From contig JAOTOL010001656.1 in the NCBI GenBank assembly GCA_034440575.1, positions 1,621,001 through 1,685,000 of the forward strand: DNA of 64,000 nucleotides, read 5' to 3'. Within the stretch, counting starts at the first letter, position 1; every line of letters starts with the position of its first letter. Under the pieces are notes generated by a model, which saw nothing but the letters and a program-made list of their open reading frames with translations, was not told the origin of the DNA and did no database searches. Made by a program: the position numbers and the translations under genes. Origin of the DNA: Imbricaverruca yamaguchii. Its lineage: Eukaryota; Arthropoda; Thecostraca; Neoverrucidae. Of the stretch, positions 1-64,000 are shown in pieces.

Positions 1-370
1 CCTGCAGGAGTTTGAGACTGCCTGGAAGAATGATAAGAGTTTACGAAGGGCCTCCGAGAGCAGTAAAGCCCCTGCAAATTTCTTAAATTTAAGGGACCAG
101 TTAAAGCTGGGGATCTGGTTCCAGGAGCCATCGACCCCTAAAGAGATCGATGGCTCCTGGAAGAGTTGAACGGCACCTGGAAGGACGAGGGCCCTTCGAG
201 TTCATGGATCCCGTCAGCCGGAGAGACCCTGGAAATTCGGAGAATTTGAAGAATGTTTGGAAATTCGAGGTCTTGAGGAACTCCGGGAGCTTGAGAACCA
301 GGTTGAATCAAGGCTGGGCACTGAAAAGCGGGAACAGCCCTTTAATGCTACAGGGGCGCTTGAAACTGGA
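1..370. repeat. Highly diverged GGGGCCC-type tandem repeat, block 1
   Basis: The stretch is built from loosely repeated phrases of about 18-27 bases such as CCTGGAAGA, GGGACCAG, AAAGCCCCTG and GAGTTTGAGA, with no two units identical. It resembles the block at 16,790-17,240 in wording and purine-rich strand bias, so I treat both as one ancient minisatellite family. An open frame across 150-374 is a by-product of low stop density and has no recognisable domain. The left edge of the window cuts the array. Confidence 0.5.
121..160. repeat. Perfect 14-bp inverted repeat with 12-nt loop
   Basis: CCAGGAGCCATCGA (121-134) is matched exactly by its reverse complement at 147-160, separated by 12 bases. 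It lies inside the diverged tandem repeat. It may be a chance product of an inverted unit or a template-switch event. No function is claimed. Confidence 0.8.
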
Positions 371-1898
371 CTAAATACGACAAGCTAATGGGTGAGGGCA
401 TATTGGAATTAATTTCGATGATTCGATTTCGCTTACAAGGGAAAAATTTCAACGTCTTACAATTGTATGGTAGTTTCGATCTCTTGTACTGTCATCCATA
501 GGCCAATTCCTGGCTGCATGCTGATTCTAAGATGTCTGAATCAGAAGCCAGGCGATCCATTCCCTATTCGCCTCCCACACGCCCTACTGGGCACACTCCA
601 GAACCTACCAAAGGGTCATGTCACCGTCTCAAATACTGGGAAGAGGAACATACAGTCTGCATGTCATCACTACTGCCTCCTCCAAACACAACGTTCCGAG
701 AGATATATCTCATCTCTTATACCACTTAGAGGACATGAGCCTACAAACCCTAGTTCCCATTTGTGTGGCGATGAGCTCCCCGTGACCATGCATGACAATA
801 TGAATGGAACTTTCCAGAAATACGATGTGTAGTACAAGTGCAGAAGAATACATTCACATCAGTCGTCGTTGTCCTATTCCTCCCGCTAGTAGCGAAGCCC
901 ATGCTAAGAGGCTGGAAGATATGGATACTGGCGAATCAAACTCCATGCGATATCATCGACACAACTGCCTAAAGAGAGGGCGGAGAGGGTGGATGGAGAA
1001 AGGTACGCAGCGCATCAGCGCAATCACATGGATGTTGTGGAAATGTTCCCTCATATATATTTTGCATTTTTCCCCATTGCAATCTGCTCGAAGCCAACAA
1101 TTTCCTCTCTCTCTGACATTGGTGTCCGCACCTGTGATCATCCAGGCGCATTCTTGAAGTGGCACGTCAAGGAGACTTAGAATGTGCCGTGTGTTACCTA
1201 CTGCTGAACGACCGCTTTAACGACACATGGAAACACCAACGAAGGTATATTCTCTAAGGGTGGTATCCTCATGGGCGCGGATGTGTGTGATGTGGACGAC
1301 GTGTGACCCTCCAACTTCCTGAATATCCACGCTGCCTCGACATTCGCTCGAATGGCAAGATGTCTAGCAATCGAAAAACCGAAACATCAGTATATACAAG
1401 AATTATCACGAACAGCACATCTCGGAAGCATCGCAAGTTCACGGAATTAACTTCCAATAAGCTAACGCCTACTCAACGGCGATGCGACTGGCTGAAAAAA
1501 TCCGCAAATTTGCCAAATGCACACCACACGGTGACAAATTATGCAGAAGGCTGTTCGGGCCGAGATGATTCGAGAACATAGTTTGGGTGGATCGCATCCA
1601 TATCACGCCCATAATCGGACCCTGAAGCCGAGCGCCATACTTGACTCTGGAATGTACGCATAATTAGTCCAAATGGCGTTTTCGTTGGACCAGGGGGTGG
1701 GGAAACCTAGCCTTCCCAATGGCTGGCAAAATTAACACTTTCGAACCAACTTGGCATATTTTTAAGCGGCGTGTTTATTTATCCCAGCCCGGTGCACATT
1801 TTTGTCATTGGACAATACATTACAATCTTTAGAGAAAAACACTACGTAAGTTGGTTCCATTGTTCATTGGAATGCGCATTTTACATTACAGGATTCAC
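371..1898. other. No supportable feature
   Basis: Mixed-composition sequence with short overlapping open frames on both strands, none with domain-like content, splice context or repeat structure that I can see. Confidence 0.6.
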
Positions 1899-1912
1899 AT
1901 GTATCCCTAGAA

Positions 1913-1966
1913 TGGGCGCTGTATGGCCGAAGCAGTCGATACGCCCCTAAGCCCAAATAGCCAACC
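1913..1966 (+). mobile_element. Mini-hairpin retroposon, copy A
   Basis: This 54-bp copy begins TGGGCGCTGTATGGCC and ends AAATAGCCAACC. It matches the other copies at 5,343, 7,768, 34,901 and 51,956. The outer stem is GGGCG with CGCCC and the inner stem is GGCCG/CAGTC, partly decayed. Flanks ATGTATCCCTAGAA (1899-1912) and ATGCATCCCAAGAA (1967-1980) agree at 12 of 14 positions and are read as an aged target-site duplication. The length, the fixed hairpin start and the AACC-type 3' end fit an unusually short retroposon. No pol III promoter is obvious. Confidence 0.75.
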
Positions 1967-1980
1967 ATGCATCCCAAGAA

Positions 1981-2562
1981 ACATGGTTCTCATGTGTTCA
2001 ACATGTGAATTTCTTCACCTGGCACGTAACACGAAAAAAACGTCGATCTCCTTAATCGCATTCGTCGTAAAACTAATGAGCATAACACATCCATATCAAA
2101 TACCCAAACGCCTACACAGACGCAAACAAGTCGTACCTAAATGTACGGGTACGGTGGTATGACGCGACGCCAAATCCATACCACAGGGGAACCACGCGCA
2201 CCTAGCATCTGGCCACCCAGGTAGCGGGGAAATGGGCACGTACACTGGGGCAGCACCGAACTGACAGCACTGACTGACGCAAAAAAAAGACACTTCGTGA
2301 ATATTTCGTAGAACGTTTGGGCGTACAAACCACTCTTGCCCGGATTATCTGCCCTGGGTGGCCATGCTTTCCGGGATCGATCTGTGAAGACTAGGCGCAG
2401 CTTTTGCGCAACGGGAGATGGTATTCACACGCCAGCACGCGTGGGCGCCGAACATTTCGAGCGGCAGCCAACACAATACATGGTGTCCGGCCAGTCAAAG
2501 ATCGAATGTGACGCAGCCCAGGTGCTTTCTTCGCCGTTTATTGTGGCCTGGGTGCGTCGACT
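1981..2562. other. No supportable feature
   Basis: Apparently unique sequence with only short open frames. Nothing repeated or structured was recognised. Confidence 0.55.
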
Positions 2563-2665
2563 CAGAGTATACTGAACACAAACCTGTTCAGTATACTCTG
2601 GCGGCCATACTGAACACAAACCCGTTCAGTATACTCTGGCGGCCATACTGAACACAAACCCGTTC
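2563..2665. repeat. 38-bp tandem repeat containing a perfect 16-bp palindrome arm
   Basis: Two and a half units of 38 bp carry GGCGGCCATACTGAACACAA and CCGTTCAGTATACTCT. Within the first unit, CAGAGTATACTGAACA (2563-2578) pairs perfectly with 2585-2600 across a 6-base loop, so each unit can fold as a strong hairpin. Later units have slightly weaker stems because CCTGTT became CCCGTT. Confidence 0.85.
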
Positions 2666-3119
2666 TCCGAGATCAACAGTCACATGGTCGACAAACATCA
2701 AAGGGATCGTCGAGGTCTGACCGCAGTCCGCCACCCAAATATACATTTTCCAAACACAGATGCGGTTTAGTATATAAATTATGCACGATACGTGGACCTA
2801 TTTGGAAGGTCGTTATCACGGTCGCTCTTCAAAACTTCAAAGTTGGGCTTGCCAGGAGAATGCGGTGACTTGGCGGTGGCTTGGTGCTTTGGGGCGCACC
2901 GACTACCGGGCCATTTTGCGTCCAATGGAATATAACTGTTGTGCTATAAAGCGAGCTATGTAATGTATCCTTCGGAAAGGCAGATGTTGCAAGCACGTGA
3001 ATGGCCAGGATAGGAGGGCTTCGACTGCTCTCGTTTGGTTCACGCAATACCAGATTCACGCGCGCGAATGATGTAGCACGATTATTATATTCGGCAGCGT
3101 CGAAAACACCCTCCATACA
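2666..3119. other. No supportable feature
   Basis: Unique sequence of mixed composition with no repeat or gene signal seen. Confidence 0.5.
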
Positions 3120-3510
3120 TCAGGAGGGAGCCGGTCGTCGGCAGCTGTCCAGACGCGACACCCAGCCGGCTGCAGCGCCGCGTCAGCACGGCTGAGCCGA
3201 GCAGAGCTACCCCGGAGAAGCCCCCCCCCGGCCGGCGGCCATCGCTCGCGGCCCGCTCACACAAACACTGCCGCGCGCGAGCCCCCACCAATATGCACGA
3301 TAACGCCGACCCGTCTCGGCGCTGCACACACATTCCTGCGCCGCTTTTTGTCGCACCGTGTGCGCCGCGCCAGCCACGAGGGTGTGGCGTAACAGTATTG
3401 AAGGAGGAGGAGGAGGGGGGGGGGGTGGCCTTGGCGTCGAGGCCGCCCACGCACGATCTCGGCGCAGTGCTGTCGGAGGGCCTGAGCCGTAATGGCTGGG
3501 GAACACCTCT
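3120..3510. other. GC/CpG-rich island
   Basis: The segment is sharply richer in G, C and CpG than its flanks and contains a G-run at about 3,418-3,425. Several overlapping frames stay open on both strands, which is expected of GC-rich DNA. None shows a domain. It could be a promoter-type island or a GC-rich repeat fragment. Confidence 0.45.
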
Positions 3511-3779
3511 TGCTTTGAAACCGCCATACCCCAACCCGAACTTGCAAGGTTTTGAATACGTTTTAGATGTACAAGAGCAGCTTTGTGCTGCCTAGACATG
3601 TACAAATTGTTTGGAGGTGGTAGCAAACCTGGTCAATGGTACTCGTCAAAAGTTCCCTGGATTATTTTTCTTTTCTGAAACTCAAGTATAACTTTTGCTC
3701 GGAAACTATCCTACATGGTGCTTGTGGTTTAAAGTCGCAGCTTTCACCAGTCATCGGCTGAATTTGCAAATATTACTGG

Positions 3780-4524
3780 CAGTGGCGGATCCAGGGAGAA
3801 ACTGGGGGCATTTGCCCCTACGGGACACTCGGTGCACCTCCCCCTGTTCAACGAGTTGTTTTCAGCCTGTGGTGCCACTGAGGAGAAATGGCGTCCCTAC
3901 AGACAAAATTCTTCCCAGATTCCTCTAGGACAGCTCCAGTTACTAAAATTGTAAACTAAACGGGCTACATATTGCTGCTACCAATTCTAAGAAAGTTGCT
4001 TCCACACCATGTATTCTAAAATGGGACGTTAATTTGGAAGGTAAATAATAACGAAAAGGAGGGAAATGGAACCATTTGTGTCAGTGTGAGCGAGGGGCAT
4101 ATGTAGACCACATCCTCTTTTCCCATGCATTTGGTATAATGGATATGGATAAAGTAAAATGGTACAGATGACAAACGCATGACGGAAATTATCATATATA
4201 CTTACATGAACAGGTCAATCATTTAATTAAAATAACTATTGTCAAATTATTGCTGCTGGCCTTTTCATTTTTGCTTAGGGTTCCTAGTTATGATCAAGAG
4301 CGGAAATAGGGCGCGTGACACAGGGGCATTTCATCTCCACATGGACATGACCCATCTGAGGGAAATGCGCAACATGATATGTTTGAGTGTTACCCTCTCC
4401 ACTCAACGAGTTTTCATGCCCGAAAGTGCCCCTCTAGAGACTCTTGCAGTGGCGCCCCTACGACAAAATGGCTCCTCCCCAGATGAGCTCCCACTCACGA
4501 AGTCGATGGATCCGCCCATGGCTG
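3780..4524. mobile_element. Candidate hAT-like non-autonomous element
   Basis: The left edge reads CAGTGGCGGATCCAGG and the right edge contains its approximate inverse, GGATCCGCCCATGGCTG. CAG-starting termini with GGCGGATCC are typical of hAT-type MITEs (family knowledge). Two related internal phrases (around 3,850-3,925 and 4,405-4,485, with TCAACGAGTT and GACAAAAT) suggest an internal duplication or two nested relatives. I could not find a clean 8-bp target duplication, so the boundaries are tentative. Confidence 0.35.
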
Positions 4525-5335
4525 TGACACGCACCTAGTCTGCAGAATGTTATCATACCCGCCAAAATTCAGTATTTCGCTACGTCACATCACTTCTAGG
4601 ATGCACCGGATAGAATACTGTATGAGGTACTCGTCTCCTGAAGTATCCGGATTTTTCCTGCGCACGTATCTCTAGTCCCGTGGTAATTACAGACAAGGTA
4701 GGGTAGTTTGATTTGGTAGTACTCTAAAACATGTTGTATAAATGTAAAATTATCCCTAAAATGATCGGAAGAATGTCTTGATTTTCACGGCAGTGCAATG
4801 AAAATTTTTGCTGCGACAAATCCTTACGAGTTTCTGGCAGTTGGTGTTCAAATCGACGGCCCAGAGGAAAAGGGCGTTTTTTCAGTGTTCCTTGTGCAGT
4901 ATAGGCCATTTCTAACTTTGCATGTTTCTGATCCGCTTTCCAGGTCAGGGTTAGCAACAACAACAACAAAAAACTAACAGCAATTTGTATGTAGACTGGT
5001 GGATCTAAGCTTGCTACCGCTACTGCGCTTGTTACTTAACAAAGTTGGCTAGGCATATAATTGGTTATACGCACCGACACACTTCAAATACATAGGACGT
5101 GTAAAATTGGTGCAGAATCGTATATATTGAGGGGAACGTTTCCATTGATTATAACAGGTCTCGAAACCTTTTAGGGATGCTTTCCAGTAAAGTGATGTTA
5201 AAGTTCAGGGGTGCTCGCCAGGTTTCAGGGGTGCATAGACGTCTCTGAAATAATGCAATTCACCACCCATGTGTGTCGCCGTATGCTCAAACAAATCCCC
5301 TTCATGTGCTGGTTTTGGCACCAATACTTCAGCCG
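4525..5335. other. No supportable feature
   Basis: AT-leaning unique sequence. The short minus-strand frame at 4,724-4,969 has no recognisable content. Confidence 0.55.
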
Positions 5336-5342
5336 GCAGAAG

Positions 5343-5402
5343 TTGTTGATTATTTGGGCTTAGTGGTTTACGGGCGCATCGGCTGCGTCGGTCGTGCCCA
5401 TC
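5343..5402 (-). mobile_element. Mini-hairpin retroposon, copy B (decayed)
   Basis: The plus strand reads TTGTTGATTATTTGGGCTTA then GGGCGCATCGGCTGCGTCGG, which is the family in minus orientation with an inserted GGTTTAC. The outer stem is worn (CGTGCCC instead of GCGCCC). GCAGAAG occurs on both sides (5336-5342 and 5403-5409), a possible 7-bp target duplication, with similarity extending a few bases further. Confidence 0.6.
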
Positions 5403-5710
5403 GCAGAAGCTGTGCTAACTTAGTTAACGCTGCTTTAAATCGAGTGTAGACAGGCCGAAATGAATGAAAAGCCTTGCAGAGCATGTAACTGTCGTCACTT
5501 CCATCTGGTTATGGAAAGTTATTTGAAGAATTGTGTATAATATCAACTACCCTTCAGATTTAAAGCACTTTGATAAGGACGGATCGTTAAAATCCCATTC
5601 ACTGCTCAAAATAACTCACGCCCAAAAATGTCCGGTAAAGTTTTATACAATATTAAACTTCAAAAGGACTTTTATTGGCTGAATGCAGTTCGGTGGAGTT
5701 CGTTTTAGAG

Positions 5711-6536
5711 TAACCCGCTCAGGCCCTCACGGTGGTGTAATACGGCCCAGGACCTCACGGGGGGGTCACTACATGACCGCCCTAATAACCAAACTAAGCG
5801 TCGCACGAAAACTGAAACACGTGTCATTAGAAAACGCTCGACGACCGGGGTCGCAAACAACCACAAATTGTACCCCCTCAACAAGTGACGTCACTAGGGG
5901 TTGATGAGGACACGACTGTTTTTTGTTATGGTGAATTCATTCCGAGGATGATTAAAAAACTTATTTGTAATCAGAAAGGAAAGACGAAATCGACCACGGC
6001 CGGAAAATGTTCGTCCACCCCAAAAAAAGAAGAAACTTTTGTCTAAAAGTCCAGATTTTGAGGTCCCGATTTTGTATTGTAGTTTGCGGGCGCATTGACT
6101 GCAAATGTTTCTGAAAACCCTTCTCGTTTTTGTAAAATTTTATATTTTAATAGCTGCAGTGCATTGAGGAACGTTGCCTTTAGCAAGTTTAGGCTCATAA
6201 AAGTGATTGCTTTAGCCAGAATCCTCGATTTTAGCCCTAATGGACAAATATGGAAAACGAAGAAGTTATGAAAAACGCAAGAATTGAACAAATGTGTTGT
6301 GCTTTGTGGGGTCCCTAAAGATAAGTTAACGCTGAAAACGTTTATTCAAATATATTTGCCCGTTAAAGCGCGACGACTGGTTTTTGGAGGTGCTTCATTT
6401 GACCTGCACTAACTCGGTGGCCGTGGATGATGATTTGTCCTGACATTTGACATACCTGAAAGATATGCGAAATTTTGGCACGCTGCCGCGTGACGTTTTT
6501 CCATTATCAGCGGAAAGTCTGATAACACGTCAGGGG
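5711..6536. mobile_element. piggyBac-like MITE, degraded copy
   Basis: The segment aligns collinearly with 13,838-14,663. Shared blocks include CTAAGCRTCGCACGAAAAC, GTGACGTCAC, TAAAGATAAG, CGTTAAAGCG and GCGACGACTGG. The left edge keeps TAACCCGC. The right TTAA edge is not preserved, so the end is approximate. It has no transposase, so any mobility would have been supplied in trans. Confidence 0.6.
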
Positions 6537-6828
6537 AAAATATGCATGGCAAAGGCTCCATTGTAGGTTGGCACTTCTATCCTCACGCTTACAAAGTCGT
6601 TGAAACCAGCCAAAATACACAGATGTGCATATGTGGCATGTGATCATGCCGGTGACACATGCGTATACTGATTGTGATGCCTGCCACATGATCCGGCGGC
6701 CGGTCACATGCCTGCAGGGTCGGTCGGGTCAGCGTCTCGGCGACAGCGCCTGTACTGTCCCTTGTCACTCTTGTTTGTTATAACATACAGCTGTATGAAG
6801 AGTGTACTGCCGCAAGGCACGTTTGCGT

Positions 6829-6830
<2 letters not shown>

Positions 6831-6903
<73 letters not shown>

Positions 6904-6907
6904 TATG
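6831..6907. repeat. (TA)n microsatellite
   Basis: About 35 uninterrupted TA dinucleotides followed by a slightly degenerate TA/TG tail. The apparent Tyr-Ile open frames on both strands come from this repeat. Confidence 0.98.
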
Positions 6908-7753
6908 TATATATCTAATATGCCAGTCTTGTGTTTGAATTCCGGCTGATTTAAATGACACTGTAAACGTCAGATAATGCGACCTTGCTTACATGAACGT
7001 AAGTCTTCATGATTTCGCTCAACACAAATGAAGGTTTTTTCCTATTTACGCGGGTTACGTTTGTCTGCTCTGAGAAAATATAAGCATTGCAGACCATACA
7101 AACCTAGGGAAGAGAATCGGCATACATGGCCTTACATTACATTATATTATTTGTCTGCCAGAGTACATCGGTACAAGGGAGAATTTAACCATATTTTTTA
7201 ACGTTTTGCTTGACTGGCGATAGCAATGGTTTCAGCGAGGATTACCACCATGCCGAGGAGCTAACCGGCGCAGTACGATGCTATGGCGAGATACGTAGCC
7301 CTGACTGACCCCGACACGAGATCGACCAGCAGTGCAAGGTTGGCCGGCACTGGAAGTGCCGCAGCCATCGTGTGCTGTGTCCTCCCACGTGTAAGAGCTG
7401 TTGCTCGAACATCACCAGCCAAGCTGCTGAGGAAAAATCCAAGGATATTGCTGCGAAAACAAAAGCTGGTGATGCAAAGGGGGGAAACAATGTAAACATA
7501 GATCAATGTTGCAGTTGTGAAGGATGACGTTGCAGCTGTGAAGTATGACGCTGCAGCTGTGAGGGATGACGTTGCTGCCGCAATACCTGCAGTATTGGAT
7601 TATCTGCCAACAGGGGGCGTAACCCTAACGCCTGGAGGCATATTTGCTACTTCTCTTTGTGTGCAAATTACTGCTATTATTCGAGTGGACATGCGTATTC
7701 TAGTGGTGAATACTGGAATTATACAATAGCAGGTGAGGTTAAAACCGACATAT
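6908..7753. other. No supportable gene; short CAGCTGTGA-type repeats near 7,510-7,570
   Basis: Mostly unique sequence. Around 7,510-7,570 the phrase GATGACGTTGCAGCTGTGA recurs about three times with changes, a small ~24-bp tandem repeat. Confidence 0.5.
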
Positions 7754-7767
7754 TTAGAAGAACAAAA

Positions 7768-7817
7768 GGTTGGTTATTTGGGCTTAGGGGCGCATCGACC
7801 GCTTCGATCATACAGCG
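7768..7817 (-). mobile_element. Mini-hairpin retroposon, copy C, with perfect 14-bp target duplication
   Basis: A 50-bp element (GGTTGGTTATTTGGGCTTAG at its plus-strand left side, GATCATACAGCG at its right) is bounded exactly by TTAGAAGAACAAAA at 7754-7767 and 7818-7831. Nothing else lies between the direct repeats, so the 50 bases are the complete inserted unit. The inner stem GACCG/CGATC uses one G.U pair. The outer GCGCCC is truncated to GCG. The A-rich duplication fits target-primed insertion by a LINE machinery (inference). Confidence 0.85.
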
Positions 7818-7831
7818 TTAGAAGAACAAAA

Positions 7832-8169
7832 AGAAACACCAAAGGAAGCTCTTATTTTTTGCAGTTTATCCAGCCGATCGCCTTTGTGGATGTCATTTTT
7901 TTTTTGGAGAATGTGCCAAGTTTTTTTTCTCCTCGGAAAATCTGCAAGAACTTTAAATCTTCTTGTAAAACGTCTCCAGTTTGTTCCCTTTGCAACTCAA
8001 TTTCTGTATCCACGAAGTGGTTTGAACACATTTTCTTTAAAGATTGGTTCAACGATGTCGTCTTTTCTCTCATACGGAAACAATTCTTACATTTTGCATC
8101 AATATGAAGGTCCAGCATCTGGCAGAGAGCACGTGCCCAGTGCGACATCTTCCTTGCGCCGCTTCCAAT
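7832..8169. other. No supportable feature
   Basis: T-rich unique sequence. Overlapping open frames on both strands show no domain. Confidence 0.5.
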
Positions 8170-8735
8170 CATGACCTTCCACTGCACCGCTTTACACCCT
8201 CTAGAAGTGCAGCGATGTGGCGCGATATCCTATGCCCTGCCGTCCCAGTGGCGCCACACTCGAGTCTACGCCGGTGTACGGTCGAGTCTGCTGGCGGCCC
8301 CGACTGCGACCAGCAGACCGGCCTCCCTCGTGGCTGCCATGGCGTGACACTGTCGCTCCCGACTGAAGGCACCGGCGGCGCGCCGGCCATCGATCCACGG
8401 CGGCCAGCGCGCGCATTGGCAGCCATAGTGGCAGCCGCCGCCGCCGCCGCCACGCACAGCATCGACCCGGCCGCCGGTCCCCTGCCTTCTGCGTCCCCTC
8501 TGCGGCCGACACACGGCCGCGGAGGGCGAGCAGCGCTCATAGCCCGGGCTGGCCCCGCGGCACCAAGGTCAGTGGCCAGCTCCGATCGGTATCGGCACCA
8601 AGCCGGACTCGAGACGCGGCCCCCAGTAGGCGACACCCGCCGCGATGCAAAGAAACGGCCAGGCACCACGGTTGATCTGGAGGATGCAGTTCTAGCTACT
8701 AGGCGGCAGGGGCTCAGGTGCTACTGACGTCTGGG
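8170..8735. other. GC/CpG-rich island next to a minisatellite
   Basis: Strongly CpG-rich, with a short GCC run near 8,440. Open frames cross it in several frames on both strands, and composition explains this. It directly abuts the 41-bp minisatellite, a pairing seen repeatedly in this window. Confidence 0.5.
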
Positions 8736-8740
8736 GACTG

Positions 8741-9915
8741 CAGCTCAGGAGATGGCGGAGGTCAGACGCTGCCCGTGTCTGCAGCTCAGGAGATGGCAGA
8801 GGTCAGACGCTACCGATGTCCTGAGCTCAGGAGATGGAGGTCAGATGCTGCCCATGTCTGTAGCTCAGGAGATGGAGGTCAGATGCTGCCCATGTCTGTA
8901 GCTCAGGAGATGGAGGTCAGATGCTGCCCATGTCTGTAGCTCAGGAGTTGGCAGAGGTCAGATGCTGCCCATGTCCGGAGCTCAGGAGATGGCAGAGGTC
9001 AGACGGTGCCTATGTATGCAGCTCAGGAGACACCAGAGGTCAGACGCTACCTATGCCCGGAGTTCAGGAGATGGCAGAGGTCAGACGCTACCTATGTCCT
9101 GAGCTCAGGAGATGGCGGAGGTCAGACGCTACCTATGTCCTGAGCTCAGGAGATGGAGGTCAGATGCTGCCCATGTCTGTAGCTCAGGAGATGGCAGAGG
9201 TCAGATGCTGCCCATGTCTGTAGCTCAGGAGATGGCAGAGGTCAGACACTACCTATGTCCTGAGCTCAGGAGATGGAGGTCAGATGCTGCCCATGTCTGT
9301 AGCTCAGGAGATGGCAGAGGTCAGATGCTGCCCATGTCTGCAGCTCAGGAGATGGCAGAGGTCAGACGCTACCTATGTCCTGAGCTCAGGAGATGGAGGT
9401 CAGATGCTGCCCATGTCTGTAGCTCAGGAGATGGCAGAGGTCAGATGCTGCCCATGTCTGTAGCTCAGGAGATGGCAGAGGTCAGACGCTACCGATGCCC
9501 GGAGCTCAGGAGATGGCGGAGGTCAGATGCTGCCCGTGTCTGCAGCTCAGGAGATGGAGGTCAGATGCTGCCCATGTCCGGAGCTCAGGAGATGGCAAAG
9601 ATCAGACGCTACCGATGTCCTGAGCTCAGGAGATGGAGGTCAGATGCTGCCCATGTCCGGAGCTCTGGAGATGACAAAGGTCAGACGGTGCCTATGTATG
9701 CAGCTCAGGAGACACCAAAGGTCAGACGCTGCCGATGTCCAGAGCTCAGGAGATGGCGGAGGTCAGACGCTACCGATGTCCAGAGCTCTGGAGATGACAA
9801 AGGCCAGACGGTGCCTATGTATGCAGCTCAGGAGACACCAAAGGTCAGACGGTGCCTATGTATGCAGCTCAGGAGACACCAGAGGTCAGACGCTGCCGGT
9901 GGCCTCGTGTCCGCG
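8741..9915. repeat. 41-bp minisatellite (with 36-bp variants)
   Basis: About 28 units built on AGCTCAGGAGATGGCAGAGG and TCAGACGCTACCTATGTCCT. A recurring 5-base deletion (GGCAGAGG to GGAGG) makes 36-bp units. Variants alternate between CTGTAGCTC, CCTGAGCTC and CCGGAGCTC blocks in a patchy order, indicating block-wise duplication. The long open frames here are repeat translations and not a protein I can support. Confidence 0.95.
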
Positions 9916-10579
9916 ACTCAGTAGACGGTTGCTCACCAGACAGGGCTCCGCCAGATACACAGTACCTGCCAAGGCCCATCGCAGCCGGCAGCCGGCAGCC
10001 TGCCAGCCCCACGGTCGGGTCAGGAGAAACACAGACAGCGGCGCGTCTGGCTAATAAATCCCCGGCGTCGGCCGGTCCCGTGCCGTATTCCCGTCCACCT
10101 CGGGCAACAAGCACAGCTCACGCGTTGGTTCGTCCAATGCGTTGGGATTTCCAAAAGGAAATGGTCTTAGCACACGATTTCAGCATTTTATCAACCCGAC
10201 AGGCGACATTTTAACAGGCGACGTTTTATCAAGCCGATTGGGTGATATGGTGACCTGGTGGTTTATGACGCACGGGGACGCCAACTGCTGGAGCCATTAT
10301 ACACCGAACCCTGGCATGGTTGTGGAATTTACACGATGTCCCATGTTAAACCTAGCATACATGGAGAAAACTGCACACATTGAGCGGGCAATGGCCGGCT
10401 CAAGAATACATGAACGACACGGGAAGGGATCGTAGGGTTCCAGGACTCAGTCGTGTGTATTGCTCGCCGTGTTTAGCTTAAGAAAGGTGCATCCATTAAG
10501 TGAGCATGACTCATGTCAGGTAAGATGAGACTTCCCCATTTAGACATCCCCTAACAAGCTCGGCAGCGCAGGGAGATCT
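9916..10579. other. No supportable feature
   Basis: GC-rich for the first 150 bases after the minisatellite, then unique sequence with no recognisable gene. Confidence 0.5.
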
Positions 10580-11102
10580 CCGCTTCTAGCGAGTGGTCCT
10601 GTCCTGGCCTGGCCTGCCCCAATACTGCGACGCCCACCTCATAATTTGGCCAGCCACCGGCGTACGCCGCAGCACGGTCGGCCGGCCGCCGCCGGAAGCG
10701 GACCGCACGACCGGCCGTCGACAATCACGCTATCGACTGCTGACGTCACATCGGCCGGCCATCGACCGGCGCCGATCGCATTCGCACGAAACGCGTGTGC
10801 GAGTGGGCGACAGGCGGCCTCGCTGCGCGCAACAGGCCGCGGCGTCCACGGCAGCCACCACCAGCGGCGCGTCCGGCACAAGGCTGCTGACGAGGCCAGA
10901 GGCGGCCAGCCGCGCGGCGCGCAGCCTGCAAGTTGAGATGGCCGCACAAAGCCGGCCTTCGCGCCTCCCCTGCGCCGGCCAGCAGGACGCGCAGTAAACA
11001 CGCGCCGCGGCCGGAGCCGCCGCAGGAGCCGCGTGCGTTCTGTGCGTGCTTTTTTCCGCAGCGCTGCGTAGCAGCCTGGAAGGTCGCGCCGCGCAAGGCC
11101 GC
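10580..11102. other. GC/CpG-rich island
   Basis: Dense in CpG and in CGGCCG-type words. Open frames in several phases on both strands are compositional. It abuts the 42-bp minisatellite on its right. Confidence 0.5.
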
Positions 11103-11395
11103 GTGCCGTTTGGGTCCGGAGCGGCGGGGTGCCACCGAGGTCACGTGGCGTTTGGGTCCGGAGCGGCGGGGGTGCCACCGAGGTCACGTGCCGTTTGAGT
11201 CCGGAGAGGCGGAGGTGCACCGAGGTCACGTGGCGTTTGGGTCCGGAGCGGCGGGGGTGCCACCGAGGTCACGTGGCGTTTGGGTCCGGAGCGGCGGGGT
11301 GCCACCGAGGTCACGTGGCGTTTGGGTCCGGAGCGGCGGGGTGCCACCGAGGTCACGTGGCGTTTGGGTCCGGAGCGGCGGGGGTGCCACAGGTC
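11103..11395. repeat. 42/43-bp minisatellite carrying a CACGTG in most units
   Basis: About seven units of GTTTGGGTCCGGAGCGGCGG followed by GTGCCACCGAGGTCACGTG. Units differ by one G and a few substitutions. Most junctions create CACGTG, so the array is an ordered row of E-box-like palindromes. One unit (11,187-11,230) is more diverged. Confidence 0.95.
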
Positions 11396-11535
11396 ACCGC
11401 GAAAACACTGATCGAAATCACAAAGGAATCTACGTCCAGCGTGCGCGGATAACGAATTCGCGAGACATCCCACACCTACGTCAAAGGGCAGCGCCAGAGA
11501 TGATGGGTGGCGCAATTAATATACTTTGTTCTGCT

Positions 11536-11735
11536 CGGTGGTGTTCCATTGAGGGAGCTAAGGAAAGCCCAACAGCTGCACAGGGAGACCAACACACTAT
11601 GATAGTGGTGATCGGTGGTGTTCCATTGAGGGAGCTAAGGAAAGCCCAACAGCTGCACAGGGAGACGAACACACTATGATAGTGGTGATCGGTGATGTTC
11701 CATTGAGGAACCTAGGAAAAGCCCAGCAACTGCAC
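11536..11735. repeat. 77-bp tandem repeat, 2.6 copies
   Basis: TGGTGTTCCATTGAGGGAGC and GGAAAGCCCAACAGCTGCAC recur at 77-base spacing. The third unit is shorter and more diverged. Confidence 0.9.
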
Positions 11736-12004
11736 ATGGATTCTGCGGAATTATAAGGAGTTTGAACAAGATTATTCATACTGGGAATTTTTTTTTCTCG
11801 TCATGATTGTTTCTTTCAAAACTATGTTCAAAACATAGTGTATTAGGGCACTAAATAGTTACTACTTATAAAAACTATCTTCAGGAGTGGTATCGTGCAT
11901 AATTATTATATCATGACAGATAAACAGATATACATATGCGCTTATACATATGCAGATAGGTAGATAAAAGAGATACAAGATAAATAAATGGATACAAGAT
12001 ATAT
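11736..12004. other. AT-rich unique spacer
   Basis: Contains a degenerate AGATA/ACATATG-rich tract at about 11,915-12,005 and nothing else recognisable. Confidence 0.5.
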
Positions 12005-12750
12005 ATATTGATGTATCAGTTGAGGGGGCGGGGGCTCATCTCTGGGTCGATCAAGCTAGGGATGATATCCCAAACTACAAGTTTCTCCCCGGATTTGGCC
12101 TATTTTATTTTACAATCTTTAAAAACATTAATTTCATAAACATCAGTTTCCTTTTTCCAGTTTTCCATGAACTTAGCTTATCCGGGGACAAATAGTCAGG
12201 AAATATTTAATCGAAAAACTACTACAGAATACGGAGAATCTACTTAGTGCCGAAACGGCTTCTTCCTTTTCGCTTCGCATTGTGCCTAATTTCATTATTG
12301 TTTTTACGATATCCGTATATGTTACTTTAAATTTCCGTCGATCAAAATGGATTAAAAACAGCACGAAACGAAACAACATGCAACCATCGTAGCAAACTCC
12401 GCATTGCTATCAGTGCTAAATGACCAGTGTGATTATCGACTTCAGAAAACCTGAAATGGGATTGCTTGTACTATTACAATTAATCAGGAGTCACCACCAA
12501 CACTAAATAATACTTAGAACATCGAGAATATCGTCACCACTCATATATTTTTGTCAATCTTACACCTACCTATACGGAACACGAGTATTGTGTCATACTA
12601 GACATTTATGGAGCATTCCTTGAATTTTCCATGGGTTTGGCTTTCAAAGTCGTGGTGGTGGTGGTGGTAGGGGTGGGGGGGGGGGTGAGCTGAAAGTTGG
12701 GGAGGGTGGGCAGCCGGAGCCCTCCCGACCGAATAGGATCCTACATCCCG

Positions 12751-12752
<2 letters not shown>
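12005..12752. mobile_element. hAT-type MITE, copy 1 (right end fused to microsatellite)
   Basis: The segment is collinear with the element at 38,910-39,659. Shared blocks include TTTTCCAGTTTTCCAT, AACTTAGCTT, CTTCGCTTCGCATTGTGCCT, AAATTTCCGTCGAT and GACATTTATG. The left terminus is diverged. The right terminus (GAATAGGATCCTACATCCCGAG) runs straight into the CAGA array. There is no transposase gene. The minus-strand open frame through this region comes mainly from the adjoining microsatellite. Confidence 0.65.
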
Positions 12753-13460
<708 letters not shown>

Positions 13461-13833
13461 GAGACAGAGACAGCCAGTGGTGCGTGCGCGGCGGTCGGCG
13501 ATCAATACAGGCCGGGGAGATGGCAGCGGGCACGCGTACTGTCTGCCCCACCCTCATGCATCCCAGCTGAACGGGCGGCGACCAGCTGACACCAGCTGCC
13601 ACCAGCTGGCAGCGGCCGGCAGACCAGCTCGCAACAGCCAACGACTCCACTTCGGACTGAAGCTCACACCTTGCACACAGATCACACGTACGCATGAATC
13701 AGATTTCGCAGAATCGCTGGCCGATCCAGAAAGCTATTTTCAACGCGGCTAATGGAGAACATCAGAAAATACCTCGCAACAAGGAACTTCCGATCTGATT
13801 GTCCTACAGAAAGGATCGTCTCAGAACATGCTC
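13461..13833. other. Short GC-rich stretch then unique sequence
   Basis: 13,480-13,640 is GC-rich with a small CAGCTG-containing repeat (ACCAGCTGACACCAGCTGCC). The rest shows nothing. Confidence 0.5.
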
Positions 13834-13837
13834 TTAA

Positions 13838-14663
13838 CCCGCGCCGTCTTTCCGGTCAAATCCTCCCACCCCGTATCGGGGGGAGGGGACGATTGAAGGC
13901 CCCCCTCTAAAATCCAAACTAAGCATCGCACGAAAACGAAAGGTGTCATCGGAAAGCGCTCGACGAGTAGGGTCCGGGTCCATCCTCAAAAAAAAAAATT
14001 CCCCAAAAGTGACGTCACCAGGGGGGCTAGATTCTCACGACTCTTCACGACTTATATTAAGTTTTTGACTCTGGGGAGTCTATTTTGGGGATATATGAAA
14101 AACAAAATGTATTTGGAATGAGAAAAGGACAGCCAAATCGACCAGGGCTAAAAAATTTTGGACTCACAATTTTTTCTTGAAATTTCAAAATTTTGAGTTT
14201 TCAGGTTTTTTTAATTTTCCTTTTCCAATTTATAGAGCAGACCGAGAAACGTTGTTGGAAATCAACTTGCCCTAACAAAAAAATGTTTACTTTAGCCAGT
14301 ATCTTGTATTTGAACTGCAATTTGCCAAATATGCAAAATTTATATGTAGTCAAAAACGGAAACATTACAAATTCAACTCGTACGTTTTGTTCCATCCGTA
14401 AAGATAAGCAAACGCTGAAAGCTTCATTAAAATATCTGTATCCGTTAAAGCGTGACGACTGGTTGAACTTTTTTGGAGGTGACCTCACTTGACCTTGATT
14501 AACTCCTTGACCCCAGATGACCTGACCTAAAGGTTTTGAATCAGCATGTCAAATTGATGTTGGAAAAGGTATGCCAAACTTGGGCGCGCTGCCGCGCGCC
14601 GTTCGTCCGCTATCCGCGAAAAACCTGAGGGGGAGGGGATGAAGACCCCCGAGACGGGACGGG
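13838..14663. mobile_element. piggyBac-like MITE bounded by TTAA
   Basis: The element begins CCCGCGCCGTCTTTCCG and ends with the imperfect inverse (GAGACGGGACGGG). It is flanked by TTAA at 13,834-13,837 and 14,664-14,667. TTAA target duplications and CCC-starting inverted ends are the hallmark of piggyBac elements (established). The interior has GGGGGAGGGGA near both ends as a second inverted match. The open frames near 14,200-14,490 on both strands have no transposase signature. A degraded relative is at 5,711-6,536. Confidence 0.7.
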
Positions 14664-14755
14664 TTAAGAAAAGTGATCAGATATATATCCAATAGTCCAA
14701 TGCCCTACCGGCTGTGCTACTGCGACAACTCAGACGACACCGAAACCCATCACAA

Positions 14756-14975
14756 CAGTGGCGGATCCATATGGACGAGGGCGAGACAACTGATGGCATG
14801 TGCACCGATGGAGGTGTGGCGCCCCTTCAGGGCGCTAGAGTGCACCACACATTCCGCCCCGATGAAAGAGTTTCTCAGCCGATGACACCCTTTAGAGTAG
14901 AGAAGACTTCACCCCGCCGAGCAATGACGTACCTCCTGAACAAGCGCTCCCATTAAAAATGCCTGAATCCACCCT
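14756..14975. mobile_element. Candidate hAT-like MITE fragment
   Basis: Starts CAGTGGCGGATCCATATGG, the same terminus type as at 3,780. A partial inverse (GAATCCACCC) appears near 14,968-14,977. The right end and target duplication are not clear. Confidence 0.35.
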
Positions 14976-15390
14976 TATTTCAGTTAATACAGAAACCATG
15001 TCGGCGCTATTTTTCTGAAAGAATAGTGAAGATGAAGAACGTACGAATGTCCGAGAAGCGAGGGGCTGAGCCGCCAAGTTTCCTTCGAGTCTATTTCCAC
15101 GAACCGCCCATATAGATTAACTACCTCCCTTCCTGTGGTAGTTCCTGTGGTGCCACGGGCGCGGCAATAGGGACCTCGCTGAGGTAGCTCCCTGTTTCCC
15201 CGCCCCAAGTAGTGACGTACAGTAGGGTAGCCAGGGGTGACGCACATCACCTACCATGGCTCCAATTGCAGTCAGGGAGCGGTCACGCCAACGCCGGTTG
15301 GTGGTGTTAGTGGTAGGGGTCCGTCGACGGCTGCTCGCCGGTGTCGCGCACCTGGAACACACGCAGAGCAGGCGTGGAGGTGGTCTACAG
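14976..15390. other. No supportable feature
   Basis: Unique sequence leading into the 16-bp minisatellite. GC rises from about 15,250 onward. Confidence 0.45.
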
Positions 15391-16010
15391 CGGACAGCCG
15401 ACCGGGCGGACAGCCGACTGGGCGGACAGCCGACCGGGCGGACAGCCGTCTGTGCGGACAGTCGACCGGGCGGACAGCCGACCCGGCGGACAGCCGACCG
15501 GGCGGACAGCCGACCGGGCGGACAGCCGACCGGGCGGACAGCCGACCGGGCGGACAGCCGTCTGTGCGGACAGCCGTCTGTGCGGACAGCCGACCGGGCG
15601 GACAGCCGACCGGGCGGACAGCCGACCGGGCGGACAGCCGACCCGGCGGACAGCCGACCGGGCGGACAGCCGACCGGGCGGACAGCCGACCGGGCGGACA
15701 GCCGTCTGTGCGGACAGCCGACCGGGCGGACAGCCGACCCGGCGGACAGCCGACCGGGCGGACAGCCGTCCGGGCGGACAGCCGTCCGGGCGGACAGCCG
15801 TCTGGGCGGACAGCCGTCTGGGCGGACAGCCGACCGGGCGGACAGCCGACCGGACGGCGACAGCCGCGACAGCCTCCGGGGGACAGCCGACCGGGCGGAC
15901 AGCCGACCGGGCGGACAGCCGACCGGGCGGACAGCCGACCGGGCGGACAGCCGTCCGGGCGGACAGCCGACCGGGCGGACAGCCGTCTGGGCGGGCAGCC
16001 GTCTGGGCGG
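15391..16010. repeat. 16-bp minisatellite
   Basis: About 39 units of GACAGCCGACCGGGCG with variants GTCTGTGCG, GTCTGGGCG and CCCGGCG, plus one interruption at about 15,850-15,880. A 16-base unit without stops is open in all three phases on both strands, which explains the six overlapping 270-370 codon frames here. The variant types recur in the same local order in the first 360 bases, suggesting duplication of multi-unit blocks. Confidence 0.97.
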
Positions 16011-16789
16011 ACTGGACCCAGCCGGAGGTGGAGGCCGGTCCGCGCCGTACAGCCGCAGCCGCAGCCGCAGCGACAGCATGCGGTGCACGTGAGCAAGCGA
16101 TGGCTTCCAGATCACATCTTGCGCAACATCGGTCGTGCATCCGGAAGTTTCGCAACCGACGAACTTCCACCACGGTGGCACCCTGAGCCAGAAATGTCTT
16201 CCAAAACGCCTCGTGACTACCATTTACATAAAAGCACCGGCGTAGACGAGATTTCGACCATTAGCAATTGAAAAGGGCACGCATCCCGAGTGTGGCCCTG
16301 CTCACAGAGACACCCACGATCAGCCCGTTGGCCCATCTGGGTAGCTGAGTTCTCAGTTGTCACAAGTTCCAAATGAACTCCGAGGCCATGCTTCAGTGCC
16401 ATCCAGCGATGGCTCGATCGCACGTGCGCTGGATCTATTGGGGTTGGTAACGACGGCGCAGGGGTGGCGGAACGGGCGAACAGAGGGGACGACTGCCTCT
16501 CTCTCTTCTCAAATGTTTGAGGGGCTAAAACGCATTGTCCGTTACAAAAAAAATGCTTGTATCAACAGAGGGGCTGTCGAACACCAAATATAAATTGAAG
16601 ACTATCTGATTAATTTTTCCGCTCCTGGAAGGGAGTCTGCCGCAAAATGTCATTGCAATTTCTGAACCTTATTTGATTGTCTCTAATCTAACTGAACTCT
16701 TCCGTTGCCTTTGACAAAATGAGCAATCTAACTTGTGACCGCAATAGTATGACTTGTAAGGACAAGCTTCTTTGCATGCTCAGGGCTTT
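16011..16789. other. No supportable feature
   Basis: GC-rich for the first 60 bases (a short CAGCCG run), then unique sequence. Confidence 0.5.
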
Positions 16790-17240
16790 TCGAAGCTGAT
16801 GGGGCTCTTAGAAGTGAAGGGACACTTTAAGATGAAGGGGCCCTCTTGAAGCCGGAGGACTCGTTCAGCTGTATGGGCCCCTTTATGATCCCCTGCAGGA
16901 GTTGGCTGGCCCCTAGACGGATTAAGGTTTCTGGTGTTTGAGGGGCTCAGGAGAACGGATACTCCGGGAAGTTGTGGGGGGGGTTGAGGGATACCTATGA
17001 AGTCAAGGGCCTTGAGAGCTGCAAGAGTTCAGAGAGGTTCGAGGATTGGCTGGAAACTAGGAGTGGTCCCTGGGAGCTCGACCGGCACCTTGAGGAAGCT
17101 AGAGGGGCTCCCTGAAGATGGATGGGCCCATTAAAGCTGGAAGTGCGTCTTGGAGCCGAAGAGCCCCTGACATCTGCATGGCCCCTTGTAGTTCAATGGG
17201 CCCTGCAGAGTTGGAGGTTTCCTGGAAGACTGATTTCCCC
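16790..17240. repeat. Highly diverged GGGGCCC-type tandem repeat, block 2
   Basis: Phrases such as GGGGCTCTTAGAAGTGAAG, GGACACTTTAAGATGAAG, GGGGCCCTCTTGAAGCC and GGGGCTCCCTGAAGATGGAT follow one another at roughly 18-20 base spacing, all different. The block shares wording with 1-370 (CCCCTGCAGGAGTT, CCTGGAAGA). Confidence 0.6.
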
Positions 17241-18170
17241 AGGCGTTCTAAGTTGCTTCTATCCTCACCCGCAGTACACCCTTACACTTGTACATGTGCC
17301 TACGTCTGAATTGACTTCAATGTACTAACTGCATGGCTGTTAGATGAAGCCGCATGGCAGATTTAAACCTATCCGTTCAGAAACACCAATGCACAAACGT
17401 GTGTTGCTTTATGTGTAACTTTATAAGAGAAAAAAGACCCAAGCCACTTAATGAACAAACAACATTTTTGAAAGATCCAACCACCACCCTTTCCCCGGTT
17501 CGTCCCTTGGTGTCATGGTGTCGGGCTGCTAGTTTTTAGATAGCGGCTCATTCACTATTTTATTAAAGTTGGGAAATATTGATATTATTCGCAACCAAGT
17601 GTGGGCTAGGAACTACTGAGCAATGCATTTTCCACATTTTTTTTCCTCTACTGAGCACTACAACAAAAGGGCACACCAACCCCAGAAAGGGACACTTGGG
17701 TACATGAAAAGGACACTGTAAACTATTGTAACGGTGCGCACAATTTTCGTCAGGATAAATTCAGAAGAAACGTAACCGCCATCGAGAAAAACGCCCCTGG
17801 GATTTATTACATGTTATGTCTAAGGCCACAAATCATGCCTTCCCGCATCCCATTTTACCACTGCGCTATGTGGAGTGGTCTCAGCGGATCTCAGCGGGTT
17901 ATGTGGACAGATCTCAGCGGGTCATCTTTTTCAGATATAAACCGATGGAAGGGACGTATTGTCACGCAACCGGCTTTAGAAGGGCACTGCGCCGGTTTGA
18001 TGGCAGTTTAGCTTGCTAGGATCGTATCCAAGTCATCGAGTGCACTCCACTCCGCCTTACGGCAAATGCACTATAATGCCAGCAAGGGAGGCTTTGCAAA
18101 GCAACAGAGGCATTACCTTCCGTTCAAGGGCACCCCGATATTCCCAAGCCCTGCTGCAGCCGTCCAATTG
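17241..18170. other. No supportable feature
   Basis: Unique sequence. The short repeated phrase ATCTCAGCGGGT occurs two or three times at 17,880-17,930. Confidence 0.5.
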
Positions 18171-18383
18171 GCAGTCTGAGCTGTCAGATGGGCGGTCTGA
18201 GCTGTCAGATGGGTGGTCTGAGCTGTCAGATGGGTGGTCTGAGCTGTCAGATGGGCGGTCTGAGCTGTCAGATGGGTGGTCTGAGCCGTCAGATGGGCGG
18301 TCTGAGCTGTCAGATGGGTGGTCTGAGCTGTCAGATGGGCGGTCTGAGCTGTCAGATGGGCGGTCTGAGTTGTCAGATGGGCA
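18171..18383. repeat. 21-bp minisatellite
   Basis: Ten units of GGTCTGAGCTGTCAGATGGGC differing mainly at one position (GGGCGG or GGGTGG). A unit length divisible by three keeps frames open, giving a periodic Ser-Glu-Leu-Ser-Asp-Gly translation. No start context or flanking coding signal supports a gene. Confidence 0.95.
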
Positions 18384-19449
18384 CCGTGAGCCGTCGTGGA
18401 GACATTCGAAGGCTTCGGAAGCAGTGTCCTAAAGTTACTTCACCATTAACTGTGTGGATGAAGGAAGAAGTTGCTTGGGAATAGTGAAAGATTGGAAGAA
18501 AATAAAGGATTGCCACTTAAGGATTAAAAAGCGGAATGCCTTTCACTTCAGTCACATGTATTTTACATTATTTAGCAGTTGTGTGCATGACTGCGCATAC
18601 ATCATGTGGCAAAATGGTAAAAACCGAAGATGAAGATGAAATACCACAACTCCATTAACTGTGCATTTCCAGGCCACATGGTGAATAATTTTACACTGTT
18701 CGGAAGGGCACCATGTCCTCAACTTATCGCATCACGGGCTGTCAAATAGGTAAGTTCACCTCTAATGGATACATCTAAGGCTGTGTGGAGTATGAGGTCT
18801 TGACTTGCCTTTTGCTCGTCAGGTACACCTTGATTTACCAGTGGGACACCCTGGCCAGATAAATATTTATATTTTGCTTCCGTGCAAGCGCAGGTGAAGC
18901 AAAATCGTACGGGTTTGGGGGCACCTGAACTGACAGTTTTCCATTAAAACTGTCCTGCAATCAAGGGCAGATAAGTACTATTGACCATGAAACACCATGC
19001 CACTAAACACCACAAACGAAGTACCTACATAGAACCATCAGCGGTGCAGGGACATTATCGTTTTCCTGTTCATTATTTCCACGCAACAAGGCCCATTTGG
19101 AGTGATGCTAATTTTCACGACGATTGGGAGGCACTCATCCCCCTGCCCCCTTCGCCGCTCATGTCTACAGTAAATAGACTGCAAATGCCACCTGTGGTCT
19201 GTGGGCAGTAAAGGCATGGGAGATGGTGCACTCGACTCTTAGCGTGTCATGAACACCCCTGGACACAATAATCGCACCCTACCAGAAGACGGGGAACATC
19301 CAACTGCGTCCGGAACGGCGGAATGCCAACGAGAATGGCCGGCGCATTACGTTCACAGGCAGTTATTTCGAAATTCAAACTTGGTTGTTCAGGAATGCGT
19401 CTGCCAGCGGCATTCCATTCCTGTGCTACTTCGCCGTGTTCGACTTTGG
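18384..19449. other. No supportable feature
   Basis: Unique sequence with short unremarkable open frames. Confidence 0.5.
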
Positions 19450-20060
19450 TTGCTCTGCTTGTTAACGGTAGGCGCAGCGGCCGCGGCCCGATACGGCGCC
19501 ATTTCGCGGCGTGCCTGGCCAGGGTGGTCGGCGGACCGAGCCGCCACCGCCAACGGACGCCCTTGGCTTGTTCACGGACGCGCCGGGCGGGGTGCGTCGC
19601 CCTCGCGGGTCGGGGCGCTGACCGGCCGCCGCCGCACCGACCAGGGGCGCCCAACCAGCGACCCTCCCACAGAGAGCGCGCCGGTGGCCCCATTCCCATT
19701 ATTTCTCCAGACTTACTACACTATCCGCCGTTGGACGACCGCCAAGTGGCTGGTCGGCCGGCCAGCGAACCGGCGCCTCCTGCCGCCTGGCGGCCGACGG
19801 CCGAAGCTCAAACACGCGTCGTCCGGTTGTCGGCGCGGGCGCGGGCGAGCGGCCGCTCACCGGGCTAGCGGGCGGCGGCCGCGCCGGCACGGCGTCGCAG
19901 GATTTGTCGCGACGATCGCGGCTGGTTCGGATCCAGCGACGCAGGATCCGCGTTCGATTCCGCACCGGAGGCGGTGCATCGCTCGCGCCACGAACCACCG
20001 ATCACACGCCGCGGGACGCATTAGACTGCCTGACGTCATGCTGCAGATTCGGCGGCTCTC
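19450..20060. other. GC/CpG-rich island
   Basis: One of the strongest CpG-dense segments, with NotI-like GCGGCCGC words. A 280-codon plus-strand frame (19,249-20,091) overlaps equally long frames on the other strand and has no recognisable domain. I treat it as a compositional open frame. Confidence 0.5.
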
Positions 20061-20798
20061 GGGTTTGCAGGGACACGCCCAGGTGCTCTAACAGGGGGGT
20101 TCACCCGTCCGTGGTCGAGCTGGATTGTTCGATATCCATGAATTAATCGAGGTTGCAGAGTTGCGAAGGCGACAATCATGAGGTTTTCTGGGTGGCTTAG
20201 TAGGTTACAAATTCGTTGCCTTTCTCGGGGGGGGGGAGAGCTCTTCCACCACAAAGCGGTAAAAAACGTGTGGTTTTCACAGCCATCTTCTAGCTCTCGA
20301 CGGGAACACCCAGGCATAGCACTAGGTGTTCCAGTCGAGAACAGCCCTATTCACCCCGACACAATGTATTTCCCACGCCCACCCTTCATAATTTCTTGGT
20401 ACGCCACTGCCAAATGCACGACATAAGCCGAGCCTCAGTTGGGTGGCTATGCTCAGGGGCGGATGCAGGGCCGGTGGTAGGAGTGCATGGAATTGCTGCG
20501 AGGTTGTCACTGGTTGGACTTGAGCATTGGTCCGCCACGCTCTTTAATTTAATTTAAAGCTTAAATCTCCATTGTTTTAGTCATGTATACCTTGTACAAA
20601 ACCCAGCGCGCTCCGATGATTTCTTCCGGGCCAGGCCAGCATACGAGGACGAACCCATCTGGATTCCTCTGGGGTGCAATGGCCCCCTGAAGTCTTCGAC
20701 CCAGCATGGCTTCCCTGTCCTTGGTTGACGGTGGAAAGGGCAACGGCAACTTTACGCAGCACTACATTTGCCAGAATCGTGCCAGATCGTGAGCACCA
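20061..20798. other. No supportable feature
   Basis: Unique sequence apart from a CAGGGGCGGATGCAGG hAT-type terminus-like motif at about 20,454. Confidence 0.45.
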
Positions 20799-20943
20799 TC
20801 AATGGTGGCGGTGGCGGTGGTGGTGGTGGTGGCGGTGGCGGTGGCGGTGGCGGTGGCGGTGGCGGTGGCGGTGGCGGTGGCGGTGGCGGTGGCGGTGGCG
20901 GTGGCGGTGGCGGTGGCGGTGGCGGTGGCGGTGGCCGTGGCCG
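20799..20943. repeat. (GGCGGT)n / (GGTGGC)n hexanucleotide repeat
   Basis: About 22 hexamers, nearly perfect in the centre, with TGGTGG at the left edge. Poly-Gly, Arg-Trp and Ala-Thr translations here are repeat artefacts. Confidence 0.97.
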
Positions 20944-20967
20944 CTTGATCGCGGTTGATCGCGGGCC

Positions 20968-21050
20968 AAGTGTAGGTGAGACTTGAACCCACAGCCTTTC
21001 AATTTGGAGACGGGCACCTCATCCCCAGACTTCCTCCATCATAAATTGTG
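20968..21050 (-). mobile_element. tRNA-derived SINE head, family 2
   Basis: On the minus strand AAGTCTGGGGATGAGGTG resembles a box A region, and GTGGGTTCAAGTCTCAC is a T-arm with a box B-like core. 26,640-26,695 carries a clear relative (GGTTCGAGTCTCACCT). The acceptor stem does not pair, so this is a tRNA-derived SINE segment and not a tRNA gene. Confidence 0.5.
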
Positions 21051-22000
21051 TCACGGGCTCACCCGAGGCGCCGAAGGAAGAACCAGCCCCCGCTCTGGAG
21101 TAGATTTATCGATCCGGACATCTTGAAAATAAGATCAATACCGGGGTTCGGGAGGCCCTGACCGCTTAGGGGGTAAAACCAGCCCCCTCCCCATTTCCCC
21201 GACCAACAAGTGTTATCTGAAAACAACCACAAGCTTCCTGCTCCTCGAACAACAGAAAACAAAACGCAAGCCTCAACCATCCCGGGCCGTCCCCGGAGAA
21301 AAGCCTGCGTGCGCCCCTAGATGCAGCAGCAAAATATTCATGTGTGAATAGAAGACTCATCAATATACCAAACATTTCACAACCAGGCCTGCTCACGAGC
21401 AACAAATCGAGACGTTTTTGAAAGAGTAGATACCAGCGGGCGGCATAATATGAGGTTGAGCAGTGGACAGAATTATCCTTGCTCAAACCAGACTTGCTAC
21501 TAAGCTAAACAGCGATACCAATATGTCTACTGAACTGATATCCTGAGAGGCGGTCAGAACACTTGTTTAGTCTGAACGCTCCGCTGCCATAGCCCTGGCT
21601 GCGCCACTGCATACGACCGTGACGTCACGTGTAGCTGAAGAGAGGCAGGGGGAAAGGGGAGGGGAGGTGCGCCGCCGCCGACGTTGGCGGTGGCGGCCCT
21701 CCACCGCGGCCCATCCAACATCAGCTGGCCCACCCAGTCGAGCAAAATGGCGGGTGTTGCGAGCTGGTCAGTTAGTCAGCCGAGCTATTTCTGCCGGAGG
21801 CCGCACCAGCCACGTGTGCGTTGTGTAGCGTCCATCATGCTGAAAGGCATGAGCATCCCACGTCTTCTTGGCTGCACATTGGGGCCGTGTGAAGTTGCCC
21901 TCTCCAATGCTCGCAAGTGTCCTAGCTAATCGCAGCCTTTTGAAATCAGTAGTACCGGTCCTGACACGAGGCTGGCAATTGAGCTTGGCATACCTTCCCC
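21051..22000. other. No supportable gene; GC-rich at 21,640-21,800
   Basis: The G-rich purine tract at 21,640-21,690 and adjacent CpG words form a small island. No domain-bearing frame was seen. Confidence 0.45.
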
Positions 22001-22145
22001 CTCGATCTGAGTTGTCCCCCACACTCCCGGAAAAGCTACACTGTATCTCATGCACCGCAGGAAAGATCATCCCTTCCCCTTGATCTGAGTTGTCCCCCAC
22101 ACTCCTGGAAAAGCTACACTGTATCTCATGCACCGCAGGAAAGAA
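22001..22145. repeat. 78-bp direct duplication
   Basis: GATCTGAGTTGTCCCCCACA through CATGCACCGCAGGAAAGA occurs twice at a 78-base offset with very few differences, so it is a recent tandem duplication. Confidence 0.95.
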
Positions 22146-22288
22146 GCTGCAAGTCAGCTCGTCAGACGAATGAGGGCCACTTGACTTGACTCGAACCCCC
22201 TGGTGAACATTGGCACCAGGGTGAACAGTGGTACCAGTAGGAGCATCTTAGCTCCCTCTCACGACCAAAATTATTGGTTCCGTCCCAG

Positions 22289-22457
22289 AGGTAGGCGCCC
22301 GTACTGGGGCGAGCTGATGCAAGATACCTATGATGCCTATTGGGGCCAGTTGATAAAGCAGTATCGATACCCTGATACTACGGTACACGTCCCCGAGTAC
22401 ATGTTACGCACCAAAAAGCAGCGCCTAGCAGCATTTGCGGCACAACGCTATCTGTGA
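22289..22457 (+). CDS. Candidate terminal exon of an unidentified gene
   Basis: I do not recognise the protein. An open frame from 22,203 to a TGA at 22,455-22,457 has no ATG upstream of the conserved-looking part. It is preceded by a splice-acceptor-like tract (TTGGTTCCGTCCCAG, AG at 22,287-22,288). From there about 56 residues follow, rich in aromatic and basic residues: RRPYWGELMQDTYDAYWG, then PDTTVHVPEYMLRTKKQRLA, ending AAFAAQRYL. The composition is balanced and not repeat-derived, unlike almost every other frame in the window. The frame enters the exon at phase 2. The repeated aromatic motifs PYWGE and AYWGQ could suggest a peptide precursor or the C terminus of a larger protein, but this is speculation. 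No upstream partner exon could be linked by eye. Confidence 0.4.
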
Positions 22458-22746
22458 AAACATAGGAAGTTGAAGACATGTTAAATTGTGTGAGAAACAA
22501 TTAACTCCAGGCAAACACTAATTGATTGCTTTACAAAAATTGTACAACCTAAAACCGTTCCAATCATCATCACAATCAAATTCAGGCCCTCGTCCCAGAA
22601 CTTCCAATATCCGGCTTCCAAGATTATCACGCTCACTGGAGGTCGTGGCTATGGTAGCGATAAACGTACTTGATGAGTTTGGTGAGGAAAAGTAGTTAAT
22701 TCAAATGCAATAGTCTCTGGATCATCATGCACCCATTACGAAATGG
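22458..22746. other. Downstream spacer
   Basis: AT-leaning sequence after the candidate exon. No AATAAA polyadenylation signal was seen close by. Confidence 0.4.
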
Positions 22747-22836
22747 CCCACTCTCCTCTATAGCATCACACATGCAACCCACTCTCATATATAGCATCAC
22801 ACATGTAACCCACTCTCATATATAGCATCACACAAG
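22747..22836. repeat. 31-bp tandem repeat, 3 copies
   Basis: CCCACTCTCATATATAGCAT then CACACATGTAA repeats at 31-base spacing. The first unit is slightly diverged (CTCCTCTATAG). Confidence 0.9.
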
Positions 22837-22915
22837 AATACCGCTCATGACAGATCACTGACACTTCTATACAGAGGTGACGAGTTGATTGTTAAGCAGA
22901 ACGGCTACCTTACTT

Positions 22916-23090
22916 GCTTATTGGGTGATTCACGACGCAGTTTATGCACATTTACAGCTAATGGCGCCGTCCAAACTGTTTCGCCGGTGAGCCGCGGAAC
23001 CGGGAAATGTTCCGAGCAGTGCGAATGTTGAATCCGGAACCATTGGTAGCCAGAGCTCAACACCTTAACCACTCGGCCATTTCCATCCCT
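22916..23090 (-). mobile_element. tRNA-derived SINE, family 1, full-length with target duplication
   Basis: Read on the minus strand, the 175-bp unit starts with a tRNA Leu/Ser-like head (ATGGCCGAGTGGTTAAGGTG as box A region, GGATTCAACATTC at the box B position). The body includes GCTGTAAATGTGCATAAACT and it ends near CACCCAATAAG. Flanks GGCTACCTTACTT (22,903-22,915) and GGCTACCTTCCTT (23,091-23,103) match at 12 of 13 bases. A second copy lies at 56,150-56,322. Mobilisation by a resident LINE is inferred. Confidence 0.8.
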
Positions 23091-23103
23091 GGCTACCTTC
23101 CTT

Positions 23104-25020
23104 CAAAATCGCTCTCCTGCTCTGATTGTACACCCTACTTTTGCTGCCACGTAGATCACTCCTAAGCTACACCAGGTGACCGACATTAGCTTAATCAGGA
23201 AACCAGCATATTCGATATACAAACCATTAATGGGCAGCACATCATCAATACTGAAGTCGGACTTCCGAAATTCACCCGTGTAAGCACTACATCTCTTCGA
23301 TCGCTTAATAAGAAGCGAATATGGCCGTTCCAGCACAGCACGAGGAGCCCGACCACTGCCAAATCCGCGGCCTGGCTCACAAAGCGTTGTGCAGGGACGC
23401 TACGAATTATCTCAAAATGCGAGTAGAATAATTTCACAAGGTGAAGTGAAAAGATGGGTTGTGCCGGTTCTAAAACTCCCATGTGTATACATTTGATGGG
23501 CACCATAGCTGTGACCATGTGGCCATGCCTATGCGACAACCAATTCAATTCGAAGGCTTATATTGAAAGCTACACGAGTAACATAAGCCAATATATGCAA
23601 GTAACGATACCACACGGAATGAACCGTGTATACAATGCATACAGAAGATGGCATGGAGTCCTTTTATGTGGCTGGAAAGGCGGGAATAGGGCAATGGGGA
23701 GAATACATCCAGCATTATTGAGAAACCGGGGATACATTTATTCCCGCACCGTTTCGGGGAGTAGGGGGGATGACGATGCCCTCCAATGTTTTTCATCAAA
23801 CAAATCGATCAATTCATGCATCCAACCAACTAAAGGCTTTGGAAAACCGAAATCTGTCCTTCGAAATTTGGACTCGTCCCTCTCAATTTCTACAGCAGGA
23901 CTGCAGCCATGGGTGGGACTCTGATCAAGGGAAAACTCGTATGTCACGTCAGATCCCGTAGGATGGAAACAGATTACAAACGTTACCTTGTATCAATCTG
24001 ATAAAAAAAAATTGGTGTTGTTTGCATATGTCAACCCACCTTTTCACTGATGGTGTGTTCCAGAAGGCACCCAGACATTCCAGAAGACGATCATCTTTGG
24101 GAGATGTGTACCTAGCAGGCGGCAATGAGATCGATGCGAGCCGTCTCTGCTCGTGCTATTATAGTACACCCATGCAGCAAATCGTGCCCTTCAGTGTTAT
24201 CTACCTTTGTGGATGCTAACGGCACACCGTTGAACTTACGCTGCCAAGACCGCCATCCACAGCAAAAGCAAGAACAAAGGTATTCTACTACTGGAAGCCA
24301 GGGAGACGATATAAATGCATACAAAATTTGCCGAACTTGGTGAAATATTTTGGTCCAACAGCAAGTTAAGATCTGTTATGATTTCGTAGGTTGTGCATGT
24401 TGGTCTGGTTGCATTTTCTTCCAAAATTGGTAGATACATCATCAAACTTGGAGAGGGAAAAATTGAGCAGGCTGTATCTCAATGGAAATGAGTGAAAATG
24501 GAACAGACATTTTGAACTAAATGAACACATCCATACCACGCACTGCATACACCAACACAAACACATAAGCGGAGGACTATTTCCGCAGAGGGGTTCCACC
24601 GACTCATCCAATTTTAAGGCGGTTGACAATTGTGCCCCGGGTGGGCGCTTCCACCTTCGGCTTCAAATTCCGGTTGGAACACCAATAGGATATCCTGTAG
24701 GATCTCAGGATCAGATATCGATGCACAGCACAGTGCATCCTAATGATATCCTGTAGGTGCACCCTTCGTCAATCAACGTCGGCGCATCTCCGGCCAGGGC
24801 GGAGGGGGAATCAGGGAAACGAGCCCCCCCCCCAGTTAACACTACGATCATGCATAAACAAAGACGACAAAACGAGGGCAGCAAAACGCTTTCTAATTCA
24901 CCCATCCACCTCCCACTACGAAAGTTATACGCTACACATCACACCTTGCTAGGCCTTCGGTTACCACTCCATAATACTCAAATTCCCCTTCGCCAGACTA
25001 TCGCGACCAGAGCCACGAAG
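23104..25020. other. No supportable feature
   Basis: Nearly 2 kb of unique-looking sequence with many short frames and no domain, repeat array or RNA gene recognised. A GATATCCTGTAGG phrase recurs at about 24,690 and 24,747. Confidence 0.5.
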
Positions 25021-25335
25021 CAAAAGTGCAGTGGTCGCTTCGCGGCGAGCATAACGCCGAGCATAACACCGACAGGACCCGGCCCCTCCCCGCTCGCGTC
25101 CCCTCCCCTCTCACGCACACATCTGGCGCAGGAAACGGCCGGGTTCCGGCGCCTGGGGCGCAGCCAGGGCAAGACGGCTGGCAAAAAGTGCCGCGCGCGC
25201 CGGATGGAAATAGTGTGGTGCGGGGCTATTTCCCGGCCGGCCTGCTCTCTGACAACACACGAAGCGCACGTAACATTCCCTCCCGCCGTACCGCACAGCA
25301 CCTCCACAGCAGCACCACCAGGCGCACATGGATGC
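25021..25335. other. GC/CpG-rich island
   Basis: CpG-dense, including a GCGCGCGC word near 25,193. Overlapping frames on both strands have no domain. Confidence 0.4.
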
Positions 25336-25857
25336 AGCGTAGTACAGCAGACGACTGCAGGTGCAAAATAATAATGGCGGTGGAAATTGTTCCCCTCAAA
25401 GAACACAATTGATGTCTATTGGATTGGACTGCTAATTGGAGCAGACGTTAAACCGAGCGACTACAAGCGACATAATCAAAGTCGTGTGGAGGTAGGCCAA
25501 CACTGTCTTTGTGAAGTAAAAAAATAGACACGTCCGCACGGCTGGCACAGTCCGTCCAAAATTCGATGAGGTGAGGTACATGGTAGTTCTCACACCTGCG
25601 CAAGAATGCCAGTCATCCCAAATAAATTCCGTGTTTTCCGTGCTATATTCCTTGGCCAAAGCAGTATTTCTATTCGAAAGAAGAGGTGACAAGCAAGCCA
25701 AAAGCGAGAATCAAACCGAATTAAATAAAAACGGAAAAGGGCAGCAAACAAAAGTGGAGGCAGTAAATGCAAAAAACAGCCCGTCTAAATTCAGCACAAT
25801 AGGATCAAGCACCACCTTCGCCCTTCGAATTGGGTTTGCGTACACACGACTAAACGC
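25336..25857. other. No supportable feature
   Basis: AT-leaning unique sequence. Confidence 0.45.
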
Positions 25858-26235
25858 AGCGTGCCGGCGTGCCGGCGGCGCGGGAGCTGTTGGAGGCGGC
25901 GGCCACCAGGGGCCAGGTCGGGCGGCGGCGCCGTCGCTGCCGCCACGGCCGCCGGAAGTGCCCACCGCAGGCACGGCGGACGCGTTCGTTGACTGCGCCG
26001 GTGGGAGTCGGACAGCGGCTCCCACCATCGGTTCACATGGCCGACGCGGCCGATTTCCGGCGCCGAACGGCGATTCCCGGCAGCGCAGTCGACCGGCGTT
26101 CACCGCCCGCTTCAACCTCGTCGCACACAAACTCGTGCGCACCGACCCTCGGCTGCTTCGTGCGAACAATGGCCGCCACACTATCCAGGGCGCGCTGGGC
26201 GCGCGCGGCTTGACCAAGGCCGAGGTGTCCTGGCA
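25858..26235. other. GC/CpG-rich island
   Basis: CpG-dense with GCCGCC words. The 250-codon plus frame and 177-codon minus frame cross the same bases, so neither is supported as a gene. Confidence 0.45.
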
Positions 26236-26254
26236 CAACGGCACGCACCATTAC

Positions 26255-26432
26255 GGGCGGATTCAAAATGGGATAGGGGGTATGCGCCCCCAGAGGAAAG
26301 GCAATGTGCCCCCGAGTGGATAAATATGCCCCTCTAGCGTTCTTCACGCTAGAGGGCACCCACCCGCCAACTCTCCACAATCATTGACGCCCGTCAGAAA
26401 AAATGAGCCGAGCTAAATTTCTGGACCCGCCC
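26255..26432. mobile_element. Palindromic hAT-like MITE
   Basis: The left end GGGCGGATTCAAAAT and the right end (inverse GGGCGGGTCCAGAAAT) form imperfect inverted ends. The interior has a strong hairpin GCCCCTCTAGCG...CGCTAGAGGGC around 26,329-26,358. The terminus type matches 3,780 and 61,541. No clean 8-bp duplication was found. Confidence 0.5.
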
Positions 26433-26544
26433 TTGCGCACGACGTCACCTAGGCGGTATCGGTCTACGGCGTCACCATTCAAAGGAGCTTCAGCTAGGCA
26501 TCCTCCAGGGACTTTTAAGTGCCCTCCCCCCAGAAATGGTTGTT

Positions 26545-26700
26545 CGTTGGTTGGTTGTTGGTTTTACGACACATCGACCGAGCCATGTAGCGTCGCCGAT
26601 CTCTCACGCTGATTGGTCCCGGGCGAAGAGTAGTGACAGGTGAGACTCGAACCCACAGCCTTTCGAGCACCTCAGCCCTAGACTACTCATCCCCCCAGAA
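26545..26700 (-). mobile_element. tRNA SINE family 2 with a mini-hairpin-like 3' tail
   Basis: On the minus strand the unit begins with a tRNA-like head (TGTGGGTTCGAGTCTCACCT at 26,638-26,657). It ends with CGACGCTACATGGCTCGGTC then GATGTGTCGTAAAACCAACAACCAACC. The terminal part parallels the mini-hairpin retroposon in layout: an outer stem of CGACGC type, an inner stem GGCTCGGTC, and an AACC tail. This suggests the mini element is, or shares, the 3' module of a SINE. Confidence 0.5.
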
Positions 26701-26997
26701 ATGGTGCCCCCAGGCGAGTGCACTCCTCATGAAAACCCCTGGATTCGCCACTGGTGTGTATCGAACGCAAGAGCTTCGTGCCCAGACAAGAGATGACCAA
26801 TCTCGTATTCACGTAAGCGTAAAGTACGCTACTGCTTTATCGATCGCGGCGAAGTTTCCACGAAACACGCATTTGTGCCCGGATTGGAAAAAAAAGTACG
26901 CTCACTGGATTGATGAAAGGATACATTCTGACATATTCGTGGTAAGCCGATGTAGGTTCCAGTTCCAGGGAGGCTGCGGCGTGTCATGTTCTGGTTG

Positions 26998-27051
26998 GTT
27001 AGTATAGCATGGGGCGCATCGACTGCGCCCGTTACAACGCGCCCATAACCT
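26998..27051 (-). mobile_element. Mini-hairpin retroposon, divergent copy
   Basis: The plus strand reads GGTTGGTTAGTATAGCATGG then GGCGCATCGACTGCGCCCGT and ACGCGCCCATAACC. It keeps the tail and outer GGGCGC/GCGCCC stem while the inner stem is altered. No target duplication was recognised. Confidence 0.55.
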
Positions 27052-29757
27052 CGTCAGCCAAACAATGAAATGTAAACCACGGCCAGCCCGTGTGACGAAT
27101 TACATGTCAGTGGATCGAATCGCTCCAGTGCGATACTACCCAACGGCCATCCGGATGCTGCCACATATCACAAATGCAACAGTGAGTTAATGAGGAGCAT
27201 ACATCACAGGAAACGTTATATCCGACAAGAGTCAGAAAAGTTGTCTCGATTGAACAATGGAAGATGCGCCCCCATATACTTCCCGAGAGGAAAGAGTATC
27301 ACGTTCAAAGTGCCGTCTTCGCTTATGGGCAGGTGAGTCGGCGACAGGGAATCAATACACACCGAGCTGACAGCGGGCCGTCATGCTCCAACTGGGCTGC
27401 GTAGTGCTGAAACAGGCTGAGATGTGGTCGGTAACGGTGTCTGGGCAGCACTGAAGACACCGTTACCGACGGCACACTGGAGGCATTACCGGCACTGCGC
27501 AAAATTTGTCCGCTAAGTGGAACCACACCACAGTTCGGCTGGTGGAAGAGGAAAAGAGGAAAAATCATTTCCGACTCGGTTGATTCGCCGCAAAACCAAA
27601 ATAACCCATGCTGAAGTTTTGCACGGGACAAATCAAGTTCAGATCGAGTCTGCTATATGAAGTTCTCCCACGATTCCTTCGCACATTTTAATTGCACGTT
27701 TTGAAGCATTCACACAGGACGCGAACACATCGGATTCCCTCGGCGCGCAATTAATTTAAAAACAAACAATTTTAAGCATTGCGCCTTACCATATTTTCAA
27801 GGATTCTGTCCACATACCGATCGTAGGGAAGCTGCGACCAAGGCGAGGCCTACCCTTTGAGTCCATCCCCACATAATGAAGCCAGACACACAATGCAATG
27901 AAGCGGTGAGGGAGTCCACGGGCTTTCTAAAAGACTAGTAAAATTATTGCGAAAATCCCCACGCGTTACATTGACCGTATCCCACCGAAATGTTCACAAA
28001 CAAAAAGCCTCTCTTATTGACATGAAACTCGCTACTCGATTTTTCCAGGAGTCATACGCACCAGTCTACACAGTCCATTGTCACAGATCTGCTCAATCCC
28101 CGCGCATAAACAGACGATATGGGTCGGCCACCAAGAATGGAACCAGCTCTCCCCAAAATCGCATTCAACTGAATTGGTAATTCAACTGCTCCACCACCGA
28201 CCCCAAATTCCTGCCGCCAGTACACACACAAGGACGGTAGAGACGCAAAATTGTCGAACCGGCGGGCCACCTAGAGCTGCAGGATTACACTAAGCGCAAG
28301 ACTCGCAGAAACTGTGGACTGGCACGCTGCCTCACCGGCAAACCTGCCAGCTGCAATGCAATAAAGGTGCAAAATCGTTAGTCAGCAGAACCCGCCAGCA
28401 TTCAGTCTAAGCGAGGGATACACCAGTGTTACTTGTAAGTAGTGTGGGCGTGAGGAGATCGGGGGGAGGAGGGGATAAGCGGATGCTTTGATTTAAAGGG
28501 CATGAATACCGTGCATGGAGTGAGGAAAAGGTGGCGTGGCAAGTATCTTGGTGGAGCGGCGCCCCAATGATTCGGAAAGCCAGCATTGCATACTTACCGC
28601 CCCACCAGTTCCAAAGCTGGAAATTCATCACTGATGAAAGGCATTGGGCGTGAAAGGGCTCATGCGTATTTTTATAAATACACGATCGGTATATTAACGG
28701 GCTCTACCTATTGGTATCGAATAGAGCAGGTAATCTACACTAATCTATATCAGGCGTAGAAACAATGGAAACAAGAAGAGGGGCAGCGGCCCCCACCTCA
28801 TTCTTTGCGATACCAAAACGATTAACCGTTAGGAATTCCATGCAAATAATTAATTAGAATGGATATTGCACAGTTCAGCATCGGTGAAGCAACTCACCTT
28901 ACAAAAGTATACCAAACGCGACCCGTACTATTTGGCGGAGTTAACTTTGTTTTGCTTGTAATGCTAGGTGGGGAAAATTTGATATTGCCAATCCAACAGT
29001 CAGATCGCGTCTAAATATTCAGAGATCCGACAGAAAAAATCGCCTCCTTACATTTCGAGCAATATTTTACATTTGATGACATATTTGGCGTTGATTCTTA
29101 CTAGCTTTGAATAGCGCCCATTCAATTCATCCCTGCAGTTAAACGAACAATGCAAGTTGTCTTTCATCCCCCGTCACGTCTGTTTCCGTGGTACCTCCAG
29201 ATGACGAGGGGCGCAACTGTGCCGTAACAAGTAGCCAATGGGAAAATCGGCTGTGAACAAGCCTCCAAATAAAGGAGAGTGCCACCGTATGATAAATTAA
29301 TCAGGGACAAAGACTCTACTGTCTCTGCATGTTCTATTTTATTTCAAGGGGAATACCCCACCGATTTATGAAATTATAGGGAAGGCCGGAGATGTGTTTA
29401 TTGGTGTATTATGTTTATGTAGATACAAATATGCTTCTATAGGAAATCCGAATCGTGCATGAGTTCATCCGGTTTGCACGAGACACACCACTGTTCAGAA
29501 GCAAATGCACCTCTCTGACAGCGGAAGCGCGACTGGTCAGGAGCTTCTCGGACAATGTGGGTGGCTGTTCTGCCACGTCCTGCTAGGGACCCCTCCAAGA
29601 GCGGGTCACGCCAAGTCGTGCCATGTACCACTATGGAGCTGCCACAAGCGAGATCGCTGAGAATACAATGCAATCACATACAATTCAACTTCTGGCGGTA
29701 TTGGTATCGGGACCTTCCGATCCGAACCCTGCCGTTTTTGGGTCAGCCGCCCCTCCG
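27052..29757. other. No supportable feature
   Basis: 2.7 kb of unique-looking sequence. An imperfect inverted phrase (CGGTAACGGTGTCTGGGCAG against CACCGTTACCGAC) lies at 27,430-27,472. No gene, array or mobile element was recognised. Confidence 0.5.
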
Positions 29758-29760
29758 GTA

Positions 29761-30206
29761 GTGATGCTGACTGCAGCGAGGCTGGACTGCAGTGCCCCTC
29801 GGCAGTGAGGCTGACTGCAGCGAGGCTGGACTGCAGTGCCCCTCGGCAGTGAGGCTGACTGCAGCGAGGCTGGACTGCAGTGCCCCTCGCCAGTGAGACT
29901 GACTGCAGCGAGGCTGGACTGCAGTTCCCCTCGGCAGTGAGGCTGACTGCAGCGAGGCTGGACTGCAGTGCCCCTCGGCAGTGAGACTGACTGCAGCGAG
30001 GCTGGACTGCAGTGCCCCTCGGCAGTGAGGCTGACTGCGGCGAGGCTGGGCTGCAGTTCCCCTCGGCAGTGAGGCTGACTGCAGCGAGGCTGGGCTGCAG
30101 TTCCCCTCGGCAGTGAGGCTGACTGCAGCGAGGCTGGACTGCAGTGCCCCTCGGCAGTGAGACTGACTGCAGCGAGGCTGGACTGCAGTGCCCCTCGGCA
30201 GTGAAG
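29761..30206. repeat. 44-bp minisatellite
   Basis: Ten units of CTCGGCAGTGAGGCTGACTG followed by CAGCGAGGCTGGACTGCAGTGCCC, with GGCTGG/GACTGG and TGCCCC/TTCCCC variants. Overlapping minus-strand frames are repeat translations. Confidence 0.97.
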
Positions 30207-30369
30207 CTGGTCCGCCACCCAGAGTCCGGGGCCCGGCAGACAAGCTCGTTGTTCGGCAGCTGGCTGCCGGCAGCCACCTCGCCGTCTAGGAGTGTGTCGG
30301 GCAGACAGAGCGCGCGCGACGCCGGAGAGGCGAGGCCAACAGCGCACCTGGCGCCATTCAGTTTGACGC

Positions 30370-30614
30370 AGAGCCCACCTGCCGCCCAGACTGCCCTGTT
30401 CGCACCCCACAGCGTCAGCCCCGGCCAGCCCAGGGAGCGGCCGAGCGGCACACACTGCCGCCACCAGTGAGAGGTCACCGGCAGGATGTCAGCAGTCCAC
30501 CTGCCGCCCAGACTGCTGTGTTCGCACCCCACAGCGTCAGCCCCGGCCAGCCGAGGGAGCGGCCGAGCGGCACACATTGCCACCACCAGTGAGAGGTCAC
30601 CGGCAGGATGTCAG
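30370..30614. repeat. 122-bp tandem repeat, left half (two units)
   Basis: Two GC-rich units (CCCACCTGCCGCCCAGACTG ... GAGAGGTCACCGGCAGGATG) at 122-base spacing. The array resumes at 31,345 after a LINE insertion, with two more units. 30,207-30,369 is GC-rich sequence without repeat structure. Confidence 0.95.
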
Positions 30615-31344
30615 TTTAGGTGTTATTCTAAGCACAAAACTGGGGGCATCAGAACAGACCAAGGAAGCCATGAAGAAGCCACTGAGAATGCTCGGGGCAA
30701 TAAATAGGAATGTATCATACATAAGTGAGGAAGTGATCAGGAAGCTTTACTGTGCATACGTCAGGCCACATTTGGAATACTGCATCCAAGCTTGGTCTCC
30801 TAGCTATGAAAAAGATTGTTGGCTTTTAGAGAGAGAGTACAAAAGAGGGCTACAAAAATGGTTAATGGCATAAGCAACCTGGCACATGAGGAAAGATTGA
30901 AGAAATTGAATATGTTTTCACTTAGATATAGAAGGCTGAGAGGAGATCTCATCGAGGTCTTTAAATTTGTCCATGGTCTGGAGAGGGGATACCTTGGGGA
31001 GATACCTTGGGGAAATGTTTGAATTTAACAGAAATGATGCAATTAGAGGTCATAAATTCAAAATTAAAGTTAACCACAGCAGAACAAGGTTAAGGCAAAC
31101 TTTCTTCACCAACAGGGTAGTAGAACACTGGAACCAACTGCCAGAAAACATCGTCAGTAGCAGCACATTGAACATCTTCAAAAACAGCATAGACAATCAT
31201 TATAAGAACAGAGGGCTTGCTTTTCAGTATTACAGGGAGGGCTCATTGACAGATTTGGTGGGCAATTGGTTCAGTGTACAGAGTGCAACCAAGAAAGGGC
31301 CCTTGTGGCTCATAGTTGCACTAATCTTTTATGTCTTTGTCTTT
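30615..31344 (+). mobile_element. 5'-truncated CR1/L2-type LINE, copy 1, inserted in the 122-bp repeat
   Basis: The 730-bp insert encodes the region just after the reverse transcriptase catalytic core and the C-terminal domain: KLYCAYVRPHLEYCIQAWSP, ERLKKLNMFSLRYRRLRGDL, IEVFKFVHGLE, FFTNRVVEHWNQLPENIVSS. It then has a short 3' UTR (AAAGGGCCCTTGTGGCTCAT) ending in ATGTCTTT repeats. Two frame breaks split the reading frame, one near 30,830 and one near 31,000. The second is caused by a local tandem duplication of ATACCTTGGGGA. ATGTCAG at 30,608-30,614 and 31,345-31,351 flanks it as a 7-bp target duplication. It is closely similar to the 3' third of the element at 61,745-63,622 and is a dead copy. 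Confidence 0.9.
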
Positions 31345-31592
31345 ATGTCAGCAGTCCGCCTGCCGCTCAGACTGCCCTGTTCGCACCCCACAGCGTCAGC
31401 CCCGGCCAGCCCAGGGAGCGGCCGAGCGGCACACACTGCCGCCACCAGTGAGAGGTCACCGGCAGGATGTCAGCAGTCCACCTGCCGCCCAGACTGCCCT
31501 GTTCGCACCCCACAGCGTCAGCCCCGGCCAGCCCAGGGAGCGGCCGAGCGGCACACACTGCCGCCACCAGTGAGAGGTCACCGGCAGGATGT
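31345..31592. repeat. 122-bp tandem repeat, right half (two units)
   Basis: Continuation of the array at 30,370-30,614. The first unit restarts at GCAGTCCGCC immediately after the LINE. Confidence 0.95.
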
Positions 31593-31984
31593 CATCTGAC
31601 GCCAGCCACGGTCACGAGCCATGCCCCGCCAAACAGACCATCACGTCACACCGTGGGTAACGATCGGCGAACCTCCGCCCACACAACACGGACACTCGGC
31701 CGCCGACACAGGGCGCTACTGCGGGCCGTCGCCAGAGGCCGGCCAGGCCACCCGGCGCCAGCACATGCCGCGCGGGTCACCGACGCCGCCGCCGATCCGG
31801 TCGACAGCCATCGGCACACCAACGTGGGAACAGTCGGCCTGGCCAGCGTGGAAATCGCCGCCGCCACGGCGAGCCGCGTCAAAAGGAAATGTCTCGTCTT
31901 GTGGGCGGCCGACCCGAGAGTGCCAGGTGCATTGTGCGCTCACGCTCCAACTTGAGCGCGAGTCGAGAGCTCACGAATGGCGCG
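31593..31984. other. GC/CpG-rich island
   Basis: CpG-dense sequence between two tandem arrays. Open frames on both strands carry no domain. Confidence 0.45.
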
Positions 31985-32300
31985 CCTCTCGACGAGTGGC
32001 GAGGCCAAGGGGATGCTGTAGTTCCTCGCCAGAGGTCCGCGCGCTGTCCGGCCGGCCAGTACCAGCACAGTCAGGCGAGGCCGAGGGGAGCAGTAGCAGG
32101 CCGCCAGAGGTCTGCGAGCCGTCCGCCGGTCAGTACCTGTCAGGCGAGGTCGAGGGGATGCCGTAGCAGGCCACCAGAGGTCTGAGCGCCGTCCGCTGGC
32201 CAGTACCTGTCAGGCGAGGTCGAGGGGACGCCGTAGCAGGCCGCCCGAGGTTTGCGCGCCGTCCGCCGACCAGGACCAGCCCTGTCAGGCGAGGCCCGTT
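31985..32300. repeat. 70-bp GC-rich minisatellite, about 4.5 units
   Basis: GTCAGGCGAGGTCGAGGGGA then CCGTAGCAGGCCACCAGAGG and TCTGAGCGCCGTCCGCTGGC recur at 70 bases in the cleanest units. The outer units are diverged. Confidence 0.9.
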
Positions 32301-34079
32301 CCAGGTGCTGTGCGCGGACTGCGGCGGGATCGGTTCGCCGACCGCCATTACCGGGAACACTTCGATGGCCGCCGGGTGCACGCCCAGTTATCTGCGCTTC
32401 ATGTTCCATTGCGGGGCGTCCATAAACTGAACTAAAGGGCAACTCAACCTCCAGGGTAGTACGTTGCTATTTAGGTGTCGACTACGGAATTCATCATAGC
32501 GCAGAAAGGTGTGCACTGAACTCAATCCTGAACACATGCTTTGCTGCCTTGGTCATTCACACCGACGGGTTCAGTTCGTGTCGCAGATATTGCGAGACAA
32601 CGAAGTATGAATTCCTTTATCCCGTATTATGGCTGCATGTCGTGTCCTGCGGCGCTTCATAGCTCTGCACGGAAATCATAAAGGAGCCCTCATCATCACC
32701 TCATCACCTTATCACGTGCCAATGGTGGCACGTGTCTGTGTGCGAGCAAATATCACACCTACATGCATTGAGAAGCTTTGCGTGCTTCACGGGCAGTTGT
32801 CTTGCACAAGACGCAAAAACAATATACCCTACTTGACCAGGGCGCGCACAACATACAAGTGCTGCGAGGACTGATGGAGCGTCCTGTCGAATGGCCTCTC
32901 GGGAACAGCAGATCGGTGCTGGGAGGAATGGCTGAGCGTCCTGGTGACCTAGCGCGGGTGACTAATGCTGCAGCTAGATCTGCGACTCGGTCAAGTCGTC
33001 CCGGAAGACTCAAGATAATTGAAAGTGTTTTTGAACTCGGAGATAATATAAAAGAGCACTGCACACAGCTAGTAAGTGCGACGTTCAAAAGATGTACGCA
33101 GGCATTGTGTATTATCTCTGATCCCGATGGAGGTTAGTTCACCAGGACTGCTGAAACAGCCCAATTCTGCATTTAGTTAATCAAAGACATCGTACTCTTC
33201 TGCAGATTACTCTTGCTTTTTCCTCCTTGAACATTAGATGGTGCCTCCTACTATTATGCAAACTAAGAACTTTCACTAAGCCCGGACTTATAATTTGCCG
33301 ATAAATTTTACTACCGTAGAAGAGAAAAGCGATTGAATTCGTATTCGCTGTCTTTAGTTTCAGCGATACACCTTTTTTTAAAGTTACTTAGTTATTTACG
33401 TTGTAGGGCGCTTCCACCAGTTTTGATCAATCACGTCCATATTTTTAAAAGAAAATGAGGGCGAAATCTCGAGTACCTAGATTTCCTTCGCCATACTTAC
33501 ATTATTTCTAGGCGGGTAAACCAAAATCCAGACCCCAAACTTTGAAATGTTGTAAATCGCTTCCGATGCAAAACAAGAACAAATAATATCGTTTCTAAGT
33601 AAGAATATGAAATATTTTGCGTCCAAACCCGTAGCTCTAAGTCATAAGTGCAAGAAGAAACACAATTTCAACTGCTCTGGACAAGGGCGAACCCAGCCAG
33701 CCAGCTTACAGGGGATCAAATGATTGAAAAAGAACTTCAAATTGTCACAAACACGTGGATCCCGCTAGCTTATCGCATGTGCTCAAGATTAAAACAATAT
33801 TTCCCAATAAATGCATTTAGTCTCCCCGAATCGTAAATAAAGGTCAATTTTCAAATAAAGAGCATCAGCGGGGGAGGGGAAGCATGGCACCGCGTTCCCG
33901 CTACACTGGATCCGCTACGGTTCCTGGACATCAGTAAATATGCTACACGATCTCGAAATACAGTTTTCATGCGACCTGGTTTACACCACATCATATACTC
34001 CTCGAATATGTCTAACACACCGTTTTGATATGGGGGGGGGGTGCGGTTGGAGCGCGTTCTCACGCACGTTCTGATCCAC
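32301..34079. other. No supportable feature
   Basis: Unique-looking sequence. The plus-strand frame ending at 33,137 (containing RLKIIESVFELGDNIKEHC) reads less like noise than most, but has no domain I recognise and no supporting splice structure. Confidence 0.4.
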
Positions 34080-34284
34080 AGGTACTGTCGAAGACAGGAG
34101 CCCAGCGCACCAGTCGTGATTGGCCAGGCCGGAGGCCAGAAGCCGGCCGCGTGCAGGCTGAGGAACGCCGCACCGCGCATTCCAACCGAGAGGAGGCGCC
34201 GCCAGCGTCACGGCACGTGGTGTCGGCATTAGCCAGCTGCAGGCACCGGTCAACCGGTACAGCGGCGTGGGTAGCACTGGCCCC
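34080..34284. other. GC-rich island abutting a minisatellite
   Basis: Moderately CpG-rich, leading directly into the 33-bp array. Confidence 0.4.
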
Positions 34285-35055
34285 AGCTGGCCGCGCCTGA
34301 ACAATGTTCCCTGTCGCAGCTGGCCGCGCCTGAACAGTGTTCCCTGTCGCAGCTGGCCGCGCCTCAACAGTGTTCCCTGTCGCAGCTGGCCGCGCCTGAA
34401 CAGTGTTCCCTGTCGCAGCTGGCCGCGCCTGAACAGTGTTCCCTGTCGCAGCTGGCCGCGCCTGAACAGTGTTCCCTGTCGCAGCTGGCCGCGCCTGAAC
34501 AGTGTTCCCGCAGCTGGCCGCGCCTGAACAGTGTTCCTGACGCAGCTGGCCGCGCCTGAACAGTGTTAGTGTTCCCTGTCGCAGCTGGCCGCGCCTGAAC
34601 AGTGTTCCCTGTCGCAGCTGGCCGCGCCTGAACAGTGTTCCCTGTCGCAGCTGGCCGCGCCTGAACAGTGTTCCCTGTCGCAGCTGGCCGCGCCTGAACA
34701 GTGTTCCCTGTCGCAGCTGGCCGCGCCTGAACAGTGTTCCCTGTCGCAGCTGGCCGCGCCTGAACAGTGTTCCCTGTCGCAGCTGGCCGCGCCTGAACAG
34801 TGTTCCCTGTCGCAGCTGGCCGCGCCTGAACAGTGTTCCCTGTCGCAGCTGGCCGCGCCTGAACAGTGTTCCCCGCTACTGCTGCCCGCGCCTGAACAGT
34901 TGGTTGGTTATTTGGGCTTAGGGGCGCATCGACTGCTTCAGTCATACAGCGCCCATTCGCCTGAACAGTGTTCCCTGCCACTGCTGCCCGCGCCTGAACA
35001 GTGTTTCCTGCCACTGCTGGCCGCGCCTGAACAGTGTTTCCTGCCACTGCTGCCC
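34285..35055. repeat. 33-bp minisatellite, about 21 units, interrupted once
   Basis: Units of CGCAGCTGGCCGCGCCTGAA CAGTGTTCCCTGT are nearly identical to 34,860. They then diverge (CACTGCTGCCCGCGCCTGAA). The array is broken at 34,901-34,957 by a mini-hairpin retroposon. A short deletion (34,508) and an insertion (34,566, GTTAGT) mark single-unit events. The 11-residue periodic translation is open because 33 is divisible by three. Confidence 0.97.
34901..34957 (-). mobile_element. Mini-hairpin retroposon, copy D, inside the 33-bp array
   Basis: 57 bp flanked by CGCCTGAACAGT on both sides (34,889-34,900 and 34,958-34,969). Stems are perfect: outer GGGCGC (34,922-34,927) with GCGCCC (34,949-34,954), and inner GACTG (34,931-34,935) with CAGTC (34,939-34,943) around a CTT loop. 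The flanking 12-mer also belongs to the host unit, but the unit is only restored if one copy is removed, so it is a true target duplication. Confidence 0.85.
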
Positions 35056-35120
35056 ACCTCGCCACTGTCCGCATCGTCTGCTACCGGCTATCGGTGCCCA
35101 GGCCGGGACAGCTCTGTCAG

Positions 35121-35302
35121 CCACTACCCGCACCGGAACAGAAACTGCGCACCACTACCCGCACCGGAACCGAAACTGCGCACCACTACCCGCACCGGAA
35201 CCGAAACTGCGCACCACTACCCGCACCGGAACCGAAACTGCGCACCACTACCCACACCGGAACAGAAACTGCACACCACTACCTGCACCGGAACAGAAAA
35301 TG
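35121..35302. repeat. 31-bp minisatellite, about 6 units
   Basis: CCACTACCCGCACCGGAACC then GAAACTGCGCA repeats at 31 bases. Outer units carry AACAG and CACACC variants. Confidence 0.95.
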
Positions 35303-35904
35303 CCTACTGACTACTGCCGAAAGTAGAATAGCTTTCCCACTCGTTAAAAATGTGTCCTTGCACTCTTCAATGTCACCCACGTCAACCACGTTCATCGAAC
35401 CCCCCTCAGCGTAATGATGACTGCGCCCTGTGGAGGAGGCACAATCTCTCAGAGACTTTCAATAAGTACCAGTAAAAGCGCTCATTGTACTAGTAAATAG
35501 CAGGAGGACATAATATGTACACGCAAAGTTGGGCCCACTGAGCGAGGGCAAAAAGAGCAGCAGGTAGGGCTGCAGCGTAGGGCTGCAGCATAGGGCTGCA
35601 GACCAGGAGCGGGCACTATACCGATGTCGGCTATGGGCACCATACAGATGTCGCGGTGGCGACCTCCATGTCAATAAGTGGCATTGGCGACGCGGAGAGC
35701 CACATGTGATGTTCTAGGCAGGCGATGCGACAAAAGGAGGTATTCAAACTTGAAAATCAAGGGAATATTATGTCGCAGAAACAATATAAGAAAGAAAATC
35801 AGACAAGCTTACAGTGAGAGCTATACATGAACATGAACATGAAAATAATCATCATTTAATCAAGGCAATACAAAATACCACGGTCAAAAAGTTGTCTAAA
35901 TAGA
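35303..35904. other. No supportable feature
   Basis: Unique sequence with a small GTAGGGCTGCAGC repeat (three copies, 35,563-35,601). Confidence 0.5.
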
Positions 35905-36350
35905 AACGTTGGCAACACCAAAACATTAGCAACGCCAAAACGTTGGAAACACCAAAACGTTGGCAACACCTAAACGTTGACAACACCCAAACGTTGACAA
36001 CACCCAAACGTTGACAACACCCAAACGTTGGCAACACCCAAACGATGGCAACACCCAAACGTTGGCAACACCCAAACGTTGGCAACACCCAAACGTTGGC
36101 AACACCAACAAGTTGATAACATTCAAACGTTGGCAAGACCAAAACGTTGACAACATGCAAACGTTGACAACATACAAATGTTAACATCAAAACGTTGACA
36201 ACGTCTAAACGTTGACAACGTCTAAACGTTGACAACGTCTAAACGTTGACAACGTCTAAACGTTGACAACGTCTACACGTTGACAACGTCCAAACGTAAG
36301 CAAGATCAACATGTTGGCAACATCCAAATATTGGCAACATCAAAATGTTG
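35905..36350. repeat. 17-bp minisatellite
   Basis: About 25 units of AAACGTTGGCAACACCC. Variants such as AACGTTGACAACGTCT make a second sub-array at 36,190-36,290. The 17-base unit keeps minus-strand frames open by chance. Confidence 0.95.
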
Positions 36351-36487
36351 ATATGAAGAAGCTTGCAAAAAAAAGTTGGTAAGGTAAAATGTAATAAACA
36401 ATTTTCACACTTAAATAAAATTAAGCTTGGAAGTACCAAAAGTTGAGAAAATCCAAACATTGCCGAAGAAAGTAAATTATCGAGGTA

Positions 36488-36522
36488 TAGGGGTGCATCG
36501 ACTTAAGTGATCATGCAGCGTC
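36488..36522 (-). mobile_element. Mini-hairpin retroposon, decayed fragment
   Basis: TAGGGGTGCATCGACTTAAG then TGATCATGCAGCGTCC retains the order and spacing of the family with a worn inner stem and no tail. Confidence 0.45.
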
Positions 36523-37284
36523 CTTGGTGAAATAAGTTGGTAAAGCAAAAAAAGAGTTGATACAACACAAAAGGTTCGTGAAAAAGGTAAAACCGAAAAT
36601 TGGTTTGGAAAAAAATCAGTAAAATTTTGAAAATGGTAACTTAAAAAGTTCACCAAATAAAACTGTACAATAAAAAGTTGATACGATATAAAACTTGGCA
36701 ACATAAGTGACTAAAATTAAAAAGATGGGTAAATTGTGAGCAAGGCAGGAGTATAGGACGTTGGTTCCAAGTGGAGGGATTAGTTCCATTTTTTTCATCA
36801 ATGCGGCCAGAAGAGTCGTTTTATGGAAGCGACTGAATTGACACCGCATTGCTTAAAAAATTGACGATGAATCAGGGATCATGAAATTTTGGTTGCATGG
36901 GTGCTGGATGGACATGGATATGGATGGATATGGATATGGATATGGAGAGGGAGAGGGAGATGATGGGAGTGAGAGGATGGGAGTGAGAGGATGGTTCGTT
37001 CTCAATTGTGCCATCCCAACAATCGGTGCGTACAATTCGGAACTGGAGGAATACGTTCTCTTGGCGTGTGCGTTTTCTGCAGTGCACAAGGCGACGCTGT
37101 TCCACATGGCTAACGGCTAAGTACAGGAGCCGATGACCTCCGGCCTGTCACGTTACTACGCCTGCGTGCAGGCTTAGTTTGAGTTGGGAGAGCATGCCTT
37201 GAAATGCTGGAGTAAACACTTTCACAGATTTCACAATCGTAATGGTAATCGTGCTGTCGGAATGGGCTCGGCTCGGATGGGGCA

Positions 37285-37286
<2 letters not shown>
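36523..37286. other. No gene; short ATGGATATGG repeat at 36,908-36,948
   Basis: A small ATGGAT/GGAGAG tract lies at 36,908-36,985. The remainder is AT-rich unique sequence. Confidence 0.5.

Positions 37287-37315
<29 letters not shown>
37287..37315. repeat. (TA)n microsatellite
   Basis: About 14 TA dinucleotides. Confidence 0.95.
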
Positions 37316-37318
<3 letters not shown>

Positions 37319-37755
37319 TCTGCCTCGCATATAAAACAGCAGATCCGCTCAGATTCGCTCCAGCCCGGAAATAATTTGCCACATAACATCACTACCACAG
37401 GCAGGATTGGCTCTCGCTCGGGGTGGGGGTCCAAAGTGGCGTCTAGGCTTCTGCCTTTACGCCATTAGGCAATTTGTGCAAGATGAAACGACCTTGTTTC
37501 CCAAATTAACGAACAACGAATTAAACACTTTCCTCGAATACGGAATACAAGTAAAATAATGCTGTGGGCAAGGAGCATGTCGGTATATATTTCAAAGTCT
37601 ACAGAAACTCAGCATGTAAACCTACAATGGTGGAATAATTTTTTTCTCTCCATTGGTTTCATTATCTTACATCTTGATATTCATGCTTTTTTGTTTCAAA
37701 TACTAATGCATACAATACACCTGGCACGAACACTTCCCTCGTTCCACGGCAGAGT
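37316..37755. other. No supportable feature
   Basis: Unique AT-rich sequence. Confidence 0.5.
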
Positions 37756-37793
37756 TTAGGGGCGCATCGACCGCATCGGTCATGCAGCGCCCA
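37756..37793 (-). mobile_element. Mini-hairpin retroposon, copy without tail
   Basis: TTTAGGGGCGCATCGACCGC then ATCGGTCATGCAGCGCCC has a perfect outer stem (GGGCGC/GCGCCC) and an inner stem GACCG/CGGTC that differs from copy D at a paired position, with the pairing kept. No target duplication was seen. Confidence 0.6.
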
Positions 37794-38667
37794 CATTTAT
37801 TAACATAATTAGTTAAGTCCAATGTCATTGTCAAACATACAATGTGCAACTACCATGATTTATGGATAATTACACACCCGGTCCAGAGCCACTGAAAACA
37901 TGTTCCATGCTCACACGGCCTTAAACTTCTTTGGCTTAAAATATATTAAATCTTCTAGGTACGCTCATTTCCACCGCCCATAACGAAAGTCGTGTTTGTT
38001 AGTCACTTCTTATTTTCACTCATCACTAGCTACTACACTTCACCTGGCTACCAGGGTTGACACATGCGCTGTTCGTGGACGCTTCGTATCCAGGACATCA
38101 TCCTCCGGAAAACATTACTCATTTTATTTGGAGATCGAAGGTGCTGTTTGACAATGAACTGCCCCGTAATCGTCTGATCAAGCATCCCAAAAAAGTGCAA
38201 GCCGAGATTCGGACAGAACAGTTTGGAAGAAAAATATTCTGTCTATATCCGATCATCCAAATTTTCCTCTCGGCATCATCCAGGATTACAAAGTGCAGAC
38301 ACAAACCTGCTCGCTACCCATCAAGTTAGTTAGCATTTATAATTCCATATATTATGTATGCTACTCAACTAAAAGTTATGTATGCGTTTATACGCGTATC
38401 AGGGGACACACAGCATATGTACATTGTAGCATCGGAAGAGAAAAAGAAAGAAATCCAGAAGTAAAATCATATGAGATCAGCATCATTCAAGAGGGGGAAA
38501 TAACCCCAATACATAATTATCGGCGTATTTTACAGAGAACCAAGACATAATTATTTGCTTCGACAGAAGAACCTCGACAAATTCGAACTCCTCTCAAGAC
38601 TTCATGTTTTGCTCACAAGGGCAAACCCAATCAACATGGTGGCTTCTGCGCCTCAGGGCAGTCCCAG
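37794..38667. other. No supportable feature
   Basis: AT-rich unique sequence with short frames only. Confidence 0.5.
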
Positions 38668-38804
38668 ACAACCGGCTGGCAGATACATGGTGCTCACCTG
38701 GCAACCGGCTGGCAGCTACATGGTGCTCACCTGGCAACCGGCTGGCAGCTGCATGGTGCTTACCTGGCAACCGGCTGGCAGCTACATGGTGCTTACCTGG
38801 CACT
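38668..38804. repeat. 33-bp minisatellite, 4 units
   Basis: CAACCGGCTGGCAGCTACAT then GGTGCTTACCTGG repeats four times. It is unrelated to the 33-bp array at 34.3 kb. Confidence 0.95.
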
Positions 38805-38909
38805 TACAAAGGCTGCTCTGAAAATACAGCGACAATCTTACAGGATGTGTGTAGAAACCAAGAAATTATTAGCATGAAAATATGGTCCGAAGTGGCTATT
38901 CGTTTCAGC

Positions 38910-39659
38910 CAGAGGTGTAGGATTGCAAGGTCAACTCCGGGGGGGGGGGGGGGTGAACCACAGGCCGATCAGCCTAGGGTACCTGCAAATACCAATTTAT
39001 CCCTGGATTTGGACCACTTTATTTTGCAGTCTTTATAAAAAACAATCATGCACATTATGTTGTTTTTCCAGTTTTCCATAACTTAGCTTCTCCGGGGATA
39101 AATAATGGATATATTTAATAGAAGAAAAAAACTACTACCGAATATGGAGAATTCACTTAGTGTCGAAACGACTTCTTCCCCCTTCGCTTCGCATTGTGCC
39201 TAACTTCATCATTGCTTTAGGATATTTAAATATGTTCCTTCAAATTTCCGTCGATGAAAACAAACACAAAACAGCACGAAAAGAAATATGTAACCATCAT
39301 AGCAAACACTACATTGCGATGAGTGCTAAATGGCCAGTGTGATTATCGATTTGAGAGAAGAAAAATAAGATTGTGTCCTATTTCAATTTGTCAAAGAGGA
39401 CATCCACCAAAACAAATGATATCTTGAAGAACCGTGAGAACATAGTCGCCACACATACATGTTTGGCAATATCACACCTACCTAGGCCGAACACAAGTAG
39501 CATGTCGTACTCGACATTTATGCAGCATTGCTCGAACTTTGCATGTGTTCGACTTCCAAAGTTGGAGTGGAGTTGGCTGGTTACCAAGCTAGGGGGTTTG
39601 AGCTACAAGTTGGGGGGGGGGCTGGAGCCCTACCAGCTGAATAGGACCCTACACCTCTG
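38910..39659. mobile_element. hAT-type MITE, copy 2, with inverted ends and 8-bp duplication
   Basis: The 750-bp element starts CAGAGGTGTAGGAT and ends in the inverse of CAGAGGTGTAGGGT. The 8-base flanks GTTTCAGC (38,902-38,909) and ACTTCAGC (39,660-39,667) agree at six positions. CAG-starting ends and 8-bp duplications are hAT features (established). Internal G-runs sit just inside each end (38,939-38,953 and 39,611-39,620). No transposase frame exists, so it is non-autonomous. The relative at 12,005-12,752 shares nearly its whole length. Confidence 0.75.
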
Positions 39660-39798
39660 ACTTCAGCTGACACCCACTGACCCATGCGAAAATTGAAGGA
39701 TGTTGATATGGAAGCCTTCGTTCCGATATTCTTGCCCCCACACATATGCTTTACCCTCAGTACTACAGGTCTTTTCAAATCTAGTCCCCCGAAAAATG

Positions 39799-39976
39799 GT
39801 GATGGCCCAGTGAGTTAGTTATTGCAGTTTAGGGGCGTGATGGCCCAGTGAGTTAGTTGTTGCAGTTTAGGGGCGTGATGGCCCAGTGAGTTAGTTGTTG
39901 CAGTTTAGGGGCGTGATGGCCCAGTGAGTTAGTCATTGCAGTTGAGGAGCGTGATGGCCCAGTGACTGATGCAGTC
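39799..39976. repeat. 38-bp minisatellite, 4.7 units
   Basis: GTGATGGCCCAGTGAGTTAG then TTGTTGCAGTTTAGGGGC in tandem, nearly perfect except the last two units. Confidence 0.97.
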
Positions 39977-40689
39977 TAATTATTAATCTTTAATGACCAG
40001 GTGGCGAAACATCCCAAAGCTGTCGGCGTGTTAGGGGCCCTCCAAAGAATATCCCAGCCAGAATAATTCGCTTGCCTCCAAATGTGTTCGCACACCGAAC
40101 ATCTTTACGAATTGAACATCTCATCTTAACATATCTATGTTCATTTAGAACCAATTTTTGCATGTTCCAAATGTATAAAGTCTCTAACAAGCAACTAGTA
40201 AATAATGCATTTTTGACCCCAGTTACTACAAAATGGAATACCAAATGCACTCCTAATGCTATCGGTCTTTCAGCCAGGGTTGACTATATGGCTGACCAGG
40301 GGTGGGGGAGAATCCTTATTTTCATAATTTCAGTGTTCTCTTTTTAGTCCCCATTTTCAAGACATTTTCAGATATAATATGCAACATGCCAAATTAACAT
40401 CAGCAGGGAACGAAGGGCGGGAGAGACCCCCTCCCCCGACCTACCCAGAATCTCCATCCATGCATGCAGCAGTTGCTGGGGCAGGTACCTACATTTTCTC
40501 TATCTTCATATTCATCTTCGGGGCAGGGAAATACAAAGGGAAGGACGAAAGCGCACCAAGTACCCATAAATACATATTATAGGATAATTTGGAACCGTTC
40601 ACGATAACTTTGGTTTATTCAGACCAATTTTGGGAGACTGCACTCGAAGCCTCGAAACATATGAAAATTGTGCAGCGTTTCTGCATAGC
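39977..40689. other. No supportable feature
   Basis: Unique AT-rich sequence. Confidence 0.5.
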
Positions 40690-42080
40690 AGTGCCTGAGG
40701 AGCGTCATTTGCACGCCAGCCGGCTACCTGGCGCGCGCCGCTCATCAGAACCAGTCGGCCGGGAGCCTGCCTGACAGACGGACTCTCCCTGCGGCACCGC
40801 TTCAGTCACGCCGCCGCAGCCGCCACTGCGCATGCGCCGCCAGACCATCGACCCCCGGGCGGCAAAATCCGATACGGGCGACGCTGAGCCGACCTGCCGG
40901 CCAGGCCGGCGGGGCCGCGCCGTGGGGAGACTGAAGAGGGGAGGAGGGGTCGTGTCGGAGAGCAGGGGCGCTCTTGCCGGCAGGCCAGGCCGTTCGGCCC
41001 AGACGCTGGAGGCGCGGCGGGCGGTGGCCGCAGGGCATGTCACGTGGCACACTATCGAGGCGTCTCGCGACATGTGGACCAAGTATAGACCGCCGACAGC
41101 CTCGCCTGGGCCGACGGACACTGAGTCTGGGTGAGAGACGCTCGCGCGCCAAGCAGAGCCGGGCGAGCCGGTAATTAGTGCCGTATCCGGTCCGAAGTGC
41201 AATTATGGTACAGCAAGGCGACCAGCGCACCCTTCGCAGCGTATGGGAGTTCACAAATCAGTTCTGCGTGTGCCATTTTCGCGAAATTCCGGTCCGCTGC
41301 TTGCGAGGTGCGCCGGTCGGCCGCCCACGAAACCCCGACTGAAGACAGCCCGAGGCAAGTCGGCGCCGATTCGGCTCTCGCGCGCAGCGTAGCCACTCAC
41401 CGACTCAGCGTGGCTTCTCCGGAGCCCAGACGTCCGCCGCACCAGTCGCAGGAGCTGTATCCTTTGGTGGTGCCGTGCCAGCAGCGCAGAGTTGCCGAAT
41501 TATCGCAGAATCGGCGCCACAAACACGGGAGAACCTGCTCTCGCCGCTCTCGTCACATTCTGCTGCCGCGGCCGCCGCGGCCGGGCAGACGCCGTGAGGC
41601 GGAGCCAATGACGCCACACGTCTGACCATTGGCTGCCGCCACAGCCATGAAAGCCATTCGCCAATCAGCGGTGGACTCATCCATTCTTGTCTCTCCGTCA
41701 AGGTTACTACACCGCACGGCGACACCGCTACGTAAAATTCCAAGTTTCAGCGCAACGCGGCTCGCTTCGCGCGCGGTTGGCGCGGTTTGAAATCGTCGTT
41801 TCTCGGGCGCCACGCCGGCCGGCGCACCAACACGCTGCAGCACGGACGCTTCGGAGCGGATCAATACGCGTAGTACGCCGCCGCGGCTACTACGACGCGC
41901 CGATCGCTCCGCTTCTGTCAAGCAACACCCGTCGATGCGCCCGGAGGCGCCGCCGTCGCAGCTCTGCAGCAGCGTCCCACCCGACATGGGCTGGCCAAAG
42001 GGCGGCGCGTGGCCCCGGGGCGTCCTACACGCACACTTCGTGCGGTGGCCAGCTGCCATCCGGTGGGGACGTGGGCGCTG
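40690..42080. other. 1.4-kb GC/CpG-rich island
   Basis: The largest CpG-dense segment in the window, sharply bounded by AT-rich DNA. It contains ATTGGCTGCCG, CCAATGACG and CCAATCAG (CCAAT-type) words at about 41,605-41,670 and many GCGC words, as promoter islands do. Open frames on both strands have no domain. It could be a promoter or first exon of a gene lying outside, or a GC-rich repeat. I cannot assign a start site. Confidence 0.45.
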
Positions 42081-42859
42081 CGCTGTTTAGATGAACAGCC
42101 TCAGCCTGCTGGACCGTGGCCGGTGTGTGGCAGGGCGAGGATCTGGAGGCACCTGTGCACTAGCTAATCGAGCAGTTGGGCAATATCTCCTCTGAGTCAT
42201 AATAAAAAAGAAGTTAATTCGGCCACGTAGCAATTTGTATTCATTTGTTCTTTGCCGCTGGCACCTTCCAATACTGGATTATAACACCGTCATTGTGCAG
42301 GGACATTCATCAGCAGTTACGCAGCCAGGCTTTTCCTAAAAGAAAATGTGAAAATGTGACACGAAAAATGTGAAGAAACGGGAGGATTGTTGACGAGCGA
42401 AGCGCGCGGACAATTTATGGTTTTGCGTGGAGAAAATTTCAAATGTATTGTTTGTTCTATTGCATTTTTGGTTCCTAAGGGCGGAGAAGGCCCTCCCTTA
42501 GCTGCCCCTCCGATCAGAAGCCTTCAAACCATTGCGAAATGTGACATTGGGGTCGTTGGCCTCCAATGAGGTAGTAAATTCGACCATCTCGAAAAAGGCA
42601 TTAGGTGACAACCAGGCTACTTCTTTTTACTGTGGCCGTTTTTTTCCTTGCGAATTTTCACATATTGGTCATACATATGCTCAGTTTCTCGAGCAAGGAG
42701 TCGTAAGTGCGCTACGTTTCAACTGCATGCTAATTTATTCAATGTAACAGCTGAAATGTGTGGTCAATCCAACTATTGACAATTTTAGTTTGTGATTATG
42801 TCGTACTTCCGTACGGAGGGGAGATCGGATCTAGTTGATACACAAGATGGTTGATACAA
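42081..42859. other. No supportable feature
   Basis: AT-rich unique sequence. GGGAGATCGGATCTAGTTGA (42,819-42,838) echoes GGGAGACCGAGTCTAGTTGA inside the nested MITE at about 43,851. Confidence 0.5.
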
Positions 42860-43713
42860 CAGCTTTTTCCCAAAAAGTATGAAGCCGGTTTCCATGGCTA
42901 CCACAGACGTTGCTACCGACACCCTCTTCTTGCGATAAAAACAAGCGCAAGCCCTTTCAACGCACAGATGCAGAATGGTAACGATGCGGCACATTTTTGG
43001 AGCGAAGGTCAAAGTTTAATGTCGATGTTCAGCACTTAATTTATAAGTTGTCGCCCACCTACTAACTTTTTTGGTTTCCGTTACCATTGCCATGTTCTCT
43101 CAGAGTTGCAACGGTGCAATGCTTTTATCGCTTGTCACCACGCTGCACTCTCAATGTTGCACAACATGTTGCAGCCTGCAACAGAAAACCTGCGGGGTAA
43201 ATTGATACAGCCTACATCAAGTCAATCAGCCTGTTTCAACATCAGCCTTTATCATCGTTTTGTGAACTGTTAATTCAATAAAATAACTGCATAATTGCCT
43301 ATTTTGCTACGGTATTTGCTAAAACTAGTTGCTAAATTCAGTAATTCCATTGACATTTCTCATCCGACGTAAAAAACTGAACGAAGAAAAACTGTGTAGC
43401 TTCGGACTGAACGTTTGCACCTTCCATAAATGGCATAAACCATGAGCTATGGCCAGCCAAGACTGAAACAAGTATTATTACTGTAAGCGTTGAATATGGA
43501 CCTTTCAAATGGTGTAAGCTAATGCCACCTATGGATGATATGTTTTATTTACCTTGCATTTTATTAACTTACCCAATCGTCAGTGGCAACTTACCCCGAT
43601 AGCAGGTTAGGCTAATGAATCTGTAGTTGCGCGACATTTTACTCTGGTGGGAAGCCCAGAGGACACTACGAAAATAAAGCATGATCGGGGGTGATACGAG
43701 AATGTCTAGGCTT

Positions 43714-43935
43714 GGCGTTGGTGTGGCTATCTCCTCCATACCCTTCTAAAGTAGTTAGCTATTTTGAGTTTCGCCAACATTTGTATCAATTCAGCTCGGT
43801 CTCCCATACTGTTTCGATATCTCTCTTCCAGCTCTTGACGAAGGATGCAAGGGAGACCGAGTCTAGTTGATATAATTTTGGCAGAACTCAAAATAACTCA
43901 TCACTTTGGAATGGTAGCGAGGGGATAACTACGCC
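43714..43935. mobile_element. 222-bp palindromic MITE nested in the left arm
   Basis: The unit begins GGCGTTGGTGTGGCTATC and ends GGGATAACTACGCC. The halves are imperfect inverses (AGCTATTTTGAGTTTCGCC against GGCAGAACTCAAAATAACT, and TCGGTCTCCC against GGGAGACCGA). The right arm lacks this segment: there AAGCCTAAACC follows GCTACGTC directly. The palindrome is therefore a later insertion into one arm only. Confidence 0.7.
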
Positions 43936-44542
43936 TACGTCACAGGGCCTATTTTAACATGTTAACTGGGGTGGAAGCTTCCACCCTAGTCGCCCAGATT
44001 TCCACCCCGGTGAAGGCCCACGCTGAAGGATCTTTCTGAGAACCTGGCTGCCTCAGAAGTCATTGGAACCATCAGAAACCTACCTTTTTTTTGTACTTGA
44101 TCCGTACAACCAATGAGCCATCCAACGCTCACTGTGATATTTTTTTCACTTTGGTGTATTAAAGCACAGTACCTACACCATTGTGTATGTACTTACACTC
44201 GCAACGCCGTAGATACCGGTAAGTTTTGCACGGTACCACGCCGAGTCTCGCCGAACATTGAATTTTATTACAAAATCCTTCGCGAGGAGGTGCGTATTAA
44301 AAACAAGCGCATGCCTCTCAAATTTATCCGTGCGGCGTGCCGCTGTAATGCTGCGAATGAATTATCTGCACGTCCTATGCTCATTCATTTGTGTTGCCGG
44401 TGCCGCCGGAGGGGTGTCGGTGGATGCTAGTTGCTACGTTTGCTGTGGAATGAAATACAGCAGCGAAAGTAGTGTGTGGAAGTTTCCATTGAAATTATTT
44501 CACTTACAAGTTACATAAAGACTGCGTATACAAGTACTAACA

Positions 44543-44658
44543 ATGGAAGGATCGAGGCCCTTTAAAAAGAAACGTAAGACGTCAGGGGCGCAGGTCCAAA
44601 AGCAATGGGAGTCGGCAGCCTGGTCTTGTTCTACTCCATCAATCCTTCAATTTTTAAA
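44543..44658 (+). CDS. Exon 1 of a gene fragment inside the long-TIR element (ZMYM/hAT-like N terminus)
   Basis: Starts at an ATG in ACAATGGAAGG. It encodes MEGSRPFKKKRKTSGAQ, a basic, nuclear-signal-like segment with a KKRKTSGAQ core, and later TPSILQFL. It ends at AA followed by the donor GTAAGTACC. A KRK-x-SGA motif close to the start followed by a short FF/FL-ending segment is common at the N termini of ZMYM-type and hAT-derived transposase-like proteins (family knowledge; the match here is short and unverified). The exon phase is 2. No zinc finger or catalytic domain follows within the element. Confidence 0.4.
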
Positions 44659-44710
44659 GTAAGTACCAGTCGACGATGCCCTGGGTCTAGCAAATAAGTT
44701 CACAGTCCAG

Positions 44711-44893
44711 TTCTGCGGGGGAGGAGATCGACGTCGTGGAAGCACGTGATGGAACGAAAAACTACCTGGAGCTGATGGAGACCGCTCCCGTGCCAGGTGG
44801 CAAAGAGGAGGCTCTTTTGTCGTCTACCGCGGGAGAAGCCGGGACCAGCCAGACCGACGGGGAAGACAAAGGTCATGGGAACGTAAAAAACAA
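44711..44893 (+). CDS. Exon 2 of the same fragment
   Basis: Preceded by the acceptor-like CACAGTCCAG. Joining AA from exon 1 to the first base here makes an Asn codon and keeps the frame: SAGEEIDVVEARDGTKNY, then an acidic Ser/Thr/Gly-rich linker (GEAGTSQTDGEDKGHG) and NVKNK. It ends at AA followed by GTACGT, another donor-like site. The agreement of phase across a 52-base intron is the main support. Downstream exons are missing before the right arm begins, so the gene is truncated or continues only in autonomous relatives. Confidence 0.4.
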
Positions 44894-46034
44894 GTACGTG
44901 ACTTTTATGTGTCGATTCATATACTTTTCAGTGGGCCCTCGCCTCCCCCTCCCGGACACAGTCATCCCGGGTCGTCTCCCTTCCGGTCAGCTGTTAAAAA
45001 AATTATCTCATGAAATATGAAAATAAAAATAAATATCAAATTTTGGTAGATCGAAAATAAAGTGGCCTAAATCCGTGGAGAAAATTGAAAATTGTGGTAG
45101 GCTGGGTTCAGCTGGGGCCGCAAGTGCGTCCCCCAACCTCAGACTTGTGGCGGACCACATGTGTTCCACCCCAGTGAAATTCTCTTAAAATAGGCCCTGC
45201 TACGTCAAGCCTAAACCTTCTAGTACCATACCTTTTTTTCGTAGCATCTTTTGTGCTTCCCACCAGAGAGCCAAACATCACACAACTACCGGTTTATCAA
45301 CTTACCCCGCTATAGGTGTAAGTTGTTACTGAAGATGGAATAAATTGATAAAATGCAGGTTAAATATAATATATTTCATATAGGTGACATTACTTTACGC
45401 CATCGGAAAGGTCCACGTTTCACATTTCAAAAAAAATACTGGTTTGAGTCCTGGCTGCCATAGTTCATGGCATATGCCATTTATGGAATGCGCTCACGTT
45501 CATTCAGTAGCTGTACCTTTACCTTCGTTCAGTTTTTTTCCGTCAGGTCATAAATTCTCGTAGAAATATTCAATAAGATTATCTTGAGGAAACACCTTAA
45601 TGTAAATCGGCAATTCAGTGGTTATTATATTACATTACTAGTCCACAAAACGTTGAAACAGGTTTAATTGATATAGGTTGTATAAATGTACCCAGCAGGC
45701 TTTCTGGTGTAGGCTGCAGCAAATACATTGTTCTCGTAACATTGCGAGAACAGTGTAACGGTAAACGATACAAGCATGTCACCGTTGCAACACTGAGAAA
45801 ACATGGTAATGATAATAGACACATAAAAAGTTAGCAAGTGGGCGCACAATTTGAAAATAAGTGGGAAGCAGACATTCAAATTTTACTTTCACCCCAAAAA
45901 TGTGCCATAGAGTCACCATTCCGCAACCGCGGGTCGAAAGGACTTGAGCTTGTTCTTGCCGCGAGAAGAGGGTGCCACTAGCAGCATGTGTGATAGCCAT
46001 GGCAACCGAGTTCATACTTTTGGAGAACATGCTG

Positions 46035-46520
46035 ACCTAATGACCATTGCATGGCACTCTATCACACGGAATAGATATGCATGCCCCGGATTGGTAAATT
46101 GTCTAATATAACGATTTTTTTCTTACTTAAAAAAACAAGCTGCACTAGGTAAGATGTCATTAAAGAAGAAAAAGGAGTTGAATTGGACATACTTTTCACA
46201 GCCAAAGTTTGGGATTGCTGTTCTCATTTGTTATCATAAACAAATATCGCTGCTGTCAGCTGTCTCCAACGTGGTGGCACATGCAAGCAGAATTGCACAA
46301 AATTATACGTTTATCTCTAGACCTTGCATATTCTGCGAAAACGTTGCACGCTGGAAGTGCACTGTTGCGAAAATGCTTCTGTGCGCGGAGAAAATATTTC
46401 CAGTGCACTGGGAAGATTTTCTTTCATCAAATAGCTCGTAGTATAACAATTGTGTCTAACGCCATACGATATAAATATCGCGTTGCATTTGCATCGTACT
46501 TCGAGGCGACAGTTTTGGCA
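46035..46520. other. Spacer between long-TIR element and satellite
   Basis: AT-rich unique sequence. Overlapping short frames at 46,154-46,541 on both strands show no domain. Confidence 0.5.
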
Positions 46521-47700
46521 TAAAGGGCAGAAGGCTATCATAAAGGGCAGAAGGCTATTATAAAGGGCAGAAGGCTATCATAAAGGGCAGAAGGCTATCA
46601 TAAAGGGCAGAAGGCTATTATAAAGGGCAGAAGGCTATCATAAAGGGCAGAAGGCTATCATAAAGGGCAGAAGGCTATCATAAAGGGCAGAAGGCTATCA
46701 TAAAGGGCAGAAGGCTATCATAAAGGGCAGAAGGCTATCATAAAGGGCAGAAGGCTATCATAAAGGGCAGAAGGCTATCATAAAGGGCAGAAGGCTATCA
46801 TAAAGGGCAGAAGGCTATCATAAAGGGCAGAAGGCTATCATAAAGGGCAGAAGGCTATTATAAAGGGCAGAAGGCTATCATAAAGGGCAGAAGGCTATCA
46901 TAAAGGGCAGAAGGCTATCATAAAGGGCAGAAGGCTATCATAAAGGGCAGAAGGCTATCATAAAGGGCAGAAGGCTATCATAAAGGGCAGAAGGCTATCA
47001 TAAAGGGCAGAAGGCTATCATAAAGGGCAGAAGGCTATCATAAAGGGCAGAAGGCTATCATAAAGGGCAGAAGGCTATCATAAAGGGCAGAAGGCTATCA
47101 TAAAGGGCAGAAGGCTATCATAAAGGGCAGAAGGCTATCATAAAGGGCAGAAGGCTATCATAAAGGGCAGAAGGCTATCATAAAGGGCAGAAGGCTACCA
47201 TAAAGGGCAGAAGGCTATCATAAAGGGCAGAAGGCTATCATAAAGGGCAGAAGGCTATCATAAAGGGCAGAAGGCTATCATAAAGGGCAGAAGGCTATCA
47301 TAAAGGGCAGAAGGCTATCATAAAGGGCAGAAGGCTATCATAAAGGGCAGAAGGCTATCATAAAGGGCAGAAGGCTATCATAAAGGGCAGAAGGCTATCA
47401 TAAAGGGCAGAAGGCTATCATAAAGGGCAGAAGGCTATCATAAAGGGCAGAAGGCTATTATAAAGGGCAGAAGGCTATTATAAAGGGCAGAAGGCTATCA
47501 TAAAGGGCAGAAGGCTATCATAAAGGGCAGAAGGCTATCATAAAGGGCAGAAGGCTATTATAAAGGGCAGAAGGCTATTATAAAGGGCAGAAGGCTATCA
47601 TAAAGGGCAGAAGGCTATCATAAAGGGCAGAAGGCTATCATAAAGGGCAGAAGGCTATCATAAAGGGCAGAAGGCTATCATAAAGGGCAGAAGGCTATTT
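46521..47700. repeat. 20-bp satellite, 59 nearly identical units
   Basis: TAAAGGGCAGAAGGCTATCA repeats with essentially one variable position (ATCA or ATTA) and a single ACCA unit at 47,181-47,200. ATTA variants sit toward both edges (units 2, 5, 17 and a cluster at 47,441-47,580) while the middle is uniform, as expected for recent homogenisation. There are no spacers, so it is not a CRISPR array. Confidence 0.99.
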
Positions 47701-48235
47701 CTGTGTGAACATTTCTATTTTGTCTCAAAATGTGTCAAAATACCATGATGTCTAGGTGGTCAGACTGATGACTCCTACTGGGAGTGAAAGCAACCACTAA
47801 AAAATGATACAAAATGGTTCATTGACGAACAATGAGTTTGTTTAACACCTAAACAGTACTTTTTTTCGCACTCGTTTTTTACCGCAAATTCAGACCAACG
47901 ACACAACATGGGGATCTTCTGGGAAAAGTTTCAATTCATTCACCCTGAAACCAGCAATTGTTCTTCGTTTGTAGTGTCTTCGTTTGTAGTGATGTTTCTC
48001 ATCGGTTACCTCGCGTTGAGTGCAGTGTTTCCCATCGGTTTCCTCGTGTCGATAGTGTTTCCCATCAGTTGCCTCGCGTTAACAGTACTGTGTCTCCATC
48101 CGGCTATCTCGCGTTGACAGTGCTGTGTTTCCCATAAGTTGGCATTCGCTTCAGACTTCCGTTACCCTAAGCACGCCACGCCGGGCATCTCAAGGTCCAA
48201 ATAACGATTATAGGACAAATGCACGCATAGCAGAT
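47701..48235. other. No gene; short CATCGGTTNCCTCG repeats at 47,995-48,140
   Basis: GTTTCCCATCGGTTTCCTCG-type phrases recur about five times at 34-50 base spacing in 47,995-48,140, forming a loose minisatellite. Confidence 0.6.
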
Positions 48236-48800
48236 ATACATACGTACATCTGCCACGTTTGCGAATGTACGAAAGCAAATGTACGTAAGCAAATGTACAT
48301 TTGCAAAGGTACGTGTGTCTAACGTACGTAAGCGTAAATGTACGTATGCACAAATGTACGTATGCCAAATGTACGTAAGCGGAAAAGTACGTAAGCGGAA
48401 AAGTGCGTAAGCGCAAATGTGCCTAAGCGCAAATGAACCTAAGCGAAAATGAATGCTCTTGCATTCATTTACGAAAACGTAAATGAATGCAAGAGCAGAT
48501 GTACATATAAGCCAATGTACGTACATTTAGGCATACGTGCCTTAGCGCTTAAACACATTTAGTTAGATGCATATATCAAACGCACATTTGCTCTTACGTA
48601 CATTTTCGATATGTAAATTTGCGTTTCAGCAAATTTGGCGTACGTACATCTGCACTGACGTAAGATTGTCATACGTATATCTGCGCATACGCACATTTGC
48701 GCATACGTACTTTTGCGCCTACGTATATTTGCGCTCATGTACATTTGCGCTTACGTACATTTGCGCTTACGACATTTGCGCTTACGACATTTGCGCTTAT
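48236..48800. repeat. Mirror-arranged TACGTA/GCGCAAATG repeat
   Basis: To the left of about 48,475 units read AAATGTACGTAAGCG. To the right they read CGCTTACGTACATTTG, the reverse complement. A perfect 19-bp palindrome arm, GCTCTTGCATTCATTTACG (48,455-48,473, partner 48,478-48,496, AAAA loop), sits at the switch point. The array is therefore a head-to-head inverted duplication of a ~16-20 bp repeat. A further right-oriented block is at 49,355-49,530. Confidence 0.85.
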
Positions 48801-49354
48801 GTTGTTATTGACTGAGTTATAGCAACCTGCCACCGATAGGTGTTATCGGCTGGTTACGTCGAGTTATGTCGGTTGGAGGTGGTGGTCCGGACGGTGCCTG
48901 GTAGTAGTTGGGGGGGAGGTCATCGGCTTTCGTTTGAACATTTCAAGAAATATATGTCATACACTTTTCTCTTTCTTTTTTTTGCTATTTTTCCGTTCTT
49001 TTCGTTTTTTTCTGTATCATTTCTTTTCACGTTTGTTTGAGGTTCTGGTGTCGGCCTGTCACCAGCCTGTTTTCTCTTCATTTTTCTTCTTTTTTCCCTT
49101 CCTACATGTCATGGGCAGAGTTGGCAGAGAGTGGGTTGAGGAGTTGTTCTGATGTCTTTGTTCGGATGCTGTCTATTGTCGAGTGGATTTGGTGCGTGTT
49201 CTGGTTTTCTTGGTTGTTGTCTTTGGTTTGTTGGTGGATGCAGTGCTTGTTTTGTTGGTTGCTCGTGTTGTCGGTACTTGGGTAGTCTGTGGTGAGGTTC
49301 CTGGGGTGTCTGAGCTAATGTATTCGTCTTCTGAGTCTGTTATTGGTCCAGCGC
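48801..49354. other. T-rich unique spacer
   Basis: Poly-T/TTC-rich tract at 48,955-49,100. No gene was seen. Confidence 0.5.
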
Positions 49355-49530
49355 TTACGTACGTTTTGCCCATATGTGCATTTACCATACGTACGTTTGC
49401 GCTTACGTACAATAAAGCCAACATCACCACACAGTGGCAGGCTGCCAAAACCCCCCCCCACACACACAATTTCCATACGTACATATGCGCTTACGTGCAT
49501 CTGCTTACGCACATTTGCGGTTACCCCATA
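49355..49530. repeat. Outlying block of the TACGTA repeat
   Basis: GCGCTTACGTACGTTTTGCC, CATACGTACGTTTGCGCTTA and ATACGTACATATGCGCTTAC have the same orientation as 48,590-48,800. A C-run and CA-run lie within it at 49,451-49,470. Confidence 0.75.
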
Positions 49531-50329
49531 TAACAGACAATACGCTAGTTGCTGCCTGCAAATCCCTCCTAGATACATAAGCGATGACAAGGACCGAGGG
49601 TTCACAGCATCGGGCACAGACAGCTCATGGTTTCGATTGAATGTCTGCACCTCGGTAGGGTATCCATAGGTACCGAATCCCAGAGGCTTTTGGTAAATGT
49701 CGCCGTAAGTGTATGCGCGAGGAGAGGAGGGGTAAGTCTCATGGACCCTACGTCAACCATTACCTCTATGTGGGGAATAGCTCTCGCCCCTACACTTCTT
49801 ATCGGCGCTCTCAGCACCCTCTGCTCGACTTTGCCATTCTGACCCAATTATCATTAGCCCATGGAGGAGCAAGAAACAAATGATGCGTCATTTCAACATC
49901 CCAGTGATACCCGTTTGACCTATCAAATTCGTATAGAGGCCAAGACAAAGACGTACCGCAGCGCAACGAAAAATAGTCCGATATTTGAGAAGCATAGCTC
50001 GGATTGAGCATGCCATCATGGCTCAACATGGAAACGACACCAGGAATGAACAATGTAACCCCCCACATATGGGTATGCTGCACACGTGCTAAGCTATAGC
50101 AGTCACCAACTCGCCTTGGAATAGAGGAAGCAACATCGGGAGGAAATGCGAGCTGTTTTTCTGTTTGTTATTGTATCTCACTGGGGTAATTATTTTCTCG
50201 GATAGCGCTGTCAAAATATATTATAAAATTTGACAGTGATTTGGAAAGGAACAGTAAAAATGTTTTGTTTTTTACATTGTAATGTGCTTGTCACGGCATT
50301 GGGCAGTGTGTTCCTCTCCAGACTTATTG
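49531..50329. other. No supportable feature
   Basis: Unique sequence. Confidence 0.5.
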
Positions 50330-50712
50330 TACGCCCCACTTCGCCGCCACACTTCAGACTACTGTACGCCCCAATTCGCTGCCACACTCCAGACTACTGT
50401 ACGCCCCACTTCGCCGCCACACTCCAGACTACTGTACGCCCCACTTCGCTGCCACACTCCAGACTACTGTACGCCCCACTTCGCCGCCACACTCCAGACT
50501 ACTGTACGCCCCACTTCGCTGCCACACTCCAGACTACTGTACGCCCCACTTCGCTGCCACACTCCAGACTACTGTACGCCCCACTTCGCTGCCACACTCC
50601 AGACTACTGTACGCCCCACTTCGCTGCCACACTCCAGACTACTGTACGCCCCACTTCGCCGCCACACTCCAGACTACTGTACGCCCCACTTCGCCGCCAC
50701 ACTCCAGACGCA
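50330..50712. repeat. 35-bp minisatellite, 11 units
   Basis: CCCCACTTCGCCGCCACACT then CCAGACTACTGTACG at 35-base spacing with an alternating GCC/GCT variant. Both overlapping plus-strand frames are repeat translations. Confidence 0.97.
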
Positions 50713-50784
50713 GCCACTGCGCAGCTTTCACATAGCCCTCGATAAAAACGGAAATCCTCATTGGAAATGTGTACCTCTTGCCAC

Positions 50785-50850
50785 GTAGGTTGCCGTGATA
50801 TCCACGTAGGTTGCAGTGATATCTACGTATGTTGCTGCGATATCCGGAGC
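50785..50850. repeat. 21-bp tandem repeat, 3 copies
   Basis: CACGTAGGTTGCCGTGATATC and two variants. Confidence 0.85.
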
Positions 50851-51536
50851 AGATGCGACTGGGGAGGAGCAGGTAATCACTTAGAAAATAAGTAAAAGCA
50901 GCCACTGTACAGAAAATAGGTTCTTCATTTGAATAGTTAGAGTTAGATGCTTCCTAGATTCAATGTCAGGATTCACCTTCCTAAAAAGAACATCCGGTCC
51001 ATTTCCAAGGACGACGGGATCAATATTTCAGCTGAATGCAACAAACAAAACTGGCGTAATGGGTCTCCTTTAAAACTAAGATTGGTGCATCTGTGTTTTC
51101 CAAGCAGATAAAACGCACACCGACGAAAAAAGATGATTTGAATAGCCCTGGGCAAAATAGCCAGCAGAATCAGCACACAATTTTGAAGTAGGGACAAACC
51201 CGAACTTGGGAGTATGGGAGTAATACTCTTCAAGGTTAGTGACAGAAGACATTCTAAAACCAACATGAGCTAAGGTGATAAATTGAAGACTACTGTTGCA
51301 GTTGTTTTGAGATGAAAACTGAAAGTAATTGTTGAGACGAACGGAAGGTGATGGAAGTGATATCGTTGGCGATTTATATACAGAATGTGTTCTTGGATAT
51401 GCAATACAGTGTCAATACCAGTGTTTTCCTCACCTTACGTCAGCAATGTCAACCACCATCGGCATCACCAAAGTGGGAAACGATGCATGCGACCTCGCAA
51501 GCCTCGCGAAGTTTCACCAGACGAACAGACTGGCGA
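50851..51536. other. No supportable feature
   Basis: Unique sequence. Confidence 0.5.
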
Positions 51537-51800
51537 TCTTATACTTAACACATACTGGGAATCCATTACAGATCCCAACAGACCGACGTATCTTCTACTT
51601 ATCACAGACTAGAAAACAATTCCAGACCCCAACAGACTGACGCATCTTGTACTAAACACAGACTGTGAAATAATTTCAGACCCAACATGCTGACGTATGC
51701 TCTACTTAGCACAGACCAGTAAATCATTCCAAACCCACACAGGCTGATGTATCTTAATACTTAACAGAGACTGGGAGACCATTCCAGATAAATACTCTGG
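51537..51800. repeat. ~54-bp diverged tandem repeat, 4.5 units
   Basis: CTGACGTATCTTCTACTTA and CACAGACTAGNAAAACAATTCC phrases recur at 53-54 base spacing with substantial divergence. Confidence 0.8.
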
Positions 51801-51904
51801 ACATGGGCGCACTGAGATTTACATCCGCCATACTTACTGCAGTGAAGCAAGCAATGCCGAAGAAAACAGCACGTGCAATGCACCGTCAACCCTGGACAAA
51901 CATC

Positions 51905-54300
51905 TTCGACAACATGCATATATGTTGTTAGAAAAGATAGATTTGGTATGCACAATGGGCGCTAAATGACCAACCATGGTCGATGCGCCCTAAAACCACA
52001 ATCACACACACACACATTGGTATGCACAACTGAAGCATTTTTGGAGGTAATGAAAGCATTTTTGGAGATAACTTGCAAGAATTTTGCATTGACTGGTTAC
52101 AGCATGCATGCTTATGAAAGGAAAGCAAGGGTAAGAGGTGGGATGCTCTTGTATGTGAGGAAAGTAATGAAGTGTCATTCCGTGGAAGGTAGGTTTCATA
52201 GAGTAGGAGTAGAATCTTTGTGGTTAGATGCCATTCTGAAAAACGAAACAAGATTTAGGATTGTGGCATTCTATAGGCCACCAGATCAGAATGAAAACAC
52301 TGACTGGTTGTTGCAGGAAGAGATAAATAGGAGAGTGCATGGGGGAACTGTATTGTTGGGGGACTTCAACATAGCAGGGCTGAGATACAAAACTAGATGC
52401 ATAAGCAAGTCAAGAAAAAGTCTCACAGCTCGTTTTGAGGAAAACTTCCTCTGTCAAATAACACATGAACCTACAAGGGGAAAGGAAATGTTAGATCTGG
52501 TACTTACAAATGGAGAAAATTGTGTACAGAATGTGAACATATAAAAGACCTTCGGCAATCGTGATCACGACATTATACGCTTTTCCTCATACGCAGGAAG
52601 CGTAGGAGTCAATACAAGATTGATTCCAAATTTCACTAAAGGGAATTACAGTGAGTTCAAGAATTTCCTAAACGAAATTCATCGGGAAGAGTTGTCGATG
52701 GGCTTAGATGCCTATGAAATGTTGAGAATGTTAAATGACCCACTGTTCCAAGGTCAGGACAAGCTCATTACAAATATATAAATTATATTAAAGAATGTTA
52801 AGCACCTTTCATGACTGAAAAAAAGACAGTAAAACATTGACTGCAGTCGAAGAAGCAGGCGTTCAAGAAAGAAAAAGACGCTAACTCTGAAGAAAGTCGA
52901 GAATCGCATAGAATAGCTAGAAATATGGTTAGATGTGTTAGGGCATCTAAACTACTTGCTGAAACCAAATTAGCTTGAGAATGTTCAGCAGGCAATGCTA
53001 AGAGGTTCTTTAACTTCTACAAATTTATGTGTCAAGAGTGTCATGTAGGCCCACTAGAGGTAAATGGTAAAATAGTGGTTGATGATCGTGATATTTGAAT
53101 TCCTAAGGAAACAATTTTCGGCACTCTTTACCAAGGAGAAATCTGGTATATTGGAAACAACTGAAAGTTATGCCATGGTATGTGATAGGTTGGAGGATTT
53201 TACAATAACTACAGCAGCTGCAGAAACACAGATGCAGAATGTAAAACCTAATAAAGCTTCTGGGGGTCAGATAATATCTTAATATATATGCCACGATATT
53301 AGTAGAGTGCGATAAAGCATTGGCAGTTCCCCTAGGCATCATTTTCAGGCGTTCCATGGAGTATTCTGAGATACCGGAAGATTGGCGAAATGCAAATGTA
53401 GTACCGATTTTGAAAAAGGGAAGTATTGTGTGTGTAGGAAACTACAGGCCGATCAGCTAGAACTCAATAGTTTACAAGGTACTAGAAAAAGGTTAAGCAT
53501 AATTGCCACATGGCTCTGTTCTGGGGCCACTTCTCTTTATTATCTGTGTAAATAACATTCCGGTATGGGTGAAGAATAGGATGTTCAAATTTCCGGCTGG
53601 CATCAAATTGGTAGGAGTGGCTAACAGTAGTGATTAATCTCGCAATATGCAACAAGACTTGGGGGACCTGCAAAAGTGGACTACCCAATGGCAGGTACCC
53701 TTCAACGATTAAAAATGTTAGGTTATACATCCAGGGTCTGGAAGTGAGACTTTCAGATACAAATGATAAAGATATTTAGGTGTGTTGGTTTCAAAGGATC
53801 TTGAAGCAGAAAAACAATATCTCAGCAAGGAACAGGGCAATTAGAATGCTGAGAATCGTTAATAGGGGTGTGAGGTATAAAAGCAAGGAAGTGATGCAAA
53901 TACTGTACTTGGCCTATGTGCGACTCAACGTAGAATATTCTGTATAAGCATGGAGCCCCTACCTAGAAAAAGACATATATATGCTAGAAAGATTGCAGGG
54001 TAAAGCCACTAGACTCATCAGTGGACTAGGTAACTTAGAATATGAGAAAGACTGATGGCATATATATGTACTCAAGCATAGGAGATAAAGGGGTGACATG
54101 GTTGAAATGCATAACATCATTAAATGACTAGATCAGATCAATGTAAATGGCGCACTTCTATTTATACTATCACATAAGGGTCATCAATTGAAGTTTGACA
54201 AACTAAGGTATAAGACAGTTAAGCGACAGTAGCTCTGCCTGCTGCCTGCTGATGTAAGGAGTCCCTCATTAAATGCACCTAAATAGGGTGGACAACCTTT
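51905..54300 (+). mobile_element. Decayed CR1/L2-type LINE, copy 2 (endonuclease to C-terminus)
   Basis: The endonuclease part shows DLVCTTE (split by a mini-hairpin insertion), RGGMLLYVRK, ESLWLDAIL, RIVAFYRPPDQ, VLLGDFN, EPTRGKEMLDLVLTNG at 51,930-52,540, then the HD-type region ending in a stop after NVNI. Reverse transcriptase remnants follow in several frames: EIPEDWRNANVVPILKKGS (53,370), NYRPIS, HGSVLGPLLFIICVNNI (53,508) and an abnormal catalytic box region (PAGIKLVGV where FADDT is expected). The C-terminal domain is at 53,840-54,050 (NRAIRMLRIVNRGVRYKSKE, VRLNVEYSV, AWSPYLEKDIYMLERLQGKA). Many frameshifts and stops make it inactive. It is clearly older than the copies at 30.6 and 61.7 kb. 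Confidence 0.85.
51956..52016 (+). mobile_element. Mini-hairpin retroposon, copy E, inside the LINE endonuclease frame
   Basis: 61 bp starting TGGGCGCTAAATGACCAACC and ending in a (CA)n tail, flanked exactly by TTGGTATGCACAA (51,943-51,955 and 52,017-52,029). The outer stem is GGGCGC/GCGCCC. The inner stem is GACCA/TGGTC, a third base-pair combination at the covarying positions. Removing the insert and one flank restores the conserved endonuclease motif DLVCTTE. This fixes the boundaries independently. Its CA tail replaces the AACC tail of other copies. Confidence 0.9.
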
Positions 54301-54786
54301 TAGACTACACAATCTTGTTTTTGAGTTCTAAGTAGTGGTGTATGGGGTGAAATGTATGCTAAGTAGGTGTGCACTATCAGGCCCCTTTAAGCAGGCTTTG
54401 ATGGAATCTGAAAACTATTGGTAGTGCACTCAAGCCAGATGTATTACATGGGGTCGAGTGAATAGGGCTGGATAGGTAAGGTAGATAGGCATCGATGAGT
54501 GTGTGGGATATTTGTGGATGGATTTCTTCGAATTAAGGATGTGGTCTTAGATGGGGCGGCGTCTTTTTGTCAGGGTTATGATATCTTCCCTTTACAGACT
54601 TAACCTGGATGAGCCCTTGCGACTCCTCTTAAGCCTGACTACTTTATGGCATTTATGACTGTTCCACTCAGAAGCATAATAAAAAGACATTTAAAATGTC
54701 CTCGAGATCAAATCCAGGATTGCAATTGGGAAACAATGAACCACAATGACGAAACTCGCCAGTAAATTTGAGGACCAAAATCACAG
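54301..54786. other. No supportable feature
   Basis: Unique sequence after the LINE, possibly its 3' UTR for the first 100-200 bases. Confidence 0.4.
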
Positions 54787-54830
54787 CACGTGACTGTGTT
54801 GCAACAAGTATGTTGCAACACAGTCACGTG
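54787..54830. repeat. Perfect 19-bp inverted repeat, 6-nt loop
   Basis: CACGTGACTGTGTTGCAAC (54,787-54,805) and its exact inverse (54,812-54,830) surround AAGTAT. Each arm ends in CACGTG. It could be a tiny MITE, a cruciform or a template-switch product. Confidence 0.9.
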
Positions 54831-55002
54831 ACGACACTGATGAAACACAGAAACCACCCATAAAGAGTCGCATGCAACCAAACTCGCCTGGGATCCCTTC
54901 ATCGCGGCAGAACGCCGAGTGCTTGGCATTTGCCATTCTCCAAATCCACACACATCCTGTGGTGTAGTACTCTACTTAGACAGCATCGTGTAGAAATTGT
55001 CC

Positions 55003-55258
<256 letters not shown>

Positions 55259-55260
<2 letters not shown>

Positions 55261-55514
55261 TCTCGCTCTGGCTCTGGCTCTGGCTCTGGCTCTAGCTCTG
55301 GCTCTAGCTCTAGCTCTAGCTCTAGCTCTAGCTCTAGCTCTAGCTCTAGCTCTAGCTCTAGCTCTGGCTCTGGCTCTAGCTCTAGCTCTAGCTCTAGCTC
55401 TAGCTCTAGCTCTAGCTCTAGCTCTAGCTCTAGCTCTAGCTCTAGCTCTAGCTCTAGCTCTAGCTCTAGCTCTAGCTCTAGCTCTAGCTCTAGCTCTAGC
55501 TCTAGCTCTAGCTC
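55259..55514. repeat. (GCTCTG)/(GCTCTA)n hexanucleotide repeat
   Basis: Begins with GCTCTG units, then nearly pure GCTCTA with one return to GCTCTG near 55,363-55,375. The repeat is continuous with the CT array. The poly-Ser frame is an artefact. Confidence 0.98.
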
Positions 55515-55547
55515 TATCTCTATCTCTATCTATCTATCTATCTATCT

Positions 55548-55619
<72 letters not shown>

Positions 55620-55645
55620 CTATATGTATCTATCTATCTATCTAT
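55515..55645. repeat. (TATC)n microsatellite
   Basis: TATC units with occasional dropped bases (TCTTCTATC, ATTCTATC) follow the hexanucleotide array directly. Confidence 0.98.
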
Positions 55646-55649
55646 CTTG

Positions 55650-56149
55650 AAAATATTATCTCAAACACACGCCAACATAACACGACTGAACGTTATGCAA
55701 CTTCACCACGCAGACACTACCACAAACAGTGATATCCTCTTACTGACGTTCGTTTGTCCCAGCCATCTCACGAGACTGGAGCTTGCTTCCCTACCGGATG
55801 ATAAGCTTATCAAACAGCTTAAGACAGGAATTCACAAACACCTCTATACATCTCATCCACCTGAGTTACTTCCAGCCATGATACAAAACGGAAACCCATT
55901 ACACGTCAGATTTAAAACGCGCATATGGGACCTCAACGCTCACCTCTACACCACACACAAGTCAGACAGCACGACCTGTGCTTGCAGATATACAGCATAG
56001 ACAACAGCTCATATATTTGACACTGCCTACTACGCAGACGCTAGAACATTTGTTTTACCTAACTTGCAGTCACACTCTGTGTAAATACCTCACAAGTATT
56101 ATCAATTCCCAACAATTATCGACACCGCAATTTGTCCAGGAAATTGGTT
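55650..56149 (+). pseudogene. Possible LINE C-terminal remnant with Cys motif
   Basis: A 117-codon frame (55,647-56,000) contains HVRFKTRIWDLNAHLY and then TTCACRYTA. After the stop, the same frame continues QTTAHIFDTAYYADARTFVL. The arrangement C-x-C-x(n)-QT-x-H followed by an Arg-rich stretch resembles the terminal zinc-knuckle region of jockey-like LINEs (C-x-C...Q-x-x-H-x-L...C). The final Cys is not where expected. It differs from the three CR1/L2 copies. Weakly supported. Confidence 0.3.
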
Positions 56150-56322
56150 TGTTTATTGGGTGATTCACGACGCACTTTATGCACATTCACGGCTAATGGG
56201 GCCGTCCACACTGTTTCGCCGGTGGGCCACGGGATTGGGAAATGTCCGGAGCGGTGCGAGTGTCGAACCCGGGACCTTTGGTACACAGAGTCCAACACCT
56301 TAATCACTCCGTAACCGTGAAT
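56150..56322 (-). mobile_element. tRNA-derived SINE, family 1, copy 2
   Basis: Collinear with 22,916-23,090. On the minus strand it has a head TACGGAGTGATTAAGGTGTT, box B-like GGGTTCGACACTC, a body GCCGTGAATGTGCATAAAGT and the end CACCCAATAAA. The box B here is closer to tRNA consensus than in copy 1. A target duplication is not clear. Confidence 0.75.
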
Positions 56323-58349
56323 GTGTTGTTAATACCATGAAGCACAATAATACCTTTAAGAAGCCGTCGAGCCTTTTCTTTGGCATATTATCCAACAATT
56401 TGCTACATCATTTCCCTTACCACGTGAAAAGAACGCATTTGAACCAGAAATAAGTGGTCACGTCATGCTAGTCATTTTAAGAAGTGTGTTCTAACAAATT
56501 TGTCTTGAAATGCCCTATCCGAATTAATATACAAGTATTTGAAATATTTGGCCGCATTTCTCTCTTCCATTATGAGGAGCTTGATAGTCCGTACAAATTA
56601 TGATGGTTGATACCAGCGTTGTGTGAACACCAGGTCCATCAAAACTATTGCTGTTGGTTCGCATTGGTTCTTTTGGTTTGTCTTTTGTTAGCAATACCAA
56701 ATGTACATGAGCCCTCAGCCCATCATGGGTTAGGTTATGTATGTAAGTACTTTTTCAAGTTCATCACAGGTGTTCTCCTGCAAAACGGCTTCAGCATTAG
56801 GCTGGCTAATCGAAATCTACCTTCAAGCCCGACTGCAAATCATGGAAGACAGTTTCTGAAACTATCCCAGCATGGGTTTGGTGCCCCACCCAGATGTATT
56901 GATTTTTTCCACAATAAAATAGAAATTCGAGTAATTTTTAACTCTTCTTCTTAGTTAATTAGTTATTTGAGTTTATGGGCGCTTCGACCAACTCTCTTGT
57001 TCTTGACTTGCACATTCTGTGCAGGTAGTTCCTAATCACATCACTGTTGTAAAAAAATATGCAGCCAAGTTACATGTGCATTCACTGGCGGCGTGTTGTG
57101 AAAACTCTATTGACATTTACCGTGCTTTGAACTGAATTTCACCCTTCTGTGGATTTACACCGCTAGTTTTCCATTGGGAACTTGGGCAGAAAAAACACGG
57201 AAATATGGATGAGAATTCAGCGATGCAGTGCCCAATTACTTGTGCAAGATGGAGTGTAATGAAGCATCAGTAAGCAGTGTGCAAATATATTGCATTCATG
57301 CCACTCTGGCTTGTTTTCATTTTTGTATCCTATTTCTTTGGTAGCGCGCCAGATTTGTCATACTTTTATCTCAAACGCAGTAGTTCATCGTGTCTGCCGA
57401 TAGGTGGCAACTCTTTCGCCTTGAATGGTTAATAATTTGTGGCAGTCTTACAATACAGTGCATGTGCATATAAAAGTATTATTTGTTATATAATTAACAT
57501 AATACATGTGTTGCCAAAGCAAAGGCCCACCTATGCCCACCCTTCATGTATAAATGAAGGTAATTTGTGTTTTTGGAAAGGTGCCAGTAAAATTTTATAT
57601 GATTTGTGTTTGAGGAAATGAAGAATGTAAATTCCCCAACTAATGGCTTTAATGTATGGCCTCCAAGGTAAATCAGCACTTCAAGACCACAGATATTAGC
57701 TTACAGCACGAAAAAAAACGTGATATCCGGAAATTGCACTAAACAAATTACAAGTGGTGACTGGCTGCGCTGGGCACGAGCTACATCCATAGCAAAATGA
57801 GCGGGTCTGAATAGAGCTCGCACCTCATGGGTGGTCGGATATGGGTATAGGTCAGACGGGGCTTAGAATATTGGACCCGTTTCGAACTCTGTTGTGCACA
57901 TTGAATGGAAATAGTTGAAAACGCTCCGCAAACCAGTAGTTTTCCGACGAAGCCACCATTCCCTCACTGATCAGCACCTCGAGACCACCTTCATAACGAG
58001 GCCAATGCACGCACACTGGTCTTTGTTTCTTTGCCGCTAATCATTTCGCCGAGAGCGCATAGAAAATCCAACGCAATTAATAACTCAAGCTGCCATGTTT
58101 ATCCCTCGCACTGGTCCAATGTTGGCTACTTGCACTTTGCCAGTTCGCGTGCCACGCTCAATTTGGTCTACGAGCAAAGTAGGTCGCAGGCACGCACAAC
58201 AAGCCACCAAAAAGCGATATCAAGTGGGCCTGTGAATGATAACCAGAGATTTCAGAGTAGCAAACAATGAACCCGGGACGATAAGGTCTGCACGGTTATA
58301 TTACACGTCACTAACACAAATGGAAACTCACATGTGCCACAGTGCCACA
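56323..58349. other. No gene; one mini-hairpin fragment
   Basis: Two kilobases of unique AT-rich sequence. At 56,953-56,990, TTAGTTATTTGAGTTTATGG then GCGCTTCGACCAA looks like a truncated mini-hairpin copy. Confidence 0.45.
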
Positions 58350-58750
58350 CCGTAGCGGCTGGTCAACATGGAAGGCGTAGCAGGCTGACAAAGGCGGCCA
58401 GCATAGTCCGTGCTCAGGTCCAGAGTCCGGCACCGGCTCTCGTCTGCCAAACCAAAGCCAGAGAGCAGCAGCCAGCGTCAGAACGCGCACTGGACGGCAC
58501 CGTCAACTGCCAACCCACTGACCGTGTCACACTGCCTGAGGCACTGTTCTCCGGTCACAGCCGCGCACCTGTGACGTCACACGGCCGAGCGGGCGCACGC
58601 GCACGCCGCCCGCTCACGCACCGGCGCCTGCCGAGAACTGACGCCCGCCGCTCGTGGGAATGCGACGGCGCGGGACCAACGCACTCTGGTGGAGAGGTCA
58701 CGTCGAGGACACGCACACGCACACTCACAGACACAGTGGTGCAATAGAGG
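58350..58750. other. GC/CpG-rich island
   Basis: CpG-dense, followed by purine-rich sequence and a (GA)n run at 58,817-58,840. Frames on both strands are compositional. Confidence 0.45.
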
Positions 58751-59209
58751 AGAGGAAGAGGAACAGAGGCACACAGGTGAGGAGATCGGGCGCGAACGAC
58801 GGAGTGAGAGCGTGTGAAAGAGAGAGAGAGAGAGCGAGAGAGTGCAAAGAGAGAGAGTGGAGAGAGAGGTGAAACATAAGAGCAATATGGGTTAAGAAGA
58901 CTTTCAACCCCGCCGATTCCAAACATAGCCAACTTACATCAATATTGAAGCTTGTGTAACGAAATGTTGCACTTTACACCAAGATTAGCGACTTTCACTG
59001 CAGTTAGCATTCCTTGAGCAATCATTCCACCGGCAGAGATATAAGTTGTACCCTTATCTACACACAATAATATCCCTCCAGCCCACGTTCAATGAACATG
59101 TGCAATACATCATATATGAGCATTGTTCATACATGATTTATTGCAAAAACAGTGGAATACCCAAGGGAAAAGGCAAAGTGGACAATTCCCCACTCCCGCA
59201 CCCTCAGAT
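58751..59209. other. GA-rich tract then unique sequence
   Basis: AGAGAG-rich 58,745-58,872, then unremarkable. Confidence 0.5.
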
Positions 59210-60450
59210 GTGGTGAACTCCAAGAATCGCGATAGGGTTCGGAGAATTGTGTTGGGGCATCGAAAAATAGCACCGGGTCCCAACAAATCACGTCAAGAGC
59301 TCCAAGCATTCAAGTCGGAGCCCAAATAAACACACCGGAGCCCGTCAAACTCCCGCCGGATCCGAGAAACACGCCGGGGCCCGATAAATCGTACCGAGAT
59401 CCCCCAAAATCGTGCTGGGCCCGACATTCCCATGAGAGCCACAAAATCTTACCGGGGCCCAAATAAATACAATGGGACTCGGAAAACATGCACCGGGACC
59501 CTACAAAATTCGCATCGGGTGCCAAAAGTAATTACATTGAGTCCCAGAAAACACGCGCCAAAGTCCCCCAAAAAATATCACGCGCCCGCAAAATCGCTAT
59601 GGACCACGAAGATTCCCATTGGGATCCCAACACATTTGCTTCGAGGGCTCAGAATAAAAACAGCGCAGCACCAATAATTCACCACGGCCATGCAAAATCG
59701 TACTGGTGACCCAACTAATATTGTCAGGGCCACCAACAATTATTGAAGGAGACCTCGAACAAATGACGCGTGGCACCAAAATTCGCGCTGAATCGAACAA
59801 ATCGAGACGGGCCCCACAAATTCGTGTTGAGAAACCAAAATAAATACAGAGGGGCCTAAAAGGACTCCGAAAGCCCAAAAATATTCCAGAACCCTTTAAA
59901 CTACACTGGTTCCATAAAAAGCGACTGCGTTTTTGAAACACGAACCGGGCTCCTAAATAAGAACAATGGAAACCCTCAAAACACACCGGAGGACCTGAAA
60001 GCAAACATAGGCTCTCCAAGCACATCTGGGCCAGATAACGGCATGGGGGCCTCAAAAACAGACCTGGTCTCACAAAATAGGACGTGGTCCCAGTGGCGCA
60101 CCGAAAGAGGAAGCAAAGCTGGGCCTCACCCCTTGAAGAATCGTGGGCCCCAAAAATCGAGGCGGGGCTCGGAATATATCGCGCCGGGGCTCCGAAAATA
60201 ACACCAGTGCCCAACAAAATCGCACAGAGAACTACCGGACCGGGATCCGAACAGATCAAACAGGGGTCCTCAAAACGAGCAAGGAACCTGGAAAACATAT
60301 GTCCAAGCCAGGAAAATCGCTCAGGAGCTCCCAAATTGTATCGGAAGTCTTCATAAAACGAATAGAGCCACGAAATAGTGCCGAGGCCACAACAATCACG
60401 AGTGATACACAAATATGTCGACGGGGTCTCCAATTTGGCATATGCCCACA
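59210..60450. repeat. Highly diverged ~21-bp tandem repeat with GGGNCCC core
   Basis: Over 1.2 kb, phrases such as CGGGGCCCGATAAATCGTAC, CGGGACCCTACAAAATTCGC, TGGGACTCGGAAAACATGCA and CGGGTGCCAAAAGTAATTAC succeed one another at 19-24 base spacing, alternating a G/C core with an A-rich linker. Units share a pattern and little exact sequence. The 329-codon minus-strand frame across it is probably a by-product of A-rich linkers being T-rich on that strand. Confidence 0.7.
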
Positions 60451-61540
60451 TGTGGCAGAAATTAGTGAAATGTTCTAGCAGAAACCGCAGAGTCACACGA
60501 AATATGACTAATACGCTGAATGCGCAAGACAAATATACACATACATGTACGTTGGCGTGGGGGAGACCAGATGCAACAGGATTCAATGCGTGAAATAGGA
60601 AACTATTAATTTTAATGCGATCTGTACAGATGGAAATTGAGCAGCGTGAGCTGACTTATCAAGAGATACCAGAAAAAGCTTTGAACCGGTGGATGGTGGG
60701 AGGTTGCCACCCACAAGAAAACTAAGTTGCCGCAATTTGTTTTCATGAACAAAATCGAAAACTGATCCGTTACTTTGAAAACATGGTCGAAATCGGTGGA
60801 TTTTACAAATGTGGTTGGGTCCCTCTAAATTCGCTTTCCCCTCCATATGCAAATCTTAGGTACGTCACTGGGCGAAAGGTGCTCCAATTAGTTCTCGGTC
60901 GTCTGGAAATAACAACAAATGCCATCTTTTAATATCACGTGCAAATGAAACAATGTGTGAAGCAATGGTTTTAATACTGGGGTTGAATTTCCATTTATAA
61001 TGCATTCTGAACGGAGGAAGTTGATCTTGATCTAATAAGCGCTTGCTTTGCAGGGGCATTGAGATTATGTACCAGGTAAAAATCACACCAGACAATAGTT
61101 GTCACATTCCTGAATGGACTGAAGCCTAATGTTCGATGGTGCTGACTGAGGGTCGCTTGAATTTAAGCCGGCCGACAGAAGCATCGAAGTCCGATGGCTG
61201 CGTCGCCGAGATCAAGTCCCCACAAACTGAACGGCTTAGGTGACGGAACAGGAACTTCGATATATGGTAATGCTTGGCTAATGTGGCAGGGCAGGGATTT
61301 CCGATAAATAGTAGCACACGGGAACTAATGTGGCAAGGCAGGGATTTCTGAGATATGGTAACACGGGACGGGCGGCTGACGTACCAGGGCAGGGAGTTCC
61401 GAGATATGGTAATACGATTCCAATGTCGTTGGACGGAAAGCAGACATCTCCGAAAGTGTTATGGCCATACCAACTATTGGATGCTTTCTACCCTCACAGG
61501 TCTCCAACTCCATATGTGACGCATTTTTATCCCCACGCCA
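60451..61540. other. No gene; small 60-bp repeat near 61,260-61,430
   Basis: CAGGGATTTCYGAKATATGGTAA with TGTGGCAGGGCAGGGA recurs three times at roughly 60-base spacing between 61,255 and 61,415. Confidence 0.55.
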
Positions 61541-61640
61541 GGGGCGGATCCAGGAAATTGAAGGGAGAGCTCGTCTCGAAGGGTGCCACGTCCTTGGAAA
61601 GGCGCCACTGCGTAAGTTCCTAGAGGAAGGGCACATTCGG
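61541..61640. mobile_element. hAT-like terminus fragment
   Basis: CCAGGGGCGGATCCAGGAAATT is the same terminus type as at 3,780 and 14,756. The opposite end is not identified. The LINE copy begins about 100 bases downstream. Confidence 0.3.
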
Positions 61641-61744
61641 CTGAAAATCTGTTGAACGGGGCGGAGACGGGGTCGCGTGCGCACTCAGCAAAACAACAAG
61701 AAAACGAAGCAAAAACCAGAGCGGCAAAGCGAGCAAAATAATTG

Positions 61745-63622
61745 GATTTGGCTAGGAACTGTAATTGGGACAGCAAAAGGTTCTTCAGTTTCTACAAACT
61801 GAGTAAAGATTCTAGCACAATTGGTCCACTGGAAGTAAACGGGACTATATCGGGTGAGGATGGTTAGAGGGTTGAGGAGCTGGGCAAGCAGTTTAAATCA
61901 GTGTTTACATTGGAAGATATGACTAATTTGCCAACCGTACACCACAGTTCAGTGACATGTGATCGGATAAACGATGTTGATTTCATTGAGTGATGTTGTT
62001 TTCAATCATATCAGGAAAATAAAGCCAAACAAGCCAGCAGGACCTGATGAGATTTACCCTAGGGTATTGTGGGAAGCTGAAAAGGAACTGACATTTCCAA
62101 TTAGTATAATATTTTGTAGATCAGTTTCCCAAAATGAAATTCCAACAGATTGTGAAAGGATAAATGTAGTTCCTATCCTCAAGAAAGGAGAAAGAGTGAA
62201 AGTTAAAAACTATAGGCTAGTAAGCCTCACATTCATAGTCTGCAAGGTACTCGAATCAATTGTCAAAGATAGAATAGTTAGTTATCTAGAAGGAAACAGA
62301 TTGATTCAAGATACTCTACATGGGTTTATAAAAGAGCGATCGTGTCTCTCAAATCCCTTCGACTTATCGAACCTCGCTACAGAACAATTTGATCAAGGCA
62401 ATCAGGTTGATGTAGCATCCCTTGACGGCCTTCGACAAGGTACCCCATAAACGGTTAATGATGCAGCTTCAGGTCCATGGGATTACAGGTACCATCCTAA
62501 AATGGATAGAGTTGTGGCTTTCAGATAGACAGCAGAGAGTGATTCTAAATGGTATAAAGTCATCGTGGCAAAATGTTCTTGGTGAAGTGGAGCAAAATAC
62601 CCCAGTACTGACCCTCAGGGGTCAGTACTGGGGCCGCCACTGTTCATTATATTTGTACATGACATTGAAAGTGACCTCAGCAGTAAGGTTTTGAAATCTG
62701 CGGATGATTTGAAGGTCTTTATGGCAATAGCAGGCCACAATGAGCATCTTGCTGCAGAAAGAGGAACTTGTAAAGTGGTCCGAAGAATGACAAATAGCAT
62801 TTAATTTTGATAAGTTCAAAATCATGCATGTAGGTAGGCAGCATATGAAGGCTCCATACTTGATGGGCGGCCAAGTATTATCGGTGACTCAGCAAGAGAA
62901 AGACCTAGGTGTTATTCCGAACACAATATTTGGGGCATCAGAGCAGACCAAGGAAGCCGGAACGAAGGCACTGAGAATGCTTGAGGAAATAAATAGGAAT
63001 GTATCATACAGAAGAGAGGAGGTCATCAAAAAGCTTTACTGTGCATATGTCACGCTACATTTGGAATACTGCGTCGAAGCTTGGCCTCCTAGTTATGAAA
63101 ATGATTGTTGGCTTTTAGAGAAAGTACAAACGCGGATTACAAAAATGGTTAATGGTAGAAGAAACCTGGCATATGAAGAAAGATTGAAGAAATTGAATAT
63201 GTTTTCACTTAGATATAGAAGGCTGAGAGGAGATCTCATTGAGGTCTTTAAATTTGTACATGGTCTGGAGAAGGGGTATCTCAGGGAAACGTTTAAATTG
63301 AAGGGAACTGATGCAATTAGAGGTCATCAATTCAAAAATAAAGTTAACCACAGCAGGATAAGGTTACGACAGTCTTTTTTCACCAACAGGGTAATAGAAC
63401 ACTGGGACCAGCTGTCAGAAACCATTGTCAGTAGTAGCACATCGAACATCTTTAAAAACAGCATAAACAATCATTTTAAGAATAGAGAGCTTAATTTTCA
63501 GAATACCAGGGAGGGCTGATCGACGAACTTGGTGGGCAACTGGTTGAGTGACGAGAGTGCAACCAAAAAGGGCCCTTGTGGCTCATAGTTGCACTGATCT
63601 TGTATGTCTTTATGTCTTTTTA
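61745..63622 (+). mobile_element. CR1/L2-type LINE, copy 3 (reverse transcriptase and C-terminus), 5'-truncated
   Basis: Order along the element: the linker FFSFYKLSK and GPLEVNG (61,780-61,850). RT fingers follow: KPNKPAGPDEIYPRVL, VVPILKKGERVKVKNYRLVS, LTFIVCKVLESIVKDRIVSY and ERSCLSN (62,010-62,360). Then come TAFDKVPHKRLM (62,422-62,457), WLSDRQQRVILNG, the SVLGPPLFII motif after a frame break, and SADDLKVF in place of the canonical FADD box (62,693). The C-terminal domain has KLYCAYVTLHLEYCVEAWPP, LKKLNMFSLRYRRLRGDLIE and FFTNRVIEHWDQLSETIVSS, ending at 63,519. The 3' UTR with AAAGGGCCCTTGTGGCTCAT ends in TATGTCTTTATGTC. Frame breaks occur near 61,863, 62,000, 62,420, 62,600 and 62,800, so it is inactive. 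It resembles copy 1 closely. Confidence 0.9.
62600..62633. repeat. 15-bp inverted duplication breaking the RT frame
   Basis: CCCCAGTACTGACCC (62,600-62,614) is the exact inverse of 62,619-62,633. The right arm is the normal codon run for GSVLGP. The left arm contains about 13 extra bases that are the inverse copy of it. This shifts the frame just before the conserved motif. Confidence 0.85.
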
Positions 63623-64000
63623 CTTAGAATCCCTGGGTGACCTGCCAAATAACAATGAGGTCGTCTTGCTCTCACAAAAACGAAACCTATACCTTTCAAT
63701 CGTTGTGAGAAAATAGTAGTAGATAGATTATAATAGTAGTAGATAAATAGTAGTAGATTCAACCTTCGCAGGTTGACCAGTGTTCCGCCGTATTTTGTTT
63801 TAAATGCTAGCTATGTGTGATTATTATTGGTATTGATATCTGTGACAGGTTCCCATAGGTGAAGCATATTAAAGAGGTTTTCAAAACAGTGTCCGAGAAT
63901 ACTACTTTATAATGTCTAGGGGTACAAGCAGACGCCAAATTCAGCTTTAGCGGGCAACTTAGCTCCTGCTCCTAGCTCGGTCATCTCAGGTTAGTGACCT
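63623..64000. other. No supportable feature
   Basis: Unique sequence with a small TAGTAGTAGATA repeat at 63,714-63,756. Confidence 0.5.

Follow-up and report, generated by a model that had tools for sequence, protein, structure and literature searches.

Short headless LINE-tail units in the genome of Imbricaverruca yamaguchii

The genome of Imbricaverruca yamaguchii (Arthropoda, Thecostraca) contains units of about 50 bp that consist of the 3′-terminal hairpin and repeat tail of a LINE with EN, RT and RNase H (loci L050-L055). This tail hairpin has been inserted alone, with a fixed 5′ end and with target-site duplications of the LINE type. Judging from the sequences, its template was probably a discrete short RNA, most likely a trimmed one. 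The units are best called headless LINE-tail retroposons, which work like the SINE of a stringent LINE.

Results

Copies in the window

Our analysis started from an earlier note on a stretch of 64 kb, in the following called the window, in which about nine copies on both strands had been listed; every listed place proved to be a copy or the remnant of one. Profile searches of the window add matches at 2,923 (-), 6,103 (-, E 0.02), 26,594 (-, a tRNA SINE) and 27,572 (+). The final profile yields 52 matches at E<0.05 in the window, a 200-kb sample and seven fetched loci together, and none in reversed-sequence decoys. The features of the window are as follows:

1899..1912, second copy 1967..1980: target-site duplication, 12/14
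1913..1966 (+): headless unit, type T, complete, flanked by the 12/14 duplication
2879..2923 (-), bounds approximate: further degenerate unit, absent from the earlier note, found by profile search
5344..5401 (-), bounds approximate: rearranged unit with an inserted 8-mer and a 7-bp flanking repeat
7754..7767, second copy 7818..7831: target-site duplication, 14/14 (TTAGAAGAACAAAA), read directly
7768..7817 (-): headless unit, type T, lacking the 5′ bases TGGG, flanked by the 14/14 duplication
26541..26705 (-): tRNA-derived SINE with A-box-like (26668-26685) and B-box-like (26642-26653) motifs, both by eye, hairpin (26566-26596) and AACC tail
26993..27045 (-): degenerate unit
34901..34957 (-): headless unit, type T, complete, within a 33-bp tandem array; flanking repeat not independent evidence
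36477..36524 (-): degenerate unit without duplication
37752..37793 (-): headless unit, complete hairpin, decayed tail, without clear duplication
51943..51955, second copy 52017..52029: target-site duplication, 13/13 (TTGGTATGCACAA)
51956..52016 (+): headless unit of another subfamily with (CA)n tail, flanked by the 13/13 duplication
56957..56994 (-), bounds approximate: unit broken within the hairpin
61974..63600 (+): decayed CR1-like LINE with a different 3′ end, not the partner

Two of the three duplications that had been described as clean, 14/14 at 7,754 and 13/13 at 51,943, are real, whereas the third, 12/12 at 34,889, is weak evidence, because this copy sits in a 33-bp tandem array whose repeat unit includes CGCCTGAACAGT. 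The 12/14 duplication of a fourth copy at 1,899 stands, and the fifth, at 5,336, indeed has a flanking repeat of 7 bp. That all copies begin with TGGGCGC was inexact: the copy at 7,768 is without TGGG, those at 36,488 and 5,343 are changed, and the one at 56,953 is broken within the hairpin.

The window has many tandem arrays, whose periods run from roughly 8 to 41 bp (8717-9946, 12671-13480, 15278-15969, 34185-35334, 46359-47860 and 50255-50779). Positions 42847-46047 hold long imperfect inverted repeats, with arms of 177 and 126 nt that are 76% and 75% complementary at a spacing of about 2.6-2.8 kb; they are perhaps a decayed DNA transposon.

Unit types and abundance

Read in one orientation, type T is (A)TGGGCGC TGTA TGACCG AAG CAGTCG AT GCGCCC CTAAGCCCAAATAACCAACC with a tail of AACC repeats; its architecture comprises an outer stem of 6 bp, an asymmetric internal loop and an inner stem of 3-6 bp, followed by the repeat tail. 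A second type, T′, is TGGGCGCTAAATGACCTTGTAGTCGGCGCGCCCTTAAGCCCAAATAATCAA with TCAA repeats. In a scan of the genome (767 Mb, 1430 contigs), the 54-nt type T unit was matched 1365 times with at most three mismatches and 33 nt of type T′ 1304 times with at most two; the reversed patterns gave no match in either case. The 200-kb sample consists of twenty 10-kb stretches, placed at round coordinates of contigs that had already given unit matches. It holds 25 hairpin matches at E<0.005 (about one per 8 kb), which include four tRNA SINEs, one LINE copy and broken copies; a rough extrapolation comes to about 96,000 hairpins of all kinds per genome. Among 87 fetched type T copies, 14 share the flank ACCAGTCTTACGACTGCCCTACTGC (13 of these are L030, L042, L044, L048, L049, L078-L080, L083, L088-L090 and L094), and hence a larger amplified repeat carries the unit along.

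Target-site duplications and the fixed 5′ end

The type T sample of 87 copies is composed of 80 of the first 100 places listed (0-1 mismatch, mostly on short contigs) and L002-L008; 26 copies were collapsed for near-identical flanks, which leaves 61 unique loci. For type T′, 60 copies were fetched, namely the first 20 places listed, two of them LINE-extended, and 40 further listed places; five were collapsed, and one of the 55 distinct copies is LINE-extended, so that 54 were scored. Eight known LINE copies were skipped among these picks, which makes LINE copies 10/68 of the first listed; the fraction used below is 98/1304.

A duplication was accepted when a direct repeat ending no more than 8 bases from the 5′ end of the unit scored 9 or more, the score being the repeat length less 3 for each mismatch. 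This threshold is passed by 53 of the 61 unique type T loci and by 41 of the 54 T′ loci, far above the swapped-flank controls (4/3660 and 3/2862, respectively), whereas 8/61 and 13/54 have no duplication at threshold 9. The earlier note's picture of a very short unit with target duplications and a fixed 5′ end is supported; the flanking repeats, for which it had proposed a comparison with shuffled sequence, are far more frequent than in swapped flanks. Duplication lengths of both types range from 9 to 22, mostly 12-15 with a mode of 14 and a few of 17, 18 and 22. In the less selected set from the window and the 200-kb sample, the threshold is reached by 11/29 complete hairpins versus 3/812; many copies in this set are old, and five tRNA SINEs and a LINE copy, which start elsewhere, are counted with them.

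Between duplication and TGGG, type T loci show no extra base (31), A (12), T (3), C (2), AA (2) or another sequence (three loci); at T′ loci, the extras are none (15), A (15), AA (2), AAA, AAAAA and TAAA (one each) and six others. A lone G was never found in either type. The single As of T′ could be templated, because A is the LINE base just upstream; the LINE sequence GTTA is no template for AA, AAA or AAAAA. The same 5′ end with intact duplications is found in other subfamilies (L011, L024:8668 and the window at 51,956). There are also copies that end inside the hairpin and nevertheless have duplications (L015:3973, L013:5086 and L025:3253); drop-off of the enzyme therefore occurs as well. 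A partial extra piece of the 5′ half of the hairpin lies upstream of the unit in L045 and L145 (direct) and in L163 (inverted), which suggests template jumping or snap-back.

The partner LINE

In the earlier note, mobilization had been ascribed to the resident LINE. This part has to be abandoned, because the CR1-like copies of the window (62.0-63.6 kb and 30.6-31.3 kb) lack the hairpin and their tail, (TTTATGTC)n, is unrelated; the window's own LINE was rejected as partner for its different 3′ end. By eye, on the basis of the C-terminal sequence, the CR1-like family is present in the window at 61974-63600(+), 30601-31300(+) and 53726-54136(+), and also in L025, L019 and L011; the better-preserved copies end in (TTTATGTC)n, and the piece at 53,726 is a distant relative.

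The partner was first met at L019:8953 as a copy longer than the rest. Its 173-nt 3′ end, used as query, gave 1460 first-look candidates, some of them perhaps bare units; the 40 best, which were scored, align with it over 169 nt or more at 95-100%. Five newly fetched loci share upstream sequence to differing depths, as in normal 5′ truncation. The 3′ end of this LINE reads ...GGAACAACTAACTGTTA + TGGGCGCTAAATGACC... + (TCAA)n; hairpin and tail of type T′ are identical to it in L051-L055, whereas the type T tail is related but not identical. The 5′ boundary of the unit likewise falls together with this LINE end. The element has two ORFs, the upstream one of 536 aa without Pfam match, and its domains are PF14529 (7.3e-24), PF03372 (2.5e-16), PF00078 (2.1e-29) and PF00075 (3e-9). 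With EN, RT, RNase H and two ORFs, it belongs to the RNase H-bearing (I-group) LINEs. The highest-ranked named relatives of its protein, from the barnacle Amphibalanus amphitrite, show 54-55% identity and make a barnacle-like crustacean the probable host; better matches reach up to 61%. A tblastn search of the sample with the C-terminal part of the partner and five relatives as queries returned an old relative (L028:459-1295) that leaves the locus before its 3′ end, weak pieces at L027 and in the window's LINE, and no additional hairpin-bearing LINE.

A GC-rich inverted repeat (GGGCGCCTGG...CCAGGCGCCC) precedes the first ORF of the partner LINE at L136:340-400(+); an Rfam search of it gave no family above the gathering score. 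At L019:8820-9010(+), a tRNA SINE is interrupted by a LINE 3′ end, which is flanked by a duplication of about 13 bp (TGTCACAATCGAA), so that the order of both insertions is known.

The tRNA SINE family possesses a tRNA-like head with A- and B-box-like motifs (by eye), a body, and then the same kind of hairpin and AACC tail; its copy in the window has a 15/15 duplication (26691-26705 / 26526-26540). The genome therefore holds a LINE, a tRNA SINE and a headless unit on one kind of tail.

Units and LINE copies compared by length

LINE-specific 33-mers (at most two mismatches; reversed-pattern counts 0) were counted at increasing distance from the tail. The complete hairpin is found 1304 times, the hairpin edge with 29 nt of LINE 98 times, and the segment 120 to 88 nt upstream 64 times, i.e. 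a thirteenfold drop at one point and a gentle decay over the next ~90 nt. Two caveats apply: related LINEs with an upstream region too diverged for the 29-nt pattern could account for part of the 1304 hairpins, and a LINE copy that stops less than 29 nt from the hairpin does not enter the 98. Against these caveats, 41/54 inspected T′ loci have their duplication directly at the edge of the hairpin. The units are not ordinary 5′-truncated LINE copies, as their 5′ ends are not scattered.

None of the 87 fetched type T copies has the LINE directly upstream (two 16-nt internal chance matches, neither reaching the unit) or the tRNA SINE (three short matches, none reaching the unit). The 61 unique loci have no common upstream sequence except for one 37-bp pair, which does not reach the unit either. 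If type T were LINE-extended at the T′ rate of 98/1304, the probability of 0/61 would be 0.0085. The earlier note had named extension of the copies into a longer conserved element as a finding that would count against it; the fetched type T copies do not extend in this way, bar the collapsed copies with common flanks.

Structure and searches for promoter and RNA family

In the outer stem, 90.6% of the cells are paired (32 sequences), and three of the six pairs have changes in both partners, for the most part in the tRNA-SINE subfamily, from which the both-sided changes at pairs 2-35 (8 sequences) and 4-33 (7) mainly come. The inner stem is 73% paired; its last two pairs are unpaired in 20/32 and 19/32 sequences. 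Five pairs are changed on both sides versus a shuffle mean of 4.6 (257/500 as high), which is not above the shuffles. The covariation score is 0.244 versus 0.185 in shuffles (0/500), but a slide of -2 also gives 0.185, and the changes cluster in one subfamily; RNAalifold retains six pairs only. The stem changes are compensatory in part, but few look independent, and the covariation that the earlier note had seen in the inner stem is confirmed only partly.

The description of the unit as structured applies to the best-preserved copies: folding energy beats shuffles in four well-preserved units (z -3.4, -5.2, -2.8 and -3.3), whereas the copy of the earlier note (7768-7831) and that at 1911-1969 have no advantage over shuffles (z -0.5 each). 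Folding of the LINE hairpin is modest (z -2.05); neither a 137-nt LINE end (z 0.05) nor a tRNA-SINE piece (z -0.5) exceeds shuffles. In the tRNA SINE at L013:4416-4490(+), AUUGGC and GCCAAU flank the hairpin and are able to pair. In T and T′ (L052:1620-1676(+)), the 5′ UGGGC could pair with GCCCA of the tail in place of the outer stem, a possible alternative fold.

With respect to the promoter, the earlier reading is unchanged: the 54 nt are LINE hairpin and tail only, and a pol III-type head (A and B box, by eye) is absent from them. ARAGORN predicts no tRNA in the window, though it also misses the tRNA SINE at 26.6 kb. Rfam returned no known RNA family above the gathering score. For self-cleaving ribozymes (HDV-like, twister and others), Rfam was searched up to E=5 with one unit, giving only a snoRNA fragment in the flank, and up to E=3 with one LINE 3′ end, giving none; HDV-like pairing was attempted by eye without success. 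The stem-loop with asymmetric internal loop followed by (AACC)n or (TCAA)n is a tail of the stringent type, for which an asymmetric internal loop in the stem-loop is described in PMC5135761.

Discussion

A probable short template RNA and the alternatives

We infer a discrete, promoterless template RNA that is about 55-65 nt long and has its 5′ end one base beyond the recognition hairpin, because the same 5′ end recurs across T, T′ and other subfamilies, the A-rich extras are partly untemplated, the sample contains no type T LINE, and the enzyme would have no structural reason to stop past a stem already melted. According to this model, the enzyme of the partner LINE would work in trans: it would bind the hairpin, prime on the AACC or TCAA tail at the nicked target and copy the short RNA as far as its true 5′ end; an untemplated A-rich stretch would sometimes be added, and the target site would then be duplicated. 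The unit would need neither promoter nor body, because it is the recognition site of the LINE alone. The short RNA would most likely come from longer hairpin-bearing transcripts that are trimmed or processed back, perhaps through protection by the bound enzyme, or else from a dedicated small gene; trimming is favored because T′ units equal the LINE tail. For R2-based insertion, it has been suggested that the template RNA is degraded starting at the 5′ end (PMC11331408). A bolder version is conceivable, although we would not bet on it: any hairpin-carrying transcript might be trimmed to an enzyme-protected remnant of ~55 nt and reinserted, and the bare hairpin would then multiply via the transcription of other genes. 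If so, the genome would have recorded, in the fixed 5′ end, the footprint of the enzyme on the RNA.

One alternative is a hot spot of 5′ truncation, where the enzyme starts on the full LINE RNA and regularly drops off just past the hairpin. The core of T′ is identical to the LINE 3′ end, stops within the hairpin exist, and the partner LINE shows ordinary variable truncation (L050-L055). We nevertheless regard a hot spot as unlikely: an enzyme moving 3′ to 5′ would have melted the stem by then, so that the hairpin gives it no reason to stop; type T is common too (1365 matches), yet 0/87 fetched copies have LINE upstream; and the junction extras are A-rich and partly untemplated. Alternatively, the units could be an independent SINE with one or more small-RNA master genes whose promoter is either external or internal and very short; T and T′ would then be two master lineages that track the LINE tail. 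The two near-uniform subfamilies and the lack of a LINE form of type T in the sample would fit, but neither a known promoter nor small-RNA homology was found, and T′ units exactly equal the current LINE tail, which is explained more simply by derivation from the LINE; this model appears improbable to us.

Short length, high copy number and direct-repeat flanks are also properties of miniature DNA transposons and other cut-and-paste elements. Their involvement is very improbable, since the two ends, a hairpin and a repeat tail, are not mutual inverted repeats as in MITEs, duplication length varies from 9 to 22 (mode 14), the 3′ repeat tail is variable, and the LINE and the tRNA SINE carry the same tail. 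Chance or an assembly artefact has hardly any credibility left: the duplication at 34,889 does lie within a tandem array and 26/87 fetched type T copies share flanks with another fetched copy, but reversed patterns count 0 and swapped-flank controls pass in 4/3660 and 3/2862 cases.

Relation to known retroposons

The usual explanation of a SINE is a pol III promoter combined with a tail that a LINE recognizes. Our units have the LINE-derived 3′ tail, and their duplications, most of 12-15, agree with the 8-16 nt given for SINEs in PMC8825457; they are not filed as canonical SINE because the pol III-type head is missing. The closest likeness is to UnaL2/UnaSINE1 of the eel, SINEs with LINE-derived tails, where LINE and SINE share a 3′ stem-loop with a short tandem-repeat tail and duplications are present (PMC3747384, PMC5135761). 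Mobilization in trans is presumably alike in both systems. The difference is that here hairpin and tail are the whole element, with no tRNA, 5S or 7SL head, no body and no recognizable pol III promoter. The ordinary form, a tRNA SINE ending in this tail, is present in the host genome as well. Ordinary 5′-truncated LINE copies agree with the units in 3′ end, tail and duplications, as seen in the partner LINE, but the 5′ end of the units is fixed instead of scattered, with a more than tenfold step at one place.

RIME, NARTc and SIDER of trypanosomatids are short non-autonomous derivatives of RNase H-group LINEs with duplications near 12 bp, which retain the LINE 5′ end with promoter and ribozyme. 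Our units, in contrast, keep the LINE 3′ end only, and no ribozyme family matches the one unit and the one LINE end searched. Among the titles and abstract openings listed in searches of the open PubMed Central text, no headless, promoterless unit of this kind was found.

Implications

The many clean duplications make the units suitable for the study of target-primed integration, and the family makes the origin of the 5′ end of the template RNA and the size of the enzyme footprint on the tail directly testable. Units as short as these may easily be missed by repeat annotation. A large tail-only family of ~50 bp would reveal how small a sequence suffices for a LINE in trans, and the findings suggest that a retroposon can spread without a promoter or any body.
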